Source: Opitutaceae bacterium TAV5
GTDB lineage: Bacteria; Verrucomicrobiota; Verrucomicrobiia; Opitutales; Opitutaceae
Assembly (NCBI GenBank): GCA_000242935.3
Contig: CP007053.1
Span: forward strand, 4,821,001-4,885,000
Length of the DNA stretch: 64,000 bases
Direction of reading: 5' to 3'
Part shown: piece by piece, positions 1 to 64,000 of the stretch
Layout of the letters: the number at the start of each line of letters is the position of its first letter
How positions within the stretch are numbered: position 1 is the stretch's first letter
Position numbers and translations under genes: made by a program
The notes under the pieces: generated by a model
What the model was told of the DNA's origin: nothing
Seen by the model: the letters and a program-made list of their open reading frames with translations, nothing else
The model's database searches: none

Positions 1-349
1 CGTCGTCACTGGTCACGAGTACGGAATAGTTGCCGTCCGCCCCTTCCATGAGCGGTCCGGCATACCAGGTCGCCCAGAGGCGTCCGTCGGGACTGCGTTC
101 GATTCCCGGGACCCCCTGCCACTTGCGCGCCTGCGACCAGTACTGAGGGCCGGGATCGCGTTGCAAAAAAGGCGGCGAAAGGGGCGAGAGGCCATAAAAC
201 CGCGCGGCGCCCGCCAGGTTTGCCGGCTGCGCGGACACCGGAGCGGTTGCGGCCGTGGGAGCCGGTGCATCCGCAGCGGCCTCGCATTTGTTTGCGAGGC
301 TTGTGATGGCGAGCAGTGACATGGCAAAAAGGGCGCGCGGGGATTTCAT
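1..349 (-). CDS. Sialidase/BNR-type secreted protein, 3' part cut by window edge
   Basis: Only the first 116 codons are present; the gene runs off the left edge. Translation from the ATG at 349 gives a signal peptide (MKSPRALFAMSLLAITSLA) and then a stretch with WATWYAG and NYSVLVTSDD. Such strings are typical of the first blade of exo-alpha-sialidase/BNR-repeat beta-propellers. It lies downstream of a PEP-CTERM gene, a symporter and an FAD oxidoreductase on the same strand, which fits a carbohydrate-use locus. The catalytic part is outside the window, so the substrate cannot be judged. Confidence 0.6.
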   Translation of the reverse strand, partial: MKSPRALFAMSLLAITSLANKCEAAADAPAPTAATAPVSAQPANLAGAARFYGLSPLSPPFLQRDPGPQYWSQARKWQGVPGIERSPDGRLWATWYAGPLMEGADGNYSVLVTSDD

Positions 350-386
350 GGTGCTGAGGGATTAACGGATTATGTGGTCGGAAAAA

Positions 387-1190
387 TCACTTGCGACGCC
401 GGAGCAGCGTTGTCCCGAGGAGGGCACCGCAACCGAGGATGACAGCAACAGCGGATGGCTCCGGGATGGAGGTCAGCGTGCCATTCAGGGTGATGTTATC
501 GAGCATGATCCGTCGTGTATCGGAGCTGGAGTTCTGGCCTTCAGCAAGGGCGAGCCGGAAGTAGAGCGTGTCGCCGGCTTCCAGCGAGGCGAACGATTGG
601 GAGGACAGCGTGACGGTGAGGCCGGTTTTCAGGTAATAGCCGCGTCCGCTGAAATCGGAGGACAGGCCTGCGGCGAGACTTTGGGAGTCACCCACGGCCT
701 GCCAGGTTGCGTTGTCGGTGGAGACGTAAAGGCGGGCTTGGGGAAAATACTGGAGGTGCACCGTCCCCGAATTGCTGGTGTCGTAACCGAGATCGAAGAC
801 GAAGGAGGAGAGCGACAGTTGGTAACCGGCGGCCATGCTCACGCTGAAGTTTAGCGAGTAGCTGTTTTCCGAAACGGCACCAGAGCCGGTGGTGTTCATG
901 CCGATTTCATAAAGCCGTCCGGTGTAGGTGTCGCTCCCCGCGTAGGGTTGCGTATGGCTGACGGGTTGGGTGACGACACCGATGGTGTTGGTGCCGCCGT
1001 TTTCGGTCAGGGGGCTGACGGTGAGGCCGGGGAGCGTGGAGGAGGAGGCAGCGATGTTCGAGGTATCACTGGCGGTGGCGTTGGAAAAATCCCATTTGGC
1101 AATGGTTGTCTGGGCGCTGGCCACGGAGGTGCCCCCGAAAAGGGTGAGGGCGGAGACGAGCAGGAGTTTTGATTTCATATACTTGTTCAT
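387..1190 (-). CDS. PEP-CTERM sorting domain protein
   Basis: A 267-residue exported protein. An N-terminal signal peptide (residues 1-26, cleavage near ASAQ) is followed by a Ser/Thr/Asn-rich beta-sandwich-like body. The C-terminus is a PEP-CTERM tail: IPEPSAVAVI, a hydrophobic helix, then LLRRRK. In the known family this tail is processed by exosortase and directs the protein to the cell surface. The start could also be the second Met (MKSKLL, 1178). A 16-bp motif at 1310-1325 is almost identical to one in front of the LacI gene at 4808, so sugar-dependent control is likely. The body has no catalytic motif I recognise. Confidence 0.85.
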   Translation of the reverse strand: MNKYMKSKLLLVSALTLFGGTSVASAQTTIAKWDFSNATASDTSNIAASSSTLPGLTVSPLTENGGTNTIGVVTQPVSHTQPYAGSDTYTGRLYEIGMNTTGSGAVSENSYSLNFSVSMAAGYQLSLSSFVFDLGYDTSNSGTVHLQYFPQARLYVSTDNATWQAVGDSQSLAAGLSSDFSGRGYYLKTGLTVTLSSQSFASLEAGDTLYFRLALAEGQNSSSDTRRIMLDNITLNGTLTSIPEPSAVAVILGCGALLGTTLLRRRK

Positions 1191-1309
1191 TGATTGACGG
1201 GTTGTGGGTTCAGAGTTGGCAAGGGGGGCAGGGACAGGGTGGCGGGCGATTTTACGGGTTCCGGGCCAAAGTATCGGGGAATGGGCGGGAGGGTCAGAAC
1301 TCTTCTGTT

Positions 1310-1325
1310 ACTATATCTGTAAAGT
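1310..1325. promoter_or_regulatory. Candidate LacI-type operator, copy 1
   Basis: ACTATATCTGTAAAGT matches GCTTTATCTGTAAAGT at 4740-4755 in 14 of 16 bases. It lies about 120 bp upstream of the PEP-CTERM start at 1190. In the other copy the arms CTTTA/TAAAG form an inverted repeat around TCTG. Confidence 0.5.
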
Positions 1326-1366
1326 GAGTTGATCGTGGTAAGAGGTGATGAAGGAAGAAGGAGGGA

Positions 1367-2926
1367 TTACCGGACCGATCCCGGCGTCCGGTCCCAGATG
1401 GTGAGATTCGTCAGGTCACGCGGGCGGGTCCTGAAGACCAGGGAGGCGGCGTAGCAGACGACCACCATGATGACGTTGCCGATGATCGAGGTGTAGTAGG
1501 GATCGAATACACGGGGCAGCGCGCCATACTGCATGAGCAGCGCGTAGATCGTGAACGCCACCGTGGCCGCGATGCCTGCGAGCACGGCGCGGGCGTCACC
1601 GCGGCGGCACAGCATCCCGAACAAAAACATGCCCGCGATGCCGCCGCCGAGAATCGCGGTGATGATGATCGTGAAATCATTGAGCGTTTTTGTATTCGAA
1701 AGATGAAACACAAACGCCCCGCCGACCATCAGCGCGGAGACCAGCAGCGAGGCCAGCCGCCCGGCGCGCAGGTAGTGCCGGTCGTCGCGCGTTTTCACCA
1801 GGTATTTTTTGTAGAGATCATGCACCAGCACCATGCTGCCGGAGTTGATGGCGCTGCTGAGCGTGGACATGGCGGCGGCGAGCGCGGCGGAGATCACCAC
1901 ACCCGAAAGCCCCGGGGGCAGCACCGTGATGATGAAGTGCGGCAGGATGCCCTCGGCCTTGAGCGTGCTTCCGAGGATGCCCAGCGAGGTCTCGTCGGGA
2001 AAGTGCTGGTAATACACCCAGAGCGCCGTGCCCATGAACATGAAAGCCGCCCACACCGGCAGCGAGCAGGCGCCGAGCACCACCATCGACTTCGTGGCCT
2101 CGCGGGAAGAGCGCGACGAGCACCAGCGTTGCACGCTTTCCTGATTCAGCTTGCCCGCGATGTATTGGGTCAGCCCGACAAGAATCAGCATCGTGACCGT
2201 CTTTTCGGTGAACGAAAAACCGGTGGCGATCGGTTCGAGCGCTCCGGTGGCCGGGTTCAGGTCCTTGATGGAAAATTTGTCCGCGGCCATCGCCTCGCGC
2301 AGGATTTCCCAAAACCCTCCGGGGACATTCCAGATGATGACTGCGATGATGACGACCGCGCCAAGGACAAGTACGAAGGTCTGGATGACATCCGTCCAGA
2401 TCACCGCCTCGAAGCCGCCCTTGACGGTGTAGAGCGCGGTGATGCCGCCGGCGATCAGGATGCTCCCTTCCACGCTCAGTCCGGTCAGTGCCGCCATGAG
2501 CACGGCCATCAGGTAAACGACGCTCGCGGTGCGGATGATCTGCGCGACGAGGAACACGCACGCTCCGTAGGCCGAAATCGAAGGACCGAAGCGCAGCGAA
2601 AGATACTGATAGGCCGAGGTGATGGTGCCGCGCCGGAAAAACGGGATGAACACATACACCGATATCAGGATCAGCAGCGGAAATCCCAGATAGGGCACAT
2701 AGCGCACCCAAGCGGTCTTGAAGCTGTCGGCGGGTAGTGCGATAAATGTTACCGAACTGATCATCGCTCCGACAAAACTGATGCCGATGGCCCAGCCGGG
2801 AAAGTCGCGCCCGCCGAGAAAGTAGCGGTCGGCATTTTTGTTGCGCCGCGAAATCCGCAAGGCGAGCGCCACGGTCAGTGCGAAGTAGACGATGATGACA
2901 ACGATGTCGACGGGGTGGAGTTTCAC
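1367..2926 (-). CDS. Sodium:solute symporter (SSS family)
   Basis: An integral membrane Na+-coupled transporter of about 519 residues, the usual length for SSS permeases. Many hydrophobic helices are visible. The N-terminal motif YFLGGRDFPGWAIGISF and the following SSVTFIALPADSF are hallmarks of SSS sugar/acid symporters, and NQESVQRWCSSRS is the conserved NQxxVQR loop. I chose the GTG at 2926 (protein begins KLHPVDIVVI), where family members usually begin; another GTG at 2959 would add 11 residues. It sits between an FAD oxidoreductase and a PEP-CTERM gene on the same strand and probably imports the sugar or sugar acid handled by the locus. The substrate cannot be read from the sequence. Confidence 0.9.
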   Translation of the reverse strand: MKLHPVDIVVIIVYFALTVALALRISRRNKNADRYFLGGRDFPGWAIGISFVGAMISSVTFIALPADSFKTAWVRYVPYLGFPLLILISVYVFIPFFRRGTITSAYQYLSLRFGPSISAYGACVFLVAQIIRTASVVYLMAVLMAALTGLSVEGSILIAGGITALYTVKGGFEAVIWTDVIQTFVLVLGAVVIIAVIIWNVPGGFWEILREAMAADKFSIKDLNPATGALEPIATGFSFTEKTVTMLILVGLTQYIAGKLNQESVQRWCSSRSSREATKSMVVLGACSLPVWAAFMFMGTALWVYYQHFPDETSLGILGSTLKAEGILPHFIITVLPPGLSGVVISAALAAAMSTLSSAINSGSMVLVHDLYKKYLVKTRDDRHYLRAGRLASLLVSALMVGGAFVFHLSNTKTLNDFTIIITAILGGGIAGMFLFGMLCRRGDARAVLAGIAATVAFTIYALLMQYGALPRVFDPYYTSIIGNVIMVVVCYAASLVFRTRPRDLTNLTIWDRTPGSVR

Positions 2927-2998
2927 GGGAATCAGATTTCCGAACAAAAGACAAACCACTGAACAGGAACCACGGATTTTTACAGATCACACGGACGG

Positions 2999-3094
2999 GT
3001 TTTACACAAAGCACGCAAAGGGCGCGAAGAAGCAGCGGGAAGAGGTTTTCCGGTTATCGGGTCCTTCGCGCTCTTTGCGAGCTTTGTGTAAAAG
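2999..3094. repeat. Long inverted repeat, 'ttacacaaag' family, copy 1
   Basis: The left arm begins TTTACACAAAGCACGCAAAG and the right arm ends CTTTGCGAGCTTTGTGTAAA, with a short unrelated centre. Four copies with the same arms are in the window (also near 9313, 32099 and 37671). Transcribed, each would fold into a long hairpin. Confidence 0.85.
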
Positions 3095-3110
3095 AACGTC
3101 TTTCGTGGGC

Positions 3111-4694
3111 TCATCGGGAGACCGGTTGCATCCGAAGACGATTTTCCATGTCAGTCATACAGAAAGCCGGATGGGGCATGGGGGTTTCTTCGTTTTTCAT
3201 TTCCGTTGCCTTCGTTTCCTTCTGTTCAAAATTTTTCTCCACATTCCACGGGGTGCCATAATCGGGCGGTTCGCTCATGTAGGCGATCTGCGAGCGCACC
3301 CATTCGCCGGGGATTTCCGTGACGCCGCAGGCACGGCGCACGGCCTCCGTCGCGGCAATGCCTGCCGCCTCGCCCACGCCGTGCATGGTGGCCATCACGC
3401 GCACGGCGGCCGACGCCTCGTGCGAGGCCGAGAGCGCGCGGCAGGCCACGAGCAGATTGGGGCAATGCGCATTGACCAGACACCGGTAGGGCACTTCGTA
3501 AAAATCGCCCGGCGGCGGGCCGAATCCCGAGCGCACCTCTCCTTTGCCGTTGGGCCGCTGGTGCGGGTCGAGCGCGCCGGTCGGGTTGTGGATATCAATG
3601 AAATACCGGGACCGCGTGATGCCGTCGGGGAATTTTCGCGCCTCCACGATGTCGTCCATCGTCATCGTGTAGAGGCCGTCGATGTGGCGCGTTTCGCGCA
3701 CGCCGACCTGACACGCCACCTTGTCCACAAAGGCGTCGCGAAACCACGGCACGTTGCGCATCAGCCATTCGCCCAACACAAAGGCCTGACGCCGCCCCTC
3801 GATTTCCGCATGCGTGAGATCCTCCGCCGAGAGGCCCGAAACGCGGTTGATCCGCGTCATGTTGAAATGCAGCACACCCGGACGCGGGTAATCGTAAAAG
3901 TGGACAAAATTCCGGTGCGGGTAATGCAGTTCGCCCGCCGCCAGCGCCTGCTGGAAGTACGGCTCCACCAGCGCCCGCGCCGGCCGCATGCCGCCGGCGG
4001 CGGCCATCGCCCGCTTGTCCACATTGGCCATGCGAAAACTGACCGTCATGGCCTGGGTGAGCCCGTCGGCGGGGCGTCCCACGCTGAACGGGCATCCGGC
4101 CATGGCCGCGAGGTCGCCATCGCCGGAGCAATCGACAAACACCTCCGCCGAGAAAGCCTCCGGGCCGCCCTTCGATATCGTATCTATTCCAGTGATACGT
4201 TTGCCCGCAGTCGTCTTCGTCCGGACGCCGGTCAGATACGTGTGATACCGCACCGTGACGCCGGCCTCGACGAGCGCGGCGTCGTAGATGCGTTTCAGGA
4301 GCTCCTCGTCGAACGCGGCGTCCATCAGCACCGAGCCGAAACCGCCGCCCGCATGCAGGGCCAGTGCGACCTCCTTGAAAATACCGCCGATCAACGACGC
4401 GCGTTTCCCGACCGGAGCGAGCTGGTCGTGAAATGCGTGGCCGGAAAACGGATTGACCAGCGCTGCCGTCGCCATGCCGCCGCAAAATCCGTAACGCTCC
4501 ACCAGCAACGTGCGGCAGCCGCGCCGGGCCGCCGCCAGCGCCGCGGCCACACCGGACGGGCCGCCGCCGCAGACGATCACGTCGAAGCGCCGGTTTTTTT
4601 CTGCCGATCCTGCCGGACCTGTCGAACCCGCCGCGGATCGCGCGCCGGCGCGGGGCAGGGAAGGGGGGGAGGACGGGACGGCGGGTTTGACCAT
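3111..4694 (-). CDS. FAD-dependent oxidoreductase (FAD_oxidored type)
   Basis: A 527-residue flavoprotein. The dinucleotide-binding motif VIVCGGGPSGVAAALAAARR is at residues 40-60, followed by LLVERYGFCGGMATAALVNP, the signature of the FAD_oxidored family common in Planctomycetes/Verrucomicrobia sugar loci. DCSGDGDLAAMAGCPF near residue 190 is the second FAD contact. No signal peptide is seen. The far C-terminus (QKETKATEMKNEE onward) looks like translated intergenic repeat, so the ancestral stop was probably earlier. It is transcribed away from the LacI gene at 4808 through a 113-bp shared control region that holds a candidate operator. The substrate is unknown; oxidation of a carbohydrate derivative fits the neighbours. 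Confidence 0.85.
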   Translation of the reverse strand: MVKPAVPSSPPSLPRAGARSAAGSTGPAGSAEKNRRFDVIVCGGGPSGVAAALAAARRGCRTLLVERYGFCGGMATAALVNPFSGHAFHDQLAPVGKRASLIGGIFKEVALALHAGGGFGSVLMDAAFDEELLKRIYDAALVEAGVTVRYHTYLTGVRTKTTAGKRITGIDTISKGGPEAFSAEVFVDCSGDGDLAAMAGCPFSVGRPADGLTQAMTVSFRMANVDKRAMAAAGGMRPARALVEPYFQQALAAGELHYPHRNFVHFYDYPRPGVLHFNMTRINRVSGLSAEDLTHAEIEGRRQAFVLGEWLMRNVPWFRDAFVDKVACQVGVRETRHIDGLYTMTMDDIVEARKFPDGITRSRYFIDIHNPTGALDPHQRPNGKGEVRSGFGPPPGDFYEVPYRCLVNAHCPNLLVACRALSASHEASAAVRVMATMHGVGEAAGIAATEAVRRACGVTEIPGEWVRSQIAYMSEPPDYGTPWNVEKNFEQKETKATEMKNEETPMPHPAFCMTDMENRLRMQPVSR

Positions 4695-4739
4695 ATCCCG
4701 AGCCTGCGCCGGCCTGCCGGCCGGAGAAACGGCGTTCTT

Positions 4740-4755
4740 GCTTTATCTGTAAAGT
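4740..4755. promoter_or_regulatory. Candidate LacI-type operator, copy 2
   Basis: GCTTTATCTGTAAAGT contains an inverted repeat CTTTA-TCTG-TAAAG. It lies in the divergent promoter between the FAD oxidoreductase and the LacI gene, 53 bp before the latter. The match to 1310-1325 points to a small regulon under the adjacent regulator. Confidence 0.55.
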
Positions 4756-4807
4756 TGCGCCGGCCCGGCATTGCCATCGCGGGCGAGTCCGCGCTGACTC
4801 GGGCTTC

Positions 4808-5875
4808 ATGAAAGGGCAAGTTTCCCAACGTGACCTCGCTCGGCTCGCCGGCGTTTCCCCGATGACGGTTTCACTCGCCCTGCGGGGCCATCCCTCGATC
4901 CCGGCGGAGACGCGGACGCGCATTGAAAAACTCGCCGGGGAGCATCACTACCGCCCTGATCCTGCGCTGGCCGCACTCAATGCCTGGCGCATCCGGCAAG
5001 CGCCCGCCCGCTTCCAGGGGACGCTGGCGTGGGTGACGGGCTTCGCGAGCCGCGATGCCTGGCGCGAGATGATCCAGACCAAGGGCTATTATCAGGGAGC
5101 CTGCGCGCGTGCCGACCAGCTCGGCTACCGCATCGAGGAATTCTGGGCCAGCGAACCTGGCCTCTCGGCGAAGCGCGCCACGCAGATCCTGCTCGCGCGC
5201 GGCGTGCGCGGTCTCGTCATCGCGCCGCTGCCGGAGGCGCACGGGCGCATCGATCTCGAATGGAACCATTTTTCCGCAGTGGCTCTCGGCTACTCGCTGG
5301 CCGACCCCAAGCTCCATGTCGTCATGAACCACCAGTTTCGCAACATGAAGCAGGTCGTGGAGCGGTTGCACGGGCTCGGTTACCGGCGTATCGGTTTTGC
5401 CATGCCATCGGCCAACGACGAGCGTGTGGATCACAACTACCTCGGCGGTTTCTGGATCGCCCGGCAGGCTCTCCCGGGCACGGGAGACGCGGCAGATCAC
5501 CCGCTGCCCACGCTGCTCGCCCCGAAATTTGAACAGGCGATATTTCTGGAGTGGTTCCGGGAGGTCCGGCCCGATGCGATCATTGTGGCTGCGTCCACCG
5601 TTTACCGGGTGCGCGACTGGCTGGGCGAACTCGGGTTGCGTGTCCCGCGCGATATCGGGCTGGCCGTGGCCGCCGTGCCATGGCAGGACGCGACGATTTC
5701 CGGGATCGACGAGGATGTGCCCGCCATCGGCGCGCATGCGGTCGAGACGGTTGTCGGCATGATCCATCGCAACGAACAGGGGGTGCCGCCCCGCCCGCTC
5801 AGCCTGTTGCTCGAGGGCATCTGGGTCGCAGGCAAAACGGCCCGCAAGGTCAGGACTCGCCGCGCGGCCGCCTGA
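4808..5875 (+). CDS. LacI-family transcriptional regulator
   Basis: A 355-residue DNA-binding regulator. The N-terminal helix-turn-helix is VSQRDLARLAGVSPMTVSLA, followed by a hinge helix (RIEKLAGEHHYRPDPALAALN). The rest is a periplasmic-binding-like effector domain, probably sensing a sugar. The ATG at 4808 places the HTH at residues 5-25, as in the family. It is divergent from the FAD oxidoreductase, symporter and PEP-CTERM genes, and the inverted repeat at 4740 is the obvious operator candidate, so it probably controls that locus and itself. The effector is not deducible. Confidence 0.92.
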   Translation: MKGQVSQRDLARLAGVSPMTVSLALRGHPSIPAETRTRIEKLAGEHHYRPDPALAALNAWRIRQAPARFQGTLAWVTGFASRDAWREMIQTKGYYQGACARADQLGYRIEEFWASEPGLSAKRATQILLARGVRGLVIAPLPEAHGRIDLEWNHFSAVALGYSLADPKLHVVMNHQFRNMKQVVERLHGLGYRRIGFAMPSANDERVDHNYLGGFWIARQALPGTGDAADHPLPTLLAPKFEQAIFLEWFREVRPDAIIVAASTVYRVRDWLGELGLRVPRDIGLAVAAVPWQDATISGIDEDVPAIGAHAVETVVGMIHRNEQGVPPRPLSLLLEGIWVAGKTARKVRTRRAAA

Positions 5876-5877
5876 CC

Positions 5878-6019
5878 GGAGCGGCGGCATGGCGGGCTGT
5901 CGGCCTTTGGCCTCGGTACCTGCCGCTGCGACGAGGTGCGTCAGCGCCTCGCCCGATGTCTCGCCGTCCTGACCGGCGACGCTCCGCGTCGTCTGCAGCG
6001 GCAGGAATGCCGCCGCTCC
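5878..6019. repeat. Divergent MITE-like element, GGAGCGGCGGCAT termini
   Basis: It begins GGAGCGGCGGCAT and ends ATGCCGCCGCTCC. These are the terminal inverted repeats of the 156-bp elements at 7528, 10337 and 35302, but the interior differs. It fills the space between the LacI gene and the cardiolipin synthase gene. Confidence 0.75.
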
Positions 6020-6088
6020 GTTGAGAACGTCGAAGAACCTGCATCTCCCGGGTTGCAGTCGGCGAGCGGCTTCCTTCTCCTCGCCACC

Positions 6089-7528
6089 ATGCAGGAACCG
6101 GTTACGGAAGTCGTCGGCAAGAGCCTCGTATCCCACTTTCTCACGGTGGCGGGTGTGTTGCTGGCGCTTTTCGCCATCGCGCGGCTGTTGCGCGAAAAGA
6201 AACAGCCGGCCAACACGCTCGCATGGCTGCTCGGCATGGTGCTCATCCCGTACGTGGTCGTGCCGCTCTATCTGATCTTTGGCGGGCGCAAGCTGGCGCG
6301 ACTCGCGGCGAGCAAGGTATCGATCTCGCCGCGCCTGCCGGTGGCGGTGCCGGCGTCGGAACAGGTCATGTATCACCCGACGTCGCACACGATGTGCGCC
6401 AACGGCGCCGTGGCCCCCGTGGGGGGCAATCGCGTCACGCTGCTGGTTGACGGCGTGGAAACCTTCGCGGAGCTGGAACGGCTGATCCGCGAGGCGCGGC
6501 ACTCGATCCACATCATGACGTTTATCCTCGGTCGCGACGACACCGGCCGCCGGATCGTCGAACTGCTGGCCCGGCGCGCGTCCGAGGGCGTGAAGGTGCG
6601 CTTGTTGCTGGACGCGCTCGGGTGCCTGTTCACCAGCGGCCGGTTTGTGGAGCCGATCCGCAAGGCGGGTGGCGAGGTGGTGACGTTCATGCCCATGGTG
6701 CCGCTTTCGCCGCGTGGTTCGGCCAATCTCCGCAATCACCGCAAGATCGGGATCTTTGACTATCACACCGCCCTGGTCGGCGGGCACAACCTGGCGAACG
6801 ACTACATGGGGCCGCAGCGATGGGCAAAGCGGTTCGCGGACCTGGGGGCGGTGATTTCCGGCCCGGGCGCGGTGCTGCTCAACGAAGTGTTTTTTGCCGA
6901 CTGGGCCTTTGCGGGCAACCGCCCGATCGGCCCCCTGCACGACGAACTCGACATCGACAAGGCGGTGCGTCGCGAGGGCGACAGCGAACTCCAGGTCGTG
7001 GCGAGCGGCCCCGACGTGCCGGGCGATCCGCTTTACGACGGCATCGTCTCGATGGTGCAGGAGGCGAAGCGGAGCATCTGGATCATCACGCCGTATTTCA
7101 TCCCGGACGAAGTGCTGTTGCGTTCGCTGGAAGTGAAGGCACGCGCGGGGCGCGACGTGACGGTCATCCTGCCTGCGCGCTCCAATCACCGGATCACCGA
7201 TTTCGCGCGGCGTCCGTACCTGCGTCAGCTCATGGCGGCCGGGGTGCGCGTGCTCGCGTATCAGCCGGGCATGCTGCACAGCAAGGCGATCATCGTGGAC
7301 GACCGGTTCGCGCTGGTGGGATCGGCCAATCTCGACATGCGCAGCCTGTTCGTGAATTTCGAGATCGGCGTGATGCTCTACAGCCAGGCCGACGCCCAGG
7401 CGCTGCGTACCTGGGCGGGTGAACTGGTGCGGGAGTGCGTGGAGATGTCGCCCGCGGAAATTCGCGGCCGGCGTTTCATCGGCGGCCTCGTCGAGGATCT
7501 GAGCCGGCTGCTGGCCCCGTTGTTGTAG
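6089..7528 (+). CDS. cls: Cardiolipin synthase, phospholipase D superfamily
   Basis: A 479-residue membrane enzyme that condenses phosphatidylglycerol to cardiolipin. Two N-terminal hydrophobic helices (FLTVAGVLLALFAIARLL and TLAWLLGMVLIPYVVVPLY) precede two HKD motifs, NHRKIGIFDYHTALVGG and LHSKAIIVDDRFALVGSANLD. This is the standard Cls layout (PLDNc, PLD, PLD). I place the start at ATG 6089 (MQEPVTEVV). The open frame extends upstream to 5936, but those 51 codons lie largely in the repeat element ending at 6019. The stop codon touches the next MITE copy. Monocistronic by context. Confidence 0.92.
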   Translation: MQEPVTEVVGKSLVSHFLTVAGVLLALFAIARLLREKKQPANTLAWLLGMVLIPYVVVPLYLIFGGRKLARLAASKVSISPRLPVAVPASEQVMYHPTSHTMCANGAVAPVGGNRVTLLVDGVETFAELERLIREARHSIHIMTFILGRDDTGRRIVELLARRASEGVKVRLLLDALGCLFTSGRFVEPIRKAGGEVVTFMPMVPLSPRGSANLRNHRKIGIFDYHTALVGGHNLANDYMGPQRWAKRFADLGAVISGPGAVLLNEVFFADWAFAGNRPIGPLHDELDIDKAVRREGDSELQVVASGPDVPGDPLYDGIVSMVQEAKRSIWIITPYFIPDEVLLRSLEVKARAGRDVTVILPARSNHRITDFARRPYLRQLMAAGVRVLAYQPGMLHSKAIIVDDRFALVGSANLDMRSLFVNFEIGVMLYSQADAQALRTWAGELVRECVEMSPAEIRGRRFIGGLVEDLSRLLAPLL

Positions 7529-7683
7529 GAGCGGCGGCATTCCTGCCGCTGCATTTGCCGGACGGGTATCCGGATTGTGGAGAACATCGCGCCATGCGAT
7601 GTCACCCCGACCATGATCCCTGTATTGCATGCGGGGGCGAGGCGCGTGGCGCCTCGTCGCAGCGGCAGGAATGCCGCCGCTCC
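7528..7683. repeat. MITE-like 156-bp inverted-repeat element, copy 1
   Basis: Ends are GGAGCGGCGGCATTCCTGCC and its inverse. The interior includes GACGGGTATCCGGATTGTGG and a second nested palindrome, GGCGCGTGGCGCC. It is nearly identical to copies at 10337-10491 and 35302-35456. There is no room for a protein, so it would need a helper transposase. Confidence 0.9.
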
Positions 7684-7691
7684 GGACCGCA

Positions 7692-8237
7692 CTACGCGCA
7701 GATGGCGCAGGCGACTTCGAGAGAGGCGCGCGGGTTGAGCAGCAGCTCGACGAGCTTGAGCCCGAAATCGAGCGCCGTGCCGGCGCCGCGGGAGGTGATG
7801 ATATGGCCGTCGACCACCACGCGCTCGCCCGGGATCATCGCGGGCAACTCGCCGGCGACGCTCGGATGCGCGGTGTAGCGCCGGCCGCTGAGGATGCCGG
7901 GATCGCCGAGCACGGTCGGGGCGGCGCAGATGGCGGCGATCCATTTTTTATGCTCGTGATGGCGGGCGACGCACTCGTTCACCCGGGTGCTGGCGCGCAG
8001 GTGTTTCACGCCGGGGCCGCCCGGGAGGAGCAACAGGTTGTAGAGCGTATCCCCCACGAGGGAGAGCGGAAAATCGGCGCGCAACGTGAGGTTGTTGCGA
8101 CCGGTGACATCGAGTTTGTCTTCGAGCGACGCGAGGGTGACCTGGACTCCGGCCCGGCGGAGAACATCAATCGGGGCAACTGCTTCCAGCTCCTCAAAAC
8201 CCTCCGGCAGAATTGCAAGGACAGTGGGCGTGGACAT
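7692..8237 (-). CDS. DJ-1/PfpI family protein
   Basis: A 181-residue single-domain protein of the DJ-1/ThiJ/PfpI superfamily. Residues ILPEGFEELEAVAPIDVLRR match the conserved N-terminal strand-loop with the catalytic-site Glu, and the nucleophile elbow is AAICAAPTVL with Cys near residue 103. C-terminal HIITSRGAGTALDFGL is also conserved. Members act as glyoxalase/deglycase-type or redox-stress proteins. I use the Met at 8237 (MSTPTVLAIL). An upstream ATG at 8285 would add 16 residues and overlap the divergent epimerase gene. Whether it is a deglycase or chaperone cannot be decided. Confidence 0.88.
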   Translation of the reverse strand: MSTPTVLAILPEGFEELEAVAPIDVLRRAGVQVTLASLEDKLDVTGRNNLTLRADFPLSLVGDTLYNLLLLPGGPGVKHLRASTRVNECVARHHEHKKWIAAICAAPTVLGDPGILSGRRYTAHPSVAGELPAMIPGERVVVDGHIITSRGAGTALDFGLKLVELLLNPRASLEVACAICA

Positions 8238-8257
8238 ATTGGAAAACAAACACCCGA

Positions 8258-9280
8258 ATGGCTTCAATGCGAGCAAAGTTTGCAAACACGACCCTGGTCA
8301 TTTTCGGCGCCGGCTACATCGGCGGACACCTGGCGGAGCAGGCCATCGCGGAGGGCGCCCGGGTGACGGCGCTGACGCGCAACCCGGAACGCGCCGCGCG
8401 CCTGCGTTCGCTCGGCGCGACCGTGGTGGTGGCCGACCTCGCCGATACCGCCTGGCACACGGCCGCCGGCCTGCGCGGCAACGCCGACCTGGTGGTGGAC
8501 TGCGTGAGCGGCGGCGGCAGCCTTGCCGGCTACCGGCGGAGCTATCTGGACGGCATGTGCTCGATTCTCGCCTGGGCGCGGGCGACCGGGCAGGCGGGAC
8601 GGCTCGTCTACACGGGCAGCACCTCGGTCTACCCGCAGGGCGATGGCGCACGCGTGGACGAGACGATGCCGACGGCCACCGGCGACGACGCCGCTGCCGG
8701 GGCCGGCGCCGGGACGGATGTGGCGAGCGCGGTGCTCCTGGAGACCGAGCGCGAGGCATTGCGCTGGCCGGGAGCGGCCGGCGCCTGCGTATTGCGGCTG
8801 GCGGGGATTTACGGACCGCAACGTCATCACCTGCTGGGCCAGTTGCGCGAGGCGGCGGCGAGCGGCGCGGAGCTTTCCGGAGGAGCGGAAGATCACCTCA
8901 ACCTGATTTATCGCGACGACGTTTGCGACGCGATCCGGGCGGCGGCGCTGGCGTCGGCGAAGACGCTGGCGGCGTCGGCCGGAGCGGAGGCGGGCGGCGC
9001 GGTTTTTAATATCGCCGACAACGCCGCGCCGACGCGCGCGGAGCTTTGCGCCTGGCTGGCGCAACGGCTCGGGTTGCCGGAACCGCGTTTCAGCGGGCAA
9101 CCCGCCCCGGGCCGCCGTCGCCGCACGCCCGATCGTATCATCGTGAACGCCCTCGCGCGCCGCTCGCTTGGCTGGGAGCCGGCGCACCCGACCTTCCGCG
9201 AGGGCTACGAGGCGATTTTTGCGGAAGAGGCCCGTGAAACACACGAAAGGACACGAAAAGAATACCGGAAAGACACTTAG
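8258..9280 (+). CDS. NAD-dependent epimerase/dehydratase-type (SDR) protein
   Basis: An extended short-chain dehydrogenase-like protein of about 340 residues. The Rossmann motif TTLVIFGAGYIGGHLAEQA is at the N-terminus. RLVYTGSTSVYPQG carries the serine and tyrosine of the active-site region, and RLAGIYGPQR and LNLIYRDDVCDA are typical of the YeeZ-like/NAD-epimerase group. The start at 8258 (MASMRAKFAN) or 8267 keeps the Rossmann strand at the usual distance. The last 15 codons (EETHERTRKEYRKDT) are translated from the intergenic 'cacgaaaggacacgaaaag' repeat, so the original C-terminus has been overwritten or extended. Substrate unknown. Confidence 0.85.
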   Translation: MASMRAKFANTTLVIFGAGYIGGHLAEQAIAEGARVTALTRNPERAARLRSLGATVVVADLADTAWHTAAGLRGNADLVVDCVSGGGSLAGYRRSYLDGMCSILAWARATGQAGRLVYTGSTSVYPQGDGARVDETMPTATGDDAAAGAGAGTDVASAVLLETEREALRWPGAAGACVLRLAGIYGPQRHHLLGQLREAAASGAELSGGAEDHLNLIYRDDVCDAIRAAALASAKTLAASAGAEAGGAVFNIADNAAPTRAELCAWLAQRLGLPEPRFSGQPAPGRRRRTPDRIIVNALARRSLGWEPAHPTFREGYEAIFAEEARETHERTRKEYRKDT

Positions 9281-9472
9281 CCGGGAGAAGTGCCGGGCCA
9301 ATATTCCGGAATTTTTACACAAAGGTCGCAAGGAACGCAAAGAACCTGTTTATCAAATTCTTGTGAATTTCTTTCCTTCGCGCTCTTTGCGACCTTTGTA
9401 TAAGATTCCGATCCTCCGCGGTTCCATAGCGGTCTTTTTTTCGTGCCCTTTCGTGTGTTTCGTGGGCACGTT
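9236..9472. repeat. Nested inverted repeats between epimerase and folB
   Basis: The outer arms are GAAACACACGAAAGGACACG (left) and the inverse TCGTGCCCTTTCGTGTGTTTC (right, near 9440-9460). Inside lies a second copy of the 'ttacacaaag' inverted repeat (about 9313-9403). The left outer arm encodes the end of the epimerase. I see no gene in it. Confidence 0.85.
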
Positions 9473-9484
9473 TCTCCTCCAGCG

Positions 9485-9880
9485 ATGACCGGACGCATCC
9501 ACATCAAGAATCTCGTTTTCCACGGGCACCACGGCGTGCTACCCGAAGAGCACACCCTCGGGCAGCGGTTCGAGCTCGATCTCGAACTTGTCCTCGACAT
9601 CGCCGCCGCGGCGGCCGGCGATGACCTCACGCAGACGGTCAACTACGCCGAGGTCGTCGCCCGCTGCCGCGACATCGTGCAGGGCGAGCGGCACAAGCTT
9701 CTCGAAGCGCTGGCCCGCCGCATCCTCGTCAGGATCCTTGCGGATTTCCCGTTGCTGACCGAAGCCGGGATCGTGCTGCGCAAACCGTCGGCGCCGGTCG
9801 CCGCCATTTTCGATACCATTGCCCTGGAAACCCGCCTGAGCCGTGCCGACCTCGACCGCCTATCTGAGCCTCGGCAGTAA
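9485..9880 (+). CDS. folB: Dihydroneopterin aldolase
   Basis: A 131-residue enzyme of folate synthesis that cleaves 7,8-dihydroneopterin to 6-hydroxymethyl-dihydropterin and glycolaldehyde. IHIKNLVFHGHHGVLPEEHTL is the family's N-terminal signature, followed by the VNYAEVV and LLEALARRI segments. The ATG at 9485 starts right after the repeat region. It overlaps folK by 38 bp in a different frame, so the two are translated from one message and act in successive steps. Length is normal for FolB. Confidence 0.92.
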   Translation: MTGRIHIKNLVFHGHHGVLPEEHTLGQRFELDLELVLDIAAAAAGDDLTQTVNYAEVVARCRDIVQGERHKLLEALARRILVRILADFPLLTEAGIVLRKPSAPVAAIFDTIALETRLSRADLDRLSEPRQ

Positions 9881-10331
9881 CCTCGGGGACCGCCGCGGCT
9901 GGCTCGAGGAGGCGCTGCGGCTGCTCTCCCTGTCGTCGGGTATCCGGCTCGGGCGCGTCTCGCGCATCTACGAGACGACGCCGGTCGGCACCACCGGCCA
10001 GGGCGACTACCTGAACGCCGTGGCCGCCGTGGAAACGTCCCTGGCGCCGCATGCGTTGCTCGCCCGCTGTCAGGAGATCGAGGATGCGTGCGGACGTGTG
10101 CGCCAGGAGCGCTGGAGCGCGCGCACCCTCGATATCGACCTGCTCTGGCACGAGGCTTGTCCGCGCAGCGACGATCCGGTGCTCACGTTGCCGCATCCGC
10201 GCATGCTGGAGCGGGCTTTTGTCATGGTGCTGCTGGCGGAGCTGGCGCCGGACCGGGTGATCGAAGGTCGCACCGTGCGCGAACACGCCGCGCGTCTTGG
10301 CAGCGAAGGCGTGCGGGTGTGGGAAGGGTGA
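9843..10331 (+). CDS. folK: 2-amino-4-hydroxy-6-hydroxymethyldihydropteridine diphosphokinase
   Basis: A 162-residue HPPK that transfers pyrophosphate from ATP to 6-hydroxymethyl-dihydropterin. AYLSLGSNLGDRRGWLEEAL at the N-terminus, YETTPVGTTGQGDYLNAV and the ATP/Mg-binding RTLDIDLLW are the HPPK signatures. The start is a GTG at 9843 inside the end of folB, so the two are probably translationally coupled. A MITE copy follows directly. Confidence 0.93.
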   Translation: MPTSTAYLSLGSNLGDRRGWLEEALRLLSLSSGIRLGRVSRIYETTPVGTTGQGDYLNAVAAVETSLAPHALLARCQEIEDACGRVRQERWSARTLDIDLLWHEACPRSDDPVLTLPHPRMLERAFVMVLLAELAPDRVIEGRTVREHAARLGSEGVRVWEG

Positions 10332-10336
10332 GCGAG

Positions 10337-10491
10337 GGAGCGGCGGCATTCCTGCCGCTGCTTTGCCGGACGGGTATCCGGATTGTAGAGAACATCGCGC
10401 TATGCGGTGCCGCCAGGACCATGATCCCTGTATTGCATACGGGAGCGAGACGCGTGGCGCCTCGTCGCAGCGGCAGGAAGGCCGCCGCTCC
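10337..10491. repeat. MITE-like 156-bp inverted-repeat element, copy 2
   Basis: Same ends and interior as 7528-7683, with small differences (for example CAGGAAGGCC in place of CAGGAATGCC near the right end). It lies between the convergent folK and SMUG1-like genes and could act as a bidirectional hairpin at their 3' ends. Confidence 0.9.
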
Positions 10492-10499
10492 TGTCCGGC

Positions 10500-11237
10500 C
10501 TATGCCTTCCACACGCCGAGGGCGACGAGTTGTTTGGTGGCGGCGGCCGACCATCCGCGGTTGGCCGCGGGCGAGGCCGGCGAGGGGTGCAGGACGCGGC
10601 CGGTCCGGAACGTTTTCCCGGGCAGACGAGCGGCGGCAGCGACGAGTTTTTCCTCGGCATAACCGCCGACGCCGATCAGCCACTCGGGCTCCAGCGCTTC
10701 GATGACGCGCACGAGATGATCCAGGCAGGCGGCGTCGACCGGCGCGATTTCGGCGGCGGGAAGCTTGTCGGGCGTGAGGTTGGCGCCGGTCGCGCTCATC
10801 CAGACGAGCGGGCAGTAGTTGGCCACGAAATGGTCGCGGAAGAACGCCTTTGCCGTGCCGGATTTTTCGGCAAACAGGCCCCAGAGGCGGCGTCCGCTCA
10901 CTTCGGACTTCGGGCAGGCGAAGCCTTCGACGGGGCGCTTCGGGTGTTCGGGCACGGGGTGGCCGACGGCGCCGGTGACGCCCATCCAGTCGCGCACGGC
11001 GGCGACTTCGCCAAAGGGCACGCCGGTCTGCGCCATGCCGAAGGGGCCGGGGTTCATGCCGAGAAAGAGCACGCGCTTGCGGCCGGCTCCGTAGCGGCGG
11101 AGGTAATCGGTGTGCGGAGCCCAGGCGTAGTCGAGCGGCAGATACGTGTGGGAGACCGGCGCGGAGAACGTGGCGCCGCGCAGCTGGCGGCGGAGCCGGT
11201 CGGCGGCCTCGACGAGAGGAGAAGAAGTGGCAGGCAT
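10500..11237 (-). CDS. SMUG1-type uracil-DNA glycosylase
   Basis: A 245-residue base-excision repair enzyme. GMNPGPFGMAQTGVPFGEV is the signature of single-strand-selective monofunctional uracil-DNA glycosylase (SMUG1), and VLHPSPASP holds the conserved HPS motif of the second active-site loop. The reading frame is open far upstream (to 11867), but homology begins at MPATSSPLVEAADRL, so I use the ATG at 11237. It lies downstream of dprA on the same strand, with a 95-bp gap. SMUG1 is best known from animals; bacterial members are a minority branch. Confidence 0.9.
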   Translation of the reverse strand: MPATSSPLVEAADRLRRQLRGATFSAPVSHTYLPLDYAWAPHTDYLRRYGAGRKRVLFLGMNPGPFGMAQTGVPFGEVAAVRDWMGVTGAVGHPVPEHPKRPVEGFACPKSEVSGRRLWGLFAEKSGTAKAFFRDHFVANYCPLVWMSATGANLTPDKLPAAEIAPVDAACLDHLVRVIEALEPEWLIGVGGYAEEKLVAAAARLPGKTFRTGRVLHPSPASPAANRGWSAAATKQLVALGVWKA

Positions 11238-11332
11238 GGCGGTTGTTTCTGGAGAGAAGACGGTGGCGGCGTCAAACCCGGGAAAAACGGGCAAGGCGAC
11301 AAGGTGGATCGGTCCGGGGGGGGGAGGGGGGG

Positions 11333-12547
11333 TCAACGCGCCTCGAAGGTGCCGTCGGCGCGTCTTGCGATGACCCGCTTCAGCTCCAGCATCATGAGCG
11401 CGGCGGAGACCAGGTGGGCGGCGAGACCGGTTTGCGCGACCAGCGCATCCACACCCGGCATGGCGCCGCCGGCGAAACAGGCGAGGATGCGTTGTTCGTC
11501 GCCGGTGAGGTTGCCGGAGAAAAGGGACGGGGAGGGCGAGGCCGCGGGCGCGGAGGCGGGAGCGGGCGCGGAGCGGCCGGCTTCGTTTCCGTCTCCGTTG
11601 CCGCCGCGAGGATCGGGGGCGGCGGCCGGTTTTTCGGGGATCGGTTGCGGGCGGAGGCCGTCGAGGTAGTTGATTTCCGCGAGGATGTCGTCCACCGAGG
11701 TCAGCAAGGTGGCGCCGTCGCGGATGAGCTGGTGGCAGCCGGCGCTGCTGGCCTGGTCGATGCGGCCGGGCACGGCGAAGACGAGGCGGCCCTGTTCGCC
11801 GGCAAACCGGGCCGTGATCATCGAGCCGCCGCTGACATCGCTTTCCACCACGACAATGGCCGAGCACATGCCGGCGACGATGCGGTTGCGCATGGCAAAC
11901 GACTGCCGGTCGGCGCGCCGCGTGAAGGGGAACTCCGAGCAGATGGCGCCGCCTTCGTTTTCGATGCGGCGGTACAGGTCGAGGTTTTCGGGCGGATAGA
12001 TGATGTCGATGCCGGTGCCGAGGACGCCGACCGTCGCGCCGCCGGCGAGGAGCGCGCCTTCGTGCGCCGCCGAATCGATGCCGCGCGCGAGGCCGCTGAC
12101 GACGCAGAAGCCGAGCCGGGCGAGTTCGCCGCCGAGTTTTCTGGCGACCGCCTGGCCGTAGAGCGTGGTGCGCCGGCTGCCGACGATGGCGACGGCGGGG
12201 CGGTCGAAGGCGTAACGGCCTTTCTGATACAGGCCGATCGGCGGGCTCGGGATCTCGCGAAGCAGGGCGGGGTAGCCCGGATCATCGTGCGGGATGAAGC
12301 GCACGCCGGACCGGGCCATCCAGGCCTCCTCGCGGGCGAGGTCGAAGAGCGCGCGCCAGCCGGCGATGTTGCCGCTGATTCTGGCGCCGACGCCCTTGAC
12401 CTGTTCGAGCGCCCGCGGGCCGGCCTCGAAAAGGGCCCGCGGATCGCCGCCGAAGGCCTCGAGCAGGCGGTTGGTCGTGATCGGGCCGATATCGGGCAGC
12501 GCGTTGAGGATGAGGTACGCCTGCGTTGCGGTGAGGGAATCCGGCAC
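11333..12547 (-). CDS. dprA: DNA-processing protein DprA
   Basis: A 404-residue DprA that loads RecA onto incoming single-stranded DNA in natural transformation. The N-terminal helix-hairpin-helix (ALPDIGPITTNRLLEAFGG) is followed by the Rossmann-like core with VAIVGSRRTTLYGQAVA, SGLARGIDSAAHEGAL and FAVPGRIDQASSAGCHQLI. An Ala/Pro-rich linker (about 312-345) joins a C-terminal winged-helix domain (TGDEQRILACFAGGAMPGVD). This is the full-length three-domain form. It starts 18 bp after the glgC stop, so the two may be co-transcribed. Confidence 0.95.
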   Translation of the reverse strand: MPDSLTATQAYLILNALPDIGPITTNRLLEAFGGDPRALFEAGPRALEQVKGVGARISGNIAGWRALFDLAREEAWMARSGVRFIPHDDPGYPALLREIPSPPIGLYQKGRYAFDRPAVAIVGSRRTTLYGQAVARKLGGELARLGFCVVSGLARGIDSAAHEGALLAGGATVGVLGTGIDIIYPPENLDLYRRIENEGGAICSEFPFTRRADRQSFAMRNRIVAGMCSAIVVVESDVSGGSMITARFAGEQGRLVFAVPGRIDQASSAGCHQLIRDGATLLTSVDDILAEINYLDGLRPQPIPEKPAAAPDPRGGNGDGNEAGRSAPAPASAPAASPSPSLFSGNLTGDEQRILACFAGGAMPGVDALVAQTGLAAHLVSAALMMLELKRVIARRADGTFEAR

Positions 12548-12565
12548 GGGAGGGAGGGGGGCGTC

Positions 12566-13852
12566 CTAGATCACGGTGCCGCCCGGCACGGTCATGCCTT
12601 TGGGCACGACGAGCACGCCGTCGCGGATGATCACGCCATGGGCGTAGGTGCCGTCGCTCTTGCCGGCGGGATCGAGGACGACGTTGTCGCCGATGCGGGC
12701 GTTCTTGTCGATGATCGCATGGCGGATCTTGCAGCCGTAGCCGACGCCGAGATTGGGCAGGTTTTTGGCCTGGTTGACGCGGATGTCGTCCTCGCCCTCG
12801 TAGAAGTCGGCGCCCATCATGACCACGTTTTCCAGCACGGTGCCGCCGCGCACGAACGAGCGGATGCCGATGACGCAGCGGCGCAGCGTGGCGTCCTCCA
12901 CGATGGAGCCGTCGCCGAAGACGACGTAGTCGAACGTGCAGCGGTTGACCTTGCTCGGCGGCAGGTAGCGGTCCTGCGTGTAGATGGGCGCGCCGGGGTC
13001 GAAGAAGTTGAAGGGCGGCAGCGGCTGGGCGAGCGCGAGGTTGGCGTCGAAAAACGCCTTCACGGTGCCGATGTCTTCCCAGTAACCTTCGAAAACGTGG
13101 GCGAAAAGCCGTTTTTTGCCGAGGAGGCCGGGGATGATCTCCTTGCCGAAATCGGTCATGGTGTTGGCGAGCGCTTCGGCGAGGACGCGGCGGTTGAACA
13201 CGTAGATACCCATCGAGGCCAGGCAGTGTTTTTCGCCGGAGGGGGCGCGGAGGCGGGCCTCGACCGCCTCGCTGACGGTGAGGCTGTTGATGACGGCGGG
13301 GTCCTTGGGTTTTTCGGCAAACTGCTGGATGGAGAGGTCGTCGCCCACGCCCATGAGGCCGAGCCCCTCGACTTTCGAGACGGGGAAGGGGATGGCGGCG
13401 ATGGTCACTTCGGCGGCGGTGGCGATGTGCTGCTGGATGATCTTGCGGAAATCCATCCGGTAGAGCTGGTCGCCGGAGAGGATGAGCACGAATTCATGCG
13501 GGAAGGCGCGGAAGTGTTGCAGGTTGCGCCGCACGGCATCGGCGGTGCCCTGGTACCAGTCGTTGGTCTTTTCGGTCTGCTCGGCCGAGAGGATATCGAC
13601 AAAACCGCCGCCAAACGGGTCGAAGTGATACGTGTTTTGCACGTGCCGGTGCAGCGATGCGGTGTGGAACTGCGTGAGCAGGAAGATCCGGTTGATGTCG
13701 GAATTGAGGCAGTTGCTGATCGGGATGTCCACCAGGCGGTATTTGCCGGCGAGGGGGACGGCGGGTTTGCAACGCTCCATGGTCAGGGGGTAGAGACGGG
13801 TGCCGCGTCCGCCTCCCATTACGACTGCGAGGACATTTTTCTGGGTACTCAT
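12566..13852 (-). CDS. glgC: Glucose-1-phosphate adenylyltransferase
   Basis: A 428-residue enzyme making ADP-glucose from ATP and glucose-1-phosphate, the committed step of glycogen synthesis. VLAVVMGGGRGTRLYPLT is the nucleotide-binding loop, with KPAVPLAGKYRLVDIPISNC and WYQGTADAVRRNL following. EDIGTVKAFFDANLAL leads into the C-terminal left-handed beta-helix. The length matches bacterial/plant-like AGPases. It is divergent from glmS (82-bp gap), so storage and cell-wall amino-sugar synthesis start from one shared region. Confidence 0.95.
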   Translation of the reverse strand: MSTQKNVLAVVMGGGRGTRLYPLTMERCKPAVPLAGKYRLVDIPISNCLNSDINRIFLLTQFHTASLHRHVQNTYHFDPFGGGFVDILSAEQTEKTNDWYQGTADAVRRNLQHFRAFPHEFVLILSGDQLYRMDFRKIIQQHIATAAEVTIAAIPFPVSKVEGLGLMGVGDDLSIQQFAEKPKDPAVINSLTVSEAVEARLRAPSGEKHCLASMGIYVFNRRVLAEALANTMTDFGKEIIPGLLGKKRLFAHVFEGYWEDIGTVKAFFDANLALAQPLPPFNFFDPGAPIYTQDRYLPPSKVNRCTFDYVVFGDGSIVEDATLRRCVIGIRSFVRGGTVLENVVMMGADFYEGEDDIRVNQAKNLPNLGVGYGCKIRHAIIDKNARIGDNVVLDPAGKSDGTYAHGVIIRDGVLVVPKGMTVPGGTVI

Positions 13853-13934
13853 GATGATGTAGGGATGGGCCTAAAGCCTTGCGAAGGCTTTGCAGCGCTG
13901 CGTATTTTGCCAGCCAAAATCCATTAATTTTCTC

Positions 13935-15827
13935 ATGTGTGGCATCGTCGGTTACGTCGGCAAACAACGCGCGGCATCCATCCTTCTCGAAGGACTCAAA
14001 CGGCTCGAATACCGGGGTTATGACTCGGCCGGGCTCGCCGTGCTCCAGGCCGGCGGGCTCACCCTGATCAAGAAAACCGGCCGCGTCGCCAACCTCGTCC
14101 GGGCGATCGGGCAACAAAAGCTCGCCGGCACCACCGGCATCAGCCACACGCGCTGGGCCACCCACGGCGGCGTCACCGACGCCAACGCCCACCCCCACGT
14201 GAGCAGCGATGGCAAGATCGTGCTCGTCCACAACGGCGTCATCGAAAACTACGCCGCCATCAAAAAATTTCTCCTGACGAAGGGTTACACGTTTGCCTCC
14301 GAGACCGACACCGAGGTGCTGGGCAACCTCATCGCCTACCACTATGCGAAGGAGCCCGAACCGGCGCCCACCCCCGAAGGCGCGCCGGACGGCAGCCGCC
14401 TGCTCGAAAGCGTCCGCAGGACGCTGCTCCATGTCGAGGGCACCTACGGCATCGCCGTCCTGTGCGTGGACGCGCCGGGCGAGATGGTCGCCGCCCGCAA
14501 GGGCTCGCCGCTCATCCTCGGCGTGGGGGCGCCCGGCACGGACGAGTTTATCATCGCCAGCGATGTGTCGGCGCTGGTGAGCCGCACGCAGAACGTCGTT
14601 TACCTGAAGGACGGCGAACTCGTCCACGTGCGCCCCGGCGCGTACCCGGCCGGCTTCACGATCACCACGCTGGAGCTCGCCGACGTGTCGCCGGTGATCG
14701 ACACCGTCACGTGGTCGGTGGACGAGGCCGAGATGGGCGCGCACGCGCACTTCATGGAAAAGGAGATTTTCGAGCAGCCCCAGGCGCTCGAGAACGCCAT
14801 GCGCGGACGTTTTTCCGAGGACGGCAGCACGGCCAATTTCGGCGGACTCAACCTCACCGCCGCCGATTTCCGCGCCATCGACCGCTTCATGTTCTGCGCC
14901 TGCGGCACGGCGCTCCACGCCTGCATGGTGACGGAGCACCTCATCGAGCGTTTCGCGCGCATCCCGGTCGAGTGCGACTACGCTTCGGAATTCCGCTACC
15001 GCAACACCCCGCTCACGGCCGACACGCTGTTTTTCGTCGTCAGCCAGTCGGGCGAGACCATCGACACGCTCGCCGCCCTGCGAGAGGCCAAGCGCAAGGG
15101 GTACAAGGTGCTCGCGATCAGCAACGTCGTCGGCTCCACCATCGCCCGCGAGGCCGACGGCGGCATCTACCAGCATGCCGGCCCCGAGATCGGCGTGGCG
15201 TCCACGAAGGCGTTCACCTCGCAAATCCTCATCGGCGCCATGCTCGCGCTCTACGTCGCCCGCATGCGCGACATGAGTTTCAGCGACGGCGTCACCTACG
15301 TCAACGCGCTCAAGTCCGCGCCCGACCTCGTGCGCCGCGTCCTCGACACCGCGCCGCAGATCGAGGCCATCGCCAGACGTTACGCCACCGCCACCGACAT
15401 GCTGTTCCTCGGCCGCCTGGCGCTTTTCCCCATCGCGCTCGAAGGCTCGCTCAAGCTGAAGGAGATTTCCTACATCCACGCCGAGGGTTATCCGGCTGCC
15501 GAGATGAAGCACGGCCCGATCGCGCTGATCAGCCCCGAGTGCCCGACTGTGTTTTTCGCACCGGCCGGCGAGCTGTTCAACAAGCTCGTCTCCTCGATGC
15601 AGGAGATCAAGGCGCGCAACGGACCGCTTATCGTCATCACCACCGAGGACGCCGAGTTGCCGGAAAACCTCGCCGATGCCGTGATCCGCATCCCGGCCTG
15701 CCACGAGGCGGTGCTGCCTATCGTCGCCACGATCCCGGTGCAACTCCTCAGCTACTACATCGCCCGCGAACGCGGCTGCGATGTGGACAAACCCCGCAAC
15801 CTCGCCAAATCCGTGACCGTCGAATGA
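13935..15827 (+). CDS. glmS: Glutamine-fructose-6-phosphate aminotransferase (isomerizing)
   Basis: A 630-residue enzyme that makes glucosamine-6-phosphate for peptidoglycan and LPS. Translation from ATG 13935 puts the catalytic cysteine second (MCGIVGYVG), as required for the N-terminal glutaminase, so the upstream 15 codons are rejected. The second half holds two SIS domains; SQSGETIDTLAALREAKRKG is the sugar-phosphate loop and the C-terminus KPRNLAKSVTVE is canonical. Length is slightly above the usual 608-612, with a short insert near residues 140-155 (EPEPAPTPEGAPDG). No glmS-type ribozyme is seen in the short leader. Confidence 0.96.
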   Translation: MCGIVGYVGKQRAASILLEGLKRLEYRGYDSAGLAVLQAGGLTLIKKTGRVANLVRAIGQQKLAGTTGISHTRWATHGGVTDANAHPHVSSDGKIVLVHNGVIENYAAIKKFLLTKGYTFASETDTEVLGNLIAYHYAKEPEPAPTPEGAPDGSRLLESVRRTLLHVEGTYGIAVLCVDAPGEMVAARKGSPLILGVGAPGTDEFIIASDVSALVSRTQNVVYLKDGELVHVRPGAYPAGFTITTLELADVSPVIDTVTWSVDEAEMGAHAHFMEKEIFEQPQALENAMRGRFSEDGSTANFGGLNLTAADFRAIDRFMFCACGTALHACMVTEHLIERFARIPVECDYASEFRYRNTPLTADTLFFVVSQSGETIDTLAALREAKRKGYKVLAISNVVGSTIAREADGGIYQHAGPEIGVASTKAFTSQILIGAMLALYVARMRDMSFSDGVTYVNALKSAPDLVRRVLDTAPQIEAIARRYATATDMLFLGRLALFPIALEGSLKLKEISYIHAEGYPAAEMKHGPIALISPECPTVFFAPAGELFNKLVSSMQEIKARNGPLIVITTEDAELPENLADAVIRIPACHEAVLPIVATIPVQLLSYYIARERGCDVDKPRNLAKSVTVE

Positions 15828-15848
15828 GCCGGCCAAACCGGAGATTTA

Positions 15849-16016
15849 ACCACTAATGGACACTGATTCACACTAATCCCAAACCATGAGGGGACCGCTA
15901 AAGAACGCTGAAACCAAACCATTGCAGCTTGCTCCATTTTAGCGTTCTTCAGCGTTCTTTAGCGGTTCCTCCTTCTGTTCGGTCCATTAGTGTCCATCAG
16001 TGTCCATTAGTGGTTT
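15849..16016. repeat. Double nested inverted repeat ('actaatg...' and 'cgctaaagaacgc')
   Basis: The outer arms carry CACTAATGGACACTGATTCA and its inverse ending in ATTAGTGG; the inner arms are CCGCTAAAGAACGCTGAAAC and the inverse AGCGTTCTTTAGCGG. It fills the glmS-trpE gap. The outer family recurs at 47715-47805. Confidence 0.85.
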
Positions 16017-16041
16017 TTCAAAACCCGTTTCCCATTTTCCC

Positions 16042-17553
16042 ATGACCATCTTTCCCGACCGCGCCGCCTTTCGCGAGCTTGCTGCCCAGGGTAACATCAT
16101 CCCGGTTTACGCCGACCTCATGGCCGACTTCGAGACGCCCGTCTCGGCCTACGCCAAGCTCAAGGCCGCCGGCCCGTCCTTCCTCCTCGAATCCATCGAA
16201 GGCGGCGAACACCTCTCGCGTTACAGCTTTATCGGCTGCCGTCCGCGCAAGATTTTCGCCTGCGGGCCTGACACCACCGAGATCCGCACGCCCGGCGCAT
16301 CCGGCCGGCCCGGGCAACCCCCGGCGGTGCAAACCGTCCCCACGCCCGCCGACCCGCTCACGCTCATCGAGCAGGAAATGAGCGGCTTTACCCCGGTCAC
16401 GATTCCCGGTCTGCCGCGCTTCACCGGCGGCGCCGTCGGATTCATCGGCTACGAATACGTCACCCGCATCGAGCCCACCGTCCCCGCCGCCGCGCCGGTC
16501 AACGACCTCGGCACGCCGATCCTCTACTTCATGCTGGCGGATTCGCTGCTGATTTTCGACCGCGCCAAGCAAACGCTCCGCCTCTGCGTCAACGCCCACA
16601 TCCGCGACGGTGACGCCGATGCCGCTTACGACCACGCCGTGGCCGAACTCGGCGAACTCCACGCGCTCCTCAGCCTCCCGAGCACGCTCGCGCCCGCCCC
16701 GCTCATCGACCCCGGACCCGTGACCGTGCCGCCCGGCAATTTCTCGCGGGAAAATTTCGAGCGTGCCGTCGAGGCCGGGAAAGAGTTCATCCGGGCCGGC
16801 GACATCATCCAGTTCGTGCCTTCGCAGCGGTTTACCAAGCCCTTCGCGCGCACGCCGCTCGATCTCTACCGCGCGCTCCGCACGGTCAATCCGTCGCCCT
16901 ACATGTTCATCCTCGACGCGGGGGATTTTGCCATCGTCGGCGCCTCGCCCGAGGTGCACGTGCGCCTCACCGACGGCCTCGTGGAAATCCGTCCCATTGC
17001 CGGCACGCGCAAGCGCGGCGCCACGCATGCCGACGACCTCGCGCTCGAAAAAGACCTCCTCGCCGACCAGAAGGAGCGCGCCGAACACCTCATGCTCGTG
17101 GACCTCGCGCGCAACGACATCGGCCGCGTCTGCGAATACGGCAGCGTGACGGTGCCCGAGATGATGGTGATCGAACGCTACTCGCACGTCATGCACATCG
17201 TGTCGCAAGTGGAGGGCCGTATCGCTCCCGGCAAGACAGCGTACGACCTGATGCGGGCGACTTTCCCGGCGGGCACGGTCAGCGGCGCTCCGAAAATCCG
17301 CGCCATGCAGATCATCGCCGACAGCGAGCCGGACCAGCGCGGTTTTTATGCCGGCGCGCTCGGCTACATCGGTTACGATGGCAACCTCGACACCTGCATC
17401 ATGCTGCGCACCTCGCTGATCAGGGACGGCAAGATTCACATCCAGGCCGGCGCCGGCGTCGTCGCCGACAGCGACCCCGCGAGCGAATACCAGGAGACGA
17501 TCAACAAGGCCTCCGCGCTCTTCAAGGCCGTGGCGATCGCCGAGCGGCTGTGA
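16042..17553 (+). CDS. trpE: Anthranilate synthase component I
   Basis: A 503-residue chorismate-using enzyme that forms anthranilate in tryptophan synthesis. FLLESIEGGEHLSRYSFIG contains the LLES element that forms the tryptophan feedback site. The C-terminal half has IRPIAGTRKRG, MLVDLARNDIGRVC, FPAGTVSGAPKIRAMQ and IQAGAGVVADSDP, the standard chorismate-binding signatures. I use ATG 16042 (MTIFPDRAAF); codons upstream lie in the repeat. No trpG or other trp gene adjoins it, so the glutaminase subunit must be elsewhere. Confidence 0.94.
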   Translation: MTIFPDRAAFRELAAQGNIIPVYADLMADFETPVSAYAKLKAAGPSFLLESIEGGEHLSRYSFIGCRPRKIFACGPDTTEIRTPGASGRPGQPPAVQTVPTPADPLTLIEQEMSGFTPVTIPGLPRFTGGAVGFIGYEYVTRIEPTVPAAAPVNDLGTPILYFMLADSLLIFDRAKQTLRLCVNAHIRDGDADAAYDHAVAELGELHALLSLPSTLAPAPLIDPGPVTVPPGNFSRENFERAVEAGKEFIRAGDIIQFVPSQRFTKPFARTPLDLYRALRTVNPSPYMFILDAGDFAIVGASPEVHVRLTDGLVEIRPIAGTRKRGATHADDLALEKDLLADQKERAEHLMLVDLARNDIGRVCEYGSVTVPEMMVIERYSHVMHIVSQVEGRIAPGKTAYDLMRATFPAGTVSGAPKIRAMQIIADSEPDQRGFYAGALGYIGYDGNLDTCIMLRTSLIRDGKIHIQAGAGVVADSDPASEYQETINKASALFKAVAIAERL

Positions 17554-17577
17554 ACGAAGTACGGAAATACGGCAGTT

Positions 17578-17619
17578 GCGGCGCAGCCGCCCTGGAGTGC
17601 GGCACTCCCGTGCCGCTTT
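17578..17619 (+). repeat. REP element (GGAG guide plus hairpin), copy 1
   Basis: GCGGCGCAGCCGC forms a small hairpin. It is followed by CCT, the tetranucleotide GGAG, the hairpin TGCGGCAC-TCCC-GTGCCGC and then TTT. The layout matches REP elements, which have a conserved tetranucleotide at the foot of a hairpin. It lies just upstream of the REP-associated transposase. Confidence 0.85.
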
Positions 17620-17636
17620 AAAATAAAACCCGGCCA

Positions 17637-18206
17637 ATGAAAAATCCCGAACCCTCATGGCCGCACGCCCCGACGCACCAACTTTCCGCGAGAGGCACCT
17701 ATTTCGTCACAGCGAGCACCTGTCAAAAAGCGCATCACTTTCGCGGACGCGAACGGCTTGTCGTCTTGCATCGCGGCTTGTTGACTGTTGCCCATGATTT
17801 CGGCTGGCGGCTCGAATCGTGGGCAGTTTTCTCGAATCACTATCATTTTGTCGGACATTCTCCCGACAACGCGCCGGATGCCTCGAACCTTTCCGATATG
17901 CTCAGTGTATTGCACGCCAGGACCGCCGGTTGGGTGAACCGTCTTGATGCCGGGCAAGGACGCCAAGCCTGGTTCAATTTTTGGGAAACGAGGCTGACGC
18001 ACCAGCGCAGTTATTTTGCCCGTCTGAATTACACGCACCAGAATCCGGTGCGTCACGGTCTCGTGTCCGTGGCAAATCAATATCCGTGGTGTTCGGCGGC
18101 CTGGTTTGAACGCGAGGCATTACCGGCGACTGTGAAAAGCATCTATCGTTTCAAGACTGACCGTTTGCAAGTGATGGACGATTTTGCGCCGGCGGCGGAG
18201 TGGTAA
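17637..18206 (+). CDS. REP-associated tyrosine transposase (RAYT/TnpA-REP)
   Basis: A 189-residue HUH-type single-strand DNA transposase related to IS200/IS605 TnpA. The HUH motif is SNHYHFVGH (H68, H70), and the nucleophile tyrosine is in LNYTHQNPVRHGLVS (Y132), the usual YxHxNPVxxGLV motif. The N-terminal RGTYFVTASTCQK is also family-typical. It is bracketed by REP hairpins at 17578 and 18223 in the same orientation, as expected for a RAYT and its own REP set. Known RAYTs nick REP DNA; they are usually domesticated and single copy. Confidence 0.92.
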   Translation: MKNPEPSWPHAPTHQLSARGTYFVTASTCQKAHHFRGRERLVVLHRGLLTVAHDFGWRLESWAVFSNHYHFVGHSPDNAPDASNLSDMLSVLHARTAGWVNRLDAGQGRQAWFNFWETRLTHQRSYFARLNYTHQNPVRHGLVSVANQYPWCSAAWFEREALPATVKSIYRFKTDRLQVMDDFAPAAEW

Positions 18207-18222
18207 AGCACGGAGCATCCAT

Positions 18223-18264
18223 GCGGCGCAGCCGCCCTGGAGTGCGGCACTCCCGTGCCGCTTT
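18223..18264 (+). repeat. REP element, copy 2
   Basis: Identical in layout and nearly in sequence to 17578-17619: hairpin GCGGCGCAGCCGC, GGAG, hairpin with TCCC loop, TTT. With copy 3 in the opposite direction it forms a BIME-like pair. Confidence 0.85.
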
Positions 18265-18266
18265 CG

Positions 18267-18812
18267 TCAATGCCGGTAACCTCGAAAGCGGCAGAGGACT
18301 GCCGCACTCCAAGGCCGCCTGCGGCGGCAACACAGCAACTCGCACCACGCTCCGGCCGCCGCGAGCGCCAGCAGCACGGCGCTGCGCGCGAACGTCCATG
18401 GCCCCACCGAAGACGATCCCGCTCCGAAACAGCCGCAGGAAATATCCAGCCCGCGCGCCCAGGCCGCGCCGATAAAAACCGCGAACGCCGCATACAATCC
18501 CGTTGCCACCACCCACGCGCCGGCCCGCCAGCGCCAGGCCGCGCCGCCGTACCGCCCGCATGCAAAAAGCAGCACGGCGCCGCACACGATCTCGAGCCAC
18601 GGCACATACACGCCTGCCAGCCATGACAGTTGCGGTCCGGTCATCCGGTAATGCCCGATCTCCGTCACAAACCGCGCCGGATCGGCCGCCTTCAGAATCC
18701 CCGCCACCAGCAACAGCCCGCCGACAACCAGGCGCGCCGCCCGCACAAACCACGTGCGTCCATGCGGCGCAGCCGCCCTGGAGTGCGGCACTCCTGTGCC
18801 GCTTTCCATCAT
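18267..18812 (-). CDS. MauE/DoxX-like membrane protein with REP-derived ends
   Basis: A 181-residue membrane protein of the MauE/DoxX superfamily with four hydrophobic helices. LLLVAGILKAADPARFV and ISCGCFGAG near residue 125 are characteristic of MauE-like redox-associated proteins that pair with thioredoxin- or rhodanese-type partners. The ATG at 18812 overlaps the rhodanese stop (ATGA), so it is translationally coupled. Residues 3-18 (ESGTGVPHSRAAAPHG) are translated from a REP at 18764, and the last ~15 residues from another at 18285. A GTG after the first REP could be the older start. Function in thiol/sulfur redox is inferred from family and partner. Confidence 0.75.
   Translation of the reverse strand: MMESGTGVPHSRAAAPHGRTWFVRAARLVVGGLLLVAGILKAADPARFVTEIGHYRMTGPQLSWLAGVYVPWLEIVCGAVLLFACGRYGGAAWRWRAGAWVVATGLYAAFAVFIGAAWARGLDISCGCFGAGSSSVGPWTFARSAVLLALAAAGAWCELLCCRRRRPWSAAVLCRFRGYRH
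18285..18325 (-). repeat. REP element, copy 3, inverted, inside MauE 3' end
   Basis: The reverse complement reads GGAG-TGCGGCAG-TCCT-CTGCCGC-TTT, preceded by a GCCGC hairpin. It faces copy 2 and encodes the C-terminus of the MauE-like gene. Confidence 0.8.
18764..18805 (+). repeat. REP element, copy 4, inside MauE 5' end
   Basis: Same sequence as copies 1 and 2 except for one loop change (TCCT for TCCC). It lies immediately after the MauE start codon on the opposite strand and is read through in frame. Confidence 0.85.
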
Positions 18813-19318
18813 TGCTGCTGCCATGTCTGCCACCCTCCTTTCAGCGTAAAAACCCGGGTGGCGCCAAACTCGCGCCGGATGCGCGCGGCCACGGCGCGGC
18901 TGGAGTCGCACTCCGTGCTGTCGCAATACACCACGACCGGCGCGGCTCCGTCCCATGCCTCGACAAACCCTTCCAGCAGGCTTTCCCAGGTGTCTTCGTT
19001 GAGGTTGATCGCACCCGGAATATGGCCCGCTGCAAACGCCTCCGCCTTGCGCGCGTCGACCCAGAGCACGTGCGATTGGGATTGGCCGTAAAATGCCGCC
19101 GCCTTCAGTTCCGCCAGCCCGATCTCGCCTTCCCGCGCCTCCGCCTCGGCCACCGCCAGCCGCTCAGCCGACGGCCACACCGGCACCCGCGGATGCAGCC
19201 ACGCCGACAGCGCCGCCGGGATCCCTGCGCATGCCAGCAACAGGGCGGCACGCACGATCACCTGTCCGGCCAACCACGTTCCGCCTTTGCCTGTCGTGTC
19301 ATTTCGTCCGGTCATCAT
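18809..19318 (-). CDS. Rhodanese-like domain protein, membrane-anchored
   Basis: A 169-residue protein with one N-terminal hydrophobic segment (VIVRAALLLACAGIPAAL) and a C-terminal rhodanese domain: HVLWVDARKAEAFAAGHIPGAINL is the first signature and VVVYCDSTECDSSRAVAARI carries the active-site Cys loop. ATRVFTLKGGWQTW ends the domain. Rhodaneses carry persulfide sulfur; the anchor suggests action at the outer face of the inner membrane. The stop overlaps the MauE-like start by 4 bp. It is divergent from the COG0523 GTPase. Confidence 0.88.
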   Translation of the reverse strand: MMTGRNDTTGKGGTWLAGQVIVRAALLLACAGIPAALSAWLHPRVPVWPSAERLAVAEAEAREGEIGLAELKAAAFYGQSQSHVLWVDARKAEAFAAGHIPGAINLNEDTWESLLEGFVEAWDGAAPVVVYCDSTECDSSRAVAARIRREFGATRVFTLKGGWQTWQQQ

Positions 19319-19518
19319 CCGCAGTCCGGTCAGCCCGCCAGTTTCGACCGCCGGTGGCGAGAGGGAAAAGAGGTTTCCTGTGTTCTCCGTGAGGCGTATC
19401 CTTCCGGCCCGCCACGCAAAAACGGCCCTTGCGCCGCCATCCGCTTGGCAAATGTGTTATGCTGTTCCCTCGCCTTCCGGCGCCGCATTTTCAGAATTCC
19501 GCCTTCCGCATTTCATCC

Positions 19519-21051
19519 ATGTCCTCCGCCATCGATTCCGCTCCTGTTCCCGCCACCGCCTCCGACAAGGCCGCGCCCGTTCCCGTCACCGTCCTCACCG
19601 GCTTCCTCGGCGCGGGCAAGACCACGCTCCTCAATCGCATCCTCACCGAACAGCACGGGAAAAAACTCGCCGTCATCGAAAACGAATTCGGTGAAGTCGG
19701 CGTGGACAACCAGCTCGTCATCCAGAGCGACGAGGAACTCTTCGAAATGAACAACGGCTGCATCTGCTGCTCCGTGCGCGGCGATCTCATCCGCGTGCTC
19801 GGCCGGCTCATGAAGCGCAAGGACCGGCTCGACGGCATCCTGATCGAAACCACCGGCCTCGCCGACCCCGGCCCCGTGGCGCAGACGTTTTTTACCGACG
19901 ACGAAATGCGCGCCGCCTTCCGTCTCGACAGCATCGTCACCGTCGTGGACGCGAAGCACATCCTCCTGCACCTCGGCGACTCCCCCGAAGTGCAGAAGCA
20001 GATCGCCTTCGCCGATGTCCTGATCCTCAACAAGATCGACCTCGTCTCCCCCGACGAACTCGACCGCCTCGAGGCGCGCATCCGCAAGATGAACGCCGCC
20101 ACGCGTATCCTCCGCGCCCGCAACGCCGACGTCCCGCTCGCCGCCGTCCTCGACGTCGGCGGCTTCAACCTCTCCCGCGCCAGCGAGCTCGACCCGCGTT
20201 TCCTCGAACCGACGTACCCGTTCGAATGGGCCGGCGCCTACGCCCTGCCCGCCGGCAAACACGAACTCGTCATCGGCCACCCTCATCACGATCACGGGTG
20301 CGATTGCGGTCACGATCACGCGCACGGACACGGGCACGGGCACGACGACCACGACCACCATGACCACGCGCATGGCGAAGATGACCACGGACACGCTGAC
20401 GGTCACGGCCATCACCACCACCACCATCATCACGGCAACGAGAACGAACTCGATATCGTCATCCTCCCGGTAAAATCCCTCGACGAGGCCGACCTCGCCG
20501 CTGCGCGCGATGACGCCGTCCGCATCTTCGCCGACTGGGAAAACAAGGTTGCCCCCGGCGACCCGGTCACGCCCGGCCGCACGCTCCATCGCCTCGTGCT
20601 CGACGACGGTCACGGCCACTATCCGCTCACCATTGCGCAACCCGGTTTCCACCTCGTTTTCGAAGGCTGCGGCGAACACCCGCTGCACATTCCCGTGATG
20701 GGCGAAAACGTCCGCCCCGCCTGGCAGCAGGATTACGAGCACACGCACAGCCACGAGGACGCCGTCAGCTCCGTCGGCATCACCGAGGCGGGCACGGTGG
20801 ACGCGCAAAAACTCAACAACTGGATCGGCGAGTTGTTGCAGAAAAAAGGCGCCGACATCTACCGCAGCAAGGGCGTGCTCAGCGTCAAGGGTTCGGATAA
20901 CCGGCTCGTTTTCCAGGGCGTCCACATGCTCTTCGACGCGAAGTTCGACCGCCCCTGGGGCAAGGATGCGCGGACCAACACGCTCGTGTTCATCGGCAAG
21001 GATCTGGATCGCGACGCGCTCACCAAGGGCTTCCGCTCCTGCCTCCTCTGA
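19519..21051 (+). CDS. COG0523 (CobW-type) metal-chaperone GTPase, His-rich
   Basis: A 510-residue G3E GTPase. The P-loop is [16 protein letters not shown], the metal site CxCC is [13 protein letters not shown], and Mg/guanine motifs [15 protein letters not shown] and ILNKIDL follow. A long His/Asp stretch (about residues 255-315) separates the GTPase from the CobW C-terminal domain ([14 protein letters not shown] and the final SCLL). COG0523 proteins insert or deliver zinc, nickel or cobalt; a His-rich tract is typical of zinc- or nickel-handling members. ATG 19519 is chosen because homology begins soon after ([10 protein letters not shown]). No Zur-like operator was recognised in the 200-bp upstream region, so the metal remains open. 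Confidence 0.93.
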
Positions 21052-21087
21052 AAGCCGCACCAGAGGCCGGCCGCATCGGGCAGGAAA

Positions 21088-21984
21088 TCACCCCGTCGCC
21101 TCCGGCGCCTGTTTCCGCTTCCCGAGCAATTCCAGCCAGCTCCGCGCCGCCGTGGAGAGCACGGCCTCGCGGCGCCAGATCATGCCGAGTTGCCAGCGCA
21201 GATCGGTTTCGTCGAGCAGGGCCACCTTCACCGAGGGCAGGGTGCGCGACTCGACCACCAGTTTCGGCAACAGAGCGAGGCCGAGGCCGGCCGCCACCAG
21301 CGCGATCACGAAATCCGGCTGGCTGCCGCGCGCCGTCGCCGTCGGCGTGAACCCGCGCCGGGCGCACGCTTCCGCGATCAGCGAGTTGAGCACGAAGCGG
21401 CCCTCGAACAGCACGAACGGGCTCGACGCGAGCTCCGCGAGCTTCACGCGTTTGCGCCCCGCCAGCGCATGCGCCTCGGGCAGCAACACCATCAGCGGCT
21501 CGTCACACACCGGCTGCCAGGCAAACTCGTCGGGCACCGGCCGCAACGACGCGCCGAGCTCGATCTCGCCCGCGCGCACCGCCGCCTCCAGCCGGCGGCT
21601 GCCGCCTTCCAGCAGTTCGATTTCCACACCCGGATACGCGCGCCGGTAGGCCGCCACCCGCGGCGCGAACAGTTCGCTGATCCCGAGCGTCGGCAACCCG
21701 AGCCGCAACCGCCCGCGCTTCACGCCGCGCAGTTCGTCCAGCTCCACGAGCAGGCTCTCGCGTTCGGCCAGCATCGCCACGGCGCGCCGGTGCACGACCT
21801 CGCCCGCATCGGTCAGCCGCGGCGGCGTCGCGCGCCGGTCCAGCAACGTCGCCCGGCACTCATGCTCCAGTTGCCGGACGGCCTTGCTCACCGTGGGCTG
21901 CGTGGCGTGCAGCACCGCGGCGGCGGCGGAAAAACCTCCCTGGCGGACCACTTCGACAAAGGCATGCAGATTTCGCAGTTCCAT
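21088..21984 (-). CDS. LysR-family transcriptional regulator
   Basis: A 298-residue LTTR. The N-terminal winged HTH is FVEVVRQGGFSAAAAVLHAT with QPTVSKAVRQLE, followed by the two-lobe effector domain. It is divergent from lrgA-lrgB with 78 bp between starts. An inverted repeat ATTCC-GTTAT-GGAAT fits the LTTR T-N11-A box. By analogy with CidR, which controls cidAB, it probably regulates the adjacent holin-like pair. The inducer is unknown. Confidence 0.92.
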   Translation of the reverse strand: MELRNLHAFVEVVRQGGFSAAAAVLHATQPTVSKAVRQLEHECRATLLDRRATPPRLTDAGEVVHRRAVAMLAERESLLVELDELRGVKRGRLRLGLPTLGISELFAPRVAAYRRAYPGVEIELLEGGSRRLEAAVRAGEIELGASLRPVPDEFAWQPVCDEPLMVLLPEAHALAGRKRVKLAELASSPFVLFEGRFVLNSLIAEACARRGFTPTATARGSQPDFVIALVAAGLGLALLPKLVVESRTLPSVKVALLDETDLRWQLGMIWRREAVLSTAARSWLELLGKRKQAPEATG

Positions 21985-21990
21985 GGGAAC

Positions 21991-22017
21991 ATTCCGTTAT
22001 GGAATAATGAGGATTCC
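21991..22017. promoter_or_regulatory. Candidate LysR binding region
   Basis: ATTCCGTTATGGAAT (21991-22005) overlaps GGAATAATGAGGATTCC (22001-22017), giving three half-sites ATTCC/GGAAT in the LysR-lrgA divergent promoter. Confidence 0.55.
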
Positions 22018-22062
22018 ATCAATTCATTTACGCTATAGGGTCAGCGGTGTTACACTTCCTCC

Positions 22063-22491
22063 ATGATCGCACGCAGCCGGGCAGCAACAGCAACGAGAGG
22101 GTTCAGGCGTTGCCGGATTTTTGTCCGGCGCAACCGATGGGTGCAGGCGGCGGGGCTCTTCGTGCTCTGGTGGCTCTGCGAGCAGGCTGTCCGCGCGCTC
22201 GGCGTGCCGGTGCCCGGCGCGATCATCGGGCTGGCCTTGCTGCTGGCGCTGCTCGCGAGCGGGCGTTTCCCGCAGACGTGGGTGCGGCGCGGCGCGACGG
22301 GGCTGCTCGATCACCTGATGCTGTTTTTTGTCCCGGCCATGCTGGCCCTGCTCGATCACCGGGAACTGTTCAGCCTCACCGGGCTCAAGCTGCTCGGCGT
22401 GGTCATGGTCGGCACCTTGCTCGTCATGACCGGCACGGCGACGGTGGTGGAACTGAGTCTGCGCCGGAGGCTGAAGCGCGACCATGCGTGA
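22063..22491 (+). CDS. CidA/LrgA-family holin-like protein
   Basis: A 142-residue protein with four hydrophobic helices. VPVPGAIIGLALLLALLAS and LMLFFVPAMLALLDH are the conserved CidA/LrgA segments. Proteins of this family form small membrane oligomers linked to murein hydrolase control or to export of pyruvate-like metabolites. The start codon of the LrgB partner overlaps its end by 8 bp. The N-terminus (about 25 residues, Arg-rich) is longer than usual and the true start may be a little downstream. Confidence 0.88.
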   Translation: MIARSRAATATRGFRRCRIFVRRNRWVQAAGLFVLWWLCEQAVRALGVPVPGAIIGLALLLALLASGRFPQTWVRRGATGLLDHLMLFFVPAMLALLDHRELFSLTGLKLLGVVMVGTLLVMTGTATVVELSLRRRLKRDHA

Positions 22492-23173
22492 GGTGCTGAT
22501 CCCGGTTTTCTGGAGCGCCGTCACGCTCGGCGTGTATGCGTTGGCGCGTTACCTCGACCGCCGGCATCGCTGCTGGTGGACTTCGCCGCTGCTCGTGACC
22601 TGGGTGGTGTGCGGAGCCCTGATCCTGGTCTTTCATGCCACGTATCACGATTATCTGCGCGGCACGCACTGGCTGGTGACGTTGCTCGGTCCGGCGACCG
22701 TGGCCTTCGCTCTTCCGATTTACGAGCAGCGCGCGCTGATCCGGCGCCACGCGGGAACGCTGGCGCTCGGCGTCACCGCCGGCAGCCTGATCGCCGTCGG
22801 CAGCGCCTGGCTGCTGGCCGAGTGGCTGCACCTCTCGCCGGACCTGCGCATGAGCCTGCTGCCGCGGTCGGTGACCACGCCGCTGGCGATGACCGCATCG
22901 GAAAGCATCGGCGGCATTCCCGGGCTGACGGCGTCGTTCACGGCGGTCACCGGCATCTTTGGCGCTGCGGTGGGCGAGGCGGTGATCGCCTGCCTGCCGT
23001 TGCGGACGGTTTTCGCCCGCGGCGCCCTCTTCGGCATGGGCGCGCACGGCGCCGGCGTGGCCAGGGCGCGCGAACTCGGTCAGGAGGAAGGGGCGATTGC
23101 CGGTCTCGTGATGGTCCTCGCGGGCTTGGTCAATGTCCTCGGAGCGACGGTCGTGATGGCGTTCCTGCGGTGA
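22484..23173 (+). CDS. LrgB/CidB-family membrane protein
   Basis: A 229-residue polytopic membrane protein. PRSVTTPLAMTASESIGGIP and GAHGAGVARARELGQEEGAI are the two hallmark LrgB blocks. It overlaps the LrgA-like gene by 8 bp, so the two form a unit, presumably controlled by the divergent LysR regulator. Length is standard. Confidence 0.93.
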   Translation: MREVLIPVFWSAVTLGVYALARYLDRRHRCWWTSPLLVTWVVCGALILVFHATYHDYLRGTHWLVTLLGPATVAFALPIYEQRALIRRHAGTLALGVTAGSLIAVGSAWLLAEWLHLSPDLRMSLLPRSVTTPLAMTASESIGGIPGLTASFTAVTGIFGAAVGEAVIACLPLRTVFARGALFGMGAHGAGVARARELGQEEGAIAGLVMVLAGLVNVLGATVVMAFLR

Positions 23174-23208
23174 AGCGGGGAGGGGGAGGGGGCCGTCACC
23201 GCATTCCC

Positions 23209-23475
23209 TCAGAACATCGAGATCGCCTTCGCGCTTTCCATCACCACCCAGGCGAGCCCGGCGGCGAGCGCGAGCACGAGGCCCGTCTTCACGATCCGGA
23301 ACCGGCGCAGCCGCTGGTCATGACGATCGGAATTGCGCACCGTGATGCACTTCTGCTCCGAGAAGAAGCTGATGAACTGCGCGTTACGGATCTGGGTGCG
23401 ATGGATGCGCGCGTTGTCCACCCGGCCCATGCGAACGGGCGGTCGGCGGAACAGACTGAGAAGGGCGCGCAACAT
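23209..23475 (-). CDS. Small membrane protein of unknown function
   Basis: An 88-residue ORF convergent with lrgB. It has a basic N-terminus and one C-terminal transmembrane helix (IVKTGLVLALAAGLAWVVME). I recognise no domain. The clean ATG, the plausible anchor and the position between genes favour a real small protein, but no homology can be claimed. Confidence 0.45.
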   Translation of the reverse strand: MLRALLSLFRRPPVRMGRVDNARIHRTQIRNAQFISFFSEQKCITVRNSDRHDQRLRRFRIVKTGLVLALAAGLAWVVMESAKAISMF

Positions 23476-23671
23476 ATGTAATCTCTCGGCACCACTCCGT
23501 TAATTTTGAGTGGTTTTTCAAGGGACAATCCGCGAAAACGACACCTTTTCCGGCCTTTTGTGGCGCCCGGTCGCCAACCGCACCGCGCTACCGGCCTTTG
23601 CCTTTCTCCAATTTCCAACTACCAACTGCCAATTCCTCCGGCCACCCGCGCCGGATCAGTCCAGCTTCCAC

Positions 23672-24982
23672 ATGCATCACTTCCACTACAACGGTTCCCG
23701 CCTGCATTGCGAATCGGTCAATCTCGCCGACGTCGCCCGCCTCTACGGCACGCCCACCTACGTCTACAGCGCCGCCACGATGGCCGACAACTACACGCGC
23801 CTCGCGCGGAGCCTCGACGGGCTCGACGTGCAGATCTGTTACGCGATGAAGGCCAACTCGTCGCTCGCGATCCTGCGCCACTTCGCGAATCTCGGCGCCG
23901 CGTTCGACCTCGTCAGCGGCGGCGAAATCCGCCGTGTCATCGCCGCCGGGGCCGACGTGACGCGCAGCGTCTTCGCCGGCGTCGGCAAGACCGAGGCCGA
24001 AATCCGGCAGGCCCTCGAAAACGGCATTTTCGCCTTCCACGTCGAGAGCGAGCCCGAGATCGCCCGCATCAACCACGTGGCCGGCCAGCTCGGGTCGGGC
24101 AAGAAAGCCCCCATCGCCATCCGCATCAATCCCGACGTCGACGCCCACACCCACGCCAAGATCACCACCGGCAAGGCGGACAACAAGTTCGGCATCCCTC
24201 TCGCCGCCGCTGCCGCCGCCTACGAGGCCGCCGCCCGCTACCCGCACATCGAGATCAAGGGCGTGCAGATGCACATCGGCTCGCAGCTCACCAGCGTGAA
24301 GCCCTTCGTCGAGGCCGTCACCAAGGTCGCGCCCTTCGCCGCCGACCTGAAGGCGCGCTACGGCATCCGCTACTTCTCCATCGGCGGCGGCATCGGCATC
24401 GTCTACAAGGACGCCCTCGCCAGCGGCCAGCAATCCTGGTGGGACGCGCAGCCGGCCGACCAGCGTCCGATCACGCCCGAGGCTTACGGCGCCGCGCTCG
24501 TCCCCCTGCTTCAGCCGCTCGGCCTCAAGATCCTCCTCGAACCCGGCCGCTTCCTCGTCGGCAATGCCGGCGCTCTCCTCTCGCGCGTCGAGTACCTGAA
24601 GCGCGGTTTGCACAAAAACTTCCTCGTCGTGGACGCCGCCCTCAACGACCTCGTGCGGCCGGCCATGTACGACAGTTACCACGAGATCGTCCCGCTCCAG
24701 CGCGACACCGCCCGCCGCGCGCTCGTCGCCGACATCGTCGGCCCCATCTGCGAGACCGGCGACTGCTTCGCCAAAGACCGCCAGCTCCAGGAGCTCGGTG
24801 AAGGCGAGTACATCGCGCTCCTCAGCGCCGGCGCCTACGGCTTCACGATGGCCAGCCGTTACAACACCCGCCCGCTCGCCGCCGAGGTGCTGGTCAACCA
24901 GGGCGCGTTCGAACTCGTCAACACCCGCGAGACTTTCGAACAGCAGATCGCCAACGAAAAAGTCCCGGCTTTCCTGCAATAA
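23672..24982 (+). CDS. lysA: Diaminopimelate decarboxylase
   Basis: A 436-residue PLP enzyme converting meso-diaminopimelate to lysine. The PLP lysine is in QICYAMKANSSLAILR, and HIGSQLTSV, ILLEPGRFLVGNAG and GPICETGDCFAKDR (the conserved CE motif for substrate) are all present. The open frame starts earlier (23510), but homology and the ATG at 23672 (MHHFHYNGSRL) mark the start. REP-like palindromes follow the stop. Confidence 0.95.
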   Translation: MHHFHYNGSRLHCESVNLADVARLYGTPTYVYSAATMADNYTRLARSLDGLDVQICYAMKANSSLAILRHFANLGAAFDLVSGGEIRRVIAAGADVTRSVFAGVGKTEAEIRQALENGIFAFHVESEPEIARINHVAGQLGSGKKAPIAIRINPDVDAHTHAKITTGKADNKFGIPLAAAAAAYEAAARYPHIEIKGVQMHIGSQLTSVKPFVEAVTKVAPFAADLKARYGIRYFSIGGGIGIVYKDALASGQQSWWDAQPADQRPITPEAYGAALVPLLQPLGLKILLEPGRFLVGNAGALLSRVEYLKRGLHKNFLVVDAALNDLVRPAMYDSYHEIVPLQRDTARRALVADIVGPICETGDCFAKDRQLQELGEGEYIALLSAGAYGFTMASRYNTRPLAAEVLVNQGAFELVNTRETFEQQIANEKVPAFLQ

Positions 24983-24989
24983 CAGATGT

Positions 24990-25174
24990 GACGCGGAGCG
25001 TCGTGGCGCGGGCGTCCCGCCCGCAGACGGCGAAGCCGCCGGGTCGGCGTGGCACGGGCATCTTGCCCGTGAGCGTTGCCTCTCCGCGACGTCCGGAAAC
25101 AAACCGGCGGCGCTGCGCGCCGTCCACGGCCAGGATGGCCGTGCCACGCCGGAATCATGGGCAGGATGCCCATG
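24990..25174. repeat. Cluster of short palindromes, 'GGGCAnnnTGCCC' type
   Basis: Units seen in order: GCGGGCGTCCCGCCCGC, CACGGGCATCTTGCCCGTG, CACGGCCAGGATGGCCGTG and CATGGGCAGGATGCCCATG, separated by 20-50 bp. They form successive hairpins after lysA. The last one abuts the insertion sequence. Confidence 0.75.
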
Positions 25175-25198
25175 ACTGGAGTTTGGCGCATGCGAGAT

Positions 25199-26605
25199 TC
25201 AGTTATGGGAGTAGAACAAGGCGGATGCGAGGTCGGAAGAGGGTTTATGGGACTTCTGATCCGGGGAGGGGCGAGAGCAGAAGTGGGATAAACTCTCGCG
25301 GCGGAGGTGGGGCGACCACAGTTCGACGCGCAGTTGGTTGATGAGCAGGCCGGTGGTGGCGCGGCGCGGGGGTTCCCCACGTCGCCATTTGGCCAGAGGC
25401 ACCGAGGGCGGCAGTCCGTGCGGGCCATAGGTGCGATGGGCGGCGAGCAGCAGCAGGGCATACGCGGCCACCGCGCAGGCTGGCTGGCGGCGCACCGCCT
25501 CGGGTTCGCGCACCTGGGCCTCGCTTACGCCGAGCAGGCACTTTTCGTCGCGGAAGTTCACCTCGATATCCCAGCGCCACAGGTATTCCTGCAGGATGTC
25601 TTCGAGCGCCACGTCCGCGTCGGTGCAGATGAGGTAGGCGGGCTGGCGGTAGAGCAGCTTGCTGTCTTTCCTCAGCCGGTGGCCCAGGGGGGCGATCACC
25701 ACCACGCGAACCAGCGTATCCACTCCGGTTATACGCGCGAGCACCGGGCCTTGCGTCTTGATCTTAAAATCGTGGCGCTTTTGCGCCGCGAAGGCCGGCA
25801 CCCGGAGCCAGTCCACGGTGTCGTCGGTGCGCAACTGTTCCGGCGTGGGCAGGGTGTCGCCATACCTGCGGGGGCGTCCGTTTTTGCCGGGCCGCCCGTC
25901 GCAGGGCGCGTAGAGCCTGGTATCCTTGCGCACCCGGCCGATCAGGACGGTGTTCTCCGGCAGCCGGCGCAGCAGGGTGCGGTTGGTGAAGCGTCCGTCG
26001 CTCACCCAGTGGATCGGTCGTTCGGTCACGGTGCGCAGGTGCTCCATGCGTCCGGCGGCGACTTCGTTGATGCTGGCCTGTTTGCGGGCCTCAACATAGG
26101 CCTTCTGCGTTTGGGCATCGGCGTGGCGCGAGGGCTTTTTGGGCAAAGGGGCCTCCTGCCAGTCCACCGGCACCAGTCGGGCCGAGCCGTCGGCGGCGGG
26201 AATGGCGGCGGAGAACTGAAGCACGCGCTGGCCCCGGACGAAGTTGATGTTGAAGGGCGGGCCGAGCGGGTCCTTGCGCCAGCCGCAGCCGGGGATGCAG
26301 CGGCCGGTTTTGCGCGTGATCGAGTCGTCCAGCGCGACCACCCAGGGCCTGTCGGCATCGGTGGCCGCCAGCGCTTCGCGTCGCACATGCGCGAAGATCG
26401 GATCGACCGGCAGGCGCTGCAGCAGGCGATACTCCGCCGACCAGTCCCGGTGCTGGGAGCCGGCGGTGCTCAATGCCCCGGTCACCGTGTGCCGGCCCAG
26501 ATTAAGCAAGCCGGCCAGCCATTGGGTGCGTGCGCGGCTAAAATCCTCCGGCGAGGCAAAGACCGGGGCAAGGCCGTCGAGCAAATAATCGAAGGCTTCG
26601 CTCAA
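25199..26605 (-). CDS. DDE transposase (IS4-superfamily-like)
   Basis: About 468 residues if read from the TTG at 26605. The catalytic triad candidates are VVALDDS, HWVSDGRF and IEVNFRDEKCLLGVSEAQVR, the last matching the conserved E-x-x-F-x-D-x-K block of IS4-type enzymes. No ATG lies near the expected N-terminus. The TTG overlaps the TGA of the AbrB-like gene (TTGA), and just before it the two frames share a run of eight A's (26613-26620, minus strand). It is therefore made either by coupled re-initiation or as a -1 frameshift fusion to the AbrB-like protein. A GTG at 26689 is a third, weaker option. The frame is intact, so the element may be active. Confidence 0.85.
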   Translation of the reverse strand: MSEAFDYLLDGLAPVFASPEDFSRARTQWLAGLLNLGRHTVTGALSTAGSQHRDWSAEYRLLQRLPVDPIFAHVRREALAATDADRPWVVALDDSITRKTGRCIPGCGWRKDPLGPPFNINFVRGQRVLQFSAAIPAADGSARLVPVDWQEAPLPKKPSRHADAQTQKAYVEARKQASINEVAAGRMEHLRTVTERPIHWVSDGRFTNRTLLRRLPENTVLIGRVRKDTRLYAPCDGRPGKNGRPRRYGDTLPTPEQLRTDDTVDWLRVPAFAAQKRHDFKIKTQGPVLARITGVDTLVRVVVIAPLGHRLRKDSKLLYRQPAYLICTDADVALEDILQEYLWRWDIEVNFRDEKCLLGVSEAQVREPEAVRRQPACAVAAYALLLLAAHRTYGPHGLPPSVPLAKWRRGEPPRRATTGLLINQLRVELWSPHLRRESLSHFCSRPSPDQKSHKPSSDLASALFYSHN

Positions 26606-26805
26606 CGTGCCGTTTTTTTTACCGGGACAGGACCGGGCGGAACCTCCCGTCGCGAAACGATCAGATGGCCCTTGTCGTGGATCGTCCACTCGACGGTCTC
26701 ACCCTTGGCGAAGTCCATCGCCTGGGCGATGGGGGCGGGGAAGTTGATGTAATACTGCGAGGTTTCCTTGCGCTGGATGCATTGAACTTTGGTTGGATAG
26801 CCCAT
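26602..26805 (-). CDS. AbrB/MazE-like small protein of the insertion sequence
   Basis: A 67-residue protein with a SpoVT-AbrB-like beta fold pattern (YYINFPAPIAQAMDFAKGE followed by VEWTIHDKGHLIVSRRE). It resembles antitoxin/AbrB swapped-hairpin DNA-binding domains. It is the first gene of the insertion sequence and overlaps the transposase frame. It may bind the element's ends or repress the promoter; if the frameshift works it would also be the N-terminal domain of a longer transposase. Confidence 0.7.
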   Translation of the reverse strand: MGYPTKVQCIQRKETSQYYINFPAPIAQAMDFAKGETVEWTIHDKGHLIVSRREVPPGPVPVKKTAR

Positions 26806-26882
26806 GAAAAAAAACTAGTATTAAAACTAGACTATTGATCAAGCCTTTCCTCCTGGAAAACTAGTCGGTGCCAAACTCTAGT

Positions 26883-26935
26883 CATGGGCAGGATGCCCAT
26901 GCCACGTTGCGGGCGGGCCGCCCGCGCCACTTCCC
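26883..26935. repeat. REP-like palindromes right of the insertion sequence
   Basis: CATGGGCAGGATGCCCATG followed by GCGGGCGGGCCGCCCGC, the same type as the cluster at 24990-25174. This suggests that the insertion sequence landed inside one REP-like cluster. Confidence 0.7.
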
Positions 26936-27049
26936 CTGCGCCCGGCCCGGCAGGCAGATTGGCGGGGAAAGCCTGCCGCTGCGGCCGCGTTGCCGGCGCG
27001 CTTTTGGTTGCGGCGGACGGAGAAGACGGGTTTGCTGACCGGCTTTCCC

Positions 27050-27859
27050 ATGAGCGTTAACCGGGACGATACCTTTGCCCAGGTGCACAGCGGCGCCGAG
27101 GAAGTGCGCCGCAGCGCGTCGTATGCGTGGGACAACAGCGAGCGGCAGCGCGCGCCGGTCTTCGTGTTGCAGCGGACCGAGGAGGGCGCGGGGTTTTTCG
27201 AGGACGAACGCGGGCGGCGGCTGGTGCCGGCGGGTTATGTGATGCTGTTCACCTACGGCGAAAATTCCCGCTACGGCTATCCGCCGGAAGCGACGGAGCC
27301 GTACCGGTTGCGCTGGATCAGTTGTTCGCTGGCCGGGAGCGTGCGGGCGATGGTGGGCCAGTTGCGGGACGATTTCGGTGCGGTGGTGCGCATGCCGCCG
27401 GAGTCGGAGGCCGGGGCGCTGTTCGACGAGGTGCTCGACCGCTACGTGCGACGCGAATTTTACGACCGCTATCACGAGGCCGATCTCGTTTGCCGGCTGC
27501 TCATCGCGCTTTACCGCGAGCAGGTGGCGGCGACGCGAACGGCGGACCCGGTGGAGTTTGGCTATCATTATTTGCAGAGCCATTTCCGTTCTCCCGTGAA
27601 TCTGAAGCTGGTGGCGGAAAAATGCGGGGTGAGCCGCGAGCACTTCATCCGGGCGTTTCGCGCGCGTTATGCGGAGGCGCCGGGCGCGATGTTGCGGCGG
27701 CTGCGCATGGAGCGGGCGGCGACATTGCTGGCGACGACCGAAATGCCGGTGCAGGACGTGGCGCTGGCGTGCGGATTCGCCAACGCGGGGACATTTTGCC
27801 GGGCGTGGCGGCGCGAGCACGGAGGCAGCCCCGGCCAGCGCCGGCGGGAACGGCGGTGA
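27050..27859 (+). CDS. AraC-family transcriptional regulator
   Basis: A 269-residue regulator. The N-terminal part resembles a cupin-like sensing domain (GRRLVPAGYVMLFTYGENSRYGYPP). The C-terminal 100 residues hold two HTHs: NLKLVAEKCGVSREHFIRAF and MPVQDVALACGFANAGTFCR, ending in WRREHGGSPGQRRR. ATG 27050 gives a normal length. It precedes two ABC permeases on the same strand, but nearly 100 bp separate them, so co-regulation is only possible. Confidence 0.92.
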   Translation: MSVNRDDTFAQVHSGAEEVRRSASYAWDNSERQRAPVFVLQRTEEGAGFFEDERGRRLVPAGYVMLFTYGENSRYGYPPEATEPYRLRWISCSLAGSVRAMVGQLRDDFGAVVRMPPESEAGALFDEVLDRYVRREFYDRYHEADLVCRLLIALYREQVAATRTADPVEFGYHYLQSHFRSPVNLKLVAEKCGVSREHFIRAFRARYAEAPGAMLRRLRMERAATLLATTEMPVQDVALACGFANAGTFCRAWRREHGGSPGQRRRERR

Positions 27860-27955
27860 GGAAGGCGCGGCGTCCCCGAAACTTCACGCTTTCCGTTTCC
27901 CGGTTTACGGGTTCCTGTTCTTGCCGCCGCTCATCCTCGTTCATCGCGCTCGCTC

Positions 27956-28942
27956 ATGTTTCGCTTCATCGCCCGCCGTCTCCTCGAGACGATTCCGGTT
28001 TTGTTCATCATCGTCACGGTCACTTTCTTCATGCTCCGGTACGTGCCGGGCGGGCCGTTCACGTCGGAGAAGGCGGTATCGAGGGAAATCCAGCGCAACC
28101 TCGAGGCCCACTACGGGCTCGATCAGCCGCTGCACCGGCAATACTTCGCCTACCTGTGGGACCTGTGTCCGAAAAAATTCGACCCGCGCGGCTTGTTTGA
28201 CGGACACGGACGCGGTCTCGACTTGAAAGCGACGCTGGGCATCGACCTCGGGCCGTCGTTCAAATACCCCAATCGCACCGTCAACGAGATCATCGCCGAC
28301 AAGCTGCCGGTGTCGCTGGAACTGGGCGGGTGGGCGTTGCTGGTCGCGCTGGTCATCGGGGTGTCGCTCGGGGTGGTGGCGGCGGTGAGAAAAAACTCCG
28401 CGCTGGACCACGCGGCGTCGTCGCTGGCGATGGTGGGCATCTGTGTGCCGACGTTTGTGCTCGGGCCGGTGTTCGTGCTGGTGTTCGCCATCTGGCTGCG
28501 CTGGCTGCCGCCTTCGGGCTGGTATGGCGCGGCGGACCGGGTGCTGCCGGCGCTGACGCTCGGGCTGGTGTACGCGGCGTATGTGGCGCGGCTGACGCGC
28601 GGCGGCATGCTGGAGGTGCTGAACCAGGATTTCATCCGCACGGCGCGGGCGAAGGGCGCGGGGGAGGTGCGGGTGGTGTTTCGCCACGCGCTGCGCAGCG
28701 GGCTGATGCCGCTGGTGTCGTACCTCGGGCCGGCGATCGCGGGGGTGATTTCGGGGTCGTTCGTGATCGAGACGATTTTCCAGATTCCGGGGCTGGGGCG
28801 CGAGTTCGTGACCTCGGCCTTCAACCGCGACTACACCCTCGTGCTCGGCACGGTGGTGCTGTACGCGACCCTGATCATTTTCCTCAACCTGGTTGTGGAC
28901 GTCGTCCTCGTGTGGCTCAACCCGCGGCTGAAATTCGAATGA
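27956..28942 (+). CDS. ABC transporter permease, OppB/DppB type
   Basis: A 328-residue inner-membrane permease. The N-terminal helix RRLLETIPVLFIIVTVTFF with LRYVPGGPF is typical of oligopeptide/dipeptide permease B. The cytoplasmic EAA loop is RTARAKGAGEVRVVFRHALR and the C-terminal IIFLNLVVDVVLVWLNPRL is canonical. It would pair with the OppC-type protein at 29271. No ATPase or binding-protein gene lies in the window next to them. Confidence 0.92.
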   Translation: MFRFIARRLLETIPVLFIIVTVTFFMLRYVPGGPFTSEKAVSREIQRNLEAHYGLDQPLHRQYFAYLWDLCPKKFDPRGLFDGHGRGLDLKATLGIDLGPSFKYPNRTVNEIIADKLPVSLELGGWALLVALVIGVSLGVVAAVRKNSALDHAASSLAMVGICVPTFVLGPVFVLVFAIWLRWLPPSGWYGAADRVLPALTLGLVYAAYVARLTRGGMLEVLNQDFIRTARAKGAGEVRVVFRHALRSGLMPLVSYLGPAIAGVISGSFVIETIFQIPGLGREFVTSAFNRDYTLVLGTVVLYATLIIFLNLVVDVVLVWLNPRLKFE

Positions 28943-29270
28943 ACACCCTGCTTTTCCGATCCGTGATTGGCCGCAAAAGGGCGCAAAAATCCTCGCCGCG
29001 TATGAGGCGGCTGTGCCGCAACCGAAGAAGACAAGGGGCGGGTTTTTCACCTCGGAGGAGGGAAGAAGGCACAGGGAAAATCATTTTTCCCAAACCGTTT
29101 TGGCCGCAAAAGAGCGCAAAGGGTCTGTTTGCAGGGAAACCCTCCATGGCGCCTATAGGCGCCACGCCACGCTTCATTTGCATGGGGATTTTTGCGCCCT
29201 TTCGCGGCCAATTCTGTCTGCTCCGGAAGGGGACGGGCGAATCAGGGTGAACACTCCGGCCTGACCAATC
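28943..29270. repeat. Repeat-filled spacer between the two permease genes
   Basis: 328 bp without a supported gene. It contains TGGCCGCAAAAGGGCGCAAA twice as direct repeats (near 28968 and 29100) and the inverse TTTGCGCCCTTTCGCGGCCA (near 29189). A perfect 18-bp palindrome TGGCGCCTATAGGCGCCA is at 29147-29164. The hairpin could lower expression of the second permease or process the message. Confidence 0.7.
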
Positions 29271-30428
29271 ATGCTTCGCGTATCTGAAAAAAAGTTACAG
29301 ACTGTCGCCGACAGCGCTTCCGCGGCTCTCGAAGAGGGACGGTCGCTGTGGGCCGACGCGTGGGCGCGGCTGCGCAAGAACCGGATGGCGGTGGCCGGCG
29401 GGGTGTTTCTGGCCGTGCTCGCCCTGTGCTGCATCGTGCTGCCGTCAGCGCTCGGGCTTTCCTACGAAGAACAGAACCTGCAGGTGGGCAGCAGTGCGCC
29501 GTTCACGGAGCTGGCGGTGATGACGCGGCCCGACCGGCCGTCGGCGTATCCCGAACTCATCACGATGAAGCGCGTGGAGGAGGATTTCGGCGCGGGCGAA
29601 GCCGAACGGGTCCGCATGCGCGCGGGCGAACGCGTGGAGATCGACGGCCGGGTGTTCACGGGGTCGGACAAGGTGTTTGTTTTCGGCACCGACATGAACG
29701 GCCGCGACCTGCTGGCGCGTGTGCTGCTCGGCGGACGGATTTCCCTGATGATCGGGCTGGTCGCCTCGCTGGTGGCGCTCCTGATCGGCGTGACGTGGGG
29801 GGCGGTGGCGGGCTACGCGGGCGGCAAGACCGACTTGGTGATGATGCGCATCGTGGACATCATGTACGCGCTGCCGTTCACGATCTTCGTGATTCTGCTG
29901 CTCGTGTTCCTGAAAGAGCCGATGAACGATCTGGACGCGTGGCTGCGCGGTTTTTCGGTGTTCGGCGCGCATCCGTTTGCGCGGCTCCAGGGGATTGGAA
30001 AAATCTTCGTGCTCTTCGCGGCGATCGGCGCGGTGGAGTGGCTGACGATGGCGCGCATCGTGCGCGGACAGGTGCTCTCCGTCAAAAAAATGGAGTACAT
30101 CGAGGCGGCGCGTTCGCTCGGCTACGGCTCGGGACGGATCATCTGGCGGCACATCGTGCCCAACGTGCTCGGGCCGGTCATCGTGTTCACCACGCTGACG
30201 ATCCCGGCGGTGATTTTGCTGGAATCGTTCCTGAGTTTTCTCGGGCTCGGCGTGGACGCGCCGATGTGTTCGTGGGGCACGCTGATCAAGGACGGCGCGG
30301 AGAAAATGGAAGAGTTCCCGTGGCTGTTATTGTTTCCCGGTACGATCTTTTCCCTGACGCTGCTCTCGCTCAATTTCCTCGGCGACGGCCTGCGCGACGC
30401 ACTGGACGTGCGGGCGTCAAAGGACTGA
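29271..30428 (+). CDS. ABC transporter permease, OppC/DppC type
   Basis: A 385-residue permease. RLRKNRMAVAGGVFLAVLAL is the N-terminal OppC signature. A periplasmic insert (about residues 55-135) and VFGTDMNGRDLLARVLLGGR precede the transmembrane core, and the EAA loop is EAARSLGYGSGRIIWRHIVPN. FLSFLGLGVDAPMCSWGTLI and NFLGDGLRDALDVRAS complete the family pattern. With the OppB-type protein it would form the channel for oligopeptides or another small solute; ATPases must come from elsewhere. Confidence 0.92.
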   Translation: MLRVSEKKLQTVADSASAALEEGRSLWADAWARLRKNRMAVAGGVFLAVLALCCIVLPSALGLSYEEQNLQVGSSAPFTELAVMTRPDRPSAYPELITMKRVEEDFGAGEAERVRMRAGERVEIDGRVFTGSDKVFVFGTDMNGRDLLARVLLGGRISLMIGLVASLVALLIGVTWGAVAGYAGGKTDLVMMRIVDIMYALPFTIFVILLLVFLKEPMNDLDAWLRGFSVFGAHPFARLQGIGKIFVLFAAIGAVEWLTMARIVRGQVLSVKKMEYIEAARSLGYGSGRIIWRHIVPNVLGPVIVFTTLTIPAVILLESFLSFLGLGVDAPMCSWGTLIKDGAEKMEEFPWLLLFPGTIFSLTLLSLNFLGDGLRDALDVRASKD

Positions 30429-30640
30429 AATCTGAAAAATCTGAACAGAAGATAACGGAGGGAACGAAGAGATTCCGGTTCCCGTAGCCCATCCTGTATC
30501 CGGCATTTTTTCCAAAACAGAACACCAGAGTCGCTTGGTACCTGCATGCTGTCCCTTTTTCGCTCTTGGGAGGAAAGACAAGGGCACGGGCTGTGCCATG
30601 ATGAGGCCGAGATGCGGAAACGAGGCGACTGAAATCTCGA

Positions 30641-31834
30641 TCAGAGTCGCTGGTCTTCCAGCATGATGGATCGAAAAGCGGCAACCTCTTGTTCTGTAAT
30701 GCCAATTTTATACAGATAAGCTTCGATCTTTTTATGGAGGGGATCTCCCGGTGCGCCAAACTGACTAAATCCATCAACCAGGTCGTCGAACATCTTCTCG
30801 TATTTGAAATAACCGTTGGCCGTGATCTCCCAGTCCTTGGTCAGTTCATCGCTGTCCACGCCGAGCACTCCCTCAAGAACATACGCCAGCGCCCCGGTGC
30901 GGTCCGCGCCCGCGATGCAATGAAAATTGATCGGGTAATTCGCCATGTCGCAAAACAGACGGAAATTTTTTGCCATGGCCTCCGGTCCGCTTCCGGAACA
31001 GGAGCCATTTTTCCCGAAAATGCGACCATAGGCTTCGGAAGAATGGTTGATCCATCTCACCCCGGGGCCGGCCGGCGATTCCGTCATCGAAGCGACCTCC
31101 CCGGGACCGCGAAGATCGAGCTCCGTAGTCCAATGCAGGACATTGTTGATGTAATCGACACTCGACGGAGTGAGCCTGCTGGTGCCGATGCGGAAATCCT
31201 CGATTTTTTCCTTTTTCCATTTCTTCCGGTCCCAATTGAAATCGGGACTGTTGTTATTCAGCCCGGCGGAACGGAAGATCATGCCTTGGCGAATCATCCG
31301 TCCATCGAGCCCTCTGCGCCCTCCCAGGTCACGGACGTTTCCCACATTGGGGATGGTCAACAGGCGCGGAGGGAGCGCATCGGTCTTGAATCGTCCCGTC
31401 CTCGAAGTGATCGTTTTACCGTCTTCAGACGCGCATTCGACTTTCCAATAATAGGTTTTCCCGATCAGAAAATTGACGAGGCGAGCCTCGTTCGGGTTCG
31501 CCTTGTCCTTGGAGGAAATCACCAGAGTTGGCGACGGCTCGGAATAGTCTTCCTTCCCGGAAAGGACGACCGTGAAGGTTCCCGTTTCACCTTGGGTGCA
31601 GTCCCATGTGAAGGTATAGGGTTGAGCATCCCGAACCTTGTTAATGATTTTGCGTTTTTCCTTGTCGTTGAAGAAATCGCGGCGGTCAGCTTGTGACATG
31701 CTCAAGAAGGAACGCAGTTCCGGAGCCATGGTTGTGATGGTTTCGTCGTAGGCGGGAGTTTTCAGGACAATCTCGGCGGGAAGCAAGATCGGAAGGCAGA
31801 AGATTATAACAGAAAACAGGTTAACAAACTTCAT
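30641..31834 (-). CDS. Secreted tyrosine-protein phosphatase (Y_phosphatase3-like)
   Basis: A 397-residue exported protein: signal peptide (MKFVNLFSVIIFCLPILLPA), a beta-sandwich/FN3-like domain (about 60-150, GKTYYWKVEC) and a phosphatase domain. IPNVGNVRDLGGRRGLDGR is the conserved entry of the family and NFHCIAGADRTGALAYVLEG is the HCx5R catalytic loop. Such secreted phosphatases act on phosphotyrosine or phosphoinositides in some pathogens; here the role is unknown. Base composition is visibly more AT-rich than its neighbours, which suggests later acquisition. Confidence 0.87.
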   Translation of the reverse strand: MKFVNLFSVIIFCLPILLPAEIVLKTPAYDETITTMAPELRSFLSMSQADRRDFFNDKEKRKIINKVRDAQPYTFTWDCTQGETGTFTVVLSGKEDYSEPSPTLVISSKDKANPNEARLVNFLIGKTYYWKVECASEDGKTITSRTGRFKTDALPPRLLTIPNVGNVRDLGGRRGLDGRMIRQGMIFRSAGLNNNSPDFNWDRKKWKKEKIEDFRIGTSRLTPSSVDYINNVLHWTTELDLRGPGEVASMTESPAGPGVRWINHSSEAYGRIFGKNGSCSGSGPEAMAKNFRLFCDMANYPINFHCIAGADRTGALAYVLEGVLGVDSDELTKDWEITANGYFKYEKMFDDLVDGFSQFGAPGDPLHKKIEAYLYKIGITEQEVAAFRSIMLEDQRL

Positions 31835-32246
31835 CGGGATTTATTTTGATCAGATCATTCTCGGAGGGCCCGTCCTTGATGAAATGACAGGATTTCCCAT
31901 CGAGATGCATCCGCAGAGGGGCAGTCTCATTACATTCATACAGTAACCGTTTATTTATCCAAGGAAAACTTTTCCAGCGTGTGTATCACAACTATGGATA
32001 TAACGTATCCAGAATTCCCTTTTTCTTCGCGTTCAACCCCGCGCTTCTCCGCGCGCGGTTCGACCCCGTCCTTATACCAGCGTCCCGAATGTTTTTGATT
32101 TTACACAAAGGCCGCAAAGGACGCGAAGAAGGTAACTGGCAATCCTTTGCGCTCTTTGCGAGCTTTGTGTGAAAATCTGAAGGCTTTGGGGCTTTGGTAT
32201 TACCTACGCCTCCCTCCCTCGCTGGAAATTCCCTTTCGCCCTCATG
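31835..32246. repeat. AT-richer spacer with a 'ttacacaaag' inverted repeat
   Basis: No gene is supported here. A small inverted repeat GGATATAACGTATCC is at 31996-32010. The third large inverted repeat of the 'ttacacaaag' family is at about 32099-32175 (TTACACAAAGGCCGCAAAGG, inverse CTCTTTGCGAGCTTTGTGT). Confidence 0.7.
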
Positions 32247-32398
32247 ACCGGGGAACCTGTCCGCTGGCCAACGGCCCGGTTTATGGCGGCGGAGAAATCA
32301 CCGAGGACAACCAGATGCCCGTCGGAGAATGCGGAAACATGCTCATCCGGGGCAGTCTGCTCGGCCTCGACCTTTTCCTGCCGGAAGTTGCCCAATAA
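32247..32398 (+). pseudogene. Fragment of a glutaminase-like (DUF4965-type) protein
   Basis: In one frame the string YGGGEITEDNQMPVGECGNM then LIRGSLLGLD can be read. EDNQMPVxExGNMLI is a hallmark of secreted glutaminase-domain (DUF4965/DUF1793) proteins, which are about 650-850 residues long. Only some 45 residues remain before a stop, so it is a relic. A large inverted repeat lies just upstream. Confidence 0.55.
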
Positions 32399-32408
32399 AT
32401 CGGCTACA

Positions 32409-33206
32409 TCACAAGTTGATTCCCGATATCCCCCGGGCCGGCGGATAATCGGGCTTCTGTGCAAACTTCGGGGAACACCTCGTTCTTGTCTTTATCTGCC
32501 GGGCGGTTTGGAGCATGTGGAGTGTGATCCGCCGGACTTCGGCCTTGCTGCGGTCGATGTGCGTGCGGAGCAGTTCCTGCGCGCTTTCGGTGTTTTTCCG
32601 GAGGATCGCCTCGATAATCCGGCCATGCTCGGCATAGGTGGCGGCGATGCGTTCCGGTTTCGTGAAATCGAGCCGGCGCACGATCCGGATGCGCTCGGTG
32701 ATGTCGTGATGGATCAGCGCCATCTCGCGGTTGCCCGTGGCCTCGACCAGTTTTTCGTGAAAACGTTCGTCAAGCCCGGCGACCATGCCGGCGTCCTGCA
32801 GCCGTTCGCTCTCCGGCACGAGCCAGACGCGTTTCAGGTCGGCGAAAGCCGCCGGATCGATAAACGGGCCGCCGGTATCCGCCTGAGCGCACAGGCGGGC
32901 GACGGCGGCGGTTTCGAGAAGGATGCGCACGTCGTAAAGTTCCTCGAATACACGAAAGTCGAACGGACGCACCTGCCAGCCGTTGCGAAAAAGCACCTCG
33001 ACATGGCCTTCGCGTTGCAGGCGGAAGAGCGCCTCGCGCACCGGCGTGCGGCTGGTCCGCATGCGCGCGGCCACATCGGTTTCGGTGAACCGGTCGCCGG
33101 GCAGGAGCCGCAGGGCGGCGATGTCCTCTTTGATCTGCGTGTAGATCGATCCGGCGCGGTTTTCCGCGCGCTGCGGGGGCCGGGTGGCTGTCTGCAACCG
33201 TATCAT
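32409..33206 (-). CDS. GntR-family regulator (FCD subfamily)
   Basis: A 265-residue regulator. The winged HTH is IYTQIKEDIAALRLLPGDRF followed by TETDVAARMRTSRTPVREAL; the C-terminal all-helical FCD domain has the metal/effector histidines (FHEKLVEATGN, HGRIIEAILR, HI). Its ATG at 33206 overlaps the stop of the allophanate hydrolase gene (ATGA), so the two are one unit. The FCD subfamily binds TTGTNNACAA-type sites, and exactly such a core, TTGTGCACAA, is at the centre of the palindrome over the hydrolase start, so autoregulation is likely. Confidence 0.92.
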   Translation of the reverse strand: MIRLQTATRPPQRAENRAGSIYTQIKEDIAALRLLPGDRFTETDVAARMRTSRTPVREALFRLQREGHVEVLFRNGWQVRPFDFRVFEELYDVRILLETAAVARLCAQADTGGPFIDPAAFADLKRVWLVPESERLQDAGMVAGLDERFHEKLVEATGNREMALIHHDITERIRIVRRLDFTKPERIAATYAEHGRIIEAILRKNTESAQELLRTHIDRSKAEVRRITLHMLQTARQIKTRTRCSPKFAQKPDYPPARGISGINL

Positions 33207-35233
33207 GCGTTGGCGGGAACCGCAGGCGTTGACGGGTTTGTCGCGGCCAGAAATGCGCGCCAGCCGCCGTAGTCCGTGATGTCGCGGGCGTCGGCAGTAG
33301 CCCACGTTTCGCAGATAAAACCCTTCACCGTGCGTCCGTCGGCGAGAGTGAGCGTACCGATCCCGAGCGGCGGGGGGACCAGCGCCACGAACGACCCGAA
33401 CGCTTCGACCGGCATGTCCCACAGTTCGACGACGATCGGCGCGCCGTCTCCGGTGGGCGTTTTCACGAGGCCGGGTTTGGGCGGCACCGTGCCGGGCAGC
33501 GCGAACAGCCGGTAATCGGGGCTGGTGGTGGTTTGCTCCACCAACACGGCGCCGCGTTCGGTGAGCTGGTGATTGAGCGGCAGGCCGCGGAGGTGCGCGC
33601 CGACGACAGCGAGCCGGACGGTCGGCGCGGAAGGAAAAGGGAGCGGCGTCGCGGCGGGGTCGGGAAACGGCGGCAGACCGGCGATGCCGGGCGGTTGCGG
33701 CGTAAGGTGTTCCCAGGTCTGGCCGAAGGCGGCGAGGGCGGCATCGCTCCAGGCGGGGGCGATCAGTGTGACGCCCGCCGGCAGGCCGTCGTCGCGGAAG
33801 GGGGCGGGCAGCGCGAGGGCACATCCGTCGAGGAGGTTGACGAAATTGGTCCAGGTGCCGAGGCGGCTGTTGATCTCCACCGGATTGGCGAGCACATCGG
33901 CGATGGTCGGCAGGGTGGGCGCGGTCGGCACGAGCAGCGCATCGACGGAAGCCGTCAGCGCATCGCAGGTGCGTTTGAGATCCGCGAGGCGATACTGTGC
34001 CCTGAAAACGGATACGGCGTCGTGGCGGCGCGCCTGTTCGATGATACCGCGCACGACCGGATGGATCGCTTCCGGCTGCGTGGTGATCAGGGATTCGATG
34101 GCTGCGTAGCGCTCCGCCACCCACGGTCCCTGGTAGAGCAGCGCGGCGACTTCGAACAGCAGAGAAAAATCCAGCGGCACGAGCACGGCGCCGGTGGCCC
34201 GCGCCTGATCGAGGGCGCGTTCCCAGGCGGCGGCAGCCTGCCGGTCGCCAAACCATTCCGGGGTGGCCGGGATGCCGAGGCGGGGACGGGTATCCGGCAG
34301 TTTCGGAGCGGCGACGTCCCCGTCGCCGGACGGGACGCCAGTCCCGCCGGACCGGATAGCGCGCAGTCGCGCGTCCGGCGGCGGGGACGCCGCCGCTCCG
34401 GTGCAAGTGTCCGGTGCGGCGGGCAGGCGTCTGGTCAGCGCACCCGGCGGCGGGGTGCGCGAATAACCGTCGATGGCATCCGGACCGGCGGCGACGGAGG
34501 TCGCGAGGGCGGCGTCGGCGACGGTGAGGGCGAAAACGGATACGCAGTCGAGCGTGCGGCAGGCGGGGAAAACGCCGCGCGTGCTGATCCAGCCGCGCGT
34601 GGGTTTGAGGCCGACGATGTTGTTGAACCCGGCGGGCACGCGGCCCGAGCCGGCGGTGTCGGTGCCGAGCGCGAACGGCACGAGGCCGCGCGCGACCACG
34701 GAGGCCGAGCCGGAGCTGGAGCCGCCCGAGATGTAGCGTGGATCGAAGACGTTGGGGACGATGCCGTAGGGCGAGCGCGTGCCGACCAGGCCGGTGGCGA
34801 ACTGGTCGAGGTTGGTTTTGCCGACGAGGATCGCGCCGGCGTCGAGCAGGCGTTGCACGGCCGGGGCGGTGGTTTCGGGCGTCCAGGAAAATTCCGGACA
34901 GGCCACGGTGGTGGGGAGCCCGGCGACATCGATGTTGTCCTTGATCGCGAACGGCACGCCGAGCAGGGGCAGGGCTTCTAGCCGCACCTCACCGGAGGCG
35001 ATGCGCTTTTCGAGAGCCTGAAACTGCGCGTCGATCTGGTCAGGAGAGAGGCGGAGAATCCATGCCGGATCGTCGGGCGGCAGCGAGGCCACGAGTTGTT
35101 TTACGGTCCGGGCGGCGTCAGCGAGCGAGGCGGCGGCAGCCTCCCGCCAGCGGGCGATCGCGAGGCCGCGGGGAGCGGCGCCGGGAGGCGAGAGGGGGGA
35201 CGTGGCGGAGGTGCTGTCGGCAATCTTGTGCAC
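33203..35233 (-). CDS. atzF: Allophanate hydrolase
   Basis: A 676-residue amidase-signature enzyme with the AtzF C-terminal domain, cleaving allophanate to ammonia and CO2. The Ser-Ser-cis-Lys centre is visible: FAIKDNIDVAGLPTT (K98) and YISGGSSSGSASVVARGLVP near residue 170, then GTDTAGSGRVPAGFNNIVGL. The distal part (LAVVGAHLRGLPLNHQLTER, then GAVLVEQTTTSPDYRLFALP) is the allophanate-hydrolase-specific domain. The apparent GTG start lies inside a 38-bp palindrome. Residues about 279-310 are translated from a MITE-like insertion (34305-34399), lengthening the linker. No urea carboxylase gene adjoins it; the only partner is the GntR regulator. Confidence 0.92.
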   Translation of the reverse strand: MHKIADSTSATSPLSPPGAAPRGLAIARWREAAAASLADAARTVKQLVASLPPDDPAWILRLSPDQIDAQFQALEKRIASGEVRLEALPLLGVPFAIKDNIDVAGLPTTVACPEFSWTPETTAPAVQRLLDAGAILVGKTNLDQFATGLVGTRSPYGIVPNVFDPRYISGGSSSGSASVVARGLVPFALGTDTAGSGRVPAGFNNIVGLKPTRGWISTRGVFPACRTLDCVSVFALTVADAALATSVAAGPDAIDGYSRTPPPGALTRRLPAAPDTCTGAAASPPPDARLRAIRSGGTGVPSGDGDVAAPKLPDTRPRLGIPATPEWFGDRQAAAAWERALDQARATGAVLVPLDFSLLFEVAALLYQGPWVAERYAAIESLITTQPEAIHPVVRGIIEQARRHDAVSVFRAQYRLADLKRTCDALTASVDALLVPTAPTLPTIADVLANPVEINSRLGTWTNFVNLLDGCALALPAPFRDDGLPAGVTLIAPAWSDAALAAFGQTWEHLTPQPPGIAGLPPFPDPAATPLPFPSAPTVRLAVVGAHLRGLPLNHQLTERGAVLVEQTTTSPDYRLFALPGTVPPKPGLVKTPTGDGAPIVVELWDMPVEAFGSFVALVPPPLGIGTLTLADGRTVKGFICETWATADARDITDYGGWRAFLAATNPSTPAVPANA
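34305..34399. repeat. MITE/REP-like element inserted in frame in atzF
   Basis: It begins GGAGCGGCGACGTCCCCGTC and ends GACGCCGCCGCTCC, so the terminal GGAGCGGCG/CGCCGCTCC repeats match those of the 156-bp elements. Its 95 bp are read through as part of the protein. Confidence 0.7.
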
Positions 35234-35249
35234 AAGATTGCCGACAGCA
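35212..35249. promoter_or_regulatory. 38-bp perfect palindrome, candidate GntR operator
   Basis: Perfect symmetry about the 35230/35231 boundary. Each half contains CTGTCGGCAATCTTGTG or its inverse, and the centre is CTTGTGCACAAG, which fits the FCD-GntR consensus TTGTNNACAA. It overlaps the GTG at 35233, so binding would block transcription or translation start of atzF and the downstream GntR gene. Confidence 0.7.
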
Positions 35250-35301
35250 GAACCCGTGCCCGGCGGCGAGGAGGACGGGAAAATGAGGGGATTTCAGACA
35301 A

Positions 35302-35456
35302 GGAGCGGCGGCATTCCTGCCGCTGCATTTGCCGGACGGATATCCGGATTGCGGAGAACATCACGCGACGAGGAGCCGCCCCGCCCGTAATCCCTGTCAT
35401 CGCTACAGGGCGAGGCGCATCGCGCCTCGTCGCAGCGGCAGGAATGCCGCCGCTCC
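35302..35456. repeat. MITE-like 156-bp inverted-repeat element, copy 3
   Basis: Same ends and interior plan as copies at 7528 and 10337, with several internal substitutions (for example GACGGATATCCGGATTGCGG). It lies between atzF and the pseudouridine synthase gene. Confidence 0.9.
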
Positions 35457-35476
35457 GGGGAGGGGGCATTCCGCGT

Positions 35477-36256
35477 TTACAGGAGCCGGAGCAATTCGGA
35501 CGGCGTCGGCGCGGTGGCGCGGAAGGTGTGGGTGCGGCCGCGCCACTCGTAGTCGAAGGCGGTTTCGTGCGAGTGGAGGCAGAGGCGCTTCAGCCCGTGT
35601 TTTTTGGCAATCGCCCGGTTGGCGGCGAAATCGCCGTAGGTGGCGTCGCCGACGATGGGAAGATGGCGCGAGGCGCATTGCACGCGGAGCTGGTGACTGC
35701 GGCCGGTGCGCGGTTCCAGCTCGAGGAGCGCCAGCGGGAAGGGGCCGCTGCGTTGCTGGCGGAGAACGGTCATGTGCGCTTCGGAGGGAATGTTGCCGCC
35801 GGTGCCGGTGCGGATCACGCCGCCTTTTTTCTGCACGACGAGCCGGTCGCGCCAGATCTGGCGTGCTTGTGAGGGAATTCCGAATACGAGCGCGTGGTAA
35901 ACCTTGAGGATCTGTTTGCGGAGAAACAATGCGCGGATTTCGCGGGCGAGGTCGCCGTCGGCGCAGACGAGGATTGCGCCGGAGGTGGCGGAATCGAGGC
36001 GGTTGAGAAGCCACAGGCGGCGCGGGGGCGCGTCGGGGGTCCCGTTTCCGGTTTCCGGGCTCCGGCCCTGTGATGTCCATTCGTAGTATTCGCCGTCGCG
36101 GACGTAGCGGGTATGGAGCAGCGAGCGGGGTTCGTCGGCCCGATCGTTGGGGTGCGAGAGGACGCCGGCGGGTTTGTCGAGCGCGGCAAGGCCGTTGGCA
36201 TCGTGTGCGATGAGGCGGACGCCGGGACCGAGGGGGAGGTCTTGAATGTCCGGCAT
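35477..36256 (-). CDS. RluA-family pseudouridine synthase
   Basis: A 259-residue RNA-modifying enzyme. The catalytic motif is LLNRLDSATSGAILVCAD (RLDxxTSG with the active Asp), KVYHALVFG and EPRTGRSHQLRVQCASRHLP are the other RluA-family blocks. I use ATG 36256 (MPDIQDLPLG); the 32 codons upstream come from an intergenic repeat. An S4 domain is not visible, as in the short RluA/TruC group. The modified base (rRNA or tRNA) cannot be fixed. Confidence 0.9.
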   Translation of the reverse strand: MPDIQDLPLGPGVRLIAHDANGLAALDKPAGVLSHPNDRADEPRSLLHTRYVRDGEYYEWTSQGRSPETGNGTPDAPPRRLWLLNRLDSATSGAILVCADGDLAREIRALFLRKQILKVYHALVFGIPSQARQIWRDRLVVQKKGGVIRTGTGGNIPSEAHMTVLRQQRSGPFPLALLELEPRTGRSHQLRVQCASRHLPIVGDATYGDFAANRAIAKKHGLKRLCLHSHETAFDYEWRGRTHTFRATAPTPSELLRLL

Positions 36257-36368
36257 CGAAGGTCGGGCATTCGGGATCGAAGGGGAATGCCGGTCCCCGG
36301 CGGGTCGATGCGCCGGGCGTTGGATGTTCGATGTGGGACGTTGGACGTTCACGGCGTCGTGCGCGGGG

Positions 36369-37541
36369 TCACTGGTAATGGAAGGTGAAGGTGATCTCCT
36401 GCGTCGTGCCGAGGACCTGCTTCATGTCATCGGTCCAGTCGCCGTAAGGGGAGCGGGCCTGGATGGCGTTGACACAACTGTACTCGGCGGGGCGCGAACC
36501 GTTGCTCTTCACGTCGAGGATGCGCGCGATTTCGCCCTTGTCGTTGAGTTCGAATTTCACGGTCACGGTCGTGCCGGCGGCGGGATAGACGGTGCTGTTG
36601 ATGATGAGGCGTTCCCATTGCACCTGCACGGTGTCGACGAGGCGCTGGAGGTACTCGCCATAACTGCTCCACTTGGCGTCGTAGGCGACGGCGCCGATGT
36701 TCTCGGTGCCGATGACATTCCTGAGGATCGGGCTGGGGCGGGCGCGGACGACCGTGGCGGCAGGCAGGCGCGGGCGGGGCATGGGACGGCTGCGGTCGAT
36801 GCGGGGGACGCCGTTGCCTTGCGCGGCGGTGCCGGTCGGGGCGCCGTCGGGTGTGCCTTCGGCCTGGCGGTCGGCGTCGCCGGGGCGGGTGGGGACGGGC
36901 GTGCTGGTGGTGCCGGGGCTGTTGTCGGCGGGGCCTTGCAGATTTTCGTAGCCGGGGAGGGGATCGAGCGCGACCTGGGCGGCGTCGGGCGCGGAGGGTT
37001 TGTCGGGGACGGTTTCGGGCTCGGGTGTCTCCGGCGCGGGCGGCGGCGGGGGAGGAGCAGGCGGAGCGGGTTGGGTCAGGCTGCCGCTGACGATGGCGGT
37101 GGAGTCTTCCTTTTCGCCGTCGACGGCGGGGGTGTCGGCGTCGGGCCGGGTTTCGGGAGAGGGCTCGGGTTGCGCGACCTGCTGGTTTTGCGAGCCGGTG
37201 TTGGGCGCCTTGTCGGGCGGGTTGTCGGGAGCGTCGGGATTGACCTCGACAAAGCGCGGCGGGGTTTGTTCTTCGGGTGGCGGCTCGATGACGGCATCGG
37301 GCTCGACCTCGATGTCGAACATGCGGGACGAATCGAAGGAGGAGGGTTCCGGCGACCAGCGCGCCCACGGCAGGCGCGGGACGAGGAGGATGAGCAGCAG
37401 GTGAAACAGGATCGTGCCGGCGATACCGATGCCGATGGCCCGGCGGTTGTCCTTGCCGGTCGCCCGCCAGAGCAGGTCGGAACCCCGGCGGGAAGCGCGG
37501 GCCGGGCGACGGGCGGGAGGCTGCGGACGGTGGACAGGCAT
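36369..37541 (-). CDS. TonB-like energy-transducer protein
   Basis: A 390-residue protein with one N-terminal transmembrane helix (IGIGIAGTILFHLLLILLVP), a long Pro/Glu/Asp-rich periplasmic linker (about 75-265) and a globular C-terminal domain (about 295-390). That domain includes TVTVKFELNDKGEIARILDV, a TonB_C-like strand pattern. The layout is that of TonB/TolA proteins that pass proton-motive energy to the outer membrane. No exbB/exbD genes are next to it. A TolA-like role is the alternative. Confidence 0.75.
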   Translation of the reverse strand: MPVHRPQPPARRPARASRRGSDLLWRATGKDNRRAIGIGIAGTILFHLLLILLVPRLPWARWSPEPSSFDSSRMFDIEVEPDAVIEPPPEEQTPPRFVEVNPDAPDNPPDKAPNTGSQNQQVAQPEPSPETRPDADTPAVDGEKEDSTAIVSGSLTQPAPPAPPPPPPAPETPEPETVPDKPSAPDAAQVALDPLPGYENLQGPADNSPGTTSTPVPTRPGDADRQAEGTPDGAPTGTAAQGNGVPRIDRSRPMPRPRLPAATVVRARPSPILRNVIGTENIGAVAYDAKWSSYGEYLQRLVDTVQVQWERLIINSTVYPAAGTTVTVKFELNDKGEIARILDVKSNGSRPAEYSCVNAIQARSPYGDWTDDMKQVLGTTQEITFTFHYQ

Positions 37542-37670
37542 GTGGTGTACGTGACGGTGCGGAAAGGACCTAATCAGCGCGAAGGGAGGCGAGGCGTCAA
37601 CGTGGGACGCGGTTTACGAGGAGTACGATTTGACGAAAGGGACCGGTTCGCACGGGAAACTGCTCCGGGC

Positions 37671-37769
37671 CGGATTTTACACAAAGCGCGCAAAGAACGC
37701 GAAGATCCGGAAGGAATCGTTTTGTTGCCCGTACCCACCTTGGCGGTCTTTGCGGCCTTTGTGTAAAAT
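37671..37769. repeat. Long inverted repeat, 'ttacacaaag' family, copy 4
   Basis: The left arm TTTTACACAAAGCGCGCAAA and right arm CTTTGCGGCCTTTGTGTAAA enclose about 50 bp. It stands between the divergent TonB-like and LacI genes. Copy 2 is nested in 9236-9472. Confidence 0.85.
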
Positions 37770-37827
37770 CTGCTTCTGATGATCCGGAGACCCGCGGGTT
37801 ATGGGGTTGGCGCATTCCCCGGGAGCG

Positions 37828-37846
37828 ATACGAAAGGTTGTATCAT
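37828..37846. promoter_or_regulatory. Small inverted repeat upstream of LacI gene
   Basis: GATACGAAAGGTTGTATC has arms GATAC/GTATC around 8 bp, about 35 bp before the LacI gene start. It is a candidate autoregulatory site; the spacing is not the usual gapless LacI operator. Confidence 0.35.
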
Positions 37847-37878
37847 TGGCGTTCTTCTGTTCTCCGATGAAGCCCGAC

Positions 37879-38982
37879 ATGGCCAGACAACCCACCATCC
37901 TCGACGTTGCGAAGAAGAGCGGATTTTCCAAAAGCACCGTATCGCTCGTGTTGCAGGACAGCCCGGAGATCCCGGACAAGACCAAGACGGCGGTCCGCAA
38001 GGTGATGGCGAAGCTCGGCTACCGGCACAACCGCTTCGCCCGCAGCCTGCGCACGCGCCGGTCGCATGTCGTCGGCATGGTGATACAGGATCATCTCAAC
38101 CCGTTTTACGCCGAGATCGTGCAGCACGCGGAGCAGCTTTTGCGCCGGCACGGCTACGATCTGGTGGTGAGCAGCAGCAACACCGACCTGGAAACCGAAA
38201 CGCTGGCGATCGAGCGGCTTTTCGCGATGCAGGTGGACGGGATGATCGTCTCGACGATGGATTACGCGCGTGCCGAGCCGTTGCTCTCGTCGATGCAGGC
38301 GCAGGGGACGCATTGCGTGGTGGCCGGTCCGGCGTATCCGGGAATCCCTTTCGACGCGGCCACGATCAACGATCGCCCGGCGATGCGCGCGGTGATGGAG
38401 CATCTTTTCGCGCTCGGGCACCGGCACATCGGTTTTATCTGGGGCGCGCCGGCTTTCCAGGCGATCGGCGCGCGCTTCGAGGTGTTTCGCCAGGAACTGG
38501 AGGCGGCGGGCCTGAGCGTGCGGGAAGAGTGGGTGAAGCGTTGCGGCTTCCGGCTCGAGGACGGTTACGCGGCGGCGGCGGCCTTGTTGCAGATGAAGAA
38601 ACGGCCGACCGCGGTCTTCGCGCTCAACGACCTGCTCGCGCTCGCCACGATCCGCGCCGCGCGCGACCTTCGCCTGGACGTGCCGGGCGATATTTCCGTG
38701 GTGGGTGCGGACAACGTGCAACTGGCGATGTCGTTTTGCCCGTCGCTGACGACGATCGACCAGCCGATCGAACAATACGCCACGGAGCTTACCCGGCTGG
38801 CCCTTTCGGGCATCGAGAAAAAAACACCGCCATCGCCTGCCGCCCGCAAATCCGCGGCGGCGGCATCCTCAGCCGCGGGCATGGCGGGTACCGCCGGCAA
38901 GGCTCTTCGCTGGACACCGGAGCGGGTCGAATTGACGGCCGGATTCCTCGTCCGCGAAAGCACGGGGCCGGTGCGAGGGTGA
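37879..38982 (+). CDS. LacI-family transcriptional regulator
   Basis: A 367-residue regulator with HTH TILDVAKKSGFSKSTVSLVL at residues 5-25 and hinge VRKVMAKLGYRHNRFARSLR. The effector domain has VVGMVIQDHLNPFYAEIV and AVFALNDLLALATIRAARDL, both typical. I prefer ATG 37879 (MARQPTILDV); ATG 37867 would add four residues. A 40-residue low-complexity insert (KKTPPSPAARKSAAAASSAA) precedes the last strand. No metabolic gene adjoins it, so the regulon is unknown. It is one of three LacI proteins in the window. Confidence 0.92.
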   Translation: MARQPTILDVAKKSGFSKSTVSLVLQDSPEIPDKTKTAVRKVMAKLGYRHNRFARSLRTRRSHVVGMVIQDHLNPFYAEIVQHAEQLLRRHGYDLVVSSSNTDLETETLAIERLFAMQVDGMIVSTMDYARAEPLLSSMQAQGTHCVVAGPAYPGIPFDAATINDRPAMRAVMEHLFALGHRHIGFIWGAPAFQAIGARFEVFRQELEAAGLSVREEWVKRCGFRLEDGYAAAAALLQMKKRPTAVFALNDLLALATIRAARDLRLDVPGDISVVGADNVQLAMSFCPSLTTIDQPIEQYATELTRLALSGIEKKTPPSPAARKSAAAASSAAGMAGTAGKALRWTPERVELTAGFLVRESTGPVRG

Positions 38983-39029
38983 ATGGATCGAACGCTTGAC
39001 TTCGGGAGACGTGATTACAATGTGATTAC

Positions 39030-39233
39030 GTGAGAGCAAAAGTCATCAAAAGCGGAAATTCGCAAGCTGTTCGTATCCCGGCGGCCTTTCGGCTGGCCGC
39101 CAAAGAGGTTGAAATCACCCGTGAAGGCGGACGGCTCGTTATCATGGACCCCAAGGACATGGCTCGCCGCCATCGCGCGATGCGCAAGTTGATGACGCTT
39201 CCTCCGATCGAGGAAGAATGGCCCCGCCCCTGA
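39030..39233 (+). CDS. AbrB/MazE/VapB-type antitoxin
   Basis: A 67-residue protein from a GTG start. MRAKVIKSGNSQAVRIPAAF is the classic swapped-hairpin AbrB antitoxin start, and the acidic tail (PPIEEEWPRP) probably plugs the toxin. It is followed 3 bp later by a PIN toxin. The direct repeat GTGATTAC (39011 and 39022) in the promoter could be its own binding site. Confidence 0.88.
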   Translation: MRAKVIKSGNSQAVRIPAAFRLAAKEVEITREGGRLVIMDPKDMARRHRAMRKLMTLPPIEEEWPRP

Positions 39234-39236
39234 GTC

Positions 39237-39656
39237 ATGCGCATCTATTTGCCCGACACGAATGTGTTTTCACGCGCGATGCGGAAACAGGATGCGGCGC
39301 TTTCGGAACGTTTCATTGAGGCGGCTCCCCGGATCTGCCTCTCGGCGGTTGTCTGGTTCGAGCTGACCTATGGAGCGGAGAAGCGCCCGGACCTGCCGGT
39401 TTTTCAGGAGCGGCTTAATCTGCTGAGAGAGGCGATTCCGGAAACCGAACCGTTTGACGAGGAAGCCGCATGGCACGCGGCGCGCCTGCGTGTCTACCTC
39501 GAAACGCTGAAACCGAACGCGCAGCCGGTCGGGCATTACGACCTGCTGCTGGCCGGACATGCCCTGAGCATCGGCGCGATCCTGGTGACGCACAATGTCC
39601 GCGAATTCGTCCGCGTTCCCGGCCTTGTGGTGGAAGACTGGCAAACGGAAGACTGA
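39237..39656 (+). CDS. VapC-like PIN-domain toxin
   Basis: A 139-residue PIN ribonuclease. Acidic active-site candidates are D7 in YLPDTNVFS, the Glu of VVWFELTYGAE, the Asp of GHYDLLLAGHAL and the C-terminal THNVREFVRVPGLVVEDW. It directly follows its antitoxin gene. Family members cleave tRNA or rRNA when freed from the antitoxin. Confidence 0.9.
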   Translation: MRIYLPDTNVFSRAMRKQDAALSERFIEAAPRICLSAVVWFELTYGAEKRPDLPVFQERLNLLREAIPETEPFDEEAAWHAARLRVYLETLKPNAQPVGHYDLLLAGHALSIGAILVTHNVREFVRVPGLVVEDWQTED

Positions 39657-39659
39657 GCG

Positions 39660-40382
39660 CCTTTTCACCGGACATCCGGCGGCTTGAGGGAGGCTCTGAA
39701 AATTCTTTTTCCCGATCCGGCAAACTGACGCATTTTTTTAAAAATTGCAGCCGTACAGGATCCTGAAAACAGAACCACGGATTGCACGGATGCACACGGA
39801 TAAGAAGGAAGCGGCAAGGCATGGTTTGAATCCGTGATGATCCGTGAAATCCGTGGTTAAAAAACGGATACAGATTTATTTGAACCGCTCTGGCCGGGAA
39901 TGAACGTGGAGCGGCTGCGCCGCAACCGGGAGGTAGCCCACGAAACACACGAAAGGACACGAAAAGAAAGGCAGAAAACCGATGGTTTGTTTTTCGTGAA
40001 ACTGCCCTGAAAAATCGCGTACGGAAGCGTATGGTTTCTCCCGATACACGGATGCGTTCCGGATTCAAACCGGGATAGCCACAAAAAGCACAAAATTTCC
40101 TTCTGCCCGGCGGGAAGCTCCCGCGCGCTTATAAGCGCGATGGAGGATTTCATCCGCGGCGTGTTTTTTCGTGTTTTTCGTGGCCATTCTTCTTCCTTCG
40201 GTTACGGCACAGCCGCTCCAGATCATTTCGTGTGTTTGGTGGGCCGGATTCATGGAGATAGTTTGGCGGATTCCGGAAAAGCAACTTGCACCACAGAGGA
40301 AGGGAGCGGGCGCAGAGGCGGCTTCGCCGCGAGTGGAGGGCGGCTTCTTGACTGCCTGGCTTGGCCTGTGCATGGTCTGTGC
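39660..40382. repeat. Repeat-filled region between two toxin-antitoxin pairs
   Basis: No gene is supported. It contains an inverted repeat with arms ACCACGGATTGCACGGATGC (39772) and ATCCGTGAAATCCGTGGT (39840), and a copy of GAAACACACGAAAGGACACG (39941). A perfect 16-bp palindrome CGCGCTTATAAGCGCG is at 40124-40139, and further CGTGTTTTTCGTGG segments follow near 40157. Confidence 0.7.
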
Positions 40383-40589
40383 ATGGCAACGAAAACGATA
40401 TCCCTCGAAATTGAGGCGTACGACATGTTGAAAAAGGAAAAGCGCGCGCCCGGCGAGTCGTTTTCACAGGTGGTGCGCCGTCTGGTGACCGACCGCCCCG
40501 CCTTGACGGCGGAAGAGCTCATTGAGGCGCTGCAACCGTTCGAAGGCAAGGGAGCCGGGAAAAAGCGTCGCCGCCATGCTGCTGCTTGA
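40383..40589 (+). CDS. VapB-like antitoxin (DUF217-type)
   Basis: A 68-residue protein: TKTISLEIEAYDMLKKEK is a ribbon-helix-helix start and ESFSQVVRRLV the second helix, as in antitoxins of the archaeal/bacterial DUF217 group. The basic tail GKKRRRHAAA is unusual for an antitoxin. It overlaps the PIN gene by 14 bp. Confidence 0.82.
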   Translation: MATKTISLEIEAYDMLKKEKRAPGESFSQVVRRLVTDRPALTAEELIEALQPFEGKGAGKKRRRHAAA

Positions 40590-40947
40590 TACCAGTTTTC
40601 TGATCGAACTCGAATCCGAGGTGTCTGCACGCGTCTTGGGGGCGGCCAAACGTTTTCTGGCGGCGAAGCCGTTGGAAAGTGTTGCGGTGAGCATCATATC
40701 CCTTGGCGAATTTGCCGAAGGCTTTGAGGACAAAAATGACGTTGAGGCATTTTTGTCGCGATTCCGGGTTATTTCCCTATCGCGGAGCATTGCCTACAAG
40801 GCAGCGGCGATGCAGGCGTCGCTTTCGCAACGGCTCGGGGAAAATGATGCATGGATTGCCGCCACCGCGTTGACTTATGACGCCGACCTGATCGGAAGGG
40901 AAAAGGCGTTCGCGCGCGTCCCGCGATTGCGTTACAAGACATTCTGA
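40576..40947 (+). CDS. PIN-domain toxin
   Basis: A 123-residue PIN protein with LLLDTSFLIELE, SIISLGEFAEGF, GENDAWIAATAL and YDADLIGREKAF. These give the Asp/Glu/Asp/Asp metal-binding quartet in the correct order. I start at ATG 40576, inside the antitoxin end, so the pair is coupled. It belongs to a different PIN branch from the toxin at 39237. Confidence 0.9.
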   Translation: MLLLDTSFLIELESEVSARVLGAAKRFLAAKPLESVAVSIISLGEFAEGFEDKNDVEAFLSRFRVISLSRSIAYKAAAMQASLSQRLGENDAWIAATALTYDADLIGREKAFARVPRLRYKTF

Positions 40948-41063
40948 TCACGGTGCTCCGGCTCAAAATGCCGGAGCTTTTTGTGGCTGTTGCCGGGAAT
41001 GGCGAGGCGAAGCCGGAAGCGACGGAATCTGGCCGTCAGGAAAAACAAAACAGCGAATTTTCA

Positions 41064-41112
41064 CTGGACCGTTCCAGAAACCGCTTGACAACTGGAACGG
41101 TCCAGTAAATCT
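41064..41112 (+). promoter_or_regulatory. Promoter with twin LacI-type operators
   Basis: CTGGACCGTTCCAG (41064-41077) and its exact inverse CTGGAACGGTCCAG (41092-41105) flank a -35 TTGACA (41085-41090). A TAAATC-like -10 follows at 41106 (15-16 bp spacing). Both operators have the central CG of LacI-family sites, and their centres are 28 bp apart. The promoter serves the PEP-CTERM gene at 41216 and probably the genes after it. Confidence 0.75.
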
Positions 41113-41215
41113 CGGTGCAGTTTCTTGCAACGAGGCCCCTCCTCCCGGGGCTTCGGTTTCATGCCAATAACATCCCCGAAATTCCAGGTCACCTGGTCAT
41201 CATCCTTGTCCATCT

Positions 41216-41905
41216 ATGAAAACCTCGATTCGTCTGTCGTCCGTTCTGTTTGCTGCCGGCGTATTTGAAGCGTGCTTTTGCGCAATGGCGGATCCCGCAT
41301 CCGCATCCTCGACTTATGTCTATGATGCATCTGTCAATAACTGGTATTCGGCGACCGATGATCGTCCGGCCTTTACCAAATATACCTTTACTCCTGATGG
41401 GACTACATCGCCATTTCGTGTAGAGGCTCATACCTCACTGCTTTATGTGAATGTGCCGAATGCAGTCGGAGCCAATGCCAATCTCGTCGGTGCCCACGCC
41501 GGAGCAACATGGACTGCCCCGGCTGAAGAACAAATCTCGAGTATAACTCTTTCCTATGGCTCAGTTTTGACCCCCGGCTTGAACCTGTCGGTCTGGGGGG
41601 CCAGCGGAACCGGAGCCTTTACGACGGAGTTGGGACGCATTTCTCCGGCAGGTACCGTTGATAATCGCGGTAGCTCCACTTCCATTATCTTTACCGTTCC
41701 GGATGGAACGTCCATTACCAGCTTGCAAATCCGGGGACTGGAATTGGTCGCCGCCTCGGCCCTGGGGCAGGGCTGGTATGATCAGATCAGAGGCGTAACG
41801 ATCGAGACGGTGCCGCTTTCGAACATCCCTGAGCCCTCAACCTGTACCCTGCTGACCGGATTGTGCAGCCTGGGCGTCATTTGCGCTTTCCGTCGCAGAC
41901 GCTAG
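41216..41905 (+). CDS. PEP-CTERM sorting domain protein
   Basis: A 229-residue exported protein: signal peptide to about ADPASA, a Ser/Thr-rich beta body and the tail NIPEPSTCTLLTGLCSLGVI followed by CAFRRRR. First gene after the twin-operator promoter. Upstream of a pseudopilin and a large secreted protein. Base composition is lower in GC than most of the window, as for the next two genes. No enzymatic motif is seen; surface anchoring by exosortase is expected from the family. Confidence 0.88.
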   Translation: MKTSIRLSSVLFAAGVFEACFCAMADPASASSTYVYDASVNNWYSATDDRPAFTKYTFTPDGTTSPFRVEAHTSLLYVNVPNAVGANANLVGAHAGATWTAPAEEQISSITLSYGSVLTPGLNLSVWGASGTGAFTTELGRISPAGTVDNRGSSTSIIFTVPDGTSITSLQIRGLELVAASALGQGWYDQIRGVTIETVPLSNIPEPSTCTLLTGLCSLGVICAFRRRR

Positions 41906-42012
41906 CCTAGCTTGCCACCGTCGGCGGCAAGTGCCGAAGCTTCTCCGGTTGTGGCAACAGCTTTACCATTCCTTCCCTGCACACCTGTTAGCCCTTTGTC
42001 CCTGCTTTTCTT

Positions 42013-42708
42013 ATGAAACATCTCCTGAACTCCAGAATTCGCTCCGGTTTCACGCTCGTTGAATTACTTACGGTCATCGCAATTATCGGAATCCTTGCGG
42101 CCATCATTATCCCTACCGTCGGGAAAGTTCGTGAAACAGCAAAAGCAGCCACGTGTTTGAGCAACATCAGGCAATTGGGCCTCTCCCTGCTCATGTATGC
42201 GGAGCAAAATCGAGGACAATTGCCCGGCGAAAACAATCCCAAATGGGACTATGCGGCGCTGTCCATGTTTACACAGGAAAGTAACGGAACGATTCCCTAC
42301 AATAAAATCCTGAAATGCCCGAGTGACAATGAAGTGCGCACCGGGGAGAATATCGACAAGCCTCGTTCGTATGGCTATAATCCGGTCATGTGCAATCCAG
42401 GTGGAGGCTATGGTAATGAATCCATGTATGGTGTCAATTTGCCCGCACCCAATCAAGGGATGCGTATATCTGGAATTCCTAATCCGAGTCGTGTCGCTCT
42501 TTTGGTGGAATTTCACAGCAGCCTCAATGTCTATAACAGTGGTGCCTATGCAACGCGGGCAGAGCTGTTGTCCCTCCACAACGGGGGCATGAATGTGGCA
42601 TTCGCCGATGGCCGCGCCCAACGTATCAAGAATACGCCTGAATTACAGAAAACAGGCGCATATGGGCTAAAGCAATTCATTAACCTCTATTTGCGAAACA
42701 GTCCCTGA
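42013..42708 (+). CDS. Pseudopilin-like protein, N-methylation and H-X9-DG motifs
   Basis: A 231-residue protein. The type IV pilin-like start GFTLVELLTVIAIIGILAAI has the conserved Glu at +5 after the Gly cleavage site; the C-terminal HNGGMNVAFADG is the H-X9-DG motif of the large secreted pseudopilin family in Planctomycetes and Verrucomicrobia. Function in this family is unproven. It lies 107 bp after a PEP-CTERM gene and 73 bp before a secreted protein. The same order recurs at 60818-63178. Confidence 0.92.
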   Translation: MKHLLNSRIRSGFTLVELLTVIAIIGILAAIIIPTVGKVRETAKAATCLSNIRQLGLSLLMYAEQNRGQLPGENNPKWDYAALSMFTQESNGTIPYNKILKCPSDNEVRTGENIDKPRSYGYNPVMCNPGGGYGNESMYGVNLPAPNQGMRISGIPNPSRVALLVEFHSSLNVYNSGAYATRAELLSLHNGGMNVAFADGRAQRIKNTPELQKTGAYGLKQFINLYLRNSP

Positions 42709-42781
42709 TCTCTTCATCTTGGACTTTTGTCCGGTCTGCTCCCGACTGGCGGGAGGCCGTTCACTTTCTAACACCCAAATC

Positions 42782-45454
42782 ATGATCAAACGCACCTTCT
42801 CGTGGGCGCATGTCGCGCTCATTGTCATTACCTGCGCCGTCACGGCTTCAGTGAACGGAGCCACAACGAGGCTCGAATTACAGCCGGACAAGTATCCTGA
42901 TGCACTTGTCGTGCTAACCAATGGCCAGGACATCTGGACTCCCATGTCCGGATTCGGACCTGTCGTAATCAATGGAAACACGCCCCTTCGTCCCGAAGCT
43001 TATCGGGTAAAACTTCGTTCATCGGTCAAAACAAATACGGGTGATTTGCGGCTGGTTTACCACGTGACGAGTGTTTCGGAAAAAACGGAGTTCGCCATCG
43101 TCGCGGCACAAGACGCCCAAGGCATCACCCTGACCATCGAAGGACTGTCCGGGAAATTTCAGGGAGTTTATCCCGGACGCCTGCGTGCGAGACCAGAGAT
43201 CGTCGGCTTTACGGTTCCCGAGCGTGACCGTGAGGACTATCCCCAGCACGGCCGTTTCCCTGACATCTTCTATAACCGGAAACTCGGTGTTTGGGTCCAG
43301 GGGAAATGGAATCTTGATTTCGGAAACGCGAGCGGCGCTGATAATTTTTATCTGAAAGACGTTAAGGCCGTGGGTGGCATTGATGCCGTCTATTTCCCCG
43401 GATTGACGACGGACAGCAGCGGCAAGGACGCCTCGGCATTGTCAGAATATTATCTGGAAAACGGTCTGGTTTATGTGCCCATTCGTGACGGGGAACGCTT
43501 TCCGCTGAAAGAACAGTTTCGCCTGACCACGGGGGAACGGCTCTGGGATGCGGTGCCGGCTGTGGGCCAGAAACCAAGTCCTTACCGCGACCAGATGAAG
43601 AACCTGCTCTACGTTGACCTCTGGGGGGGGCTCTACAGCGATCGATCCGTATTTACAAAATGGATGCAATCCACCGTGGGGAAATGGGTTGGCGGACTGA
43701 CCATTCTCCAGGACTGGCAGGGCGGTGGTTTCGATTCACATCTGCCGCTGGCGATTTCCGACGAACTGCCTCCAAACCCCCGCAAGGCCGGAACGCCGGA
43801 TCAGTTGAAAACATGGATGGAGCAGATGAAAAGCTGGGGGCTGGCCGGACTGCGCACCAATTATCAGCTCTGGAGAGACACTCCCCTCCAGACTGTAAAG
43901 CGCGCCCAAAAAATCGACGGGACGCCGAAATGGCACACACAGCCCCAGGATGTCCTGCCCCTCGTCAAACAGCAGGAAACCTATATCCAGTCTCTCCTCG
44001 GCACCACGGCCACCTTCTCTGACCAGTTAACTTCGGGAGGAGCGGCGTGGCCGTATGTCGAATACAGCAAGGAGAACCCTGACGCCGGAACGATACGGGG
44101 AGCGCGCACTGCACTCCGCACGCAGTCCAGGCTGATCAAGGAAATCGTCGGAGGCCCTCTCCTCTCCGAATCCCTCAACACCCAGTTCCTCATTGGTGAA
44201 TATGTGGATTCCGGAGACTACGGAATTTTTGAAGGTTACAGTCGCCTGATCACCCCCGAGTTCAAGCTTCGTCGGCTGCATCACCTCACCACATTTTACG
44301 GGATGGGACTCGGATATCGTTACTTCTTCGCGCCTCCTTACGGTAACCAGGGCAACAACCGTCAGAATCAGGGCAACGCCATGTATGCATCTCCATGGGG
44401 ACCCGGTTCCGATGATTATCGCGCGATGACCATCGCCTACGGGAATGCCGCCTACCTCGACTATCTGAGTGCCGAGGGGATGCACTCTGACAAAGCTCTC
44501 ACCGAGGCCATGACGGTAGGACTGCTCCAGAAATACTATGTCGGCGAACCTGTCCGGGAAATTTACTATGAAAGCGAGACGCCCGGAGAGTGGGCCACTC
44601 TGGAGGCATTGTTGTTGTCGGGAAAAAACCCTCAGCCGTTTTTTGCCCGGATGAAGATCGTTTACAAAAACGGCCTCATCGTCGTCGTGAATCGCAAGGA
44701 AGAAAACCTTGCGTGGACGCTGCCTGTGTTCGGCGACATCGTGCTCCCGCGACGTTCGTATGTCGTCTATTCTGCCGATGGTGCTGTTGAAGGCTTCTCC
44801 GGCATCCCCGGCGCGTCCGGTGACGCGTCCGCGAGGATCGACTACACGAAAGACGACAACCGGAAGGTTCTCTTCATCAATCCCAGGGCCACCGGTTACA
44901 GGAACCTCGTGGCAGCCACGATTTTTGAGGATGGCAAAAAAGTGTACGAACTGCCTCCCGAACGCCGGCTGCGTCCTCGCGTGGCCGGCTCGTTTGAAGA
45001 CGCGTTTACCGAAGCAGTGCGCTGGGTCGCAGGCAAGGATGTCAAGGCCGGGCACGTGATTGAGGATCAGGACGCATTTGTGCGTATTGAATCTCCGGAC
45101 ACAAGGCCGGCGCGCATTGACAAGCCGGTGGGACGCGTCCTTGGCGGTCGGGTGGCGCTGCGTTATCGCGTCAATCGCACCGATCCGGCCTCCGCAGGCG
45201 CCATCGCCAGCGTCGCCCTGATGCGTTTCGGAGAGGTCAACGGCACCGTGCGTGAGGTCGACGGTCGTCAGGCATTTGCCCTTCCCGATACAGATGGCAA
45301 GTGGAAGGAAGCGGCGTTCCCCTTTGCGTTCTCCGCGGAGAATACCCGGCATGTGGTTTTGCGCCTCGCGGTGAACGATCCCGAAATCAAGGGGGGGGTC
45401 CCGGCCCCCGGCTCACTGGATGTGGATTACATCAGAATCGACCCTGAAAAATGA
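42782..45454 (+). CDS. Large secreted protein, probable glycoside hydrolase
   Basis: An 890-residue exported protein with a signal peptide (SWAHVALIVITCAVTASVNG). Residues about 30-250 look beta-rich, like an N-terminal sandwich domain. The middle (LYVDLWGGLYSDRSVFTKWM, then LTILQDWQGGGFDSHLPLAI) and MKSWGLAGLRTNYQLW resemble a TIM-barrel sugar hydrolase of the endo-alpha-N-acetylgalactosaminidase/DUF5696 type. The C-terminal 150 residues form another beta domain ending SLDVDYIRIDPE. I cannot assign a family or catalytic residues. The stop overlaps the start of a CBM9-like gene (ATGA). Regulation by the LacI-type promoter at 41064 is inferred. Confidence 0.6.
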   Translation: MIKRTFSWAHVALIVITCAVTASVNGATTRLELQPDKYPDALVVLTNGQDIWTPMSGFGPVVINGNTPLRPEAYRVKLRSSVKTNTGDLRLVYHVTSVSEKTEFAIVAAQDAQGITLTIEGLSGKFQGVYPGRLRARPEIVGFTVPERDREDYPQHGRFPDIFYNRKLGVWVQGKWNLDFGNASGADNFYLKDVKAVGGIDAVYFPGLTTDSSGKDASALSEYYLENGLVYVPIRDGERFPLKEQFRLTTGERLWDAVPAVGQKPSPYRDQMKNLLYVDLWGGLYSDRSVFTKWMQSTVGKWVGGLTILQDWQGGGFDSHLPLAISDELPPNPRKAGTPDQLKTWMEQMKSWGLAGLRTNYQLWRDTPLQTVKRAQKIDGTPKWHTQPQDVLPLVKQQETYIQSLLGTTATFSDQLTSGGAAWPYVEYSKENPDAGTIRGARTALRTQSRLIKEIVGGPLLSESLNTQFLIGEYVDSGDYGIFEGYSRLITPEFKLRRLHHLTTFYGMGLGYRYFFAPPYGNQGNNRQNQGNAMYASPWGPGSDDYRAMTIAYGNAAYLDYLSAEGMHSDKALTEAMTVGLLQKYYVGEPVREIYYESETPGEWATLEALLLSGKNPQPFFARMKIVYKNGLIVVVNRKEENLAWTLPVFGDIVLPRRSYVVYSADGAVEGFSGIPGASGDASARIDYTKDDNRKVLFINPRATGYRNLVAATIFEDGKKVYELPPERRLRPRVAGSFEDAFTEAVRWVAGKDVKAGHVIEDQDAFVRIESPDTRPARIDKPVGRVLGGRVALRYRVNRTDPASAGAIASVALMRFGEVNGTVREVDGRQAFALPDTDGKWKEAAFPFAFSAENTRHVVLRLAVNDPEIKGGVPAPGSLDVDYIRIDPEK

Positions 45455-46257
45455 TCCGGACTTTTTCGTCATCGGCTGTCATGGTATTTTTACTACTGAT
45501 GGCAGGAGCCGTCCCGACATTTGCGACCGGCGCGGGTACGCGGCAAGCGGTCGACGCTCACGCCTTGCCCGAGGTGCGCGTTCCGAAAGTGTCCGTCCCG
45601 CCGAAGCTGGATGGCAAGGGAGGCGATCCGGCTTGGCGTGGGGCGGCGCGAGTGGAGCTTCGGGACTTTTGGATGAAGCCGGATGCCGTTCCCGCGCAGG
45701 CAACGCGCGTATCTCTCCTGCACGACGGGAAAACACTCTATCTCGCTTTTGATTGTGAGGATGCGGACATCCGTGCTACGTGCGCCGATCACGATGGACA
45801 GACCTTCCGGGATGACTGCGTGGAGATTTTTCTCGGCGCCCCGATCGAGCGGTTGGCTGACGCGGCATGTCTGGAAATCAACGCGCTCGGCACGGTGGCC
45901 GACTATTATTACCGTCATGCAGACTGGATAAACTACCGTTTCGAGAGCAAGGCGCGGATTGCGGTTTCGCGAACCCGGTTTGACGGTGATGACGGCAAGG
46001 AGATGACCGGTTATCGGGTAGAGGTCGGGATTGAGTTTTCCGCGTTCCTTCCTGTGCTCAATTTTTTTCCGGGCGAAGAAGCATCTTCGCTGTCGATGGG
46101 GAACATGCCTGTCAGGATACGAGCCAATTTTGCGCGTTGGGACAGGGGGCAACGCGATGCGGGTGGAGAGCGTTTCTCCATCTGGTCTGATCCCCTGTTC
46201 CCGTTCGCACATCCCCATCGACCCGAACGTTACGGGTGGCTGATTCTGGAAAAATGA
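45451..46257 (+). CDS. Secreted carbohydrate-binding (CBM9-like) protein
   Basis: A 268-residue exported protein. After the signal peptide, VPPKLDGKGGDPAWRGAARV and VSLLHDGKTLYLAFDCEDAD and FRDDCVEIFLGA are the ordered motifs of family-9-type carbohydrate-binding domains. The middle LEINALGTVADYYY and the late SMGNMPVRIRANFARWDRG also fit. It is the last gene of the 41-46 kb cluster and is coupled to the preceding gene by a 4-bp overlap. A sugar-binding role is inferred from the fold. Confidence 0.82.
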   Translation: MIRTFSSSAVMVFLLLMAGAVPTFATGAGTRQAVDAHALPEVRVPKVSVPPKLDGKGGDPAWRGAARVELRDFWMKPDAVPAQATRVSLLHDGKTLYLAFDCEDADIRATCADHDGQTFRDDCVEIFLGAPIERLADAACLEINALGTVADYYYRHADWINYRFESKARIAVSRTRFDGDDGKEMTGYRVEVGIEFSAFLPVLNFFPGEEASSLSMGNMPVRIRANFARWDRGQRDAGGERFSIWSDPLFPFAHPHRPERYGWLILEK

Positions 46258-46429
46258 CGACTACCTGCGAGGAGGGCGCGGTAAAGCGGGTTGCGGGCTC
46301 GGCGCGCCTCAAACATGCCTTGGCGGGGGCAGAAGGGCTGGGGCACAACGTACGAGATTGTTATGACGATAACGACAGCAGAATTGGCGCGGGCGGATGA
46401 AACGTGTATGAGGATCGTTCTTCCTCGCC

Positions 46430-46966
46430 ATGTCCGAAGCGATTGTCCCTCTCGAACGCATCCATTCGCTCATTGTTGTCCTGCGCGGTCAGCGTGTCAT
46501 CCTGGACCGCGATCTGGCAGACCTCTACGGAGTGACCACCAAGCGTCTCAACGAACAGGTCAAGCGCAACGGGAGGAAGTTTCCCGAGGACTTCATGTTT
46601 CAACTCAACGAGGAGGAAGTTGCCCACGTGGTACGTTCAAGGTCGCAAATTGCGACCTTGAAGCGCGGGGGTAATATCAAATACGCCCCCTATGCCTTTA
46701 CCGAGCACGGCGCCGTTCAGGCGGCCAATGTTCTCAACAGCGATGCGGCATGCGACATGAGTGTGCAGGTGGTGCGGGCCTTCGTCGCCTTGCGCCATAT
46801 GATGATCAACCACAAGGCATTATCGGCAAAACTGGCCGAACTGGACGCCCGGATCGGAATGCATGACGAACAGATCGGAGAAATCGTGAAAACCATCCGG
46901 CAACTGGCTGCTCCCGAGGGGCCGCGCCATCGCCGGAAAATCGGATTCCATCCCGGCAACCGCTGA
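46430..46966 (+). CDS. ORF6N-domain (phage-type KilA-N-like) DNA-binding protein
   Basis: A 178-residue protein. IHSLIVVLRGQRVILDRDLA, LYGVTTKRLNEQVKRN and YAPYAFTEHGAVQAANVLNS are the ORF6N domain, followed by a coiled-coil-like C-terminus. ORF6N proteins are common in phages and as solitary genes in Bacteroidetes and Verrucomicrobia. A 27-bp near-perfect palindrome lies inside the gene (centre about 46652), and a 20-bp part of it recurs right after the stop (46972-46987). Function unproven; self-binding is possible. Confidence 0.87.
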   Translation: MSEAIVPLERIHSLIVVLRGQRVILDRDLADLYGVTTKRLNEQVKRNGRKFPEDFMFQLNEEEVAHVVRSRSQIATLKRGGNIKYAPYAFTEHGAVQAANVLNSDAACDMSVQVVRAFVALRHMMINHKALSAKLAELDARIGMHDEQIGEIVKTIRQLAAPEGPRHRRKIGFHPGNR

Positions 46967-46999
46967 TCAAGGTCGCAAATTGCGACCGCCTCGGGCGGG

Positions 47000-47602
47000 T
47001 CATTGTCGAGCCACTTGAGGCCGGGGGAGCAGGCCGTGGCGGGCGAGCAGTTTGCCGACGGTGTCGAGCGGGAAACCGATGACGTTGGAGAGGGAGCCGC
47101 GGCGGGAGTCGACGAGGAGGTCGCCGTGTTCCTGGATGGCGTAGCCGCCGGCCTTGTCGAGGGTATGGACGCGGGCGAGGTAGGTTTCGATCGTGGCGTC
47201 ATCGAGCGGTTTGAAAGTGACTTCGGTCGTCTCGCCGGCGTCCTCGCTCACGCCGCGCGTCCGGTGGCGGAGGGCGAGGCCGGTAAAGACCGTGTGCGTG
47301 CGGCCGGAGAGGCGGCGGAGCATGGCGCGGGCTTCGGCGGCGTCGGCGGGTTTGTTGAGCGCGTGGCCGTCGATGAACACCGTGGTGTCGGCGCCGAGCA
47401 CCCAGCGGTCGGGGTGTTGTTGCGCCACATGGTCGGCCTTGAGCGCGGAGTTGCGCGTGACCATCTCGCGCGGATCGAGCGTCGGATCCTCGTGTTCGGT
47501 GACGTTGGCGACGATGACCTCGAACGGAATGCCGAGCGTGGCGAGGAGTTCGCGGCGGCGCGGCGAGGCGGAAGCGAGAATGAGCGGTGCGGGCGTGGTC
47601 AT
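47000..47602 (-). CDS. maf: Maf-like nucleotide pyrophosphatase
   Basis: A 200-residue enzyme of the Maf/YhdE family that hydrolyses dTTP/UTP or modified nucleotides. LILASASPRRRELLATLGIP, VLGADTTVFIDGHALNKPAD and GGYAIQEHGDLLVDSRRGSL are the conserved blocks, and NVIGFPLDTVGKLL closes the domain. The ATG at 47602 is chosen over an upstream one that lies in repeat sequence. Confidence 0.93.
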   Translation of the reverse strand: MTTPAPLILASASPRRRELLATLGIPFEVIVANVTEHEDPTLDPREMVTRNSALKADHVAQQHPDRWVLGADTTVFIDGHALNKPADAAEARAMLRRLSGRTHTVFTGLALRHRTRGVSEDAGETTEVTFKPLDDATIETYLARVHTLDKAGGYAIQEHGDLLVDSRRGSLSNVIGFPLDTVGKLLARHGLLPRPQVARQ

Positions 47603-47644
47603 GAGTGGCGATGCGATGCCGCGAGAGGAACGGTGTTTTTCAAG

Positions 47645-47805
47645 CCATGGATGGCCGCGAAAGGGCACAAAATTTCTTTCGTTTTACCGCAATACTGTTC
47701 GATCAATGTAAAAAACCACTAATGCACACTGATGCACACTGATAAATCAACCTGTTTATTATAAATGATTTTTGCGGTTTTATCAGTGTGCATTAGTGGT
47801 TAACC
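47645..47805. repeat. Inverted repeats 'actaatg' and 'gcaaaat' types
   Basis: Near 47650 is GGCCGCGAAAGGGCACAAAA, related to the 28968 repeats. At 47715-47740 CACTAATGCACACTGATGCA pairs with TCAGTGTGCATTAGTGG at about 47785-47803. It lies between the maf gene and the methyltransferase 3' end. Confidence 0.8.
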
Positions 47806-48741
47806 TTTCGCGGGTTTGCTGCCGCTGGCGAGGAGGGTCTGGAAAAAGGGCTCCTGCGGCTCGCGGGCGACGGTGGTGATGTCGATTTGCCGGAAGCCGG
47901 CTTTTTCCAGAAAACCGTGCAGGGTGGTCTCGCGGAAGCCGAGCCAGACGTCGGCATAGAGTTCGCGGGCTTTTTCGAAGGTGTGTTCCTTCAGGTCGAG
48001 AAGGAGGAGTTGTCCGCCGGGTTTGAGAATGCGCGCGGCTTCGGAGACGGCGCGCTGCGGGTGTCGCGCGTGGTGGAGCGCCTGGCTGAGGATGGCGAGG
48101 TCGACGGAGGCGTCGGGCAACGGCACCTGTTCGATGTCGCCGAGTTTGTAGGTGAGGTTGGCGAATCCGTTCCTGGCGGCGAGTTCGGTGCCGACCTCGA
48201 CCATGCGCGGGGAATTGTCGATACACCAGACCTGGCGGGCGCGGCGGGCGAGGAGTTGCGAGATGAGGCCTTCGCCGGCGCCGAGGTCGGCGATGGTGAT
48301 GGCAGGCACGAGGCGCAGGGCGAGGTGGCCGATGGCCTCCCAGGAGCGGCCGGGGCAGTAATTTTTACCGAGCTTGCCGGCGATGAGATTGAAATACTGC
48401 TCTTGCTGGTCGCGGCGTTTCTGGAGCGTGCGTTCGAGGTTTTGCAGGTCCTCGCGCATCTCGGGAAGGTTTTCAACGGTCTCGCTGGCGGTGACGAGCA
48501 GGTGGCGCGTGGCCGGGGCGAGATCGGGGTGGAGCGAGTACCAGGCGCGTTTGCCTTCGCGGCGGTCGGTGACGACGTCGGCCTGGCGGAGCAGGGCGAG
48601 TTGCGAGGAGATGCGCGACTGCGCCATGCCAAGGATTTCCTGAAGCTCGGCAACGGAGAGTTCCTCGCGCAGCAGGAGGGCCAGCAGGCGCAGGCGGGTC
48701 GGGTCGGATAAAAGTTTGAGAGTGTCCCAGGAGGCGTTCAA
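47800..48741 (-). CDS. ArsR-type regulator fused to SAM methyltransferase
   Basis: A 313-residue two-domain protein. The ArsR winged HTH (LKLLSDPTRLRLLALLLREE, then LQEILGMAQSRISSQLALLR) occupies residues 5-85. The C-terminal class I methyltransferase has IADLGAGEGLISQLLARRAR and ALHHARHPQRAVSEAARILK. The start is a TTG at 48741 that gives the usual ArsR N-terminus (LNASWDTLKLL). No CxC metal site is present. Such fusions may sense methionine-cycle metabolites directly; no met gene is adjacent here. Confidence 0.9.
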   Translation of the reverse strand: MNASWDTLKLLSDPTRLRLLALLLREELSVAELQEILGMAQSRISSQLALLRQADVVTDRREGKRAWYSLHPDLAPATRHLLVTASETVENLPEMREDLQNLERTLQKRRDQQEQYFNLIAGKLGKNYCPGRSWEAIGHLALRLVPAITIADLGAGEGLISQLLARRARQVWCIDNSPRMVEVGTELAARNGFANLTYKLGDIEQVPLPDASVDLAILSQALHHARHPQRAVSEAARILKPGGQLLLLDLKEHTFEKARELYADVWLGFRETTLHGFLEKAGFRQIDITTVAREPQEPFFQTLLASGSKPAKG

Positions 48742-48791
48742 GGCGGCGAAGCGTGGGAGAGGGAAGGGCGCTTGGCAAATCTCCGTGCAGG

Positions 48792-49715
48792 TCAGGCCGG
48801 GAGCGGGTTTTCGGAGGAGGCAGGAGGCGGCGGGAAGAGCATCGCCGGCACGCCGTGCAGTTTTTCGGGGTTGCTGACCATATAGATGGCCCGGATGCGG
48901 CCGCCTTCGATGGAAAAGGCGCTGGCCGTGAGGATGCCGTCGCGGCGGCGGGTGAGCGTGCCGGGGTCGCCGTTGATGAGCACGGGGCGATGGTGCGCGC
49001 CGACAGAGGCGTGCTCGCGGATACCGACGAGGAAACGCCCGATGTAGAGTGCGCTGCGGATGGGGCGGAGCGCGGATTTCACGCGTCCGCCGCCGTCGGT
49101 GTAGAGCACGGCGTCGGGTGCGAGGAGAGTGAGCAGTTTTTCGAGGTTGCCGGTGGCGCAGGCTTCGAGGAACTGGCGGACGAGCGGCTCGGTTTCGGAC
49201 GAAGAGGGGGCGGGGGAGGGGGTTACCTCGCGCCGGGCGAGCCGGGTTTTGGTCCGGCTCACGATCTGGCGGCAGGCGGCCTCGCTCTTGTCCACGATGC
49301 GGGCGATGTCCGCGTAGTCGTGATCGAATACCTCGCGCAGCAGGAACACGGCGCGTTCCACCGGTGAGAGTTCCTCGAGCATCAGCATGAAGGCCATGCC
49401 GAGCGAGTCGGCGAGGGCGGCGGCCTGGTCGGGTGTGGTGGCGGTGGTCATGCCGGCGGCGTGGACGAGGGGTTCGGGCAACCACGCGCCGACGTATTCC
49501 TCGCGCTGGCGGCGGGCGGAGCGCATCTGGTCGATGCAGAGGCGGGTGGCTGTGGCGACGAGCCAGGCTCGGGGCGAGCGGACGAGTGCGGCATCCTGCT
49601 GTTGCCAGCGGAGGAACGTCTCCTGGACGATGTCCTCCGCATCGGCGACACGGCCGAGCATCCGGTAGGCGAGGCCGAAGAGCAGGGAACGGTGTTCGGT
49701 AAAAAGGTCGGGCAC
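48792..49715 (-). CDS. ECF41-type RNA polymerase sigma factor
   Basis: About 307 residues from GTG 49715 (an ATG at 49775 would add 20). Sigma2 (FGLAYRMLGRVADAEDIVQE) and sigma4 (LSPVERAVFLLREVFDHDYA) are followed by a SnoaL-like C-terminal domain. The three ECF41 landmarks are present: WLPEP between sigma2 and sigma4, DGGG in the extension and NPEKL near the end. ECF41 factors lack an anti-sigma and are controlled by this C-terminal domain. The partner gene upstream (49818) is a carboxymuconolactone decarboxylase-like gene, as is standard for the group, and it has a matching promoter. Confidence 0.93.
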   Translation of the reverse strand: MPDLFTEHRSLLFGLAYRMLGRVADAEDIVQETFLRWQQQDAALVRSPRAWLVATATRLCIDQMRSARRQREEYVGAWLPEPLVHAAGMTTATTPDQAAALADSLGMAFMLMLEELSPVERAVFLLREVFDHDYADIARIVDKSEAACRQIVSRTKTRLARREVTPSPAPSSSETEPLVRQFLEACATGNLEKLLTLLAPDAVLYTDGGGRVKSALRPIRSALYIGRFLVGIREHASVGAHHRPVLINGDPGTLTRRRDGILTASAFSIEGGRIRAIYMVSNPEKLHGVPAMLFPPPPASSENPLPA

Positions 49716-49817
49716 GGTGAGGCTGACAATGGCCGGGAGCGGACAGATTGGCGAGCGGGCGCCGGAAATCGGCAATCGTTCCGGCGCCCGCCGCGGCTTG
49801 CAGGTTGGCGGGAGGTT

Positions 49818-50336
49818 TTAGTGATCGAAACCCGGCGGCATGCGGAAGCCGACACCGAAGCGGTTCCAGGCGTTGATGGTGGCAATGGCGAGGGTAAGCG
49901 CGGCGAGTTCGCGATCGGAAAATTCGCCGCGCACGGCTTCGAAATCCGCGTCGGAAACGTGGCCGCCGGCGAGGCGTGTGAGCACCTCCGTCCAGCGCAG
50001 GGCGGCACGCTCGCGCGGCGTGTAAAGATCCACTTCGTGCCAGGCGTTGAGCAGGTGGAGGCGCGGTTCGGTCTCACCGGCCTCGCGGGCTTCGCGTGAA
50101 TGCATGTCGATGCAGAAGGCGCAGCCGTTGATTTGCGAGGCGCGGAGTTTGACGAGCTCGACGAGCGAGTGTTCGAGGCCGCTGTCGTCCACGGTCTGTT
50201 GCAGGGCGAGCATGCCGCGGATCACGTCGGGAGCGGCTTTTGCGTAGTTGAGGCGCGGCACGGCGCGCGCGGCCGGCGCGAGTGTGGAAGCGCCACGGGA
50301 GCGGGCGGCGGACGGGTCAGTGATGGTGGTTGTCAT
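49818..50336 (-). CDS. Carboxymuconolactone decarboxylase-like (AhpD-type) protein
   Basis: A 172-residue protein. LVELVKLRASQINGCAFCID contains the CxxC of AhpD/carboxymuconolactone decarboxylase-type enzymes with the following MHSREAREAGE helix, so a peroxide- or thiol-linked activity is likely. ATG 50336 is preferred; the earlier frame start at 50456 is beyond the promoter. It is the target gene in the ECF41 system, and the sigma gene lies downstream on the same strand. Confidence 0.92.
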   Translation of the reverse strand: MTTTITDPSAARSRGASTLAPAARAVPRLNYAKAAPDVIRGMLALQQTVDDSGLEHSLVELVKLRASQINGCAFCIDMHSREAREAGETEPRLHLLNAWHEVDLYTPRERAALRWTEVLTRLAGGHVSDADFEAVRGEFSDRELAALTLAIATINAWNRFGVGFRMPPGFDH

Positions 50337-50347
50337 ACACCGGAACA

Positions 50348-50374
50348 GACGAAACAGCCGGCGTGTTTGTGACA
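50348..50374 (-). promoter_or_regulatory. ECF41 promoter (TGTCACA-N16-CGTC)
   Basis: Read on the minus strand: TGTCACA (50374-50368), 16 bp, CGTC (50351-50348). This is the reported ECF41 consensus including spacing. The -10 ends 11 bp before the ATG at 50336, so the transcript would be nearly leaderless. Confidence 0.8.
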
Positions 50375-50456
50375 GGCCGGGAAAACCGGTCTGAAAAACG
50401 CTCTCGATTTGATCCGGAAGCTGCTCCACAACGGCCTTTCGCCTACGACTTGCCAC

Positions 50457-51128
50457 ATGCCAAAGACGCCCGATTCACCGACAGGAAAACTCGATCATCT
50501 CTTTTCACTCAATCGCGCCTGGTCCCGGCAGATCCGCGAGACCGATCCCGATTTTTTCCGCAAACTCTCGCTCCAGCAAAACCCCGAATACCTCTGGATC
50601 GGCTGTTCCGACAGCCGTGTGCCGGCCAACGAGATTGTCGGCCTGCTGCCCGGCGAACTGTTTGTCCATCGCAACATCGCCAATGTCGTGGTGCCCTCCG
50701 ATCTGAATTGCCTGAGCGTGCTGCAGTTCGCGGTCGATCTGCTGAAGGTGAAACACATCCTGGTCGTCGGTCACTACGGGTGCAGCGGCGTGGGTGCGGC
50801 GCTGCGCGACGACCGCGTGGGCCTGGCGGACAACTGGTTGCGGCACGTCAAGGACGTGCGCGACAAACATGCCGCGCAGCTCAACGCCATCCGTCCCGGG
50901 CCGGAGCGTGTGGACCGGCTTTGCGAACTCAACGCCATCGAGCAAGTTGTGAACGTGGCCCAGACGACCATCGTGCAGGACGCCTGGGATCGCGGCCAGG
51001 ACCTGACCGTGCATGCGTGGGTGTACGGCCTGCGCGACGGCCTCGCACGCGACCTGAACCTGTCGATCCGCCACCGCGGCGACATCGGGCGCAGCTACGA
51101 GCAGGCGATCCGGCCGGCGGAGGGCTGA
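50457..51128 (+). CDS. Beta-class carbonic anhydrase
   Basis: A 223-residue zinc enzyme interconverting CO2 and bicarbonate. Zinc ligands are in LWIGCSDSRVPANEIV (Cys and the Asp/Arg dyad) and VVGHYGCSGVGAAL (His and Cys). It belongs to the Can/CynT branch by these motifs. ATG 50457 (MPKTPDSPTGKLDHLF) gives the normal length. It is divergent from the ECF41 partner gene. Confidence 0.94.
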   Translation: MPKTPDSPTGKLDHLFSLNRAWSRQIRETDPDFFRKLSLQQNPEYLWIGCSDSRVPANEIVGLLPGELFVHRNIANVVVPSDLNCLSVLQFAVDLLKVKHILVVGHYGCSGVGAALRDDRVGLADNWLRHVKDVRDKHAAQLNAIRPGPERVDRLCELNAIEQVVNVAQTTIVQDAWDRGQDLTVHAWVYGLRDGLARDLNLSIRHRGDIGRSYEQAIRPAEG

Positions 51129-51149
51129 GCTGCCTGAGCGCCGGCGTGG

Positions 51150-51854
51150 TCAGCCGGCGGGTACGGCACGATGGATCCCGAAATTTGTCACCTTGATCTC
51201 GCTCCACACGGTGCGCAGGCCGAACCAGCCGGAGAGGAGCGGCGCCTTGTCGCTCACGTCGAAAAGCACCTCGCCGTCGCGCGCGTATTGGACACGGCCG
51301 TTTTCCAGCGCGACGAGTTCGATCCGGTACACGCGATCCGGCTCCAGCAGCACGCCGGGACCCTTCAGGTCGTGTTCGGGGAGCAGGGGTCGGGCGCCGC
51401 TGCCGTCGTAGCGCCGGAAGCGTGTAGTGGTATTTCCGTTACCTCCGTAACCGACATAATAGGTTTGCAGCGTGTCGTAGCTGGCAAATGTGCCGTCGCG
51501 CGAATGTCCGGCGGCGAAAAGATCGTCGGGTCGCTCCGGGTCGGAGGCCATCCAGAAACAGTTCAGGTCGGACACACGGCTGCGGCTCGTGACGACGGCT
51601 TCGTAGCGGATGAAGACGGGCGCGCGCAGCCGCGGGCGAAACCACACGGTGCAGCCGGACTTGTCGGCGATGACGAGGCGACCGTCCTCCGCCCGGACCG
51701 AGCCGCCGGGTTGTTGCTCGACCCGCCACCGGTCGAGTCCGTCCCGGAACGTGTCCCGGTGGAGCAATTCGCCGGGCGCGGCGGCGAGGACCGGCGAGGA
51801 CGCGGCGTCGGGGATGGACGGGACGGGCGGGAGAAACGGATCGGCGGATGACAT
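51150..51854 (-). CDS. DUF6250-like secreted-lectin-fold protein
   Basis: A 234-residue protein, apparently without a signal peptide. VSDLNCFWMASDPERPDDLF, YYVGYGGNGNTTTRFRRYDG and RPLLPEHDLKGPGVLLEPDR form the conserved pattern of DUF6250 proteins, which have a concanavalin-type fold and are often in pectin/rhamnogalacturonan loci. Last gene of the leftward set with AraC and LacI regulators. A lyase/hydrolase accessory role is inferred from context only. Confidence 0.72.
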   Translation of the reverse strand: MSSADPFLPPVPSIPDAASSPVLAAAPGELLHRDTFRDGLDRWRVEQQPGGSVRAEDGRLVIADKSGCTVWFRPRLRAPVFIRYEAVVTSRSRVSDLNCFWMASDPERPDDLFAAGHSRDGTFASYDTLQTYYVGYGGNGNTTTRFRRYDGSGARPLLPEHDLKGPGVLLEPDRVYRIELVALENGRVQYARDGEVLFDVSDKAPLLSGWFGLRTVWSEIKVTNFGIHRAVPAG

Positions 51855-51946
51855 GACGGACGGAAGATGCGGTTACAGGTGAAACCGGAAACGCCGCCGC
51901 GCCCAACCGGATTTTACCGTCCGGCTGGTGAAACGGAATCGGACTG

Positions 51947-52837
51947 TCAGTTTTTCGCGACATCGCCGCCAGCCGGCGGAGGCACGCCGGAGGGCGCGGC
52001 GACGCCGCTGCGGGCGATGAGGCGTTCGAGCTGTTTGCCGCGGGCGTCCTGCTCCAGGCCGGAAAGCCAGGTGCGCCAGGTGTTGGGATAGACCTTGTAG
52101 TGCCGGCGGAAGGCGCGGCAAAAATCGCTGGTGCTGTTGAACCCGCATTGCGGGGCGATGACGTCCAGCGTCTCGTCGGTGCCGGCGAGTAGCCCGGCGG
52201 CCTTGTCGAGGCGGAGCTGCATGAACACCTCATGCGGACTGCGCCCGTGCACGAGCCGGAACTGGCGTCGCAGATGCGCGGGGGAGATGTGGACCGCGGC
52301 GGCCAGCGCATCGAGCGTGGGACGTTCGTGCAGATGGGCGAGATACCAGTCGACGGCGCGCTCCACGCGTTCGACGGCGAGGGTTTCGAGCGGGAGTCCG
52401 GTATCCTGTTTGTGTTCGCGGAGCAGGATCAGGCTGAGGTCGATCAGGGCGCGCTCGAAGAGCAGCAGCGAGACCGGCGTCGGATTGCGGTAATGGTTCT
52501 GGAGCGAGGCCGCGAGGTTGCGGAGAAACGTGATGTCGGGCTTGCGCAGCGGGGAGGAGAGGTGGCGCGGTTCGCGGCAGGCCTCGCGGATGGCATCCGG
52601 GACCGAGGGGAAGTGGAACACCACCCGTTCGAAAGGAGCTTCGGAGACCCAGCCGTGCAGGGTTTCGGGCGGGAAAACCCAGAGTGTGGGGCCGGAAAGG
52701 GGAGGATCGGGCAGGTCGTAGAAGGAGGGGCGAAGCTGGCCCCGGAGGTTGGCGTAAAACTCCCAGTTGAAGCGGGAGCTCACGTCGATCGCCTCGACGG
52801 AGAAGTCTTTGTACCCGGCGGCCAGATAGCGCAGCAT
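51947..52837 (-). CDS. AraC-family transcriptional regulator
   Basis: A 296-residue regulator. An N-terminal sensor resembling a cupin (FYDLPDPPLSGPTLWVFPPE) is followed by two HTHs, ALAAAVHISPAHLRRQFRLV and LDVIAPQCGFNSTSDFCRAF with YPNTWRTWLSGL after them. I take ATG 52837 (MLRYLAAGYKDF) as the start. It begins 35 bp after the LacI gene stop, so both regulators are probably co-transcribed. It may control the lyase genes to the right. Confidence 0.9.
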   Translation of the reverse strand: MLRYLAAGYKDFSVEAIDVSSRFNWEFYANLRGQLRPSFYDLPDPPLSGPTLWVFPPETLHGWVSEAPFERVVFHFPSVPDAIREACREPRHLSSPLRKPDITFLRNLAASLQNHYRNPTPVSLLLFERALIDLSLILLREHKQDTGLPLETLAVERVERAVDWYLAHLHERPTLDALAAAVHISPAHLRRQFRLVHGRSPHEVFMQLRLDKAAGLLAGTDETLDVIAPQCGFNSTSDFCRAFRRHYKVYPNTWRTWLSGLEQDARGKQLERLIARSGVAAPSGVPPPAGGDVAKN

Positions 52838-52872
52838 TGCGTGCGAACAGGTGTTCGCCGGCGGGTGGAAAG

Positions 52873-53919
52873 TCAATCGCTCTGCGGTGCCCGCACGGTC
52901 GGTCCGTCCACCCAGCGGGCGGGAAGCAGGGTGGCCGAGGCGGTCGCCGGGATGCCGCAATCGTTGCGCAGGAGTTGTCCCGCGAGCAGCTCGATGCCGC
53001 GCGCGCCGAGCGTGGCGGGTTGCAGGTCGAGGCCGGCGCAAGGCTGCTCGCTGTTGGTGAGGTTGAGGCAGCAGAAACCGTGCGTCTGCGGCACGTGCGC
53101 GCCGGCGGCGGTCATCCACCGGAGGAGGACGGGGTCGTGGCCGAGTACGACGTCAGGCCGGGTGGCGCGAAACCAGCGGGTGAAGGCGGCCTGCTCGGGG
53201 CGGTCCAGAATCAGCGGCGAAGGTTTGCGCCGCGTGCCGCCGTAATACGCCGGCCAGATCCGGCCGGCGGCTTCCCAGCGATGGAGGAGCCGGGCGTCGT
53301 GGGAGCGGTGCAGCACGAGGCCGGGCCGGCGGTAGCCGAGGGCGTGAAGCCGGTCGAGCGCGAGGAACAGGGCGCGGTGGTGATCGGAGCAGAGCGTATG
53401 CAGGGCGGGACGCGCGATCACGTGATCGGCATAGAGGCCGGAGAAGCGGCTCCAGTCCAGTGCGGAAAGATCGGGCTCCTCGCGGACGGGCAGGATGAAG
53501 AGGCCCCGGATGCCGCGCGCGAGAAACACCTCGCCGAGGCGCCGGAGCGAGAGCCGGTTGCGGCCCAGCCCGGGCGAGAACAGCTCGGTCTTGAAACCGA
53601 GCTCGCCGGCGCGCAACGAGGCCCCGCGGGCGAGTTCGCCGTGGAAACGGGCGGAGCCGGGCGGACGGCCGGCGGGGCCGTCGGGATCGAGCAAGGCGAT
53701 GACACCGCGAAACGTGCCGGAACGCGAACGGCGCATCTCGGACATGAGCGCGCCGGCCAGCGGATTGTGCCGGTAGCCGGCTTCACGCGCGGCCTCGAGG
53801 ATGCGGCGCGCAGTGGCGGATTTGACGCGGGGGCTGCCGCGCAGGGCTTCCGACACGGTGGTGCGGGACAAACCCAGCAAACGGGAAAAGGCGCGAAGCG
53901 AGAGTGGCGAGTCGGGCAT
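52873..53919 (-). CDS. LacI-family transcriptional regulator
   Basis: A 348-residue regulator with HTH LRAFSRLLGLSRTTVSEALR and hinge RRILEAAREAGYRHNPLAGALM. The effector domain follows the LacI pattern. It is divergent from the PL26-like lyase gene, and an exact 13-bp palindrome (53928-53940) lies just upstream of its start, so it is likely the local repressor for rhamnogalacturonan degradation. Confidence 0.92.
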   Translation of the reverse strand: MPDSPLSLRAFSRLLGLSRTTVSEALRGSPRVKSATARRILEAAREAGYRHNPLAGALMSEMRRSRSGTFRGVIALLDPDGPAGRPPGSARFHGELARGASLRAGELGFKTELFSPGLGRNRLSLRRLGEVFLARGIRGLFILPVREEPDLSALDWSRFSGLYADHVIARPALHTLCSDHHRALFLALDRLHALGYRRPGLVLHRSHDARLLHRWEAAGRIWPAYYGGTRRKPSPLILDRPEQAAFTRWFRATRPDVVLGHDPVLLRWMTAAGAHVPQTHGFCCLNLTNSEQPCAGLDLQPATLGARGIELLAGQLLRNDCGIPATASATLLPARWVDGPTVRAPQSD

Positions 53920-53927
53920 GGTGACAG

Positions 53928-53940
53928 TCTGACAGTCAGA
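53928..53940. promoter_or_regulatory. Palindromic operator candidate for LacI gene
   Basis: TCTGACAGTCAGA is a perfect odd palindrome (centre 53934). It is 8 bp upstream of the LacI ATG and within the divergent promoter of the lyase gene. Confidence 0.55.
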
Positions 53941-54116
53941 TTCAGCCAGGATGGCGCCGCCGGCGCAAGGGCCGCGAAATGAAAGATGCCGGACAGGATT
54001 ATCGCCGCCTGACGTTTGCCGACGACGGCCCGCTGCGGGATGATTCGCTGCGCCGGCACTGTTGCCGCGATTCCGCGACGGCGGTTCACCGGATTCACCG
54101 TTTTTCAGACTCAGCC

Positions 54117-56930
54117 ATGTCCGCTCTCACTCGCCGGGCTTTTATCAAAAATTCCGCCTTCGCCGCGGCCTCCCTGCCGCTGGCCTCTTCGTTGTTGCGG
54201 GCGCAGCCGGCCGCGTCCTCCGCTTTGCCGCCGGCGGTGCCCGTTTCCGCGCCGGTTGCGCCGGGCGGGGCTTCGCTGCGCTGGCTCGACGGTGCGCCGC
54301 CGGCCGTGCAGCCGGGCGCAGCCTGGGGCGTGCCCTGGCCGCGCGGCGAGGTGAAGGCGGGGGAGCCCTTTGCCTTGCGCACGGCAGCCGGCGCGGCCGT
54401 GCCGGTGCAGACCTGGCCGCTGGCGACCTGGCCGGACGGATCGCTGAAGTGGACCGGCCACGCGATCCCGGCCGGCGCGGCGACAGGCCGGGACGGTGAG
54501 GCGCAAACGCTGACGCTGCTGGCGGGCGCCGCGCCGGCCGCACCCGCGCAGCCGGTGGCCGTGACGGAATCGGCCGACGCGGTGGAGGTTTCCACCGGCG
54601 TCATCACCTGCCGGATACCGCGCCGGGGCGGCGTGCTGGTGGCGACGATCCTCCGCGACGGCCGGGAAATCGCCCGGGCCGGCCGGCTGGTGGCGTTGCG
54701 GCAGGCGGACGCGCCCGATGCGGACGCGGCTGCGGCCGTCGCAGTGGAAGCATTTGCCGGCGAGGTGACTTCGCTCGCGATCGAGCAGGACGGCCCGGTG
54801 CGCGCCGTGGTGAGGCTGGAGGGCAGTCATCGCAACGAGGCCGGGCGCGCGTGGCTGCCGTTTGTGGTGCGGCTGTATTTCCATGCGAGCGGCGAGACGG
54901 TGCGGATGGTGCACACGTTTATCTACGACGGGGACGAGCACCGGGATTTCATCCGCGGGCTGGGCATCCGGTTCGATGTGCCGCTGCGCGATGCGCCGCA
55001 CGATCGCCATGTGCGCTTCACCGGCGAGGGCGCGGGGCTCTGGGCGGAGGCCGTGCGGGGCGTCACCGGCCTGCGGCGCGATCCCGGCAAGGAAGTGCGC
55101 GCCGCCCAGGTGGCCGGCCTGGCCACGCCGCCGCTCTCCGCCTGGGACAAGCGCGTGTCGTCGCGCCTCGACCTGATCCCGGCGTGGGGCGATTACACGC
55201 TGAGCCAGCTTTCCGCCGACGGTTTCGGGATTCGCAAGCGCACGAAACCGGGCCACGCCTGGATTCAGGCCGCCTCGGGCCGGCGCGCGTCCGGCCTCGC
55301 GTACCTCGGCGGACCCTCCGGCGGCTTCGCTTTCGGGCAGCGGTATTTCTGGCAACGTTACCCGGTGCAGATCGACATCCGCGGCGCGGCGCAGGAGGCG
55401 GGCGAGGCGGCGGAGGTCACGAACTGGCTCTGGTCGCCCGAAGCGCCCGCGATGGACCTGCGTTTTTACCACGACGGCCTCGGCATGGATACGCACGAAA
55501 AGGAACGCGAGGGGCTGGAGATCACCTACGAGGATTACGAAAAAGGCTTCGGCACGCCGCACGGCATCGCCCGCACCAGCGAACTTTTTTTCCACGCGCT
55601 GGAGGCGACGCCGCCGCGCGGGCGTTTCCCGGAACTGGCCGCCGCGCTCGTGCAGCCGGGCGTGATCGCCGCCGCACCGGCGCACCTGCGCGCCGCGGGC
55701 GTTTTTGGCGACTGGAGTCTGCCCGACCGCTCCGCGCCGGAAAAGGCGCGTCTCGAGGACCAGCTCGACCACCTCTTCGCTCTCTATGCCAGGCAGGTCG
55801 AGCAGCGCCGCTGGTACGGCTTCTGGGACCACGGCGACGTGATGCACACCTACGACCGCGACCGCCACGAATGGCGTTACGACGTGGGCGGCTACGCGTG
55901 GGACAACTCCGAGCTCTCGCCCGATCTCTGGCTCTGGTACACCTTCCTGCGCTCGGGCCGGGCGGACGTTTTCCGCCTCGCCGAGGCGATGACCCGCCAC
56001 ACCGGCGAAGTGGACGTGTATCACCTCGGCCGGTTCCGGGGGCTGGGCACGCGGCACAACGTGCAACACTGGGGTTGCTCGGCCAAGCAGCTGCGGATCA
56101 GCACGGCGGTGTATCGGCGTTTTTACTACTACCTGACCGCCGACGAGCGCACCGGCGACCTGCTGCACGAACTGGTCGATGCCGACGAGGCGTTCCTGAC
56201 GCTCGATCCTCTCCGCAAAATCCGGAAGGAGCCGATCCCGCCGCCGGCGCGCTCCGCCGTGAGCGTGGGTTTCGGCACCGACTGGGGCTCGCTGGCCGCG
56301 GCCTGGCTGACGGAGTGGGAGCGCACGGGCGACACGCGGGCGCGCGACAAGCTGCTGGCGGGCATGCGCACCATCGCCGCACAGCCGACCGGGTTTTTGG
56401 CGGGCGGCGGAAGTTTCAATCTGGATACGGGCGAGTTTGCGGTGGAGACGGAGGCGCGGATTTCCGTGTCGCACCTCAATGCGGTTTTCGGCCTTGCGGA
56501 GATTTGTTCCGAGCTGGTTTCGCTCGTGGACGTGCCGGCCTTCCGCGAGGCGTGGTTGCGGTATTGCCGGCTTTACAATGCAAGCGCCGACGAGCAGCGA
56601 GCGGCTCTCGGCCGCGACCTCGGCAGACTGAACCTGCGCGAATCACATGCGCGTCTCACGGCCTGGGCGGCGCGGAGTACGGCCGACCCGGATTTGGCGG
56701 CGCGGGCATGGCAGGAGTTTTACAGTGGCCGCTCCGGTCTCGGCGTACACGACGACTTGCATCCGCGCGCGATTGTCGGCCCGGCGGTGCTCAATCCGGT
56801 GGAGGAGAGTTTCGGCCTCGGCACCAACGCCACCGCCCAGTGGGGTCTCGCGGCCATCCAGTGTCTCGCCCTCGTCGGCGACCGGATGCCGGCAGGCGTG
56901 GAGCCGGCCCCGACAGACGCGCCTGGATGA
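54117..56930 (+). CDS. Tat-exported exo-rhamnogalacturonan lyase-like protein (PL26 type)
   Basis: A 937-residue protein. The Tat signal is SALTRRAFIKNSAFAAASLP. Residues about 50-160 form the RIFT-barrel N-terminal domain (GVPWPRGEVKAGEPFALRTA with TWPDGSLKWTGHAI), followed by a central beta-sandwich and an alpha/alpha-toroid C-terminal domain with HWGCSAKQLRISTAVYRRFY. This is the fold of Penicillium PcRGLX, an exolytic rhamnogalacturonan lyase. I cannot verify the catalytic residues from memory. ATG 54117 matches the signal peptide; earlier codons lack one. It is divergent from LacI, and a PL11 gene lies in the same region. Confidence 0.8.
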   Translation: MSALTRRAFIKNSAFAAASLPLASSLLRAQPAASSALPPAVPVSAPVAPGGASLRWLDGAPPAVQPGAAWGVPWPRGEVKAGEPFALRTAAGAAVPVQTWPLATWPDGSLKWTGHAIPAGAATGRDGEAQTLTLLAGAAPAAPAQPVAVTESADAVEVSTGVITCRIPRRGGVLVATILRDGREIARAGRLVALRQADAPDADAAAAVAVEAFAGEVTSLAIEQDGPVRAVVRLEGSHRNEAGRAWLPFVVRLYFHASGETVRMVHTFIYDGDEHRDFIRGLGIRFDVPLRDAPHDRHVRFTGEGAGLWAEAVRGVTGLRRDPGKEVRAAQVAGLATPPLSAWDKRVSSRLDLIPAWGDYTLSQLSADGFGIRKRTKPGHAWIQAASGRRASGLAYLGGPSGGFAFGQRYFWQRYPVQIDIRGAAQEAGEAAEVTNWLWSPEAPAMDLRFYHDGLGMDTHEKEREGLEITYEDYEKGFGTPHGIARTSELFFHALEATPPRGRFPELAAALVQPGVIAAAPAHLRAAGVFGDWSLPDRSAPEKARLEDQLDHLFALYARQVEQRRWYGFWDHGDVMHTYDRDRHEWRYDVGGYAWDNSELSPDLWLWYTFLRSGRADVFRLAEAMTRHTGEVDVYHLGRFRGLGTRHNVQHWGCSAKQLRISTAVYRRFYYYLTADERTGDLLHELVDADEAFLTLDPLRKIRKEPIPPPARSAVSVGFGTDWGSLAAAWLTEWERTGDTRARDKLLAGMRTIAAQPTGFLAGGGSFNLDTGEFAVETEARISVSHLNAVFGLAEICSELVSLVDVPAFREAWLRYCRLYNASADEQRAALGRDLGRLNLRESHARLTAWAARSTADPDLAARAWQEFYSGRSGLGVHDDLHPRAIVGPAVLNPVEESFGLGTNATAQWGLAAIQCLALVGDRMPAGVEPAPTDAPG

Positions 56931-57078
56931 CAAATCCGCTTTTCGTATCCCCCGTGCGCTCGCTCCGCCTGTTCCGGCTTCCCTCGTCCGAAGGCGGCCG
57001 GAACAGGTCGACGCGGGGAATGCTCCCTGTCATGCCATCACTTCGTCCTGATTTCCTTAACCGGCACCGGTCGCTCCC

Positions 57079-57954
57079 TTGAAACGGCTTTTCCTTTTGT
57101 TCGCCTTCCTTCTCGCGTTGTCCTGCGGCGCGCAGGATTCGCCGTGGGAACTGGCCGCGCGTTTCGATTTCAACGCCGCCCGGCAGGCGCTCCGCCAGGC
57201 GGCCGGGACCGGCGTCGAAAGTGCCGACGCCGCCGAAACGCGCGAATTGCTCCAGGCTGCCGTGCTGCTCGGCGTGCAGCCGCGCACGGAGGACAACGTC
57301 CGCCAGGCGCTGGCCGGTGTGCGCGCGCTTTCCGCGCGCCCGGGCATCTCCGAAGACACCTTCGTGGCCGCCCGCTACCTTGAGGCGCGGATTCTCGGCC
57401 TCCACCTCGAACCGCGCGACGGCGCGGGCGCGCGGACGATCCATGCCGATCTGCTGGAACACCACCGCGCCCATCCGCTCGCGCAGCAGGGCGCGGCGAC
57501 GCTGGCGCTGGGGCTTTTGTATGACAACGCGCAGGCGGAGCGGCCGGAGCGGCTGGCGGCGGCGGAGGCGCTGCTCGCCCGGGTCACATCGCCCGAGGCG
57601 GAGCGCGACCTGCGTTACGTGATCGGCCATGCCCGGCTGCGTTGGGGGCTGGGGATCGGGGAGGCATCGGCACATCTGGAGCAGGCGGCGCAGATCGGGT
57701 TTCACCAGCAGCAGCGGCAGGCGTCGCTTTACGTGACGCTGGGGCAACTGGCCGAGGAGCGGGGCGACCTGGCGCTGGCCCGGGAGAGTTACCGGAAATT
57801 CCTGCAACTGGCCCGGCGCGATACGCGCGTGCATGCGATCGGCGAGCGGCTGGCCGCGCTGGAAGGCAAGCCGGGAGGTGAGGCGGATGGCGATTCATCC
57901 GGAGTTTCAACACCCGTCGGCCCGCTGGCGGGCGGAAAGGAGGCGCATCGGTGA
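57079..57954 (+). CDS. TPR-like lipoprotein
   Basis: A 291-residue protein from a TTG start. The N-terminus FLLFAFLLALSCGAQ has a lipobox-like LALSC. The body is helical with repeated Ala/Leu/Arg pairs (ARYLEARILGLHL, AATLALGLLYDNAQ, QASLYVTLGQLAEERGDLAL) suggesting TPR units. It overlaps the sugar-binding protein gene by 4 bp (GTGA). It probably works with that protein at the membrane, but no family is certain. Confidence 0.7.
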   Translation: MKRLFLLFAFLLALSCGAQDSPWELAARFDFNAARQALRQAAGTGVESADAAETRELLQAAVLLGVQPRTEDNVRQALAGVRALSARPGISEDTFVAARYLEARILGLHLEPRDGAGARTIHADLLEHHRAHPLAQQGAATLALGLLYDNAQAERPERLAAAEALLARVTSPEAERDLRYVIGHARLRWGLGIGEASAHLEQAAQIGFHQQQRQASLYVTLGQLAEERGDLALARESYRKFLQLARRDTRVHAIGERLAALEGKPGGEADGDSSGVSTPVGPLAGGKEAHR

Positions 57955-59579
57955 AAAGCAGGCTCGTACCCTTTGTCGGCCTGGCGCTGCTGGCGGCGGT
58001 TTTTGTGCTCGCGAGCTGGCAGCAGATGCGGCGCACGCGGGAGCGGACCGATCCCGGCGTGAGGGAGATTCACCTCGGTCATTTTATGATCCACGCGGGC
58101 ATGCGCGAGGGGCTCGACGAGGTCATCGCCGCCTACGAAAACCTCAACCCGGGCGTGCGTGTGAAACAGGACGCCGTGCCGCTCCGGGCGTGGTCGGCCT
58201 GGCAGCGCGCGCAGTGGGCGGGCGGCACCACGCCGGATATCATGCAGATCGGCAAGGACACAGGCGACCTGGAGCTGGGCCGCTATTACCTCGCACTCTC
58301 TCCCTGGGTGGAATCACCCAACCCCTACAACCGTGGCACGCCGCTGGAAGGTATCCCTTGGCGGGATACGTTCGTGGACGGGCTGAGCGGAGGCACGGGC
58401 TACTCGGCGGCGCTGGGCGACTCGTACGGCATCCCGTCGCAGGTGAACACGCTGCGCCTTTTTTACAACCGCAGTCTCCTCCGCGCCGTGACCGGCCGCG
58501 ACAAACCGCCGGCGACGTTCGCGGCGTTGCTGGAGGTCGGGCGGGCGGCGCAGGCGTGGTCGGCGGACCGGGCAGGGGAGGGCGCCGGCCCGGACGGGCG
58601 GCGGGCCATCGTGCCGCTGGCCGCGAGCGGACCATACGCGGGGTTTTTGTTCGATTTCCTCTCGCAGAGTTTCACCGGCGAACTGGCGCGCCCGTTCACG
58701 CCGTCGCGGACGCTGCGGCCGGAAATGACCGACGTGGCGCGCGCGGCGCTGGAGGGGCGCTGGTCGCTGGACGATCCGCCGGTGCGCCGGTTGCTGGAGG
58801 CGTGGGCCGAGGTGGCCGCGCTGTGCCCGCCGGGCTACCTGACGCAGGAGCGCGAGGACGCGCAGTTTACCTTCGTGACGGGGCGTTCGCTGTTTCTCGT
58901 CGCGGGAAGCTGGGACAACGCCGGGGTGCTCCAGGAAGCGGGTTTCCCGGTCGGCGTGGCGCGGTTTCCCTTCCCCGGACGCGGCGAGGGCTACTGGGGC
59001 GAGTTTTCGTCGGGACCGTATTCGGAAGCCAATGCCGGCTTCGGCGCGGAGCTGGCGGTGGCGCGGACCTCGGCGCATCCGGAACTGGCGATCGATTTCC
59101 TGCGCTACCTGACGAGTTACGAGGCGAGCCGCCGGCTCACGATCCGCAGTCGCCGGTTGCCGGCGATCGTCGGGGTGCCGGTGCCGGAGGAGATGGAGCC
59201 GTTCCTGCCGCGCACGGATGGTGCGGCGGCGGGTTTTTCGGTGGTCATGAACGGCCTGCCGGGCGGCAACACCGCCCTCTTGATGAAGCAGCAGTTTTAC
59301 CGGCTGGTGAATCGCGGCGGCGAACCCGGCGACGGCGCGGCGGCGGTGGAGACGTTCGTGGCGGCGGTGCGACCGGGCTGGGAGCCTGCGTTGCGGCGCG
59401 ATCTCGCCCGGGCGACGCAGGCGCGTCTGCCGACGCTGCGCGCGGCGGACGTGCGGGTGGCCTTTGCCGCCACGGACGAAAGGACCGCCACCGGCGAACG
59501 CGCGGAGCGGATCGCCGAACTGCGCGAGGCGATGCTCGACCAGGAGGCGGGCTGGTATCAGTTGCGCGAGGCGCCGTGA
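57951..59579 (+). CDS. ABC sugar-binding protein, family 1
   Basis: A 542-residue solute-binding protein from a GTG start. An N-terminal hydrophobic anchor (LVPFVGLALLAAVFVLAS) precedes a SBP_bac_1-type domain: LDEVIAAYENLNPGVRVKQD, GGTTPDIMQIG, LFYNRSLL and GYWGEFSSGPYSEANAGFGA are typical. It is longer than usual, with a C-terminal extension (about 470-542). No permease or ATPase genes are adjacent; it may serve a distant transporter. It is coupled to the TPR lipoprotein gene. Confidence 0.88.
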   Translation: MKSRLVPFVGLALLAAVFVLASWQQMRRTRERTDPGVREIHLGHFMIHAGMREGLDEVIAAYENLNPGVRVKQDAVPLRAWSAWQRAQWAGGTTPDIMQIGKDTGDLELGRYYLALSPWVESPNPYNRGTPLEGIPWRDTFVDGLSGGTGYSAALGDSYGIPSQVNTLRLFYNRSLLRAVTGRDKPPATFAALLEVGRAAQAWSADRAGEGAGPDGRRAIVPLAASGPYAGFLFDFLSQSFTGELARPFTPSRTLRPEMTDVARAALEGRWSLDDPPVRRLLEAWAEVAALCPPGYLTQEREDAQFTFVTGRSLFLVAGSWDNAGVLQEAGFPVGVARFPFPGRGEGYWGEFSSGPYSEANAGFGAELAVARTSAHPELAIDFLRYLTSYEASRRLTIRSRRLPAIVGVPVPEEMEPFLPRTDGAAAGFSVVMNGLPGGNTALLMKQQFYRLVNRGGEPGDGAAAVETFVAAVRPGWEPALRRDLARATQARLPTLRAADVRVAFAATDERTATGERAERIAELREAMLDQEAGWYQLREAP

Positions 59580-59601
59580 ACCGCCAGGGTGGCATCGTCC
59601 C

Positions 59602-60303
59602 ATGGCTGTCACGACCGGATTTCACGTTTCCGACGAGGTGCGGGCGCTCGGCGTCCGCGGTGTGTTCGTCCACCTCGCGGGGTTGACCAATCGCCGGAGC
59701 GATCCGGCCTTCGAGGCGTACAAGGCCGACCTCGCCAGGCGTCTGCGCGAGGTGTACGACGACGATTTTGTCGAAAACGATCCCGTGCTGGCCGGTTTCC
59801 GGACGCTGCACAAAAAGGTGGGTCGCTCGAACAAGCACTTCCCGGCGGCTTCCGAGGCGCTGGTGCGGCTGCTCCGCCGCAAGGGCATCATCCCCTCGAT
59901 CAACCTGCTGGTGGACATCTACAACTGCGTGTCGCTGGAGACGCGCCTCGCACTGGGCGCCCACGATGTGACGCGAGTGGAGGGCGACATTGCGTTGCGG
60001 CTCACGGACGGGTCGGAGCGATTCGTCCCGCTCGGGGCGAGCGCGCCGGAGGTGGTGCCGGCGGGCGAATACGGTTACGTGGACGGCAGCAACGAGATCC
60101 TGTGCCGGCTCGACTACAAGCAGGTCGAGAAAACCCGGGTGACGGAAACGACGACGGAGGCGTTTTACATCCTGCAAGGCCACGCCGACACCTCCGGCGA
60201 AGTGCTGGAGGCGGCGCTGGCGAGGCTGCTGGAACTGACTTTTGCTCACTGCGGCGGGACAACCGTAACCGTCTGGCGGGAGTCCGGCAGCGGAACGGCT
60301 TGA
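59602..60303 (+). CDS. B3/B4-domain protein (Phe-tRNA synthetase beta-like)
   Basis: A 233-residue stand-alone B3/B4 protein. GFRTLHKKVGRSNKHFPAAS and KGIIPSINLLVDIYNCVSLE are the family blocks; YVDGSNEILCRLDYKQVEKT follows. In phenylalanyl-tRNA synthetase this domain edits misacylated tRNA. The free-standing version has no settled role. ATG 59602 is 23 bp after the preceding stop, so it may be co-transcribed. Confidence 0.87.
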   Translation: MAVTTGFHVSDEVRALGVRGVFVHLAGLTNRRSDPAFEAYKADLARRLREVYDDDFVENDPVLAGFRTLHKKVGRSNKHFPAASEALVRLLRRKGIIPSINLLVDIYNCVSLETRLALGAHDVTRVEGDIALRLTDGSERFVPLGASAPEVVPAGEYGYVDGSNEILCRLDYKQVEKTRVTETTTEAFYILQGHADTSGEVLEAALARLLELTFAHCGGTTVTVWRESGSGTA

Positions 60304-60329
60304 TCACGTCGCTCCGGCCCGGAGTACCG

Positions 60330-60365
60330 GGTATTTATGGTCGCTAGCCACAAATACCGATTTTT
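60330..60365 (+). terminator. Candidate Rho-independent terminator
   Basis: The stem GGTATTT/AAATACC with an inner TGG/CCA pair is followed by GATTTTT. It comes 27 bp after the B3/B4 stop and before the next promoter region. Confidence 0.55.
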
Positions 60366-60817
60366 GGAATATACCGGTGCCAGTCGATCATTAATATTCT
60401 GGTTTTGAGGGAATACTCCCGCACTTGAGTAGTATGATTACCATCTTATTATCAGGTTGATGAAGCCTGATCCGAATCAAGGAATCCGGTTTTTATGGTG
60501 AGCGGAAATGTCAATTCGGAGAGCGGTGCGTGTCCTTTACCGGCGCATAGATTAGTGTTTTGGTATGGATAGTAGATAAATGAGGTATGGGCGCAGGGCA
60601 GATGACAGGAATCTTTCTTCCGGAAACAAGCGGTGAACGGTGCCTGAAGACGGGTTTCCCGAGCAGGGAGATACCGCCACATCCTGTCCATTCCGCTACC
60701 TCCCGGGCACCTTGGTCCGGATCCTCTTTTTAATCGCCTGCGTGACAACACGAGGCTCCCCCGGCCGCGCTCTGCGGAAAGCGGGGACTCCATGAAACAA
60801 AACATAACGTTGTCATT
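60366..60817. promoter_or_regulatory. Long upstream region of the rhamnogalacturonan PEP-CTERM gene
   Basis: 450 bp without a supported gene, visibly AT-richer than the neighbours. An inverted repeat ATCAGG-N9-CCTGAT is at 60451-60471. A leftward 117-codon open frame (60452-60805) has no features of a protein. I see no certain -35/-10 pair, but the length and composition suggest a regulated promoter. Confidence 0.4.
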
Positions 60818-62356
60818 ATGAAATCAGAAAATCGTACACGGTCTGGGCGCCACCCTCTGTCGTTCCGGGCCTTTTCTCTCGCGTTGGCTACACTCTCTTT
60901 CGTCGCTTCCGGTCTCTCCGCGCAGACGACCCTCACCTACGAGGACGAACAGACCCGATCCGACGGCATCGACACGACCGCGCCCAACGATCCGACGACG
61001 CTCCGGATCGACGAGGGCACTGCCACCCAAAGCGGTGTCATCAGCGGCAGCGGCGGCATCACCAAGACGGGCGAGGGCGAATTGAGGCTGACCTCGGGGG
61101 CCAACACTTACACAGGAGGCACCACGATCCAGGGTGGCATCCTGACGATCACCTCTGCCTGGAGCACGGCGCTGGGCTCGGGTACGCTGTACCTGGAGGG
61201 CGGCATACTGAATTCCACTTACGATACGGCACAGACCGTCACGAATGCCATTTCGGTTTCGGGCGCCAACACCATCAATTTCTATCGCCGGTCCAATGTA
61301 CTCGCCAGCACAATTACCGGCGATTCCGACGCAGAACTCATCCTGTCGAACGGCAATGCGGTGGGCGCGGCGCTGACGTTCAACGGAGACCTTTCCGGCT
61401 ACTCCGGGACGGTCACGCTGACCTCGGCCCGGGGCGGTTTCAATTACCGCTTCACGGAGAGCAGCAGTTATCTCTCCACCGGCAAGAACGCCGTCTGGAA
61501 CATTGAGGGTGGCGCCGTGCTTTTCTACAACGGCAACACCAACGACGCCGACGGCGTGACGATCGAACTGGGTGCCCTCGAGGGCGCGGGTACATTGCGC
61601 GGCGGCACGACCGGCGGCAGTGGTGGTACAGGAACCATCAATATCAAGATCGGCAACCGGAACACCGACAGCACCTTTTCCGGCGTGATCGAGGATGGCG
61701 GCACTTCGACAAAACTCACCAAGGTCGGCACCGGCACGCTCACCCTTTCCGGGACCAACACCTACACCGGGGCCACCGTGGTCGAGGCGGGCGCGCTTCG
61801 CGTCGACGGCTCGATTGGCGCGGGTGATGTGACGGTTTCCTCCGGCGGCATCCTGACGGGCGCCGGCACGATCGGGGGTGCAACGACCATCGAGGCGGGC
61901 GGCATCCTCCTGGGCGGAGGCAGGACGCTCTCCTTCGCATCCAACCTGACGCTCGCCGGCACCACGCTCCTTTCCGTCCGCTCGACCGGCTACGACCGCG
62001 TGAGCGTGGCCGGCACGCTGACGTATGGCGGGGATCTGGACATCCTTTTCACGGATAGCATCGAGGCCGGCACTTACACGCTCTTCGAGACGATAGAGGC
62101 GGCGGTGATTCTCGGTTCGTTCACCTCGGTTTCGCTTGGAGGCGAGTCGCTGACCACCGTGTTTCTCACGAGCGCAGGCAACGGTGTTTGGTCGGGTGTG
62201 TTCCAGGGGCTGTCAGTGCTCCTTACCGAAAGCACGGGTGAATTGGTGGTCGGCGGCGCGGTCCCCGAACCCGCGACGGTGGCCGGGCTGATCGGGTGCG
62301 CCGGCTTGCTCTGCGCCCTGCTGGCCAGGCGTCGCGTAGCGGGAGCCCGCGGCTGA
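60818..62356 (+). CDS. Autotransporter-type beta-strand repeat protein with PEP-CTERM
   Basis: A 512-residue exported protein. After the signal peptide, ITKTGEGELRLTSGANTYTG and LTKVGTGTLTLSGTNTYTGA are autotransporter-associated beta-strand repeats (PATR), predicting a beta-helix. The C-terminus is AVPEPATVAGLIGCAGLLCA and then LLARRRVAG, a PEP-CTERM tail. It would be a surface protein of the same type as that at 41216 and starts the second module with pseudopilin and PL11 genes. Confidence 0.92.
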   Translation: MKSENRTRSGRHPLSFRAFSLALATLSFVASGLSAQTTLTYEDEQTRSDGIDTTAPNDPTTLRIDEGTATQSGVISGSGGITKTGEGELRLTSGANTYTGGTTIQGGILTITSAWSTALGSGTLYLEGGILNSTYDTAQTVTNAISVSGANTINFYRRSNVLASTITGDSDAELILSNGNAVGAALTFNGDLSGYSGTVTLTSARGGFNYRFTESSSYLSTGKNAVWNIEGGAVLFYNGNTNDADGVTIELGALEGAGTLRGGTTGGSGGTGTINIKIGNRNTDSTFSGVIEDGGTSTKLTKVGTGTLTLSGTNTYTGATVVEAGALRVDGSIGAGDVTVSSGGILTGAGTIGGATTIEAGGILLGGGRTLSFASNLTLAGTTLLSVRSTGYDRVSVAGTLTYGGDLDILFTDSIEAGTYTLFETIEAAVILGSFTSVSLGGESLTTVFLTSAGNGVWSGVFQGLSVLLTESTGELVVGGAVPEPATVAGLIGCAGLLCALLARRRVAGARG

Positions 62357-62401
62357 AACGGTTTTTTCGGAGTATAACAGAATTACAGGCAGAGAACATA
62401 A

Positions 62402-63106
62402 ATGCGTAATATTATTTCAACTACATCCTCGCTGCATCGCTTTCGCCCGTCGCGGTTTCACGGCCCCCGGACGAAGGCTTTCACTCTCATCGAATTGCTG
62501 ACGGTCGTGGCGATCATCGGCGTCCTCGCCGGGATTCTCATTCCGGTGGCGAGCAAGGTCAGGCAAACGGCGCGTGTCACGCAGTGCGCCTCGAACCTGC
62601 GGCAATGGGCGCAGGCAATCACGCTTTTTGCAAACGATAACAAGGGGTATTATGTGACCAAATACAAAGGAGCGGATAAAACCGTGTCGTGGGATGCCGC
62701 CAGCAACGAAATAGACAATCACCCCTACGTCCGCTACCTGTCAGGCACCCAGGTGCAGCAAAACTTTCGTACATGCCCGGCGGAGAAAAATGCCATCGAC
62801 AAGCCTGTCTCCTATGCGCTGGCCCGGCCCCGGATCGGCTCGGGCAAGGCGAACGAGCAAGCGATCCCGTTCTACATGCATCCGGCGCCCTCGCAGTTCC
62901 TGTTGATGCTCGACCGCGATTCTTCGGCGGGCACCAAAGTTTTCAGCTCCCTCGATGATCTTGCGGAAAATGTGAAGCCGCTTTTCTCCAGCCCGAAAGA
63001 TCGTCACGGCTCGGGGATCAACGCTGCGTTCGGCGATGGGCATGTCTCCCGGATCAAATGGGATGACATCGAGAAAAACGCTGACCGCTGGACCTCGCTG
63101 GATTGA
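62402..63106 (+). CDS. Pseudopilin-like protein with H-X9-DG motif
   Basis: A 234-residue protein. AFTLIELLTVVAIIGVLAGI is the methylation/cleavage region, although the residue before Phe is Ala rather than Gly; HGSGINAAFGDG is the H-X9-DG motif. The leader (MRNIISTTSSLHRFRPSRFH) is long. Located 45 bp after the PEP-CTERM gene and 71 bp before the PL11 gene, in the same order as at 41216-42782. Confidence 0.9.
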   Translation: MRNIISTTSSLHRFRPSRFHGPRTKAFTLIELLTVVAIIGVLAGILIPVASKVRQTARVTQCASNLRQWAQAITLFANDNKGYYVTKYKGADKTVSWDAASNEIDNHPYVRYLSGTQVQQNFRTCPAEKNAIDKPVSYALARPRIGSGKANEQAIPFYMHPAPSQFLLMLDRDSSAGTKVFSSLDDLAENVKPLFSSPKDRHGSGINAAFGDGHVSRIKWDDIEKNADRWTSLD

Positions 63107-63177
63107 ATCCTCCCGATCATGATCAGATCCTCTGGCGCCGGGAACCGCAGACTGTTCCCGCGCCAGCTTTTTCCCCG

Positions 63178-64000
63178 ATGGATGTGATGTCTTTCTGGCG
63201 ACGTCTCCCGTCGCTTGCTGTCGGCCTCCTGCTGGCCACCGGCGAGGTTTCTCTCCTTGCCGCCGGTCCTGGCACCGGGGAAAACCTTGGTCGTGGCCTC
63301 GTGGCCGTCCGGACGGGAGACACGGAGGTTTACGTCGGCTGGCGGTTCCTCGACACCGACCCGGACGACGCCGGATTTAACCTATACCACTCTGTCAGTG
63401 GAGGGGCTCTCGTCAGGCTCAACGACACTCCGCTCGTCGCCACCACCGACTGGCACGGCACACTGCCGGAGAAGGCATTTTCGACAGGCATTTCCTGGTT
63501 CGTTCGCCCGGTGAGCGGCGGCGTCGAACAGCCCGCAAGCGCCCCCTTCGTCCTTCCCGCTCATGCGCCGGTGGAGCCTTTTCTCCGCATTCCGCTGGAG
63601 ATTCCTCCCGCGGGGAAAATTCCGGCGGGCGAGAGCTACACCTATGCGGCCAACGACGTCTCCATCGGCGACCTCGACGGCGATGGCAGCTACGAGTTCG
63701 TCGTCAAGTGGGACCCTTCCAATGCGAAGGACAATTCGCAGGCCGGCATCACCGGCAACGTGTACCTTGACGGCGTCACCCTTGCCGGCCGCCGTCTCTG
63801 GCGCATCGACCTCGGGCGCAATATCCGGGCGGGCGCGCATTACACGCAGTTCATCGTTTACGATTTCGACGGCGATGGCCGTGCCGAACTCGCCGTCAAG
63901 ACTGCTCCCGGCACTCTCGACGGCCGTGGCCGGCCGGTCCTGCTGCCCGGAGACCGCGCCGATGCCGATTATCGTAACGAGGCCGGCTATATCCTTTCCG
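63178..64000 (+). CDS. Rhamnogalacturonan lyase (PL11), cut by window end
   Basis: The first 274 codons of a large secreted lyase. After a signal peptide (PSLAVGLLLATGEVSLLAA), ENLGRGLVAVRTGDTEVYVG, YAANDVSIGDLDGDGSYEFV with VKWDPSNAKDNSQ, and AHYTQFIVYDFDGDGRAELA are the signature N-terminal blades of PL11 (YesW/YesX-type) enzymes; the DGDG loops bind calcium. PL11 endo/exo-lyases cleave rhamnogalacturonan I by beta-elimination. The ATG at 63178 follows the pseudopilin by 71 bp. The frame is open to the last base. Confidence 0.93.
   Translation, partial: MDVMSFWRRLPSLAVGLLLATGEVSLLAAGPGTGENLGRGLVAVRTGDTEVYVGWRFLDTDPDDAGFNLYHSVSGGALVRLNDTPLVATTDWHGTLPEKAFSTGISWFVRPVSGGVEQPASAPFVLPAHAPVEPFLRIPLEIPPAGKIPAGESYTYAANDVSIGDLDGDGSYEFVVKWDPSNAKDNSQAGITGNVYLDGVTLAGRRLWRIDLGRNIRAGAHYTQFIVYDFDGDGRAELAVKTAPGTLDGRGRPVLLPGDRADADYRNEAGYILS

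Follow-up and report, generated by a model that had tools for sequence, protein, structure and literature searches.

Scores of small clusters in the genome of the termite-gut bacterium Opitutaceae bacterium TAV5 each encode a pilin-like protein together with large secreted proteins and, in most cases, a sorted surface protein. Many of the secreted proteins are likely sugar-polymer enzymes, which suggests that every pilin assists in the handling of a particular polysaccharide. H-X9-DG pseudopilins, PEP-CTERM proteins, and large secreted proteins are co-located in TAV5, and the co-location recurs across genera and families, with some other classes having pseudopilin, enzyme, and regulator only. 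We interpret the units as analogs of polysaccharide loci in which a small set of common secretin/ATPase machines would owe its glycan specificity to a locus-specific pseudopilin, a reading to which we give a probability of about 0.45. Two such units, unit 1 (41216-46257) and unit 2 (60818-64000), lie in the window, that is, the whole stretch of 64,000 nucleotides analyzed here (contig CP007053.1, positions 4,821,001 to 4,885,000). What a preliminary description observed in this window is confirmed and proved larger than stated, and its interpretation is, overall, partly supported.

Gene content of the two units

The genes and sites of the two units and their surroundings are as follows.

37867..38982, + strand: LacI-family regulator upstream of unit 1 (Pfam LacI 3.3e-13)
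40955..40977, + strand: terminator-like hairpin and T run just upstream of unit 1
41216..41905, + strand: unit 1 secreted protein, 229 aa, PEP-CTERM-like C-terminus (from the sequence)
42013..42708, + strand: unit 1 H-X9-DG pseudopilin, 231 aa (N_methyl, DUF1559/SBP_bac_10, TIGR04294)
42782..45454, + strand: unit 1 secreted protein, 890 aa, unnamed family (homologs in related units)
45451..46257, + strand: unit 1 secreted CBM9-like protein (CBM9_1 1.7e-8)
51947..52837, - strand: AraC-type regulator, unit 2 region (HTH_18 4.4e-22)
52873..53919, - strand: LacI-type regulator, unit 2 region (Pfam LacI 1.4e-6, 28.4 bits vs 27)
53979..56930, + strand: PcRGLX-like protein, exo-rhamnogalacturonan lyase type (three PcRGLX Pfam domains, best 4.1e-191)
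57951..59579, + strand: extracellular solute-binding protein, sugar ABC type (SBP_bac_8 7e-15)
60818..62356, + strand: unit 2 PEP-CTERM protein, 512 aa, autotransporter-type repeats (PATR 1.5e-18, PEP-CTERM 0.0055)
62402..63106, + strand: unit 2 H-X9-DG pseudopilin, 234 aa (N_methyl 3.1e-6, TIGR04294 20.8 bits, cut-off 19)
63178..64000, + strand: start of the unit 2 PL11 rhamnogalacturonan lyase (RGI_lyase and RGL11_C domains, RGL11_C 8.4e-63)

Gene coordinates bear out the order first described for both units, a PEP-CTERM protein followed by a pseudopilin and a large secreted protein, with spacers of 107 bp (PEP-CTERM-like/pseudopilin) and 73 bp (pseudopilin/890-aa gene) in unit 1, and of 45 bp (PEP-CTERM/pseudopilin) and 71 bp (pseudopilin/PL11) in unit 2. 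Both middle genes encode H-X9-DG pseudopilins, as had been proposed: the 42013 protein scored 22.7 bits and the 62402 protein 20.8 bits against the TIGR04294 cut-off of 19. N_methyl was above cut-off in both proteins, and DUF1559/SBP_bac_10 (PF07596) reached 31.8 in the 42013 protein and 18.4 in the 62402 protein, above and below the Pfam gathering score of 23.3, respectively. The assignment of the first genes as PEP-CTERM proteins held for 60818, at 17.6 bits versus 16 for TIGR02595 in the genome search (14.1 in hmmscan, just below cut-off), but less well for 41216, which gave only weak sub-threshold matches to NCBIfam PEP-CTERM subfamilies, was absent from the 150 PEP-CTERM matches listed in the genome search, and had its C-terminal motif judged by eye; it is 42% identical to the PEP-CTERM protein of the sister unit L067. 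The third genes had been described as secreted and carbohydrate-active; PL11 domains bear out the carbohydrate activity for unit 2, whereas the 890-aa protein of unit 1 matched no family: Pfam returned zero matches, NCBIfam only one at E 0.6 to an unrelated model, and PDB sequence searches nothing convincing (best E 0.46, or 1.5 with a four-member profile). This protein is putatively polysaccharide-active on the basis of its CBM9 neighbor, whose start at 45451 overlaps the stop of the 890-aa gene by 4 bp. Structure prediction for the 890-aa protein with one homolog was too poor for use (mean pLDDT 31), as it was for the pseudopilin alone (mean pLDDT 37).

Unit 2 adjoins further rhamnogalacturonan-lyase genes. 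The PL11 gene exceeds the window end: its C-terminus lies in the adjoining stretch L061, where a PL4-like lyase gene with PL4 domains comes next (L061:1771-3495). The LacI regulator upstream of unit 1 was considered as a conserved part of that unit and rejected, its protein being 22-26% identical to the LacI proteins of L067 and L155. No terminator-like sites were found between the genes of unit 1 or unit 2; in the region, 10 terminator-like hairpins were seen versus 6.0 expected from shuffles. A promoter-like site (11/12 matches) at 42353-42381 lies within the first pseudopilin gene, so that separate transcription of the unit 1 enzyme gene is possible.

Neither unit is a copy of the other: their pseudopilins are only 32-34% identical, and no match was found between their PEP-CTERM proteins or between their large proteins, PL11 being compared as the window piece. 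What they have in common is architecture rather than descent. Unit 1 has three related units in the TAV5 genome, one complete and two altered (L067, L097, and L104); its counterpart in Geminisphaera TAV2 is complete. When the 42013 pseudopilin was compared with every gene called in the TAV5 stretches fetched, its top three relatives were the pseudopilins of these three TAV5 units; the 890-aa protein is 56-58% identical to homologs in L067, L097, L104 (part), and TAV2, and the CBM9-like protein 61% and 52% identical to its L067 and L104 counterparts. Whole units have been copied, and in L097 a unit 1-type pseudopilin stands beside an unrelated PEP-CTERM protein.

Recurrence in TAV5 and in other genomes

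The TAV5 genome has at least 83 H-X9-DG pseudopilin matches above cut-off and at least 150 PEP-CTERM matches. Among the best 150 matches of each list, sub-cut-off ones included, 42 pseudopilin/PEP-CTERM pairs lay on the same strand within 2.5 kb versus 7.3 expected (maximum 19 in 500 circular shifts), and one pair lay on opposite strands versus 7.5 expected. In the 60 fetched stretches (59 around pseudopilin matches, plus L061 extending the window), a PEP-CTERM gene was present in 49/67 pseudopilin runs versus 16/193 control genes, in a non-random sample of better-scoring pseudopilins and with a PEP-CTERM pattern that was loosened after inspecting the C-termini of pseudopilin neighbors and applied alike to controls; the 42-pair test is independent of this pattern. 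Co-occurrence no better than chance had been set beforehand as the refuting test; the counts above are its outcome, and the claim of a recurrent unit with different enzymes in each copy stands. The 67 runs omit L073, L099, L104, L105, and L112, in which the strict H-X9-DG pattern missed the pseudopilin; by inspection, a PEP-CTERM gene shares the same-strand run with each of the six pseudopilins of these stretches. Gene calling was codon-based; it missed the CBM9 gene (45451-46257), gave later starts for 53979 and 60818, and may have missed others.

The PEP-CTERM protein, described earlier as part of the unit, is a frequent partner but not a fixed one. It was missing from 18/67 TAV5 runs, and in five other-class genomes none was found among the 157 genes that surround 36 pseudopilins; an obligate partnership was accordingly rejected. 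A lone pseudopilin was found in 66/67 runs (L100 has two), and 17/67 runs had at least two other secreted proteins, as labeled by a simple rule rather than a signal-peptide program. Pseudopilins were often near regulators: 44 of the 150 listed lay within 3 kb of a LacI gene versus 17.4 expected (maximum 33 in 1000 shifts), and a LacI/AraC regulator adjoined 33/67 runs versus 33/217 control genes. GH42 genes were modestly nearer to pseudopilins than by chance, with 11/29 within 5 kb (5.4 expected; 15/1000 shifts as high) and 6 within 3 kb (3.5 expected; 135/1000 shifts as high). Signal-peptide-like N-termini were found in 37/60 partner proteins versus 20/60 controls; some partners are transporters or seem to be cytoplasmic, and at some loci a symporter takes the neighbor position instead. 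In one batch, at least 12/20 partners had no Pfam family, so that "carbohydrate-active" is only putative for these, and such large secreted proteins are candidate new enzymes.

Among relatives, PEP-CTERM proteins were present in 17/19 called runs. The strict pattern missed the pseudopilins of L174 and L177, where inspection found no PEP-CTERM gene nearby and one ~1.6 kb upstream, respectively. The other classes were divided. In two of the five genomes (G227 and G231), pseudopilins lay beside glycosidase-like proteins and sugar-type regulators without PEP-CTERM; 12/15 runs included a secreted protein at least 400 aa long, and there were GH123, GH5, and CBM9 matches among the run proteins. By contrast, G293, G338, and G314 had such a protein in 0/21 runs and carried pseudopilin arrays or lone copies without enzymes. 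All seven neighboring regulators scanned in other classes (7/7) had regulator and/or sugar-binding-type domains.

The 67 pseudopilins have in common two Cys (each in 64/67), an Arg (67/67), and a Tyr (62/67), none of them a selection criterion, with a variable middle; the Glu of the pilin motif and the Asp-Gly are invariant, in part because the search pattern demanded them. All 59 stretches fetched by a C-terminal model match (59/59) contain a gene with a pilin motif including the Glu. Set against these many pseudopilins, the genome has 7 secretin and 13 T2SSE-type ATPase matches; it also has 4 exosortase matches (PF09721) above cut-off. No SusD match was found in the TAV5 genome (0 matches; the Bacteroides control was positive).

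Capture, export, display, or hitchhiking

Under the polysaccharide-locus reading, a typical locus comprises one H-X9-DG pseudopilin, one PEP-CTERM protein, and one or several large, often carbohydrate-active secreted proteins. Some loci also encode a sugar transporter, and roughly half have an adjoining LacI- or AraC-type regulator. The regulator would sense the sugar and switch on the run. The pseudopilin, with its pilin motif and assembly Glu and its constant frame around a variable middle, would then enter a filament made by a few shared secretin/ATPase machines, to which its variable domain would give specificity for the glycan of the locus. The polymer could thereby be captured and pulled in as far as the surface or the periplasm, to be cut by the enzymes of the same locus. 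One of the four exosortases would sort the PEP-CTERM protein, which would be an Opitutales surface partner, and probably a dispensable one because some other classes retain pseudopilin and enzyme without it. This reading draws on the above-chance pairing, the nearness of LacI/AraC regulators, the related units, and the lyase neighborhood of unit 2; on the many pseudopilins versus few machines, the one pseudopilin per run, and the lack of SusD; and on the conserved residues around a variable middle, the relatives, the G227 and G231 runs, and the literature discussed below. Counted against it are the 18 runs without PEP-CTERM, the many partners that match no Pfam family, the runs of G293, G338, and G314 with no large secreted protein, the only modest GH42 signal, the promoter-like site inside the unit 1 pseudopilin gene, and, for the alginate operon discussed below, the single-replicate proteomics and the export reading of its authors.

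Dedicated export is possible but not favored; here each pseudopilin would act as an exchangeable subunit of type II secretion, picking out the enzyme encoded beside it (perhaps also the PEP-CTERM protein) for a shared secretin. The genome has several secretins and ATPases, partners are richer in signal-peptide-like N-termini than controls, and the pseudopilins resemble the GspG major pseudopilin (TIGR01710), albeit with an N-terminal similarity (38.3 and 34.4 bits for the window proteins) below the equivalog cut-off of 88.85. In unit pairs with strictly homologous partners (at least 40% identical), pseudopilin similarity tracked partner homology in 22/36; however, the other 14/36 had unrelated pseudopilins, and a strict tie of pseudopilin to partner protein was rejected. 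Where both members of such a pair had a PEP-CTERM protein, these were related in 10/19 pairs with related pseudopilins and in 0/10 with unrelated ones. The reverse fails, as L097 shows with its unit 1-type pseudopilin and unrelated PEP-CTERM protein. In the wider set of unit pairs, 59 of 2211 had related PEP-CTERM proteins and pseudopilins that were not related. Export is also argued against by the single pseudopilin in nearly every run, even though some runs have two or more other secreted proteins, and by the symporter that takes the neighbor position at some loci; moreover, type II secretion is not known to require one pseudopilin per substrate. The earlier proposal of a pseudopilin unit serving a polysaccharide-degrading enzyme survives as a recurrent association, not as a strict enzyme-specific exporter.

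It is rather improbable that the pseudopilin filament and PEP-CTERM protein form a scaffold that keeps the locus enzymes on the cell surface in a pilus-borne display; enzymes, PEP-CTERM, and pseudopilin are indeed co-encoded, and CBM9 and other binding modules occur within runs, but the seemingly cytoplasmic partners and the transporters do not fit. Least probable is that an expanded paralogous family rides mobile carbohydrate loci with no locus-specific function, since the huge copy number, partner shuffling, and enzyme-free arrays and lone copies of G293, G338, and G314 are outweighed by the strand bias (42 same versus 1 opposite), the conserved core residues, retention across genera, families, and part of other classes, and one such gene within an alginate-induced operon (PMC13274419).

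Relation to known systems

Polysaccharide utilization loci of Bacteroidota are built around a SusC/SusD pair. Like these loci, the TAV5 units combine a regulator, surface proteins, and glycan-specific enzymes at each locus, have a recurrent class of marker protein, and are numerous within the genome; unlike them, they occur in a genome with no SusD match, and what marks them is a pseudopilin, which in Opitutales mostly has a PEP-CTERM protein beside it. The pseudopilin is a possible marker for polysaccharide loci in bacteria without SusD. A bolder generalization, which we consider doubtful, is that one cell has dozens to more than 100 interchangeable pseudopilins, every one of them with enzymes and a regulator at its own locus, and that through these a small number of common filament machines gain specificity for different polysaccharides, with the pilin in the part of SusD and PEP-CTERM proteins as added Opitutales surface partners.

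In Verruconatronum alginivorum (Opitutales), a PulG-like pseudopilin with 67 homologs in the genome clusters with lyases and an SSF symporter in a reported single operon upregulated on alginate, according to proteomics with one replicate per treatment, and the authors propose type II export of alginases (PMC13274419; 2026). The main text of that study does not contain the term "PEP-CTERM" (0 occurrences), and its description of the operon draws no genome-wide rule. In Planctomycetes, dextran was found on pili-like fibers and in the periplasm (PMC5394234), and "dedicated pilin-like proteins" are a guiding hypothesis of a review (PMC12078418). These fibers resemble the capture proposed here in binding a polysaccharide that reaches the periplasm; they differ in belonging to another phylum, and the accounts of them leave the pilin genes unnamed and describe no locus structure (PMC5394234, PMC12078418).

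Pseudopilin families of Verrucomicrobiota and Planctomycetota number dozens to hundreds, reported without an assigned function (PMC10632474, PMC8567305), and if one pseudopilin copy is tied to one polysaccharide locus, the function of such large families becomes directly testable. The same rule, if the bolder generalization were true, would account for the expanded DUF1559 family of Planctomycetes. That N_methyl and SBP_bac_10/DUF1559 family has the same domains and dozens of paralogs; the passages of the reports devoted to it assign no function and do not connect it with PEP-CTERM or carbohydrate loci (PMC8567305, PMC10632474). In T. immobilis, its genes are often flanked by signal-peptide genes (PMC8567305, PMC10632474).

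Association of pseudopilin and PEP-CTERM genes across the TAV5 genome

The TAV5 genome comprises two contigs of 7,417,673 bases in total, C1 accounting for 7,317,842; the published replicons measure 7,317,842 and 99,831 bases (PMC4358385). The two-unit gene order put forward in the preliminary description is present in the window, unit 1 occupying 41216–46257 and unit 2 running from 60818 onward, and the enzyme gene of the second unit is indeed a PL11, starting at 63178.

Genes of the two units in the window
41216–41905, unit 1, PEP-CTERM-like gene
42013–42708, unit 1, pseudopilin gene
42782–45454, unit 1, 890-aa secreted protein
45451–46257, unit 1, CBM9-like secreted protein
60818–62356, unit 2, PEP-CTERM gene
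62402–63106, unit 2, pseudopilin gene
from 63178, unit 2, PL11 gene

No terminator-like sites were found between genes within either unit; one such site lies upstream of unit 1 (40955–40977), and a promoter-like site with 11/12 matches lies within the unit 1 pseudopilin gene. Unit 2 lies next to other rhamnogalacturonan genes; the group comprises a PcRGLX-type protein at 53979, the PL11, and a PL4-like lyase directly beyond the window end (in L061, which extends the window). Regulators of the AraC and LacI types are also present in this region, as is a solute-binding protein. Two PIN-domain (toxin-type) genes at 39237–40947, flanking an open frame that may encode an antitoxin, stand between a LacI gene and unit 1, where they were possibly inserted.

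The association of pseudopilin and PEP-CTERM genes is real and genome-wide. Genome searches scored the best 150 of 401 candidates for the H-X9-DG model TIGR04294 (at least 83 at 19 bits or more; the list used for chance tests includes matches below the model cut-off) and the best 150 of 386 for the PEP-CTERM model TIGR02595. Among the matches listed, 42 pseudopilins had a same-strand PEP-CTERM gene within 2.5 kb (27 upstream, 15 downstream), above the expectation from same-strand circular shifts (mean 7.3, maximum 19 in 500), while opposite-strand neighbors at that distance numbered 1 against 7.5 expected. With regional clustering kept by local jitter, 43 pairs on either strand were observed versus 16.1 (maximum 29), again among the matches listed. 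LacI genes lay within 3 kb of 44/150 listed pseudopilins versus 17.4 expected (maximum 33 in 1000), and GH42 showed a modest excess near pseudopilins (11/29 within 5 kb versus 5.4; 6 versus 3.5 within 3 kb). LacI-type DNA-binding domains are expanded in TAV5 to a degree similar to the pseudopilins, numbering at least 150 (scoring covered the best 150 of 250 candidates).

Gene neighborhoods, called by an in-house script, were sampled from 59 stretches at pseudopilin hits, from a further stretch that extends the window, and from 20 control stretches placed at even intervals. Including those in the window and controls, this yielded 67 distinct runs (same-strand gene groups around a pseudopilin); 5/59 stretches were left out because the H-X9-DG pattern missed their pseudopilin. 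A PEP-CTERM gene occurred in 49/67 runs versus near 16/193 control genes, from which pseudopilin runs and PEP-CTERM genes themselves were excluded (Fisher 5e-24), and versus 6/67 control genes of 180–320 aa (Fisher 1e-14). The nearest PEP-CTERM gene was immediately adjacent to the pseudopilin in 36 of the 49 (27 upstream, 9 downstream), with a median gap of 75 bp.

The largest other partner, present in 60 runs, had a median size of 680 aa (386 aa for 60 control partners) and was secreted by a simple rule in 37/60 cases versus 20/60. Carbohydrate-related Pfam matches (E up to 1e-4) included GH42, GH39, GH38, GH130, raffinose-synthase type, PL11 (the window's own), sialic acid esterase, heparinase-like, CE2, CBM9, and beta-helix families; SSF symporters and solute-binding proteins were also found, and a few matches were unrelated housekeeping neighbors (tRNA-ribosyltransferase, methyltransferase). 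At most 8/20 proteins of the second partner batch had any Pfam match. Two control batches, each of 30, gave matches to 57 and 42 families, the best 25 of each mostly housekeeping, with BNR, GH4, acetyl xylan esterase, GDSL, and laminin-G possibly carbohydrate-related among the matches listed. Set against these mostly housekeeping families, the partner families make an enrichment in enzymes visible in kind, rather than as a protein-by-protein count.

Relatedness of pseudopilins between units and their possible role

In a strict comparison of 36 unit pairs from nine families, whose other proteins (enzymes, also symporters) were at least 40% identical, the pseudopilins were related in 22 pairs and unrelated in 14. 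The PEP-CTERM proteins were related in 10 pairs, every one among those 22, and in one five-unit family the enzyme stayed constant while pseudopilin and PEP-CTERM protein switched together; in the unit 1 family, TAV5 stretch L097 kept the pseudopilin with a changed PEP-CTERM protein. A looser test of 87 units agreed (odds ratio 46 for related pseudopilins with related partners, the pairs not being independent). Our reading of these sequence comparisons is that the pseudopilin is tied to its locus more than to any single enzyme. A single pseudopilin was present in 66/67 runs, the one in TAV5 stretch L100 having two, and three further close same-strand pairs lay outside called runs among the matches listed; in 17 of the 67 runs, at least two further secreted proteins reached 200 aa.

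For all its pseudopilins, the TAV5 genome has 7 secretin, 13 T2SSE-type ATPase, and 4 exosortase matches, and no SusD match. The 67 aligned pseudopilins share two cysteines (each in 64) and have a variable middle. The motif Glu and Asp-Gly were demanded by the selection pattern of the 67; in each of the 59 stretches fetched with only the C-terminal model, there is a gene whose pilin motif includes Glu. Prepilin peptidases classically want Gly before this motif. The residue preceding F-T-L-x-E is Ala in 39 and Gly in 32 TAV5 cases (overlapping stretches counted twice), and R, K, S, or others in other classes of the phylum (L179–L198; Gly in 1/39). The pseudopilins may be pictured as subunits able to assemble into a small number of shared machines, with a variable part that would be specific to the locus.

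Export of the co-encoded enzyme has been suggested for Verruconatronum alginivorum (Opitutales), in which, according to the accessible text, a gene cluster encoding lyases along with an SSF symporter and a pseudopilin similar to PulG (67 homologues) was upregulated on alginate, apparently as a single operon (one replicate per treatment), and another pseudopilin was among three over-expressed genes outside clusters (PMC13274419). We prefer glycan capture as the role, by argument rather than proof: runs almost always have a single pseudopilin, however many secreted proteins they encode, and the pseudopilin can differ between units that retain the enzyme. Both points count against export. In available portions of the literature, dextran was seen on pili-like fibers and within the periplasm of Planctomycetes (PMC5394234), and dedicated pilin-like proteins as "fishing rods" served as a guiding hypothesis (PMC12078418).

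The association is partly anticipated by one operon described in 2026 (PMC13274419, as far as accessible). Available text elsewhere describes large DUF1559/SBP_bac_10 families (PMC8567305, PMC10632474), 79 PulG genes in an armatimonad, and pseudopilin enrichment in some Verrucomicrobiae (PMC4072686, PMC12487129); the accessible part of PMC8233224 holds nothing on the locus. Searches of full-text literature, with most subscription journals and preprints outside their scope, found neither a stated rule joining PEP-CTERM, pseudopilin, and polysaccharide loci in the phylum nor the PEP-CTERM pairing and nearly constant one-per-run rule in print.

Relatives of unit 1

The 890-aa protein (42782–45454) matched no Pfam family and had no convincing PDB sequence match. 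Its large secreted family is a candidate new enzyme family, judging by sequence; the middle (residues about 270–730) is strongly conserved among the window, L067, L097, L104, and L155 copies. TAV5 stretch L067 carries all four unit 1 genes in the same order (42, 47, 56, and 61% identity, BLASTP), with a LacI gene beyond. In L097, the pseudopilin (50%) and large protein (57%) are related to their unit 1 counterparts, the PEP-CTERM protein is unrelated, and no CBM9 gene was among those called. The rearranged TAV5 locus L104 retains the pseudopilin (53%), CBM9 (52%), and a shortened 583-aa copy of the large protein (L104:7302–9053; 58% over 405 residues), and its PEP-CTERM protein gave no match to that of unit 1. 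The three best relatives of the unit 1 pseudopilin, in a comparison with every gene called from the fetched TAV5 stretches, are the pseudopilins of these three loci. Geminisphaera colitermitum TAV2 (L155) has the order LacI, PEP-CTERM, pseudopilin, 770-aa homologue, and CBM9, and was the sole match to a two-row profile over 223 genomes of the order (best three or fewer candidates per genome, among the matches listed).

Distribution in the order and phylum

Pseudopilin hits (E up to 0.001) occurred in 21 of 87 genomes of the order, TAV5 having 41 and the next genome 12. PEP-CTERM hits were found in 21/21 pseudopilin-positive versus 41/66 negative genomes, uncorrected for phylogeny and genome size; many genomes therefore have PEP-CTERM proteins without pseudopilin hits. 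Across 144 genomes of the phylum, 49 had pseudopilin hits (E up to 1e-4), and TAV5 (21) is not unique, since genomes of other classes reached 19, with over 100 candidates.

Twenty stretches from five other-class genomes contained 36 pseudopilins (relaxed motif) and no PEP-CTERM protein among 157 genes, so that PEP-CTERM appears as an addition seen in Opitutales. Secreted proteins of at least 400 aa were present in 12/15 runs of G227 and G231 versus 0/21 in G293, G338, and G314. Ten G227/G231 partners gave GH123 (two), GH5 (two), CBM9 with F5/8C (one), DUF4838 with a weak GH67 N-terminal match, endonuclease/phosphatase with laminin-G, and three without match; seven adjoining genes encode LacI-, GntR-, or AraC-type regulators, six with a periplasmic-binding-protein-like domain. 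The combination of pseudopilin, enzyme, and regulator is thus also seen in some of the other classes. Two to five neighboring pseudopilin genes occur in L186, L188, L189, and L197 (G293, G314), in runs without large secreted proteins.

Six genomes related to TAV5 had PEP-CTERM proteins (loose pattern) in 17/19 called pseudopilin runs; the gene caller missed two more stretches, one of them belonging to a seventh genome. In L174 from a relative (1077–4989), one solute-binding-type gene and two permease-like ones, as judged by eye, lie immediately ahead of a pseudopilin-like gene; the opposite strand carries a LacI-like gene.
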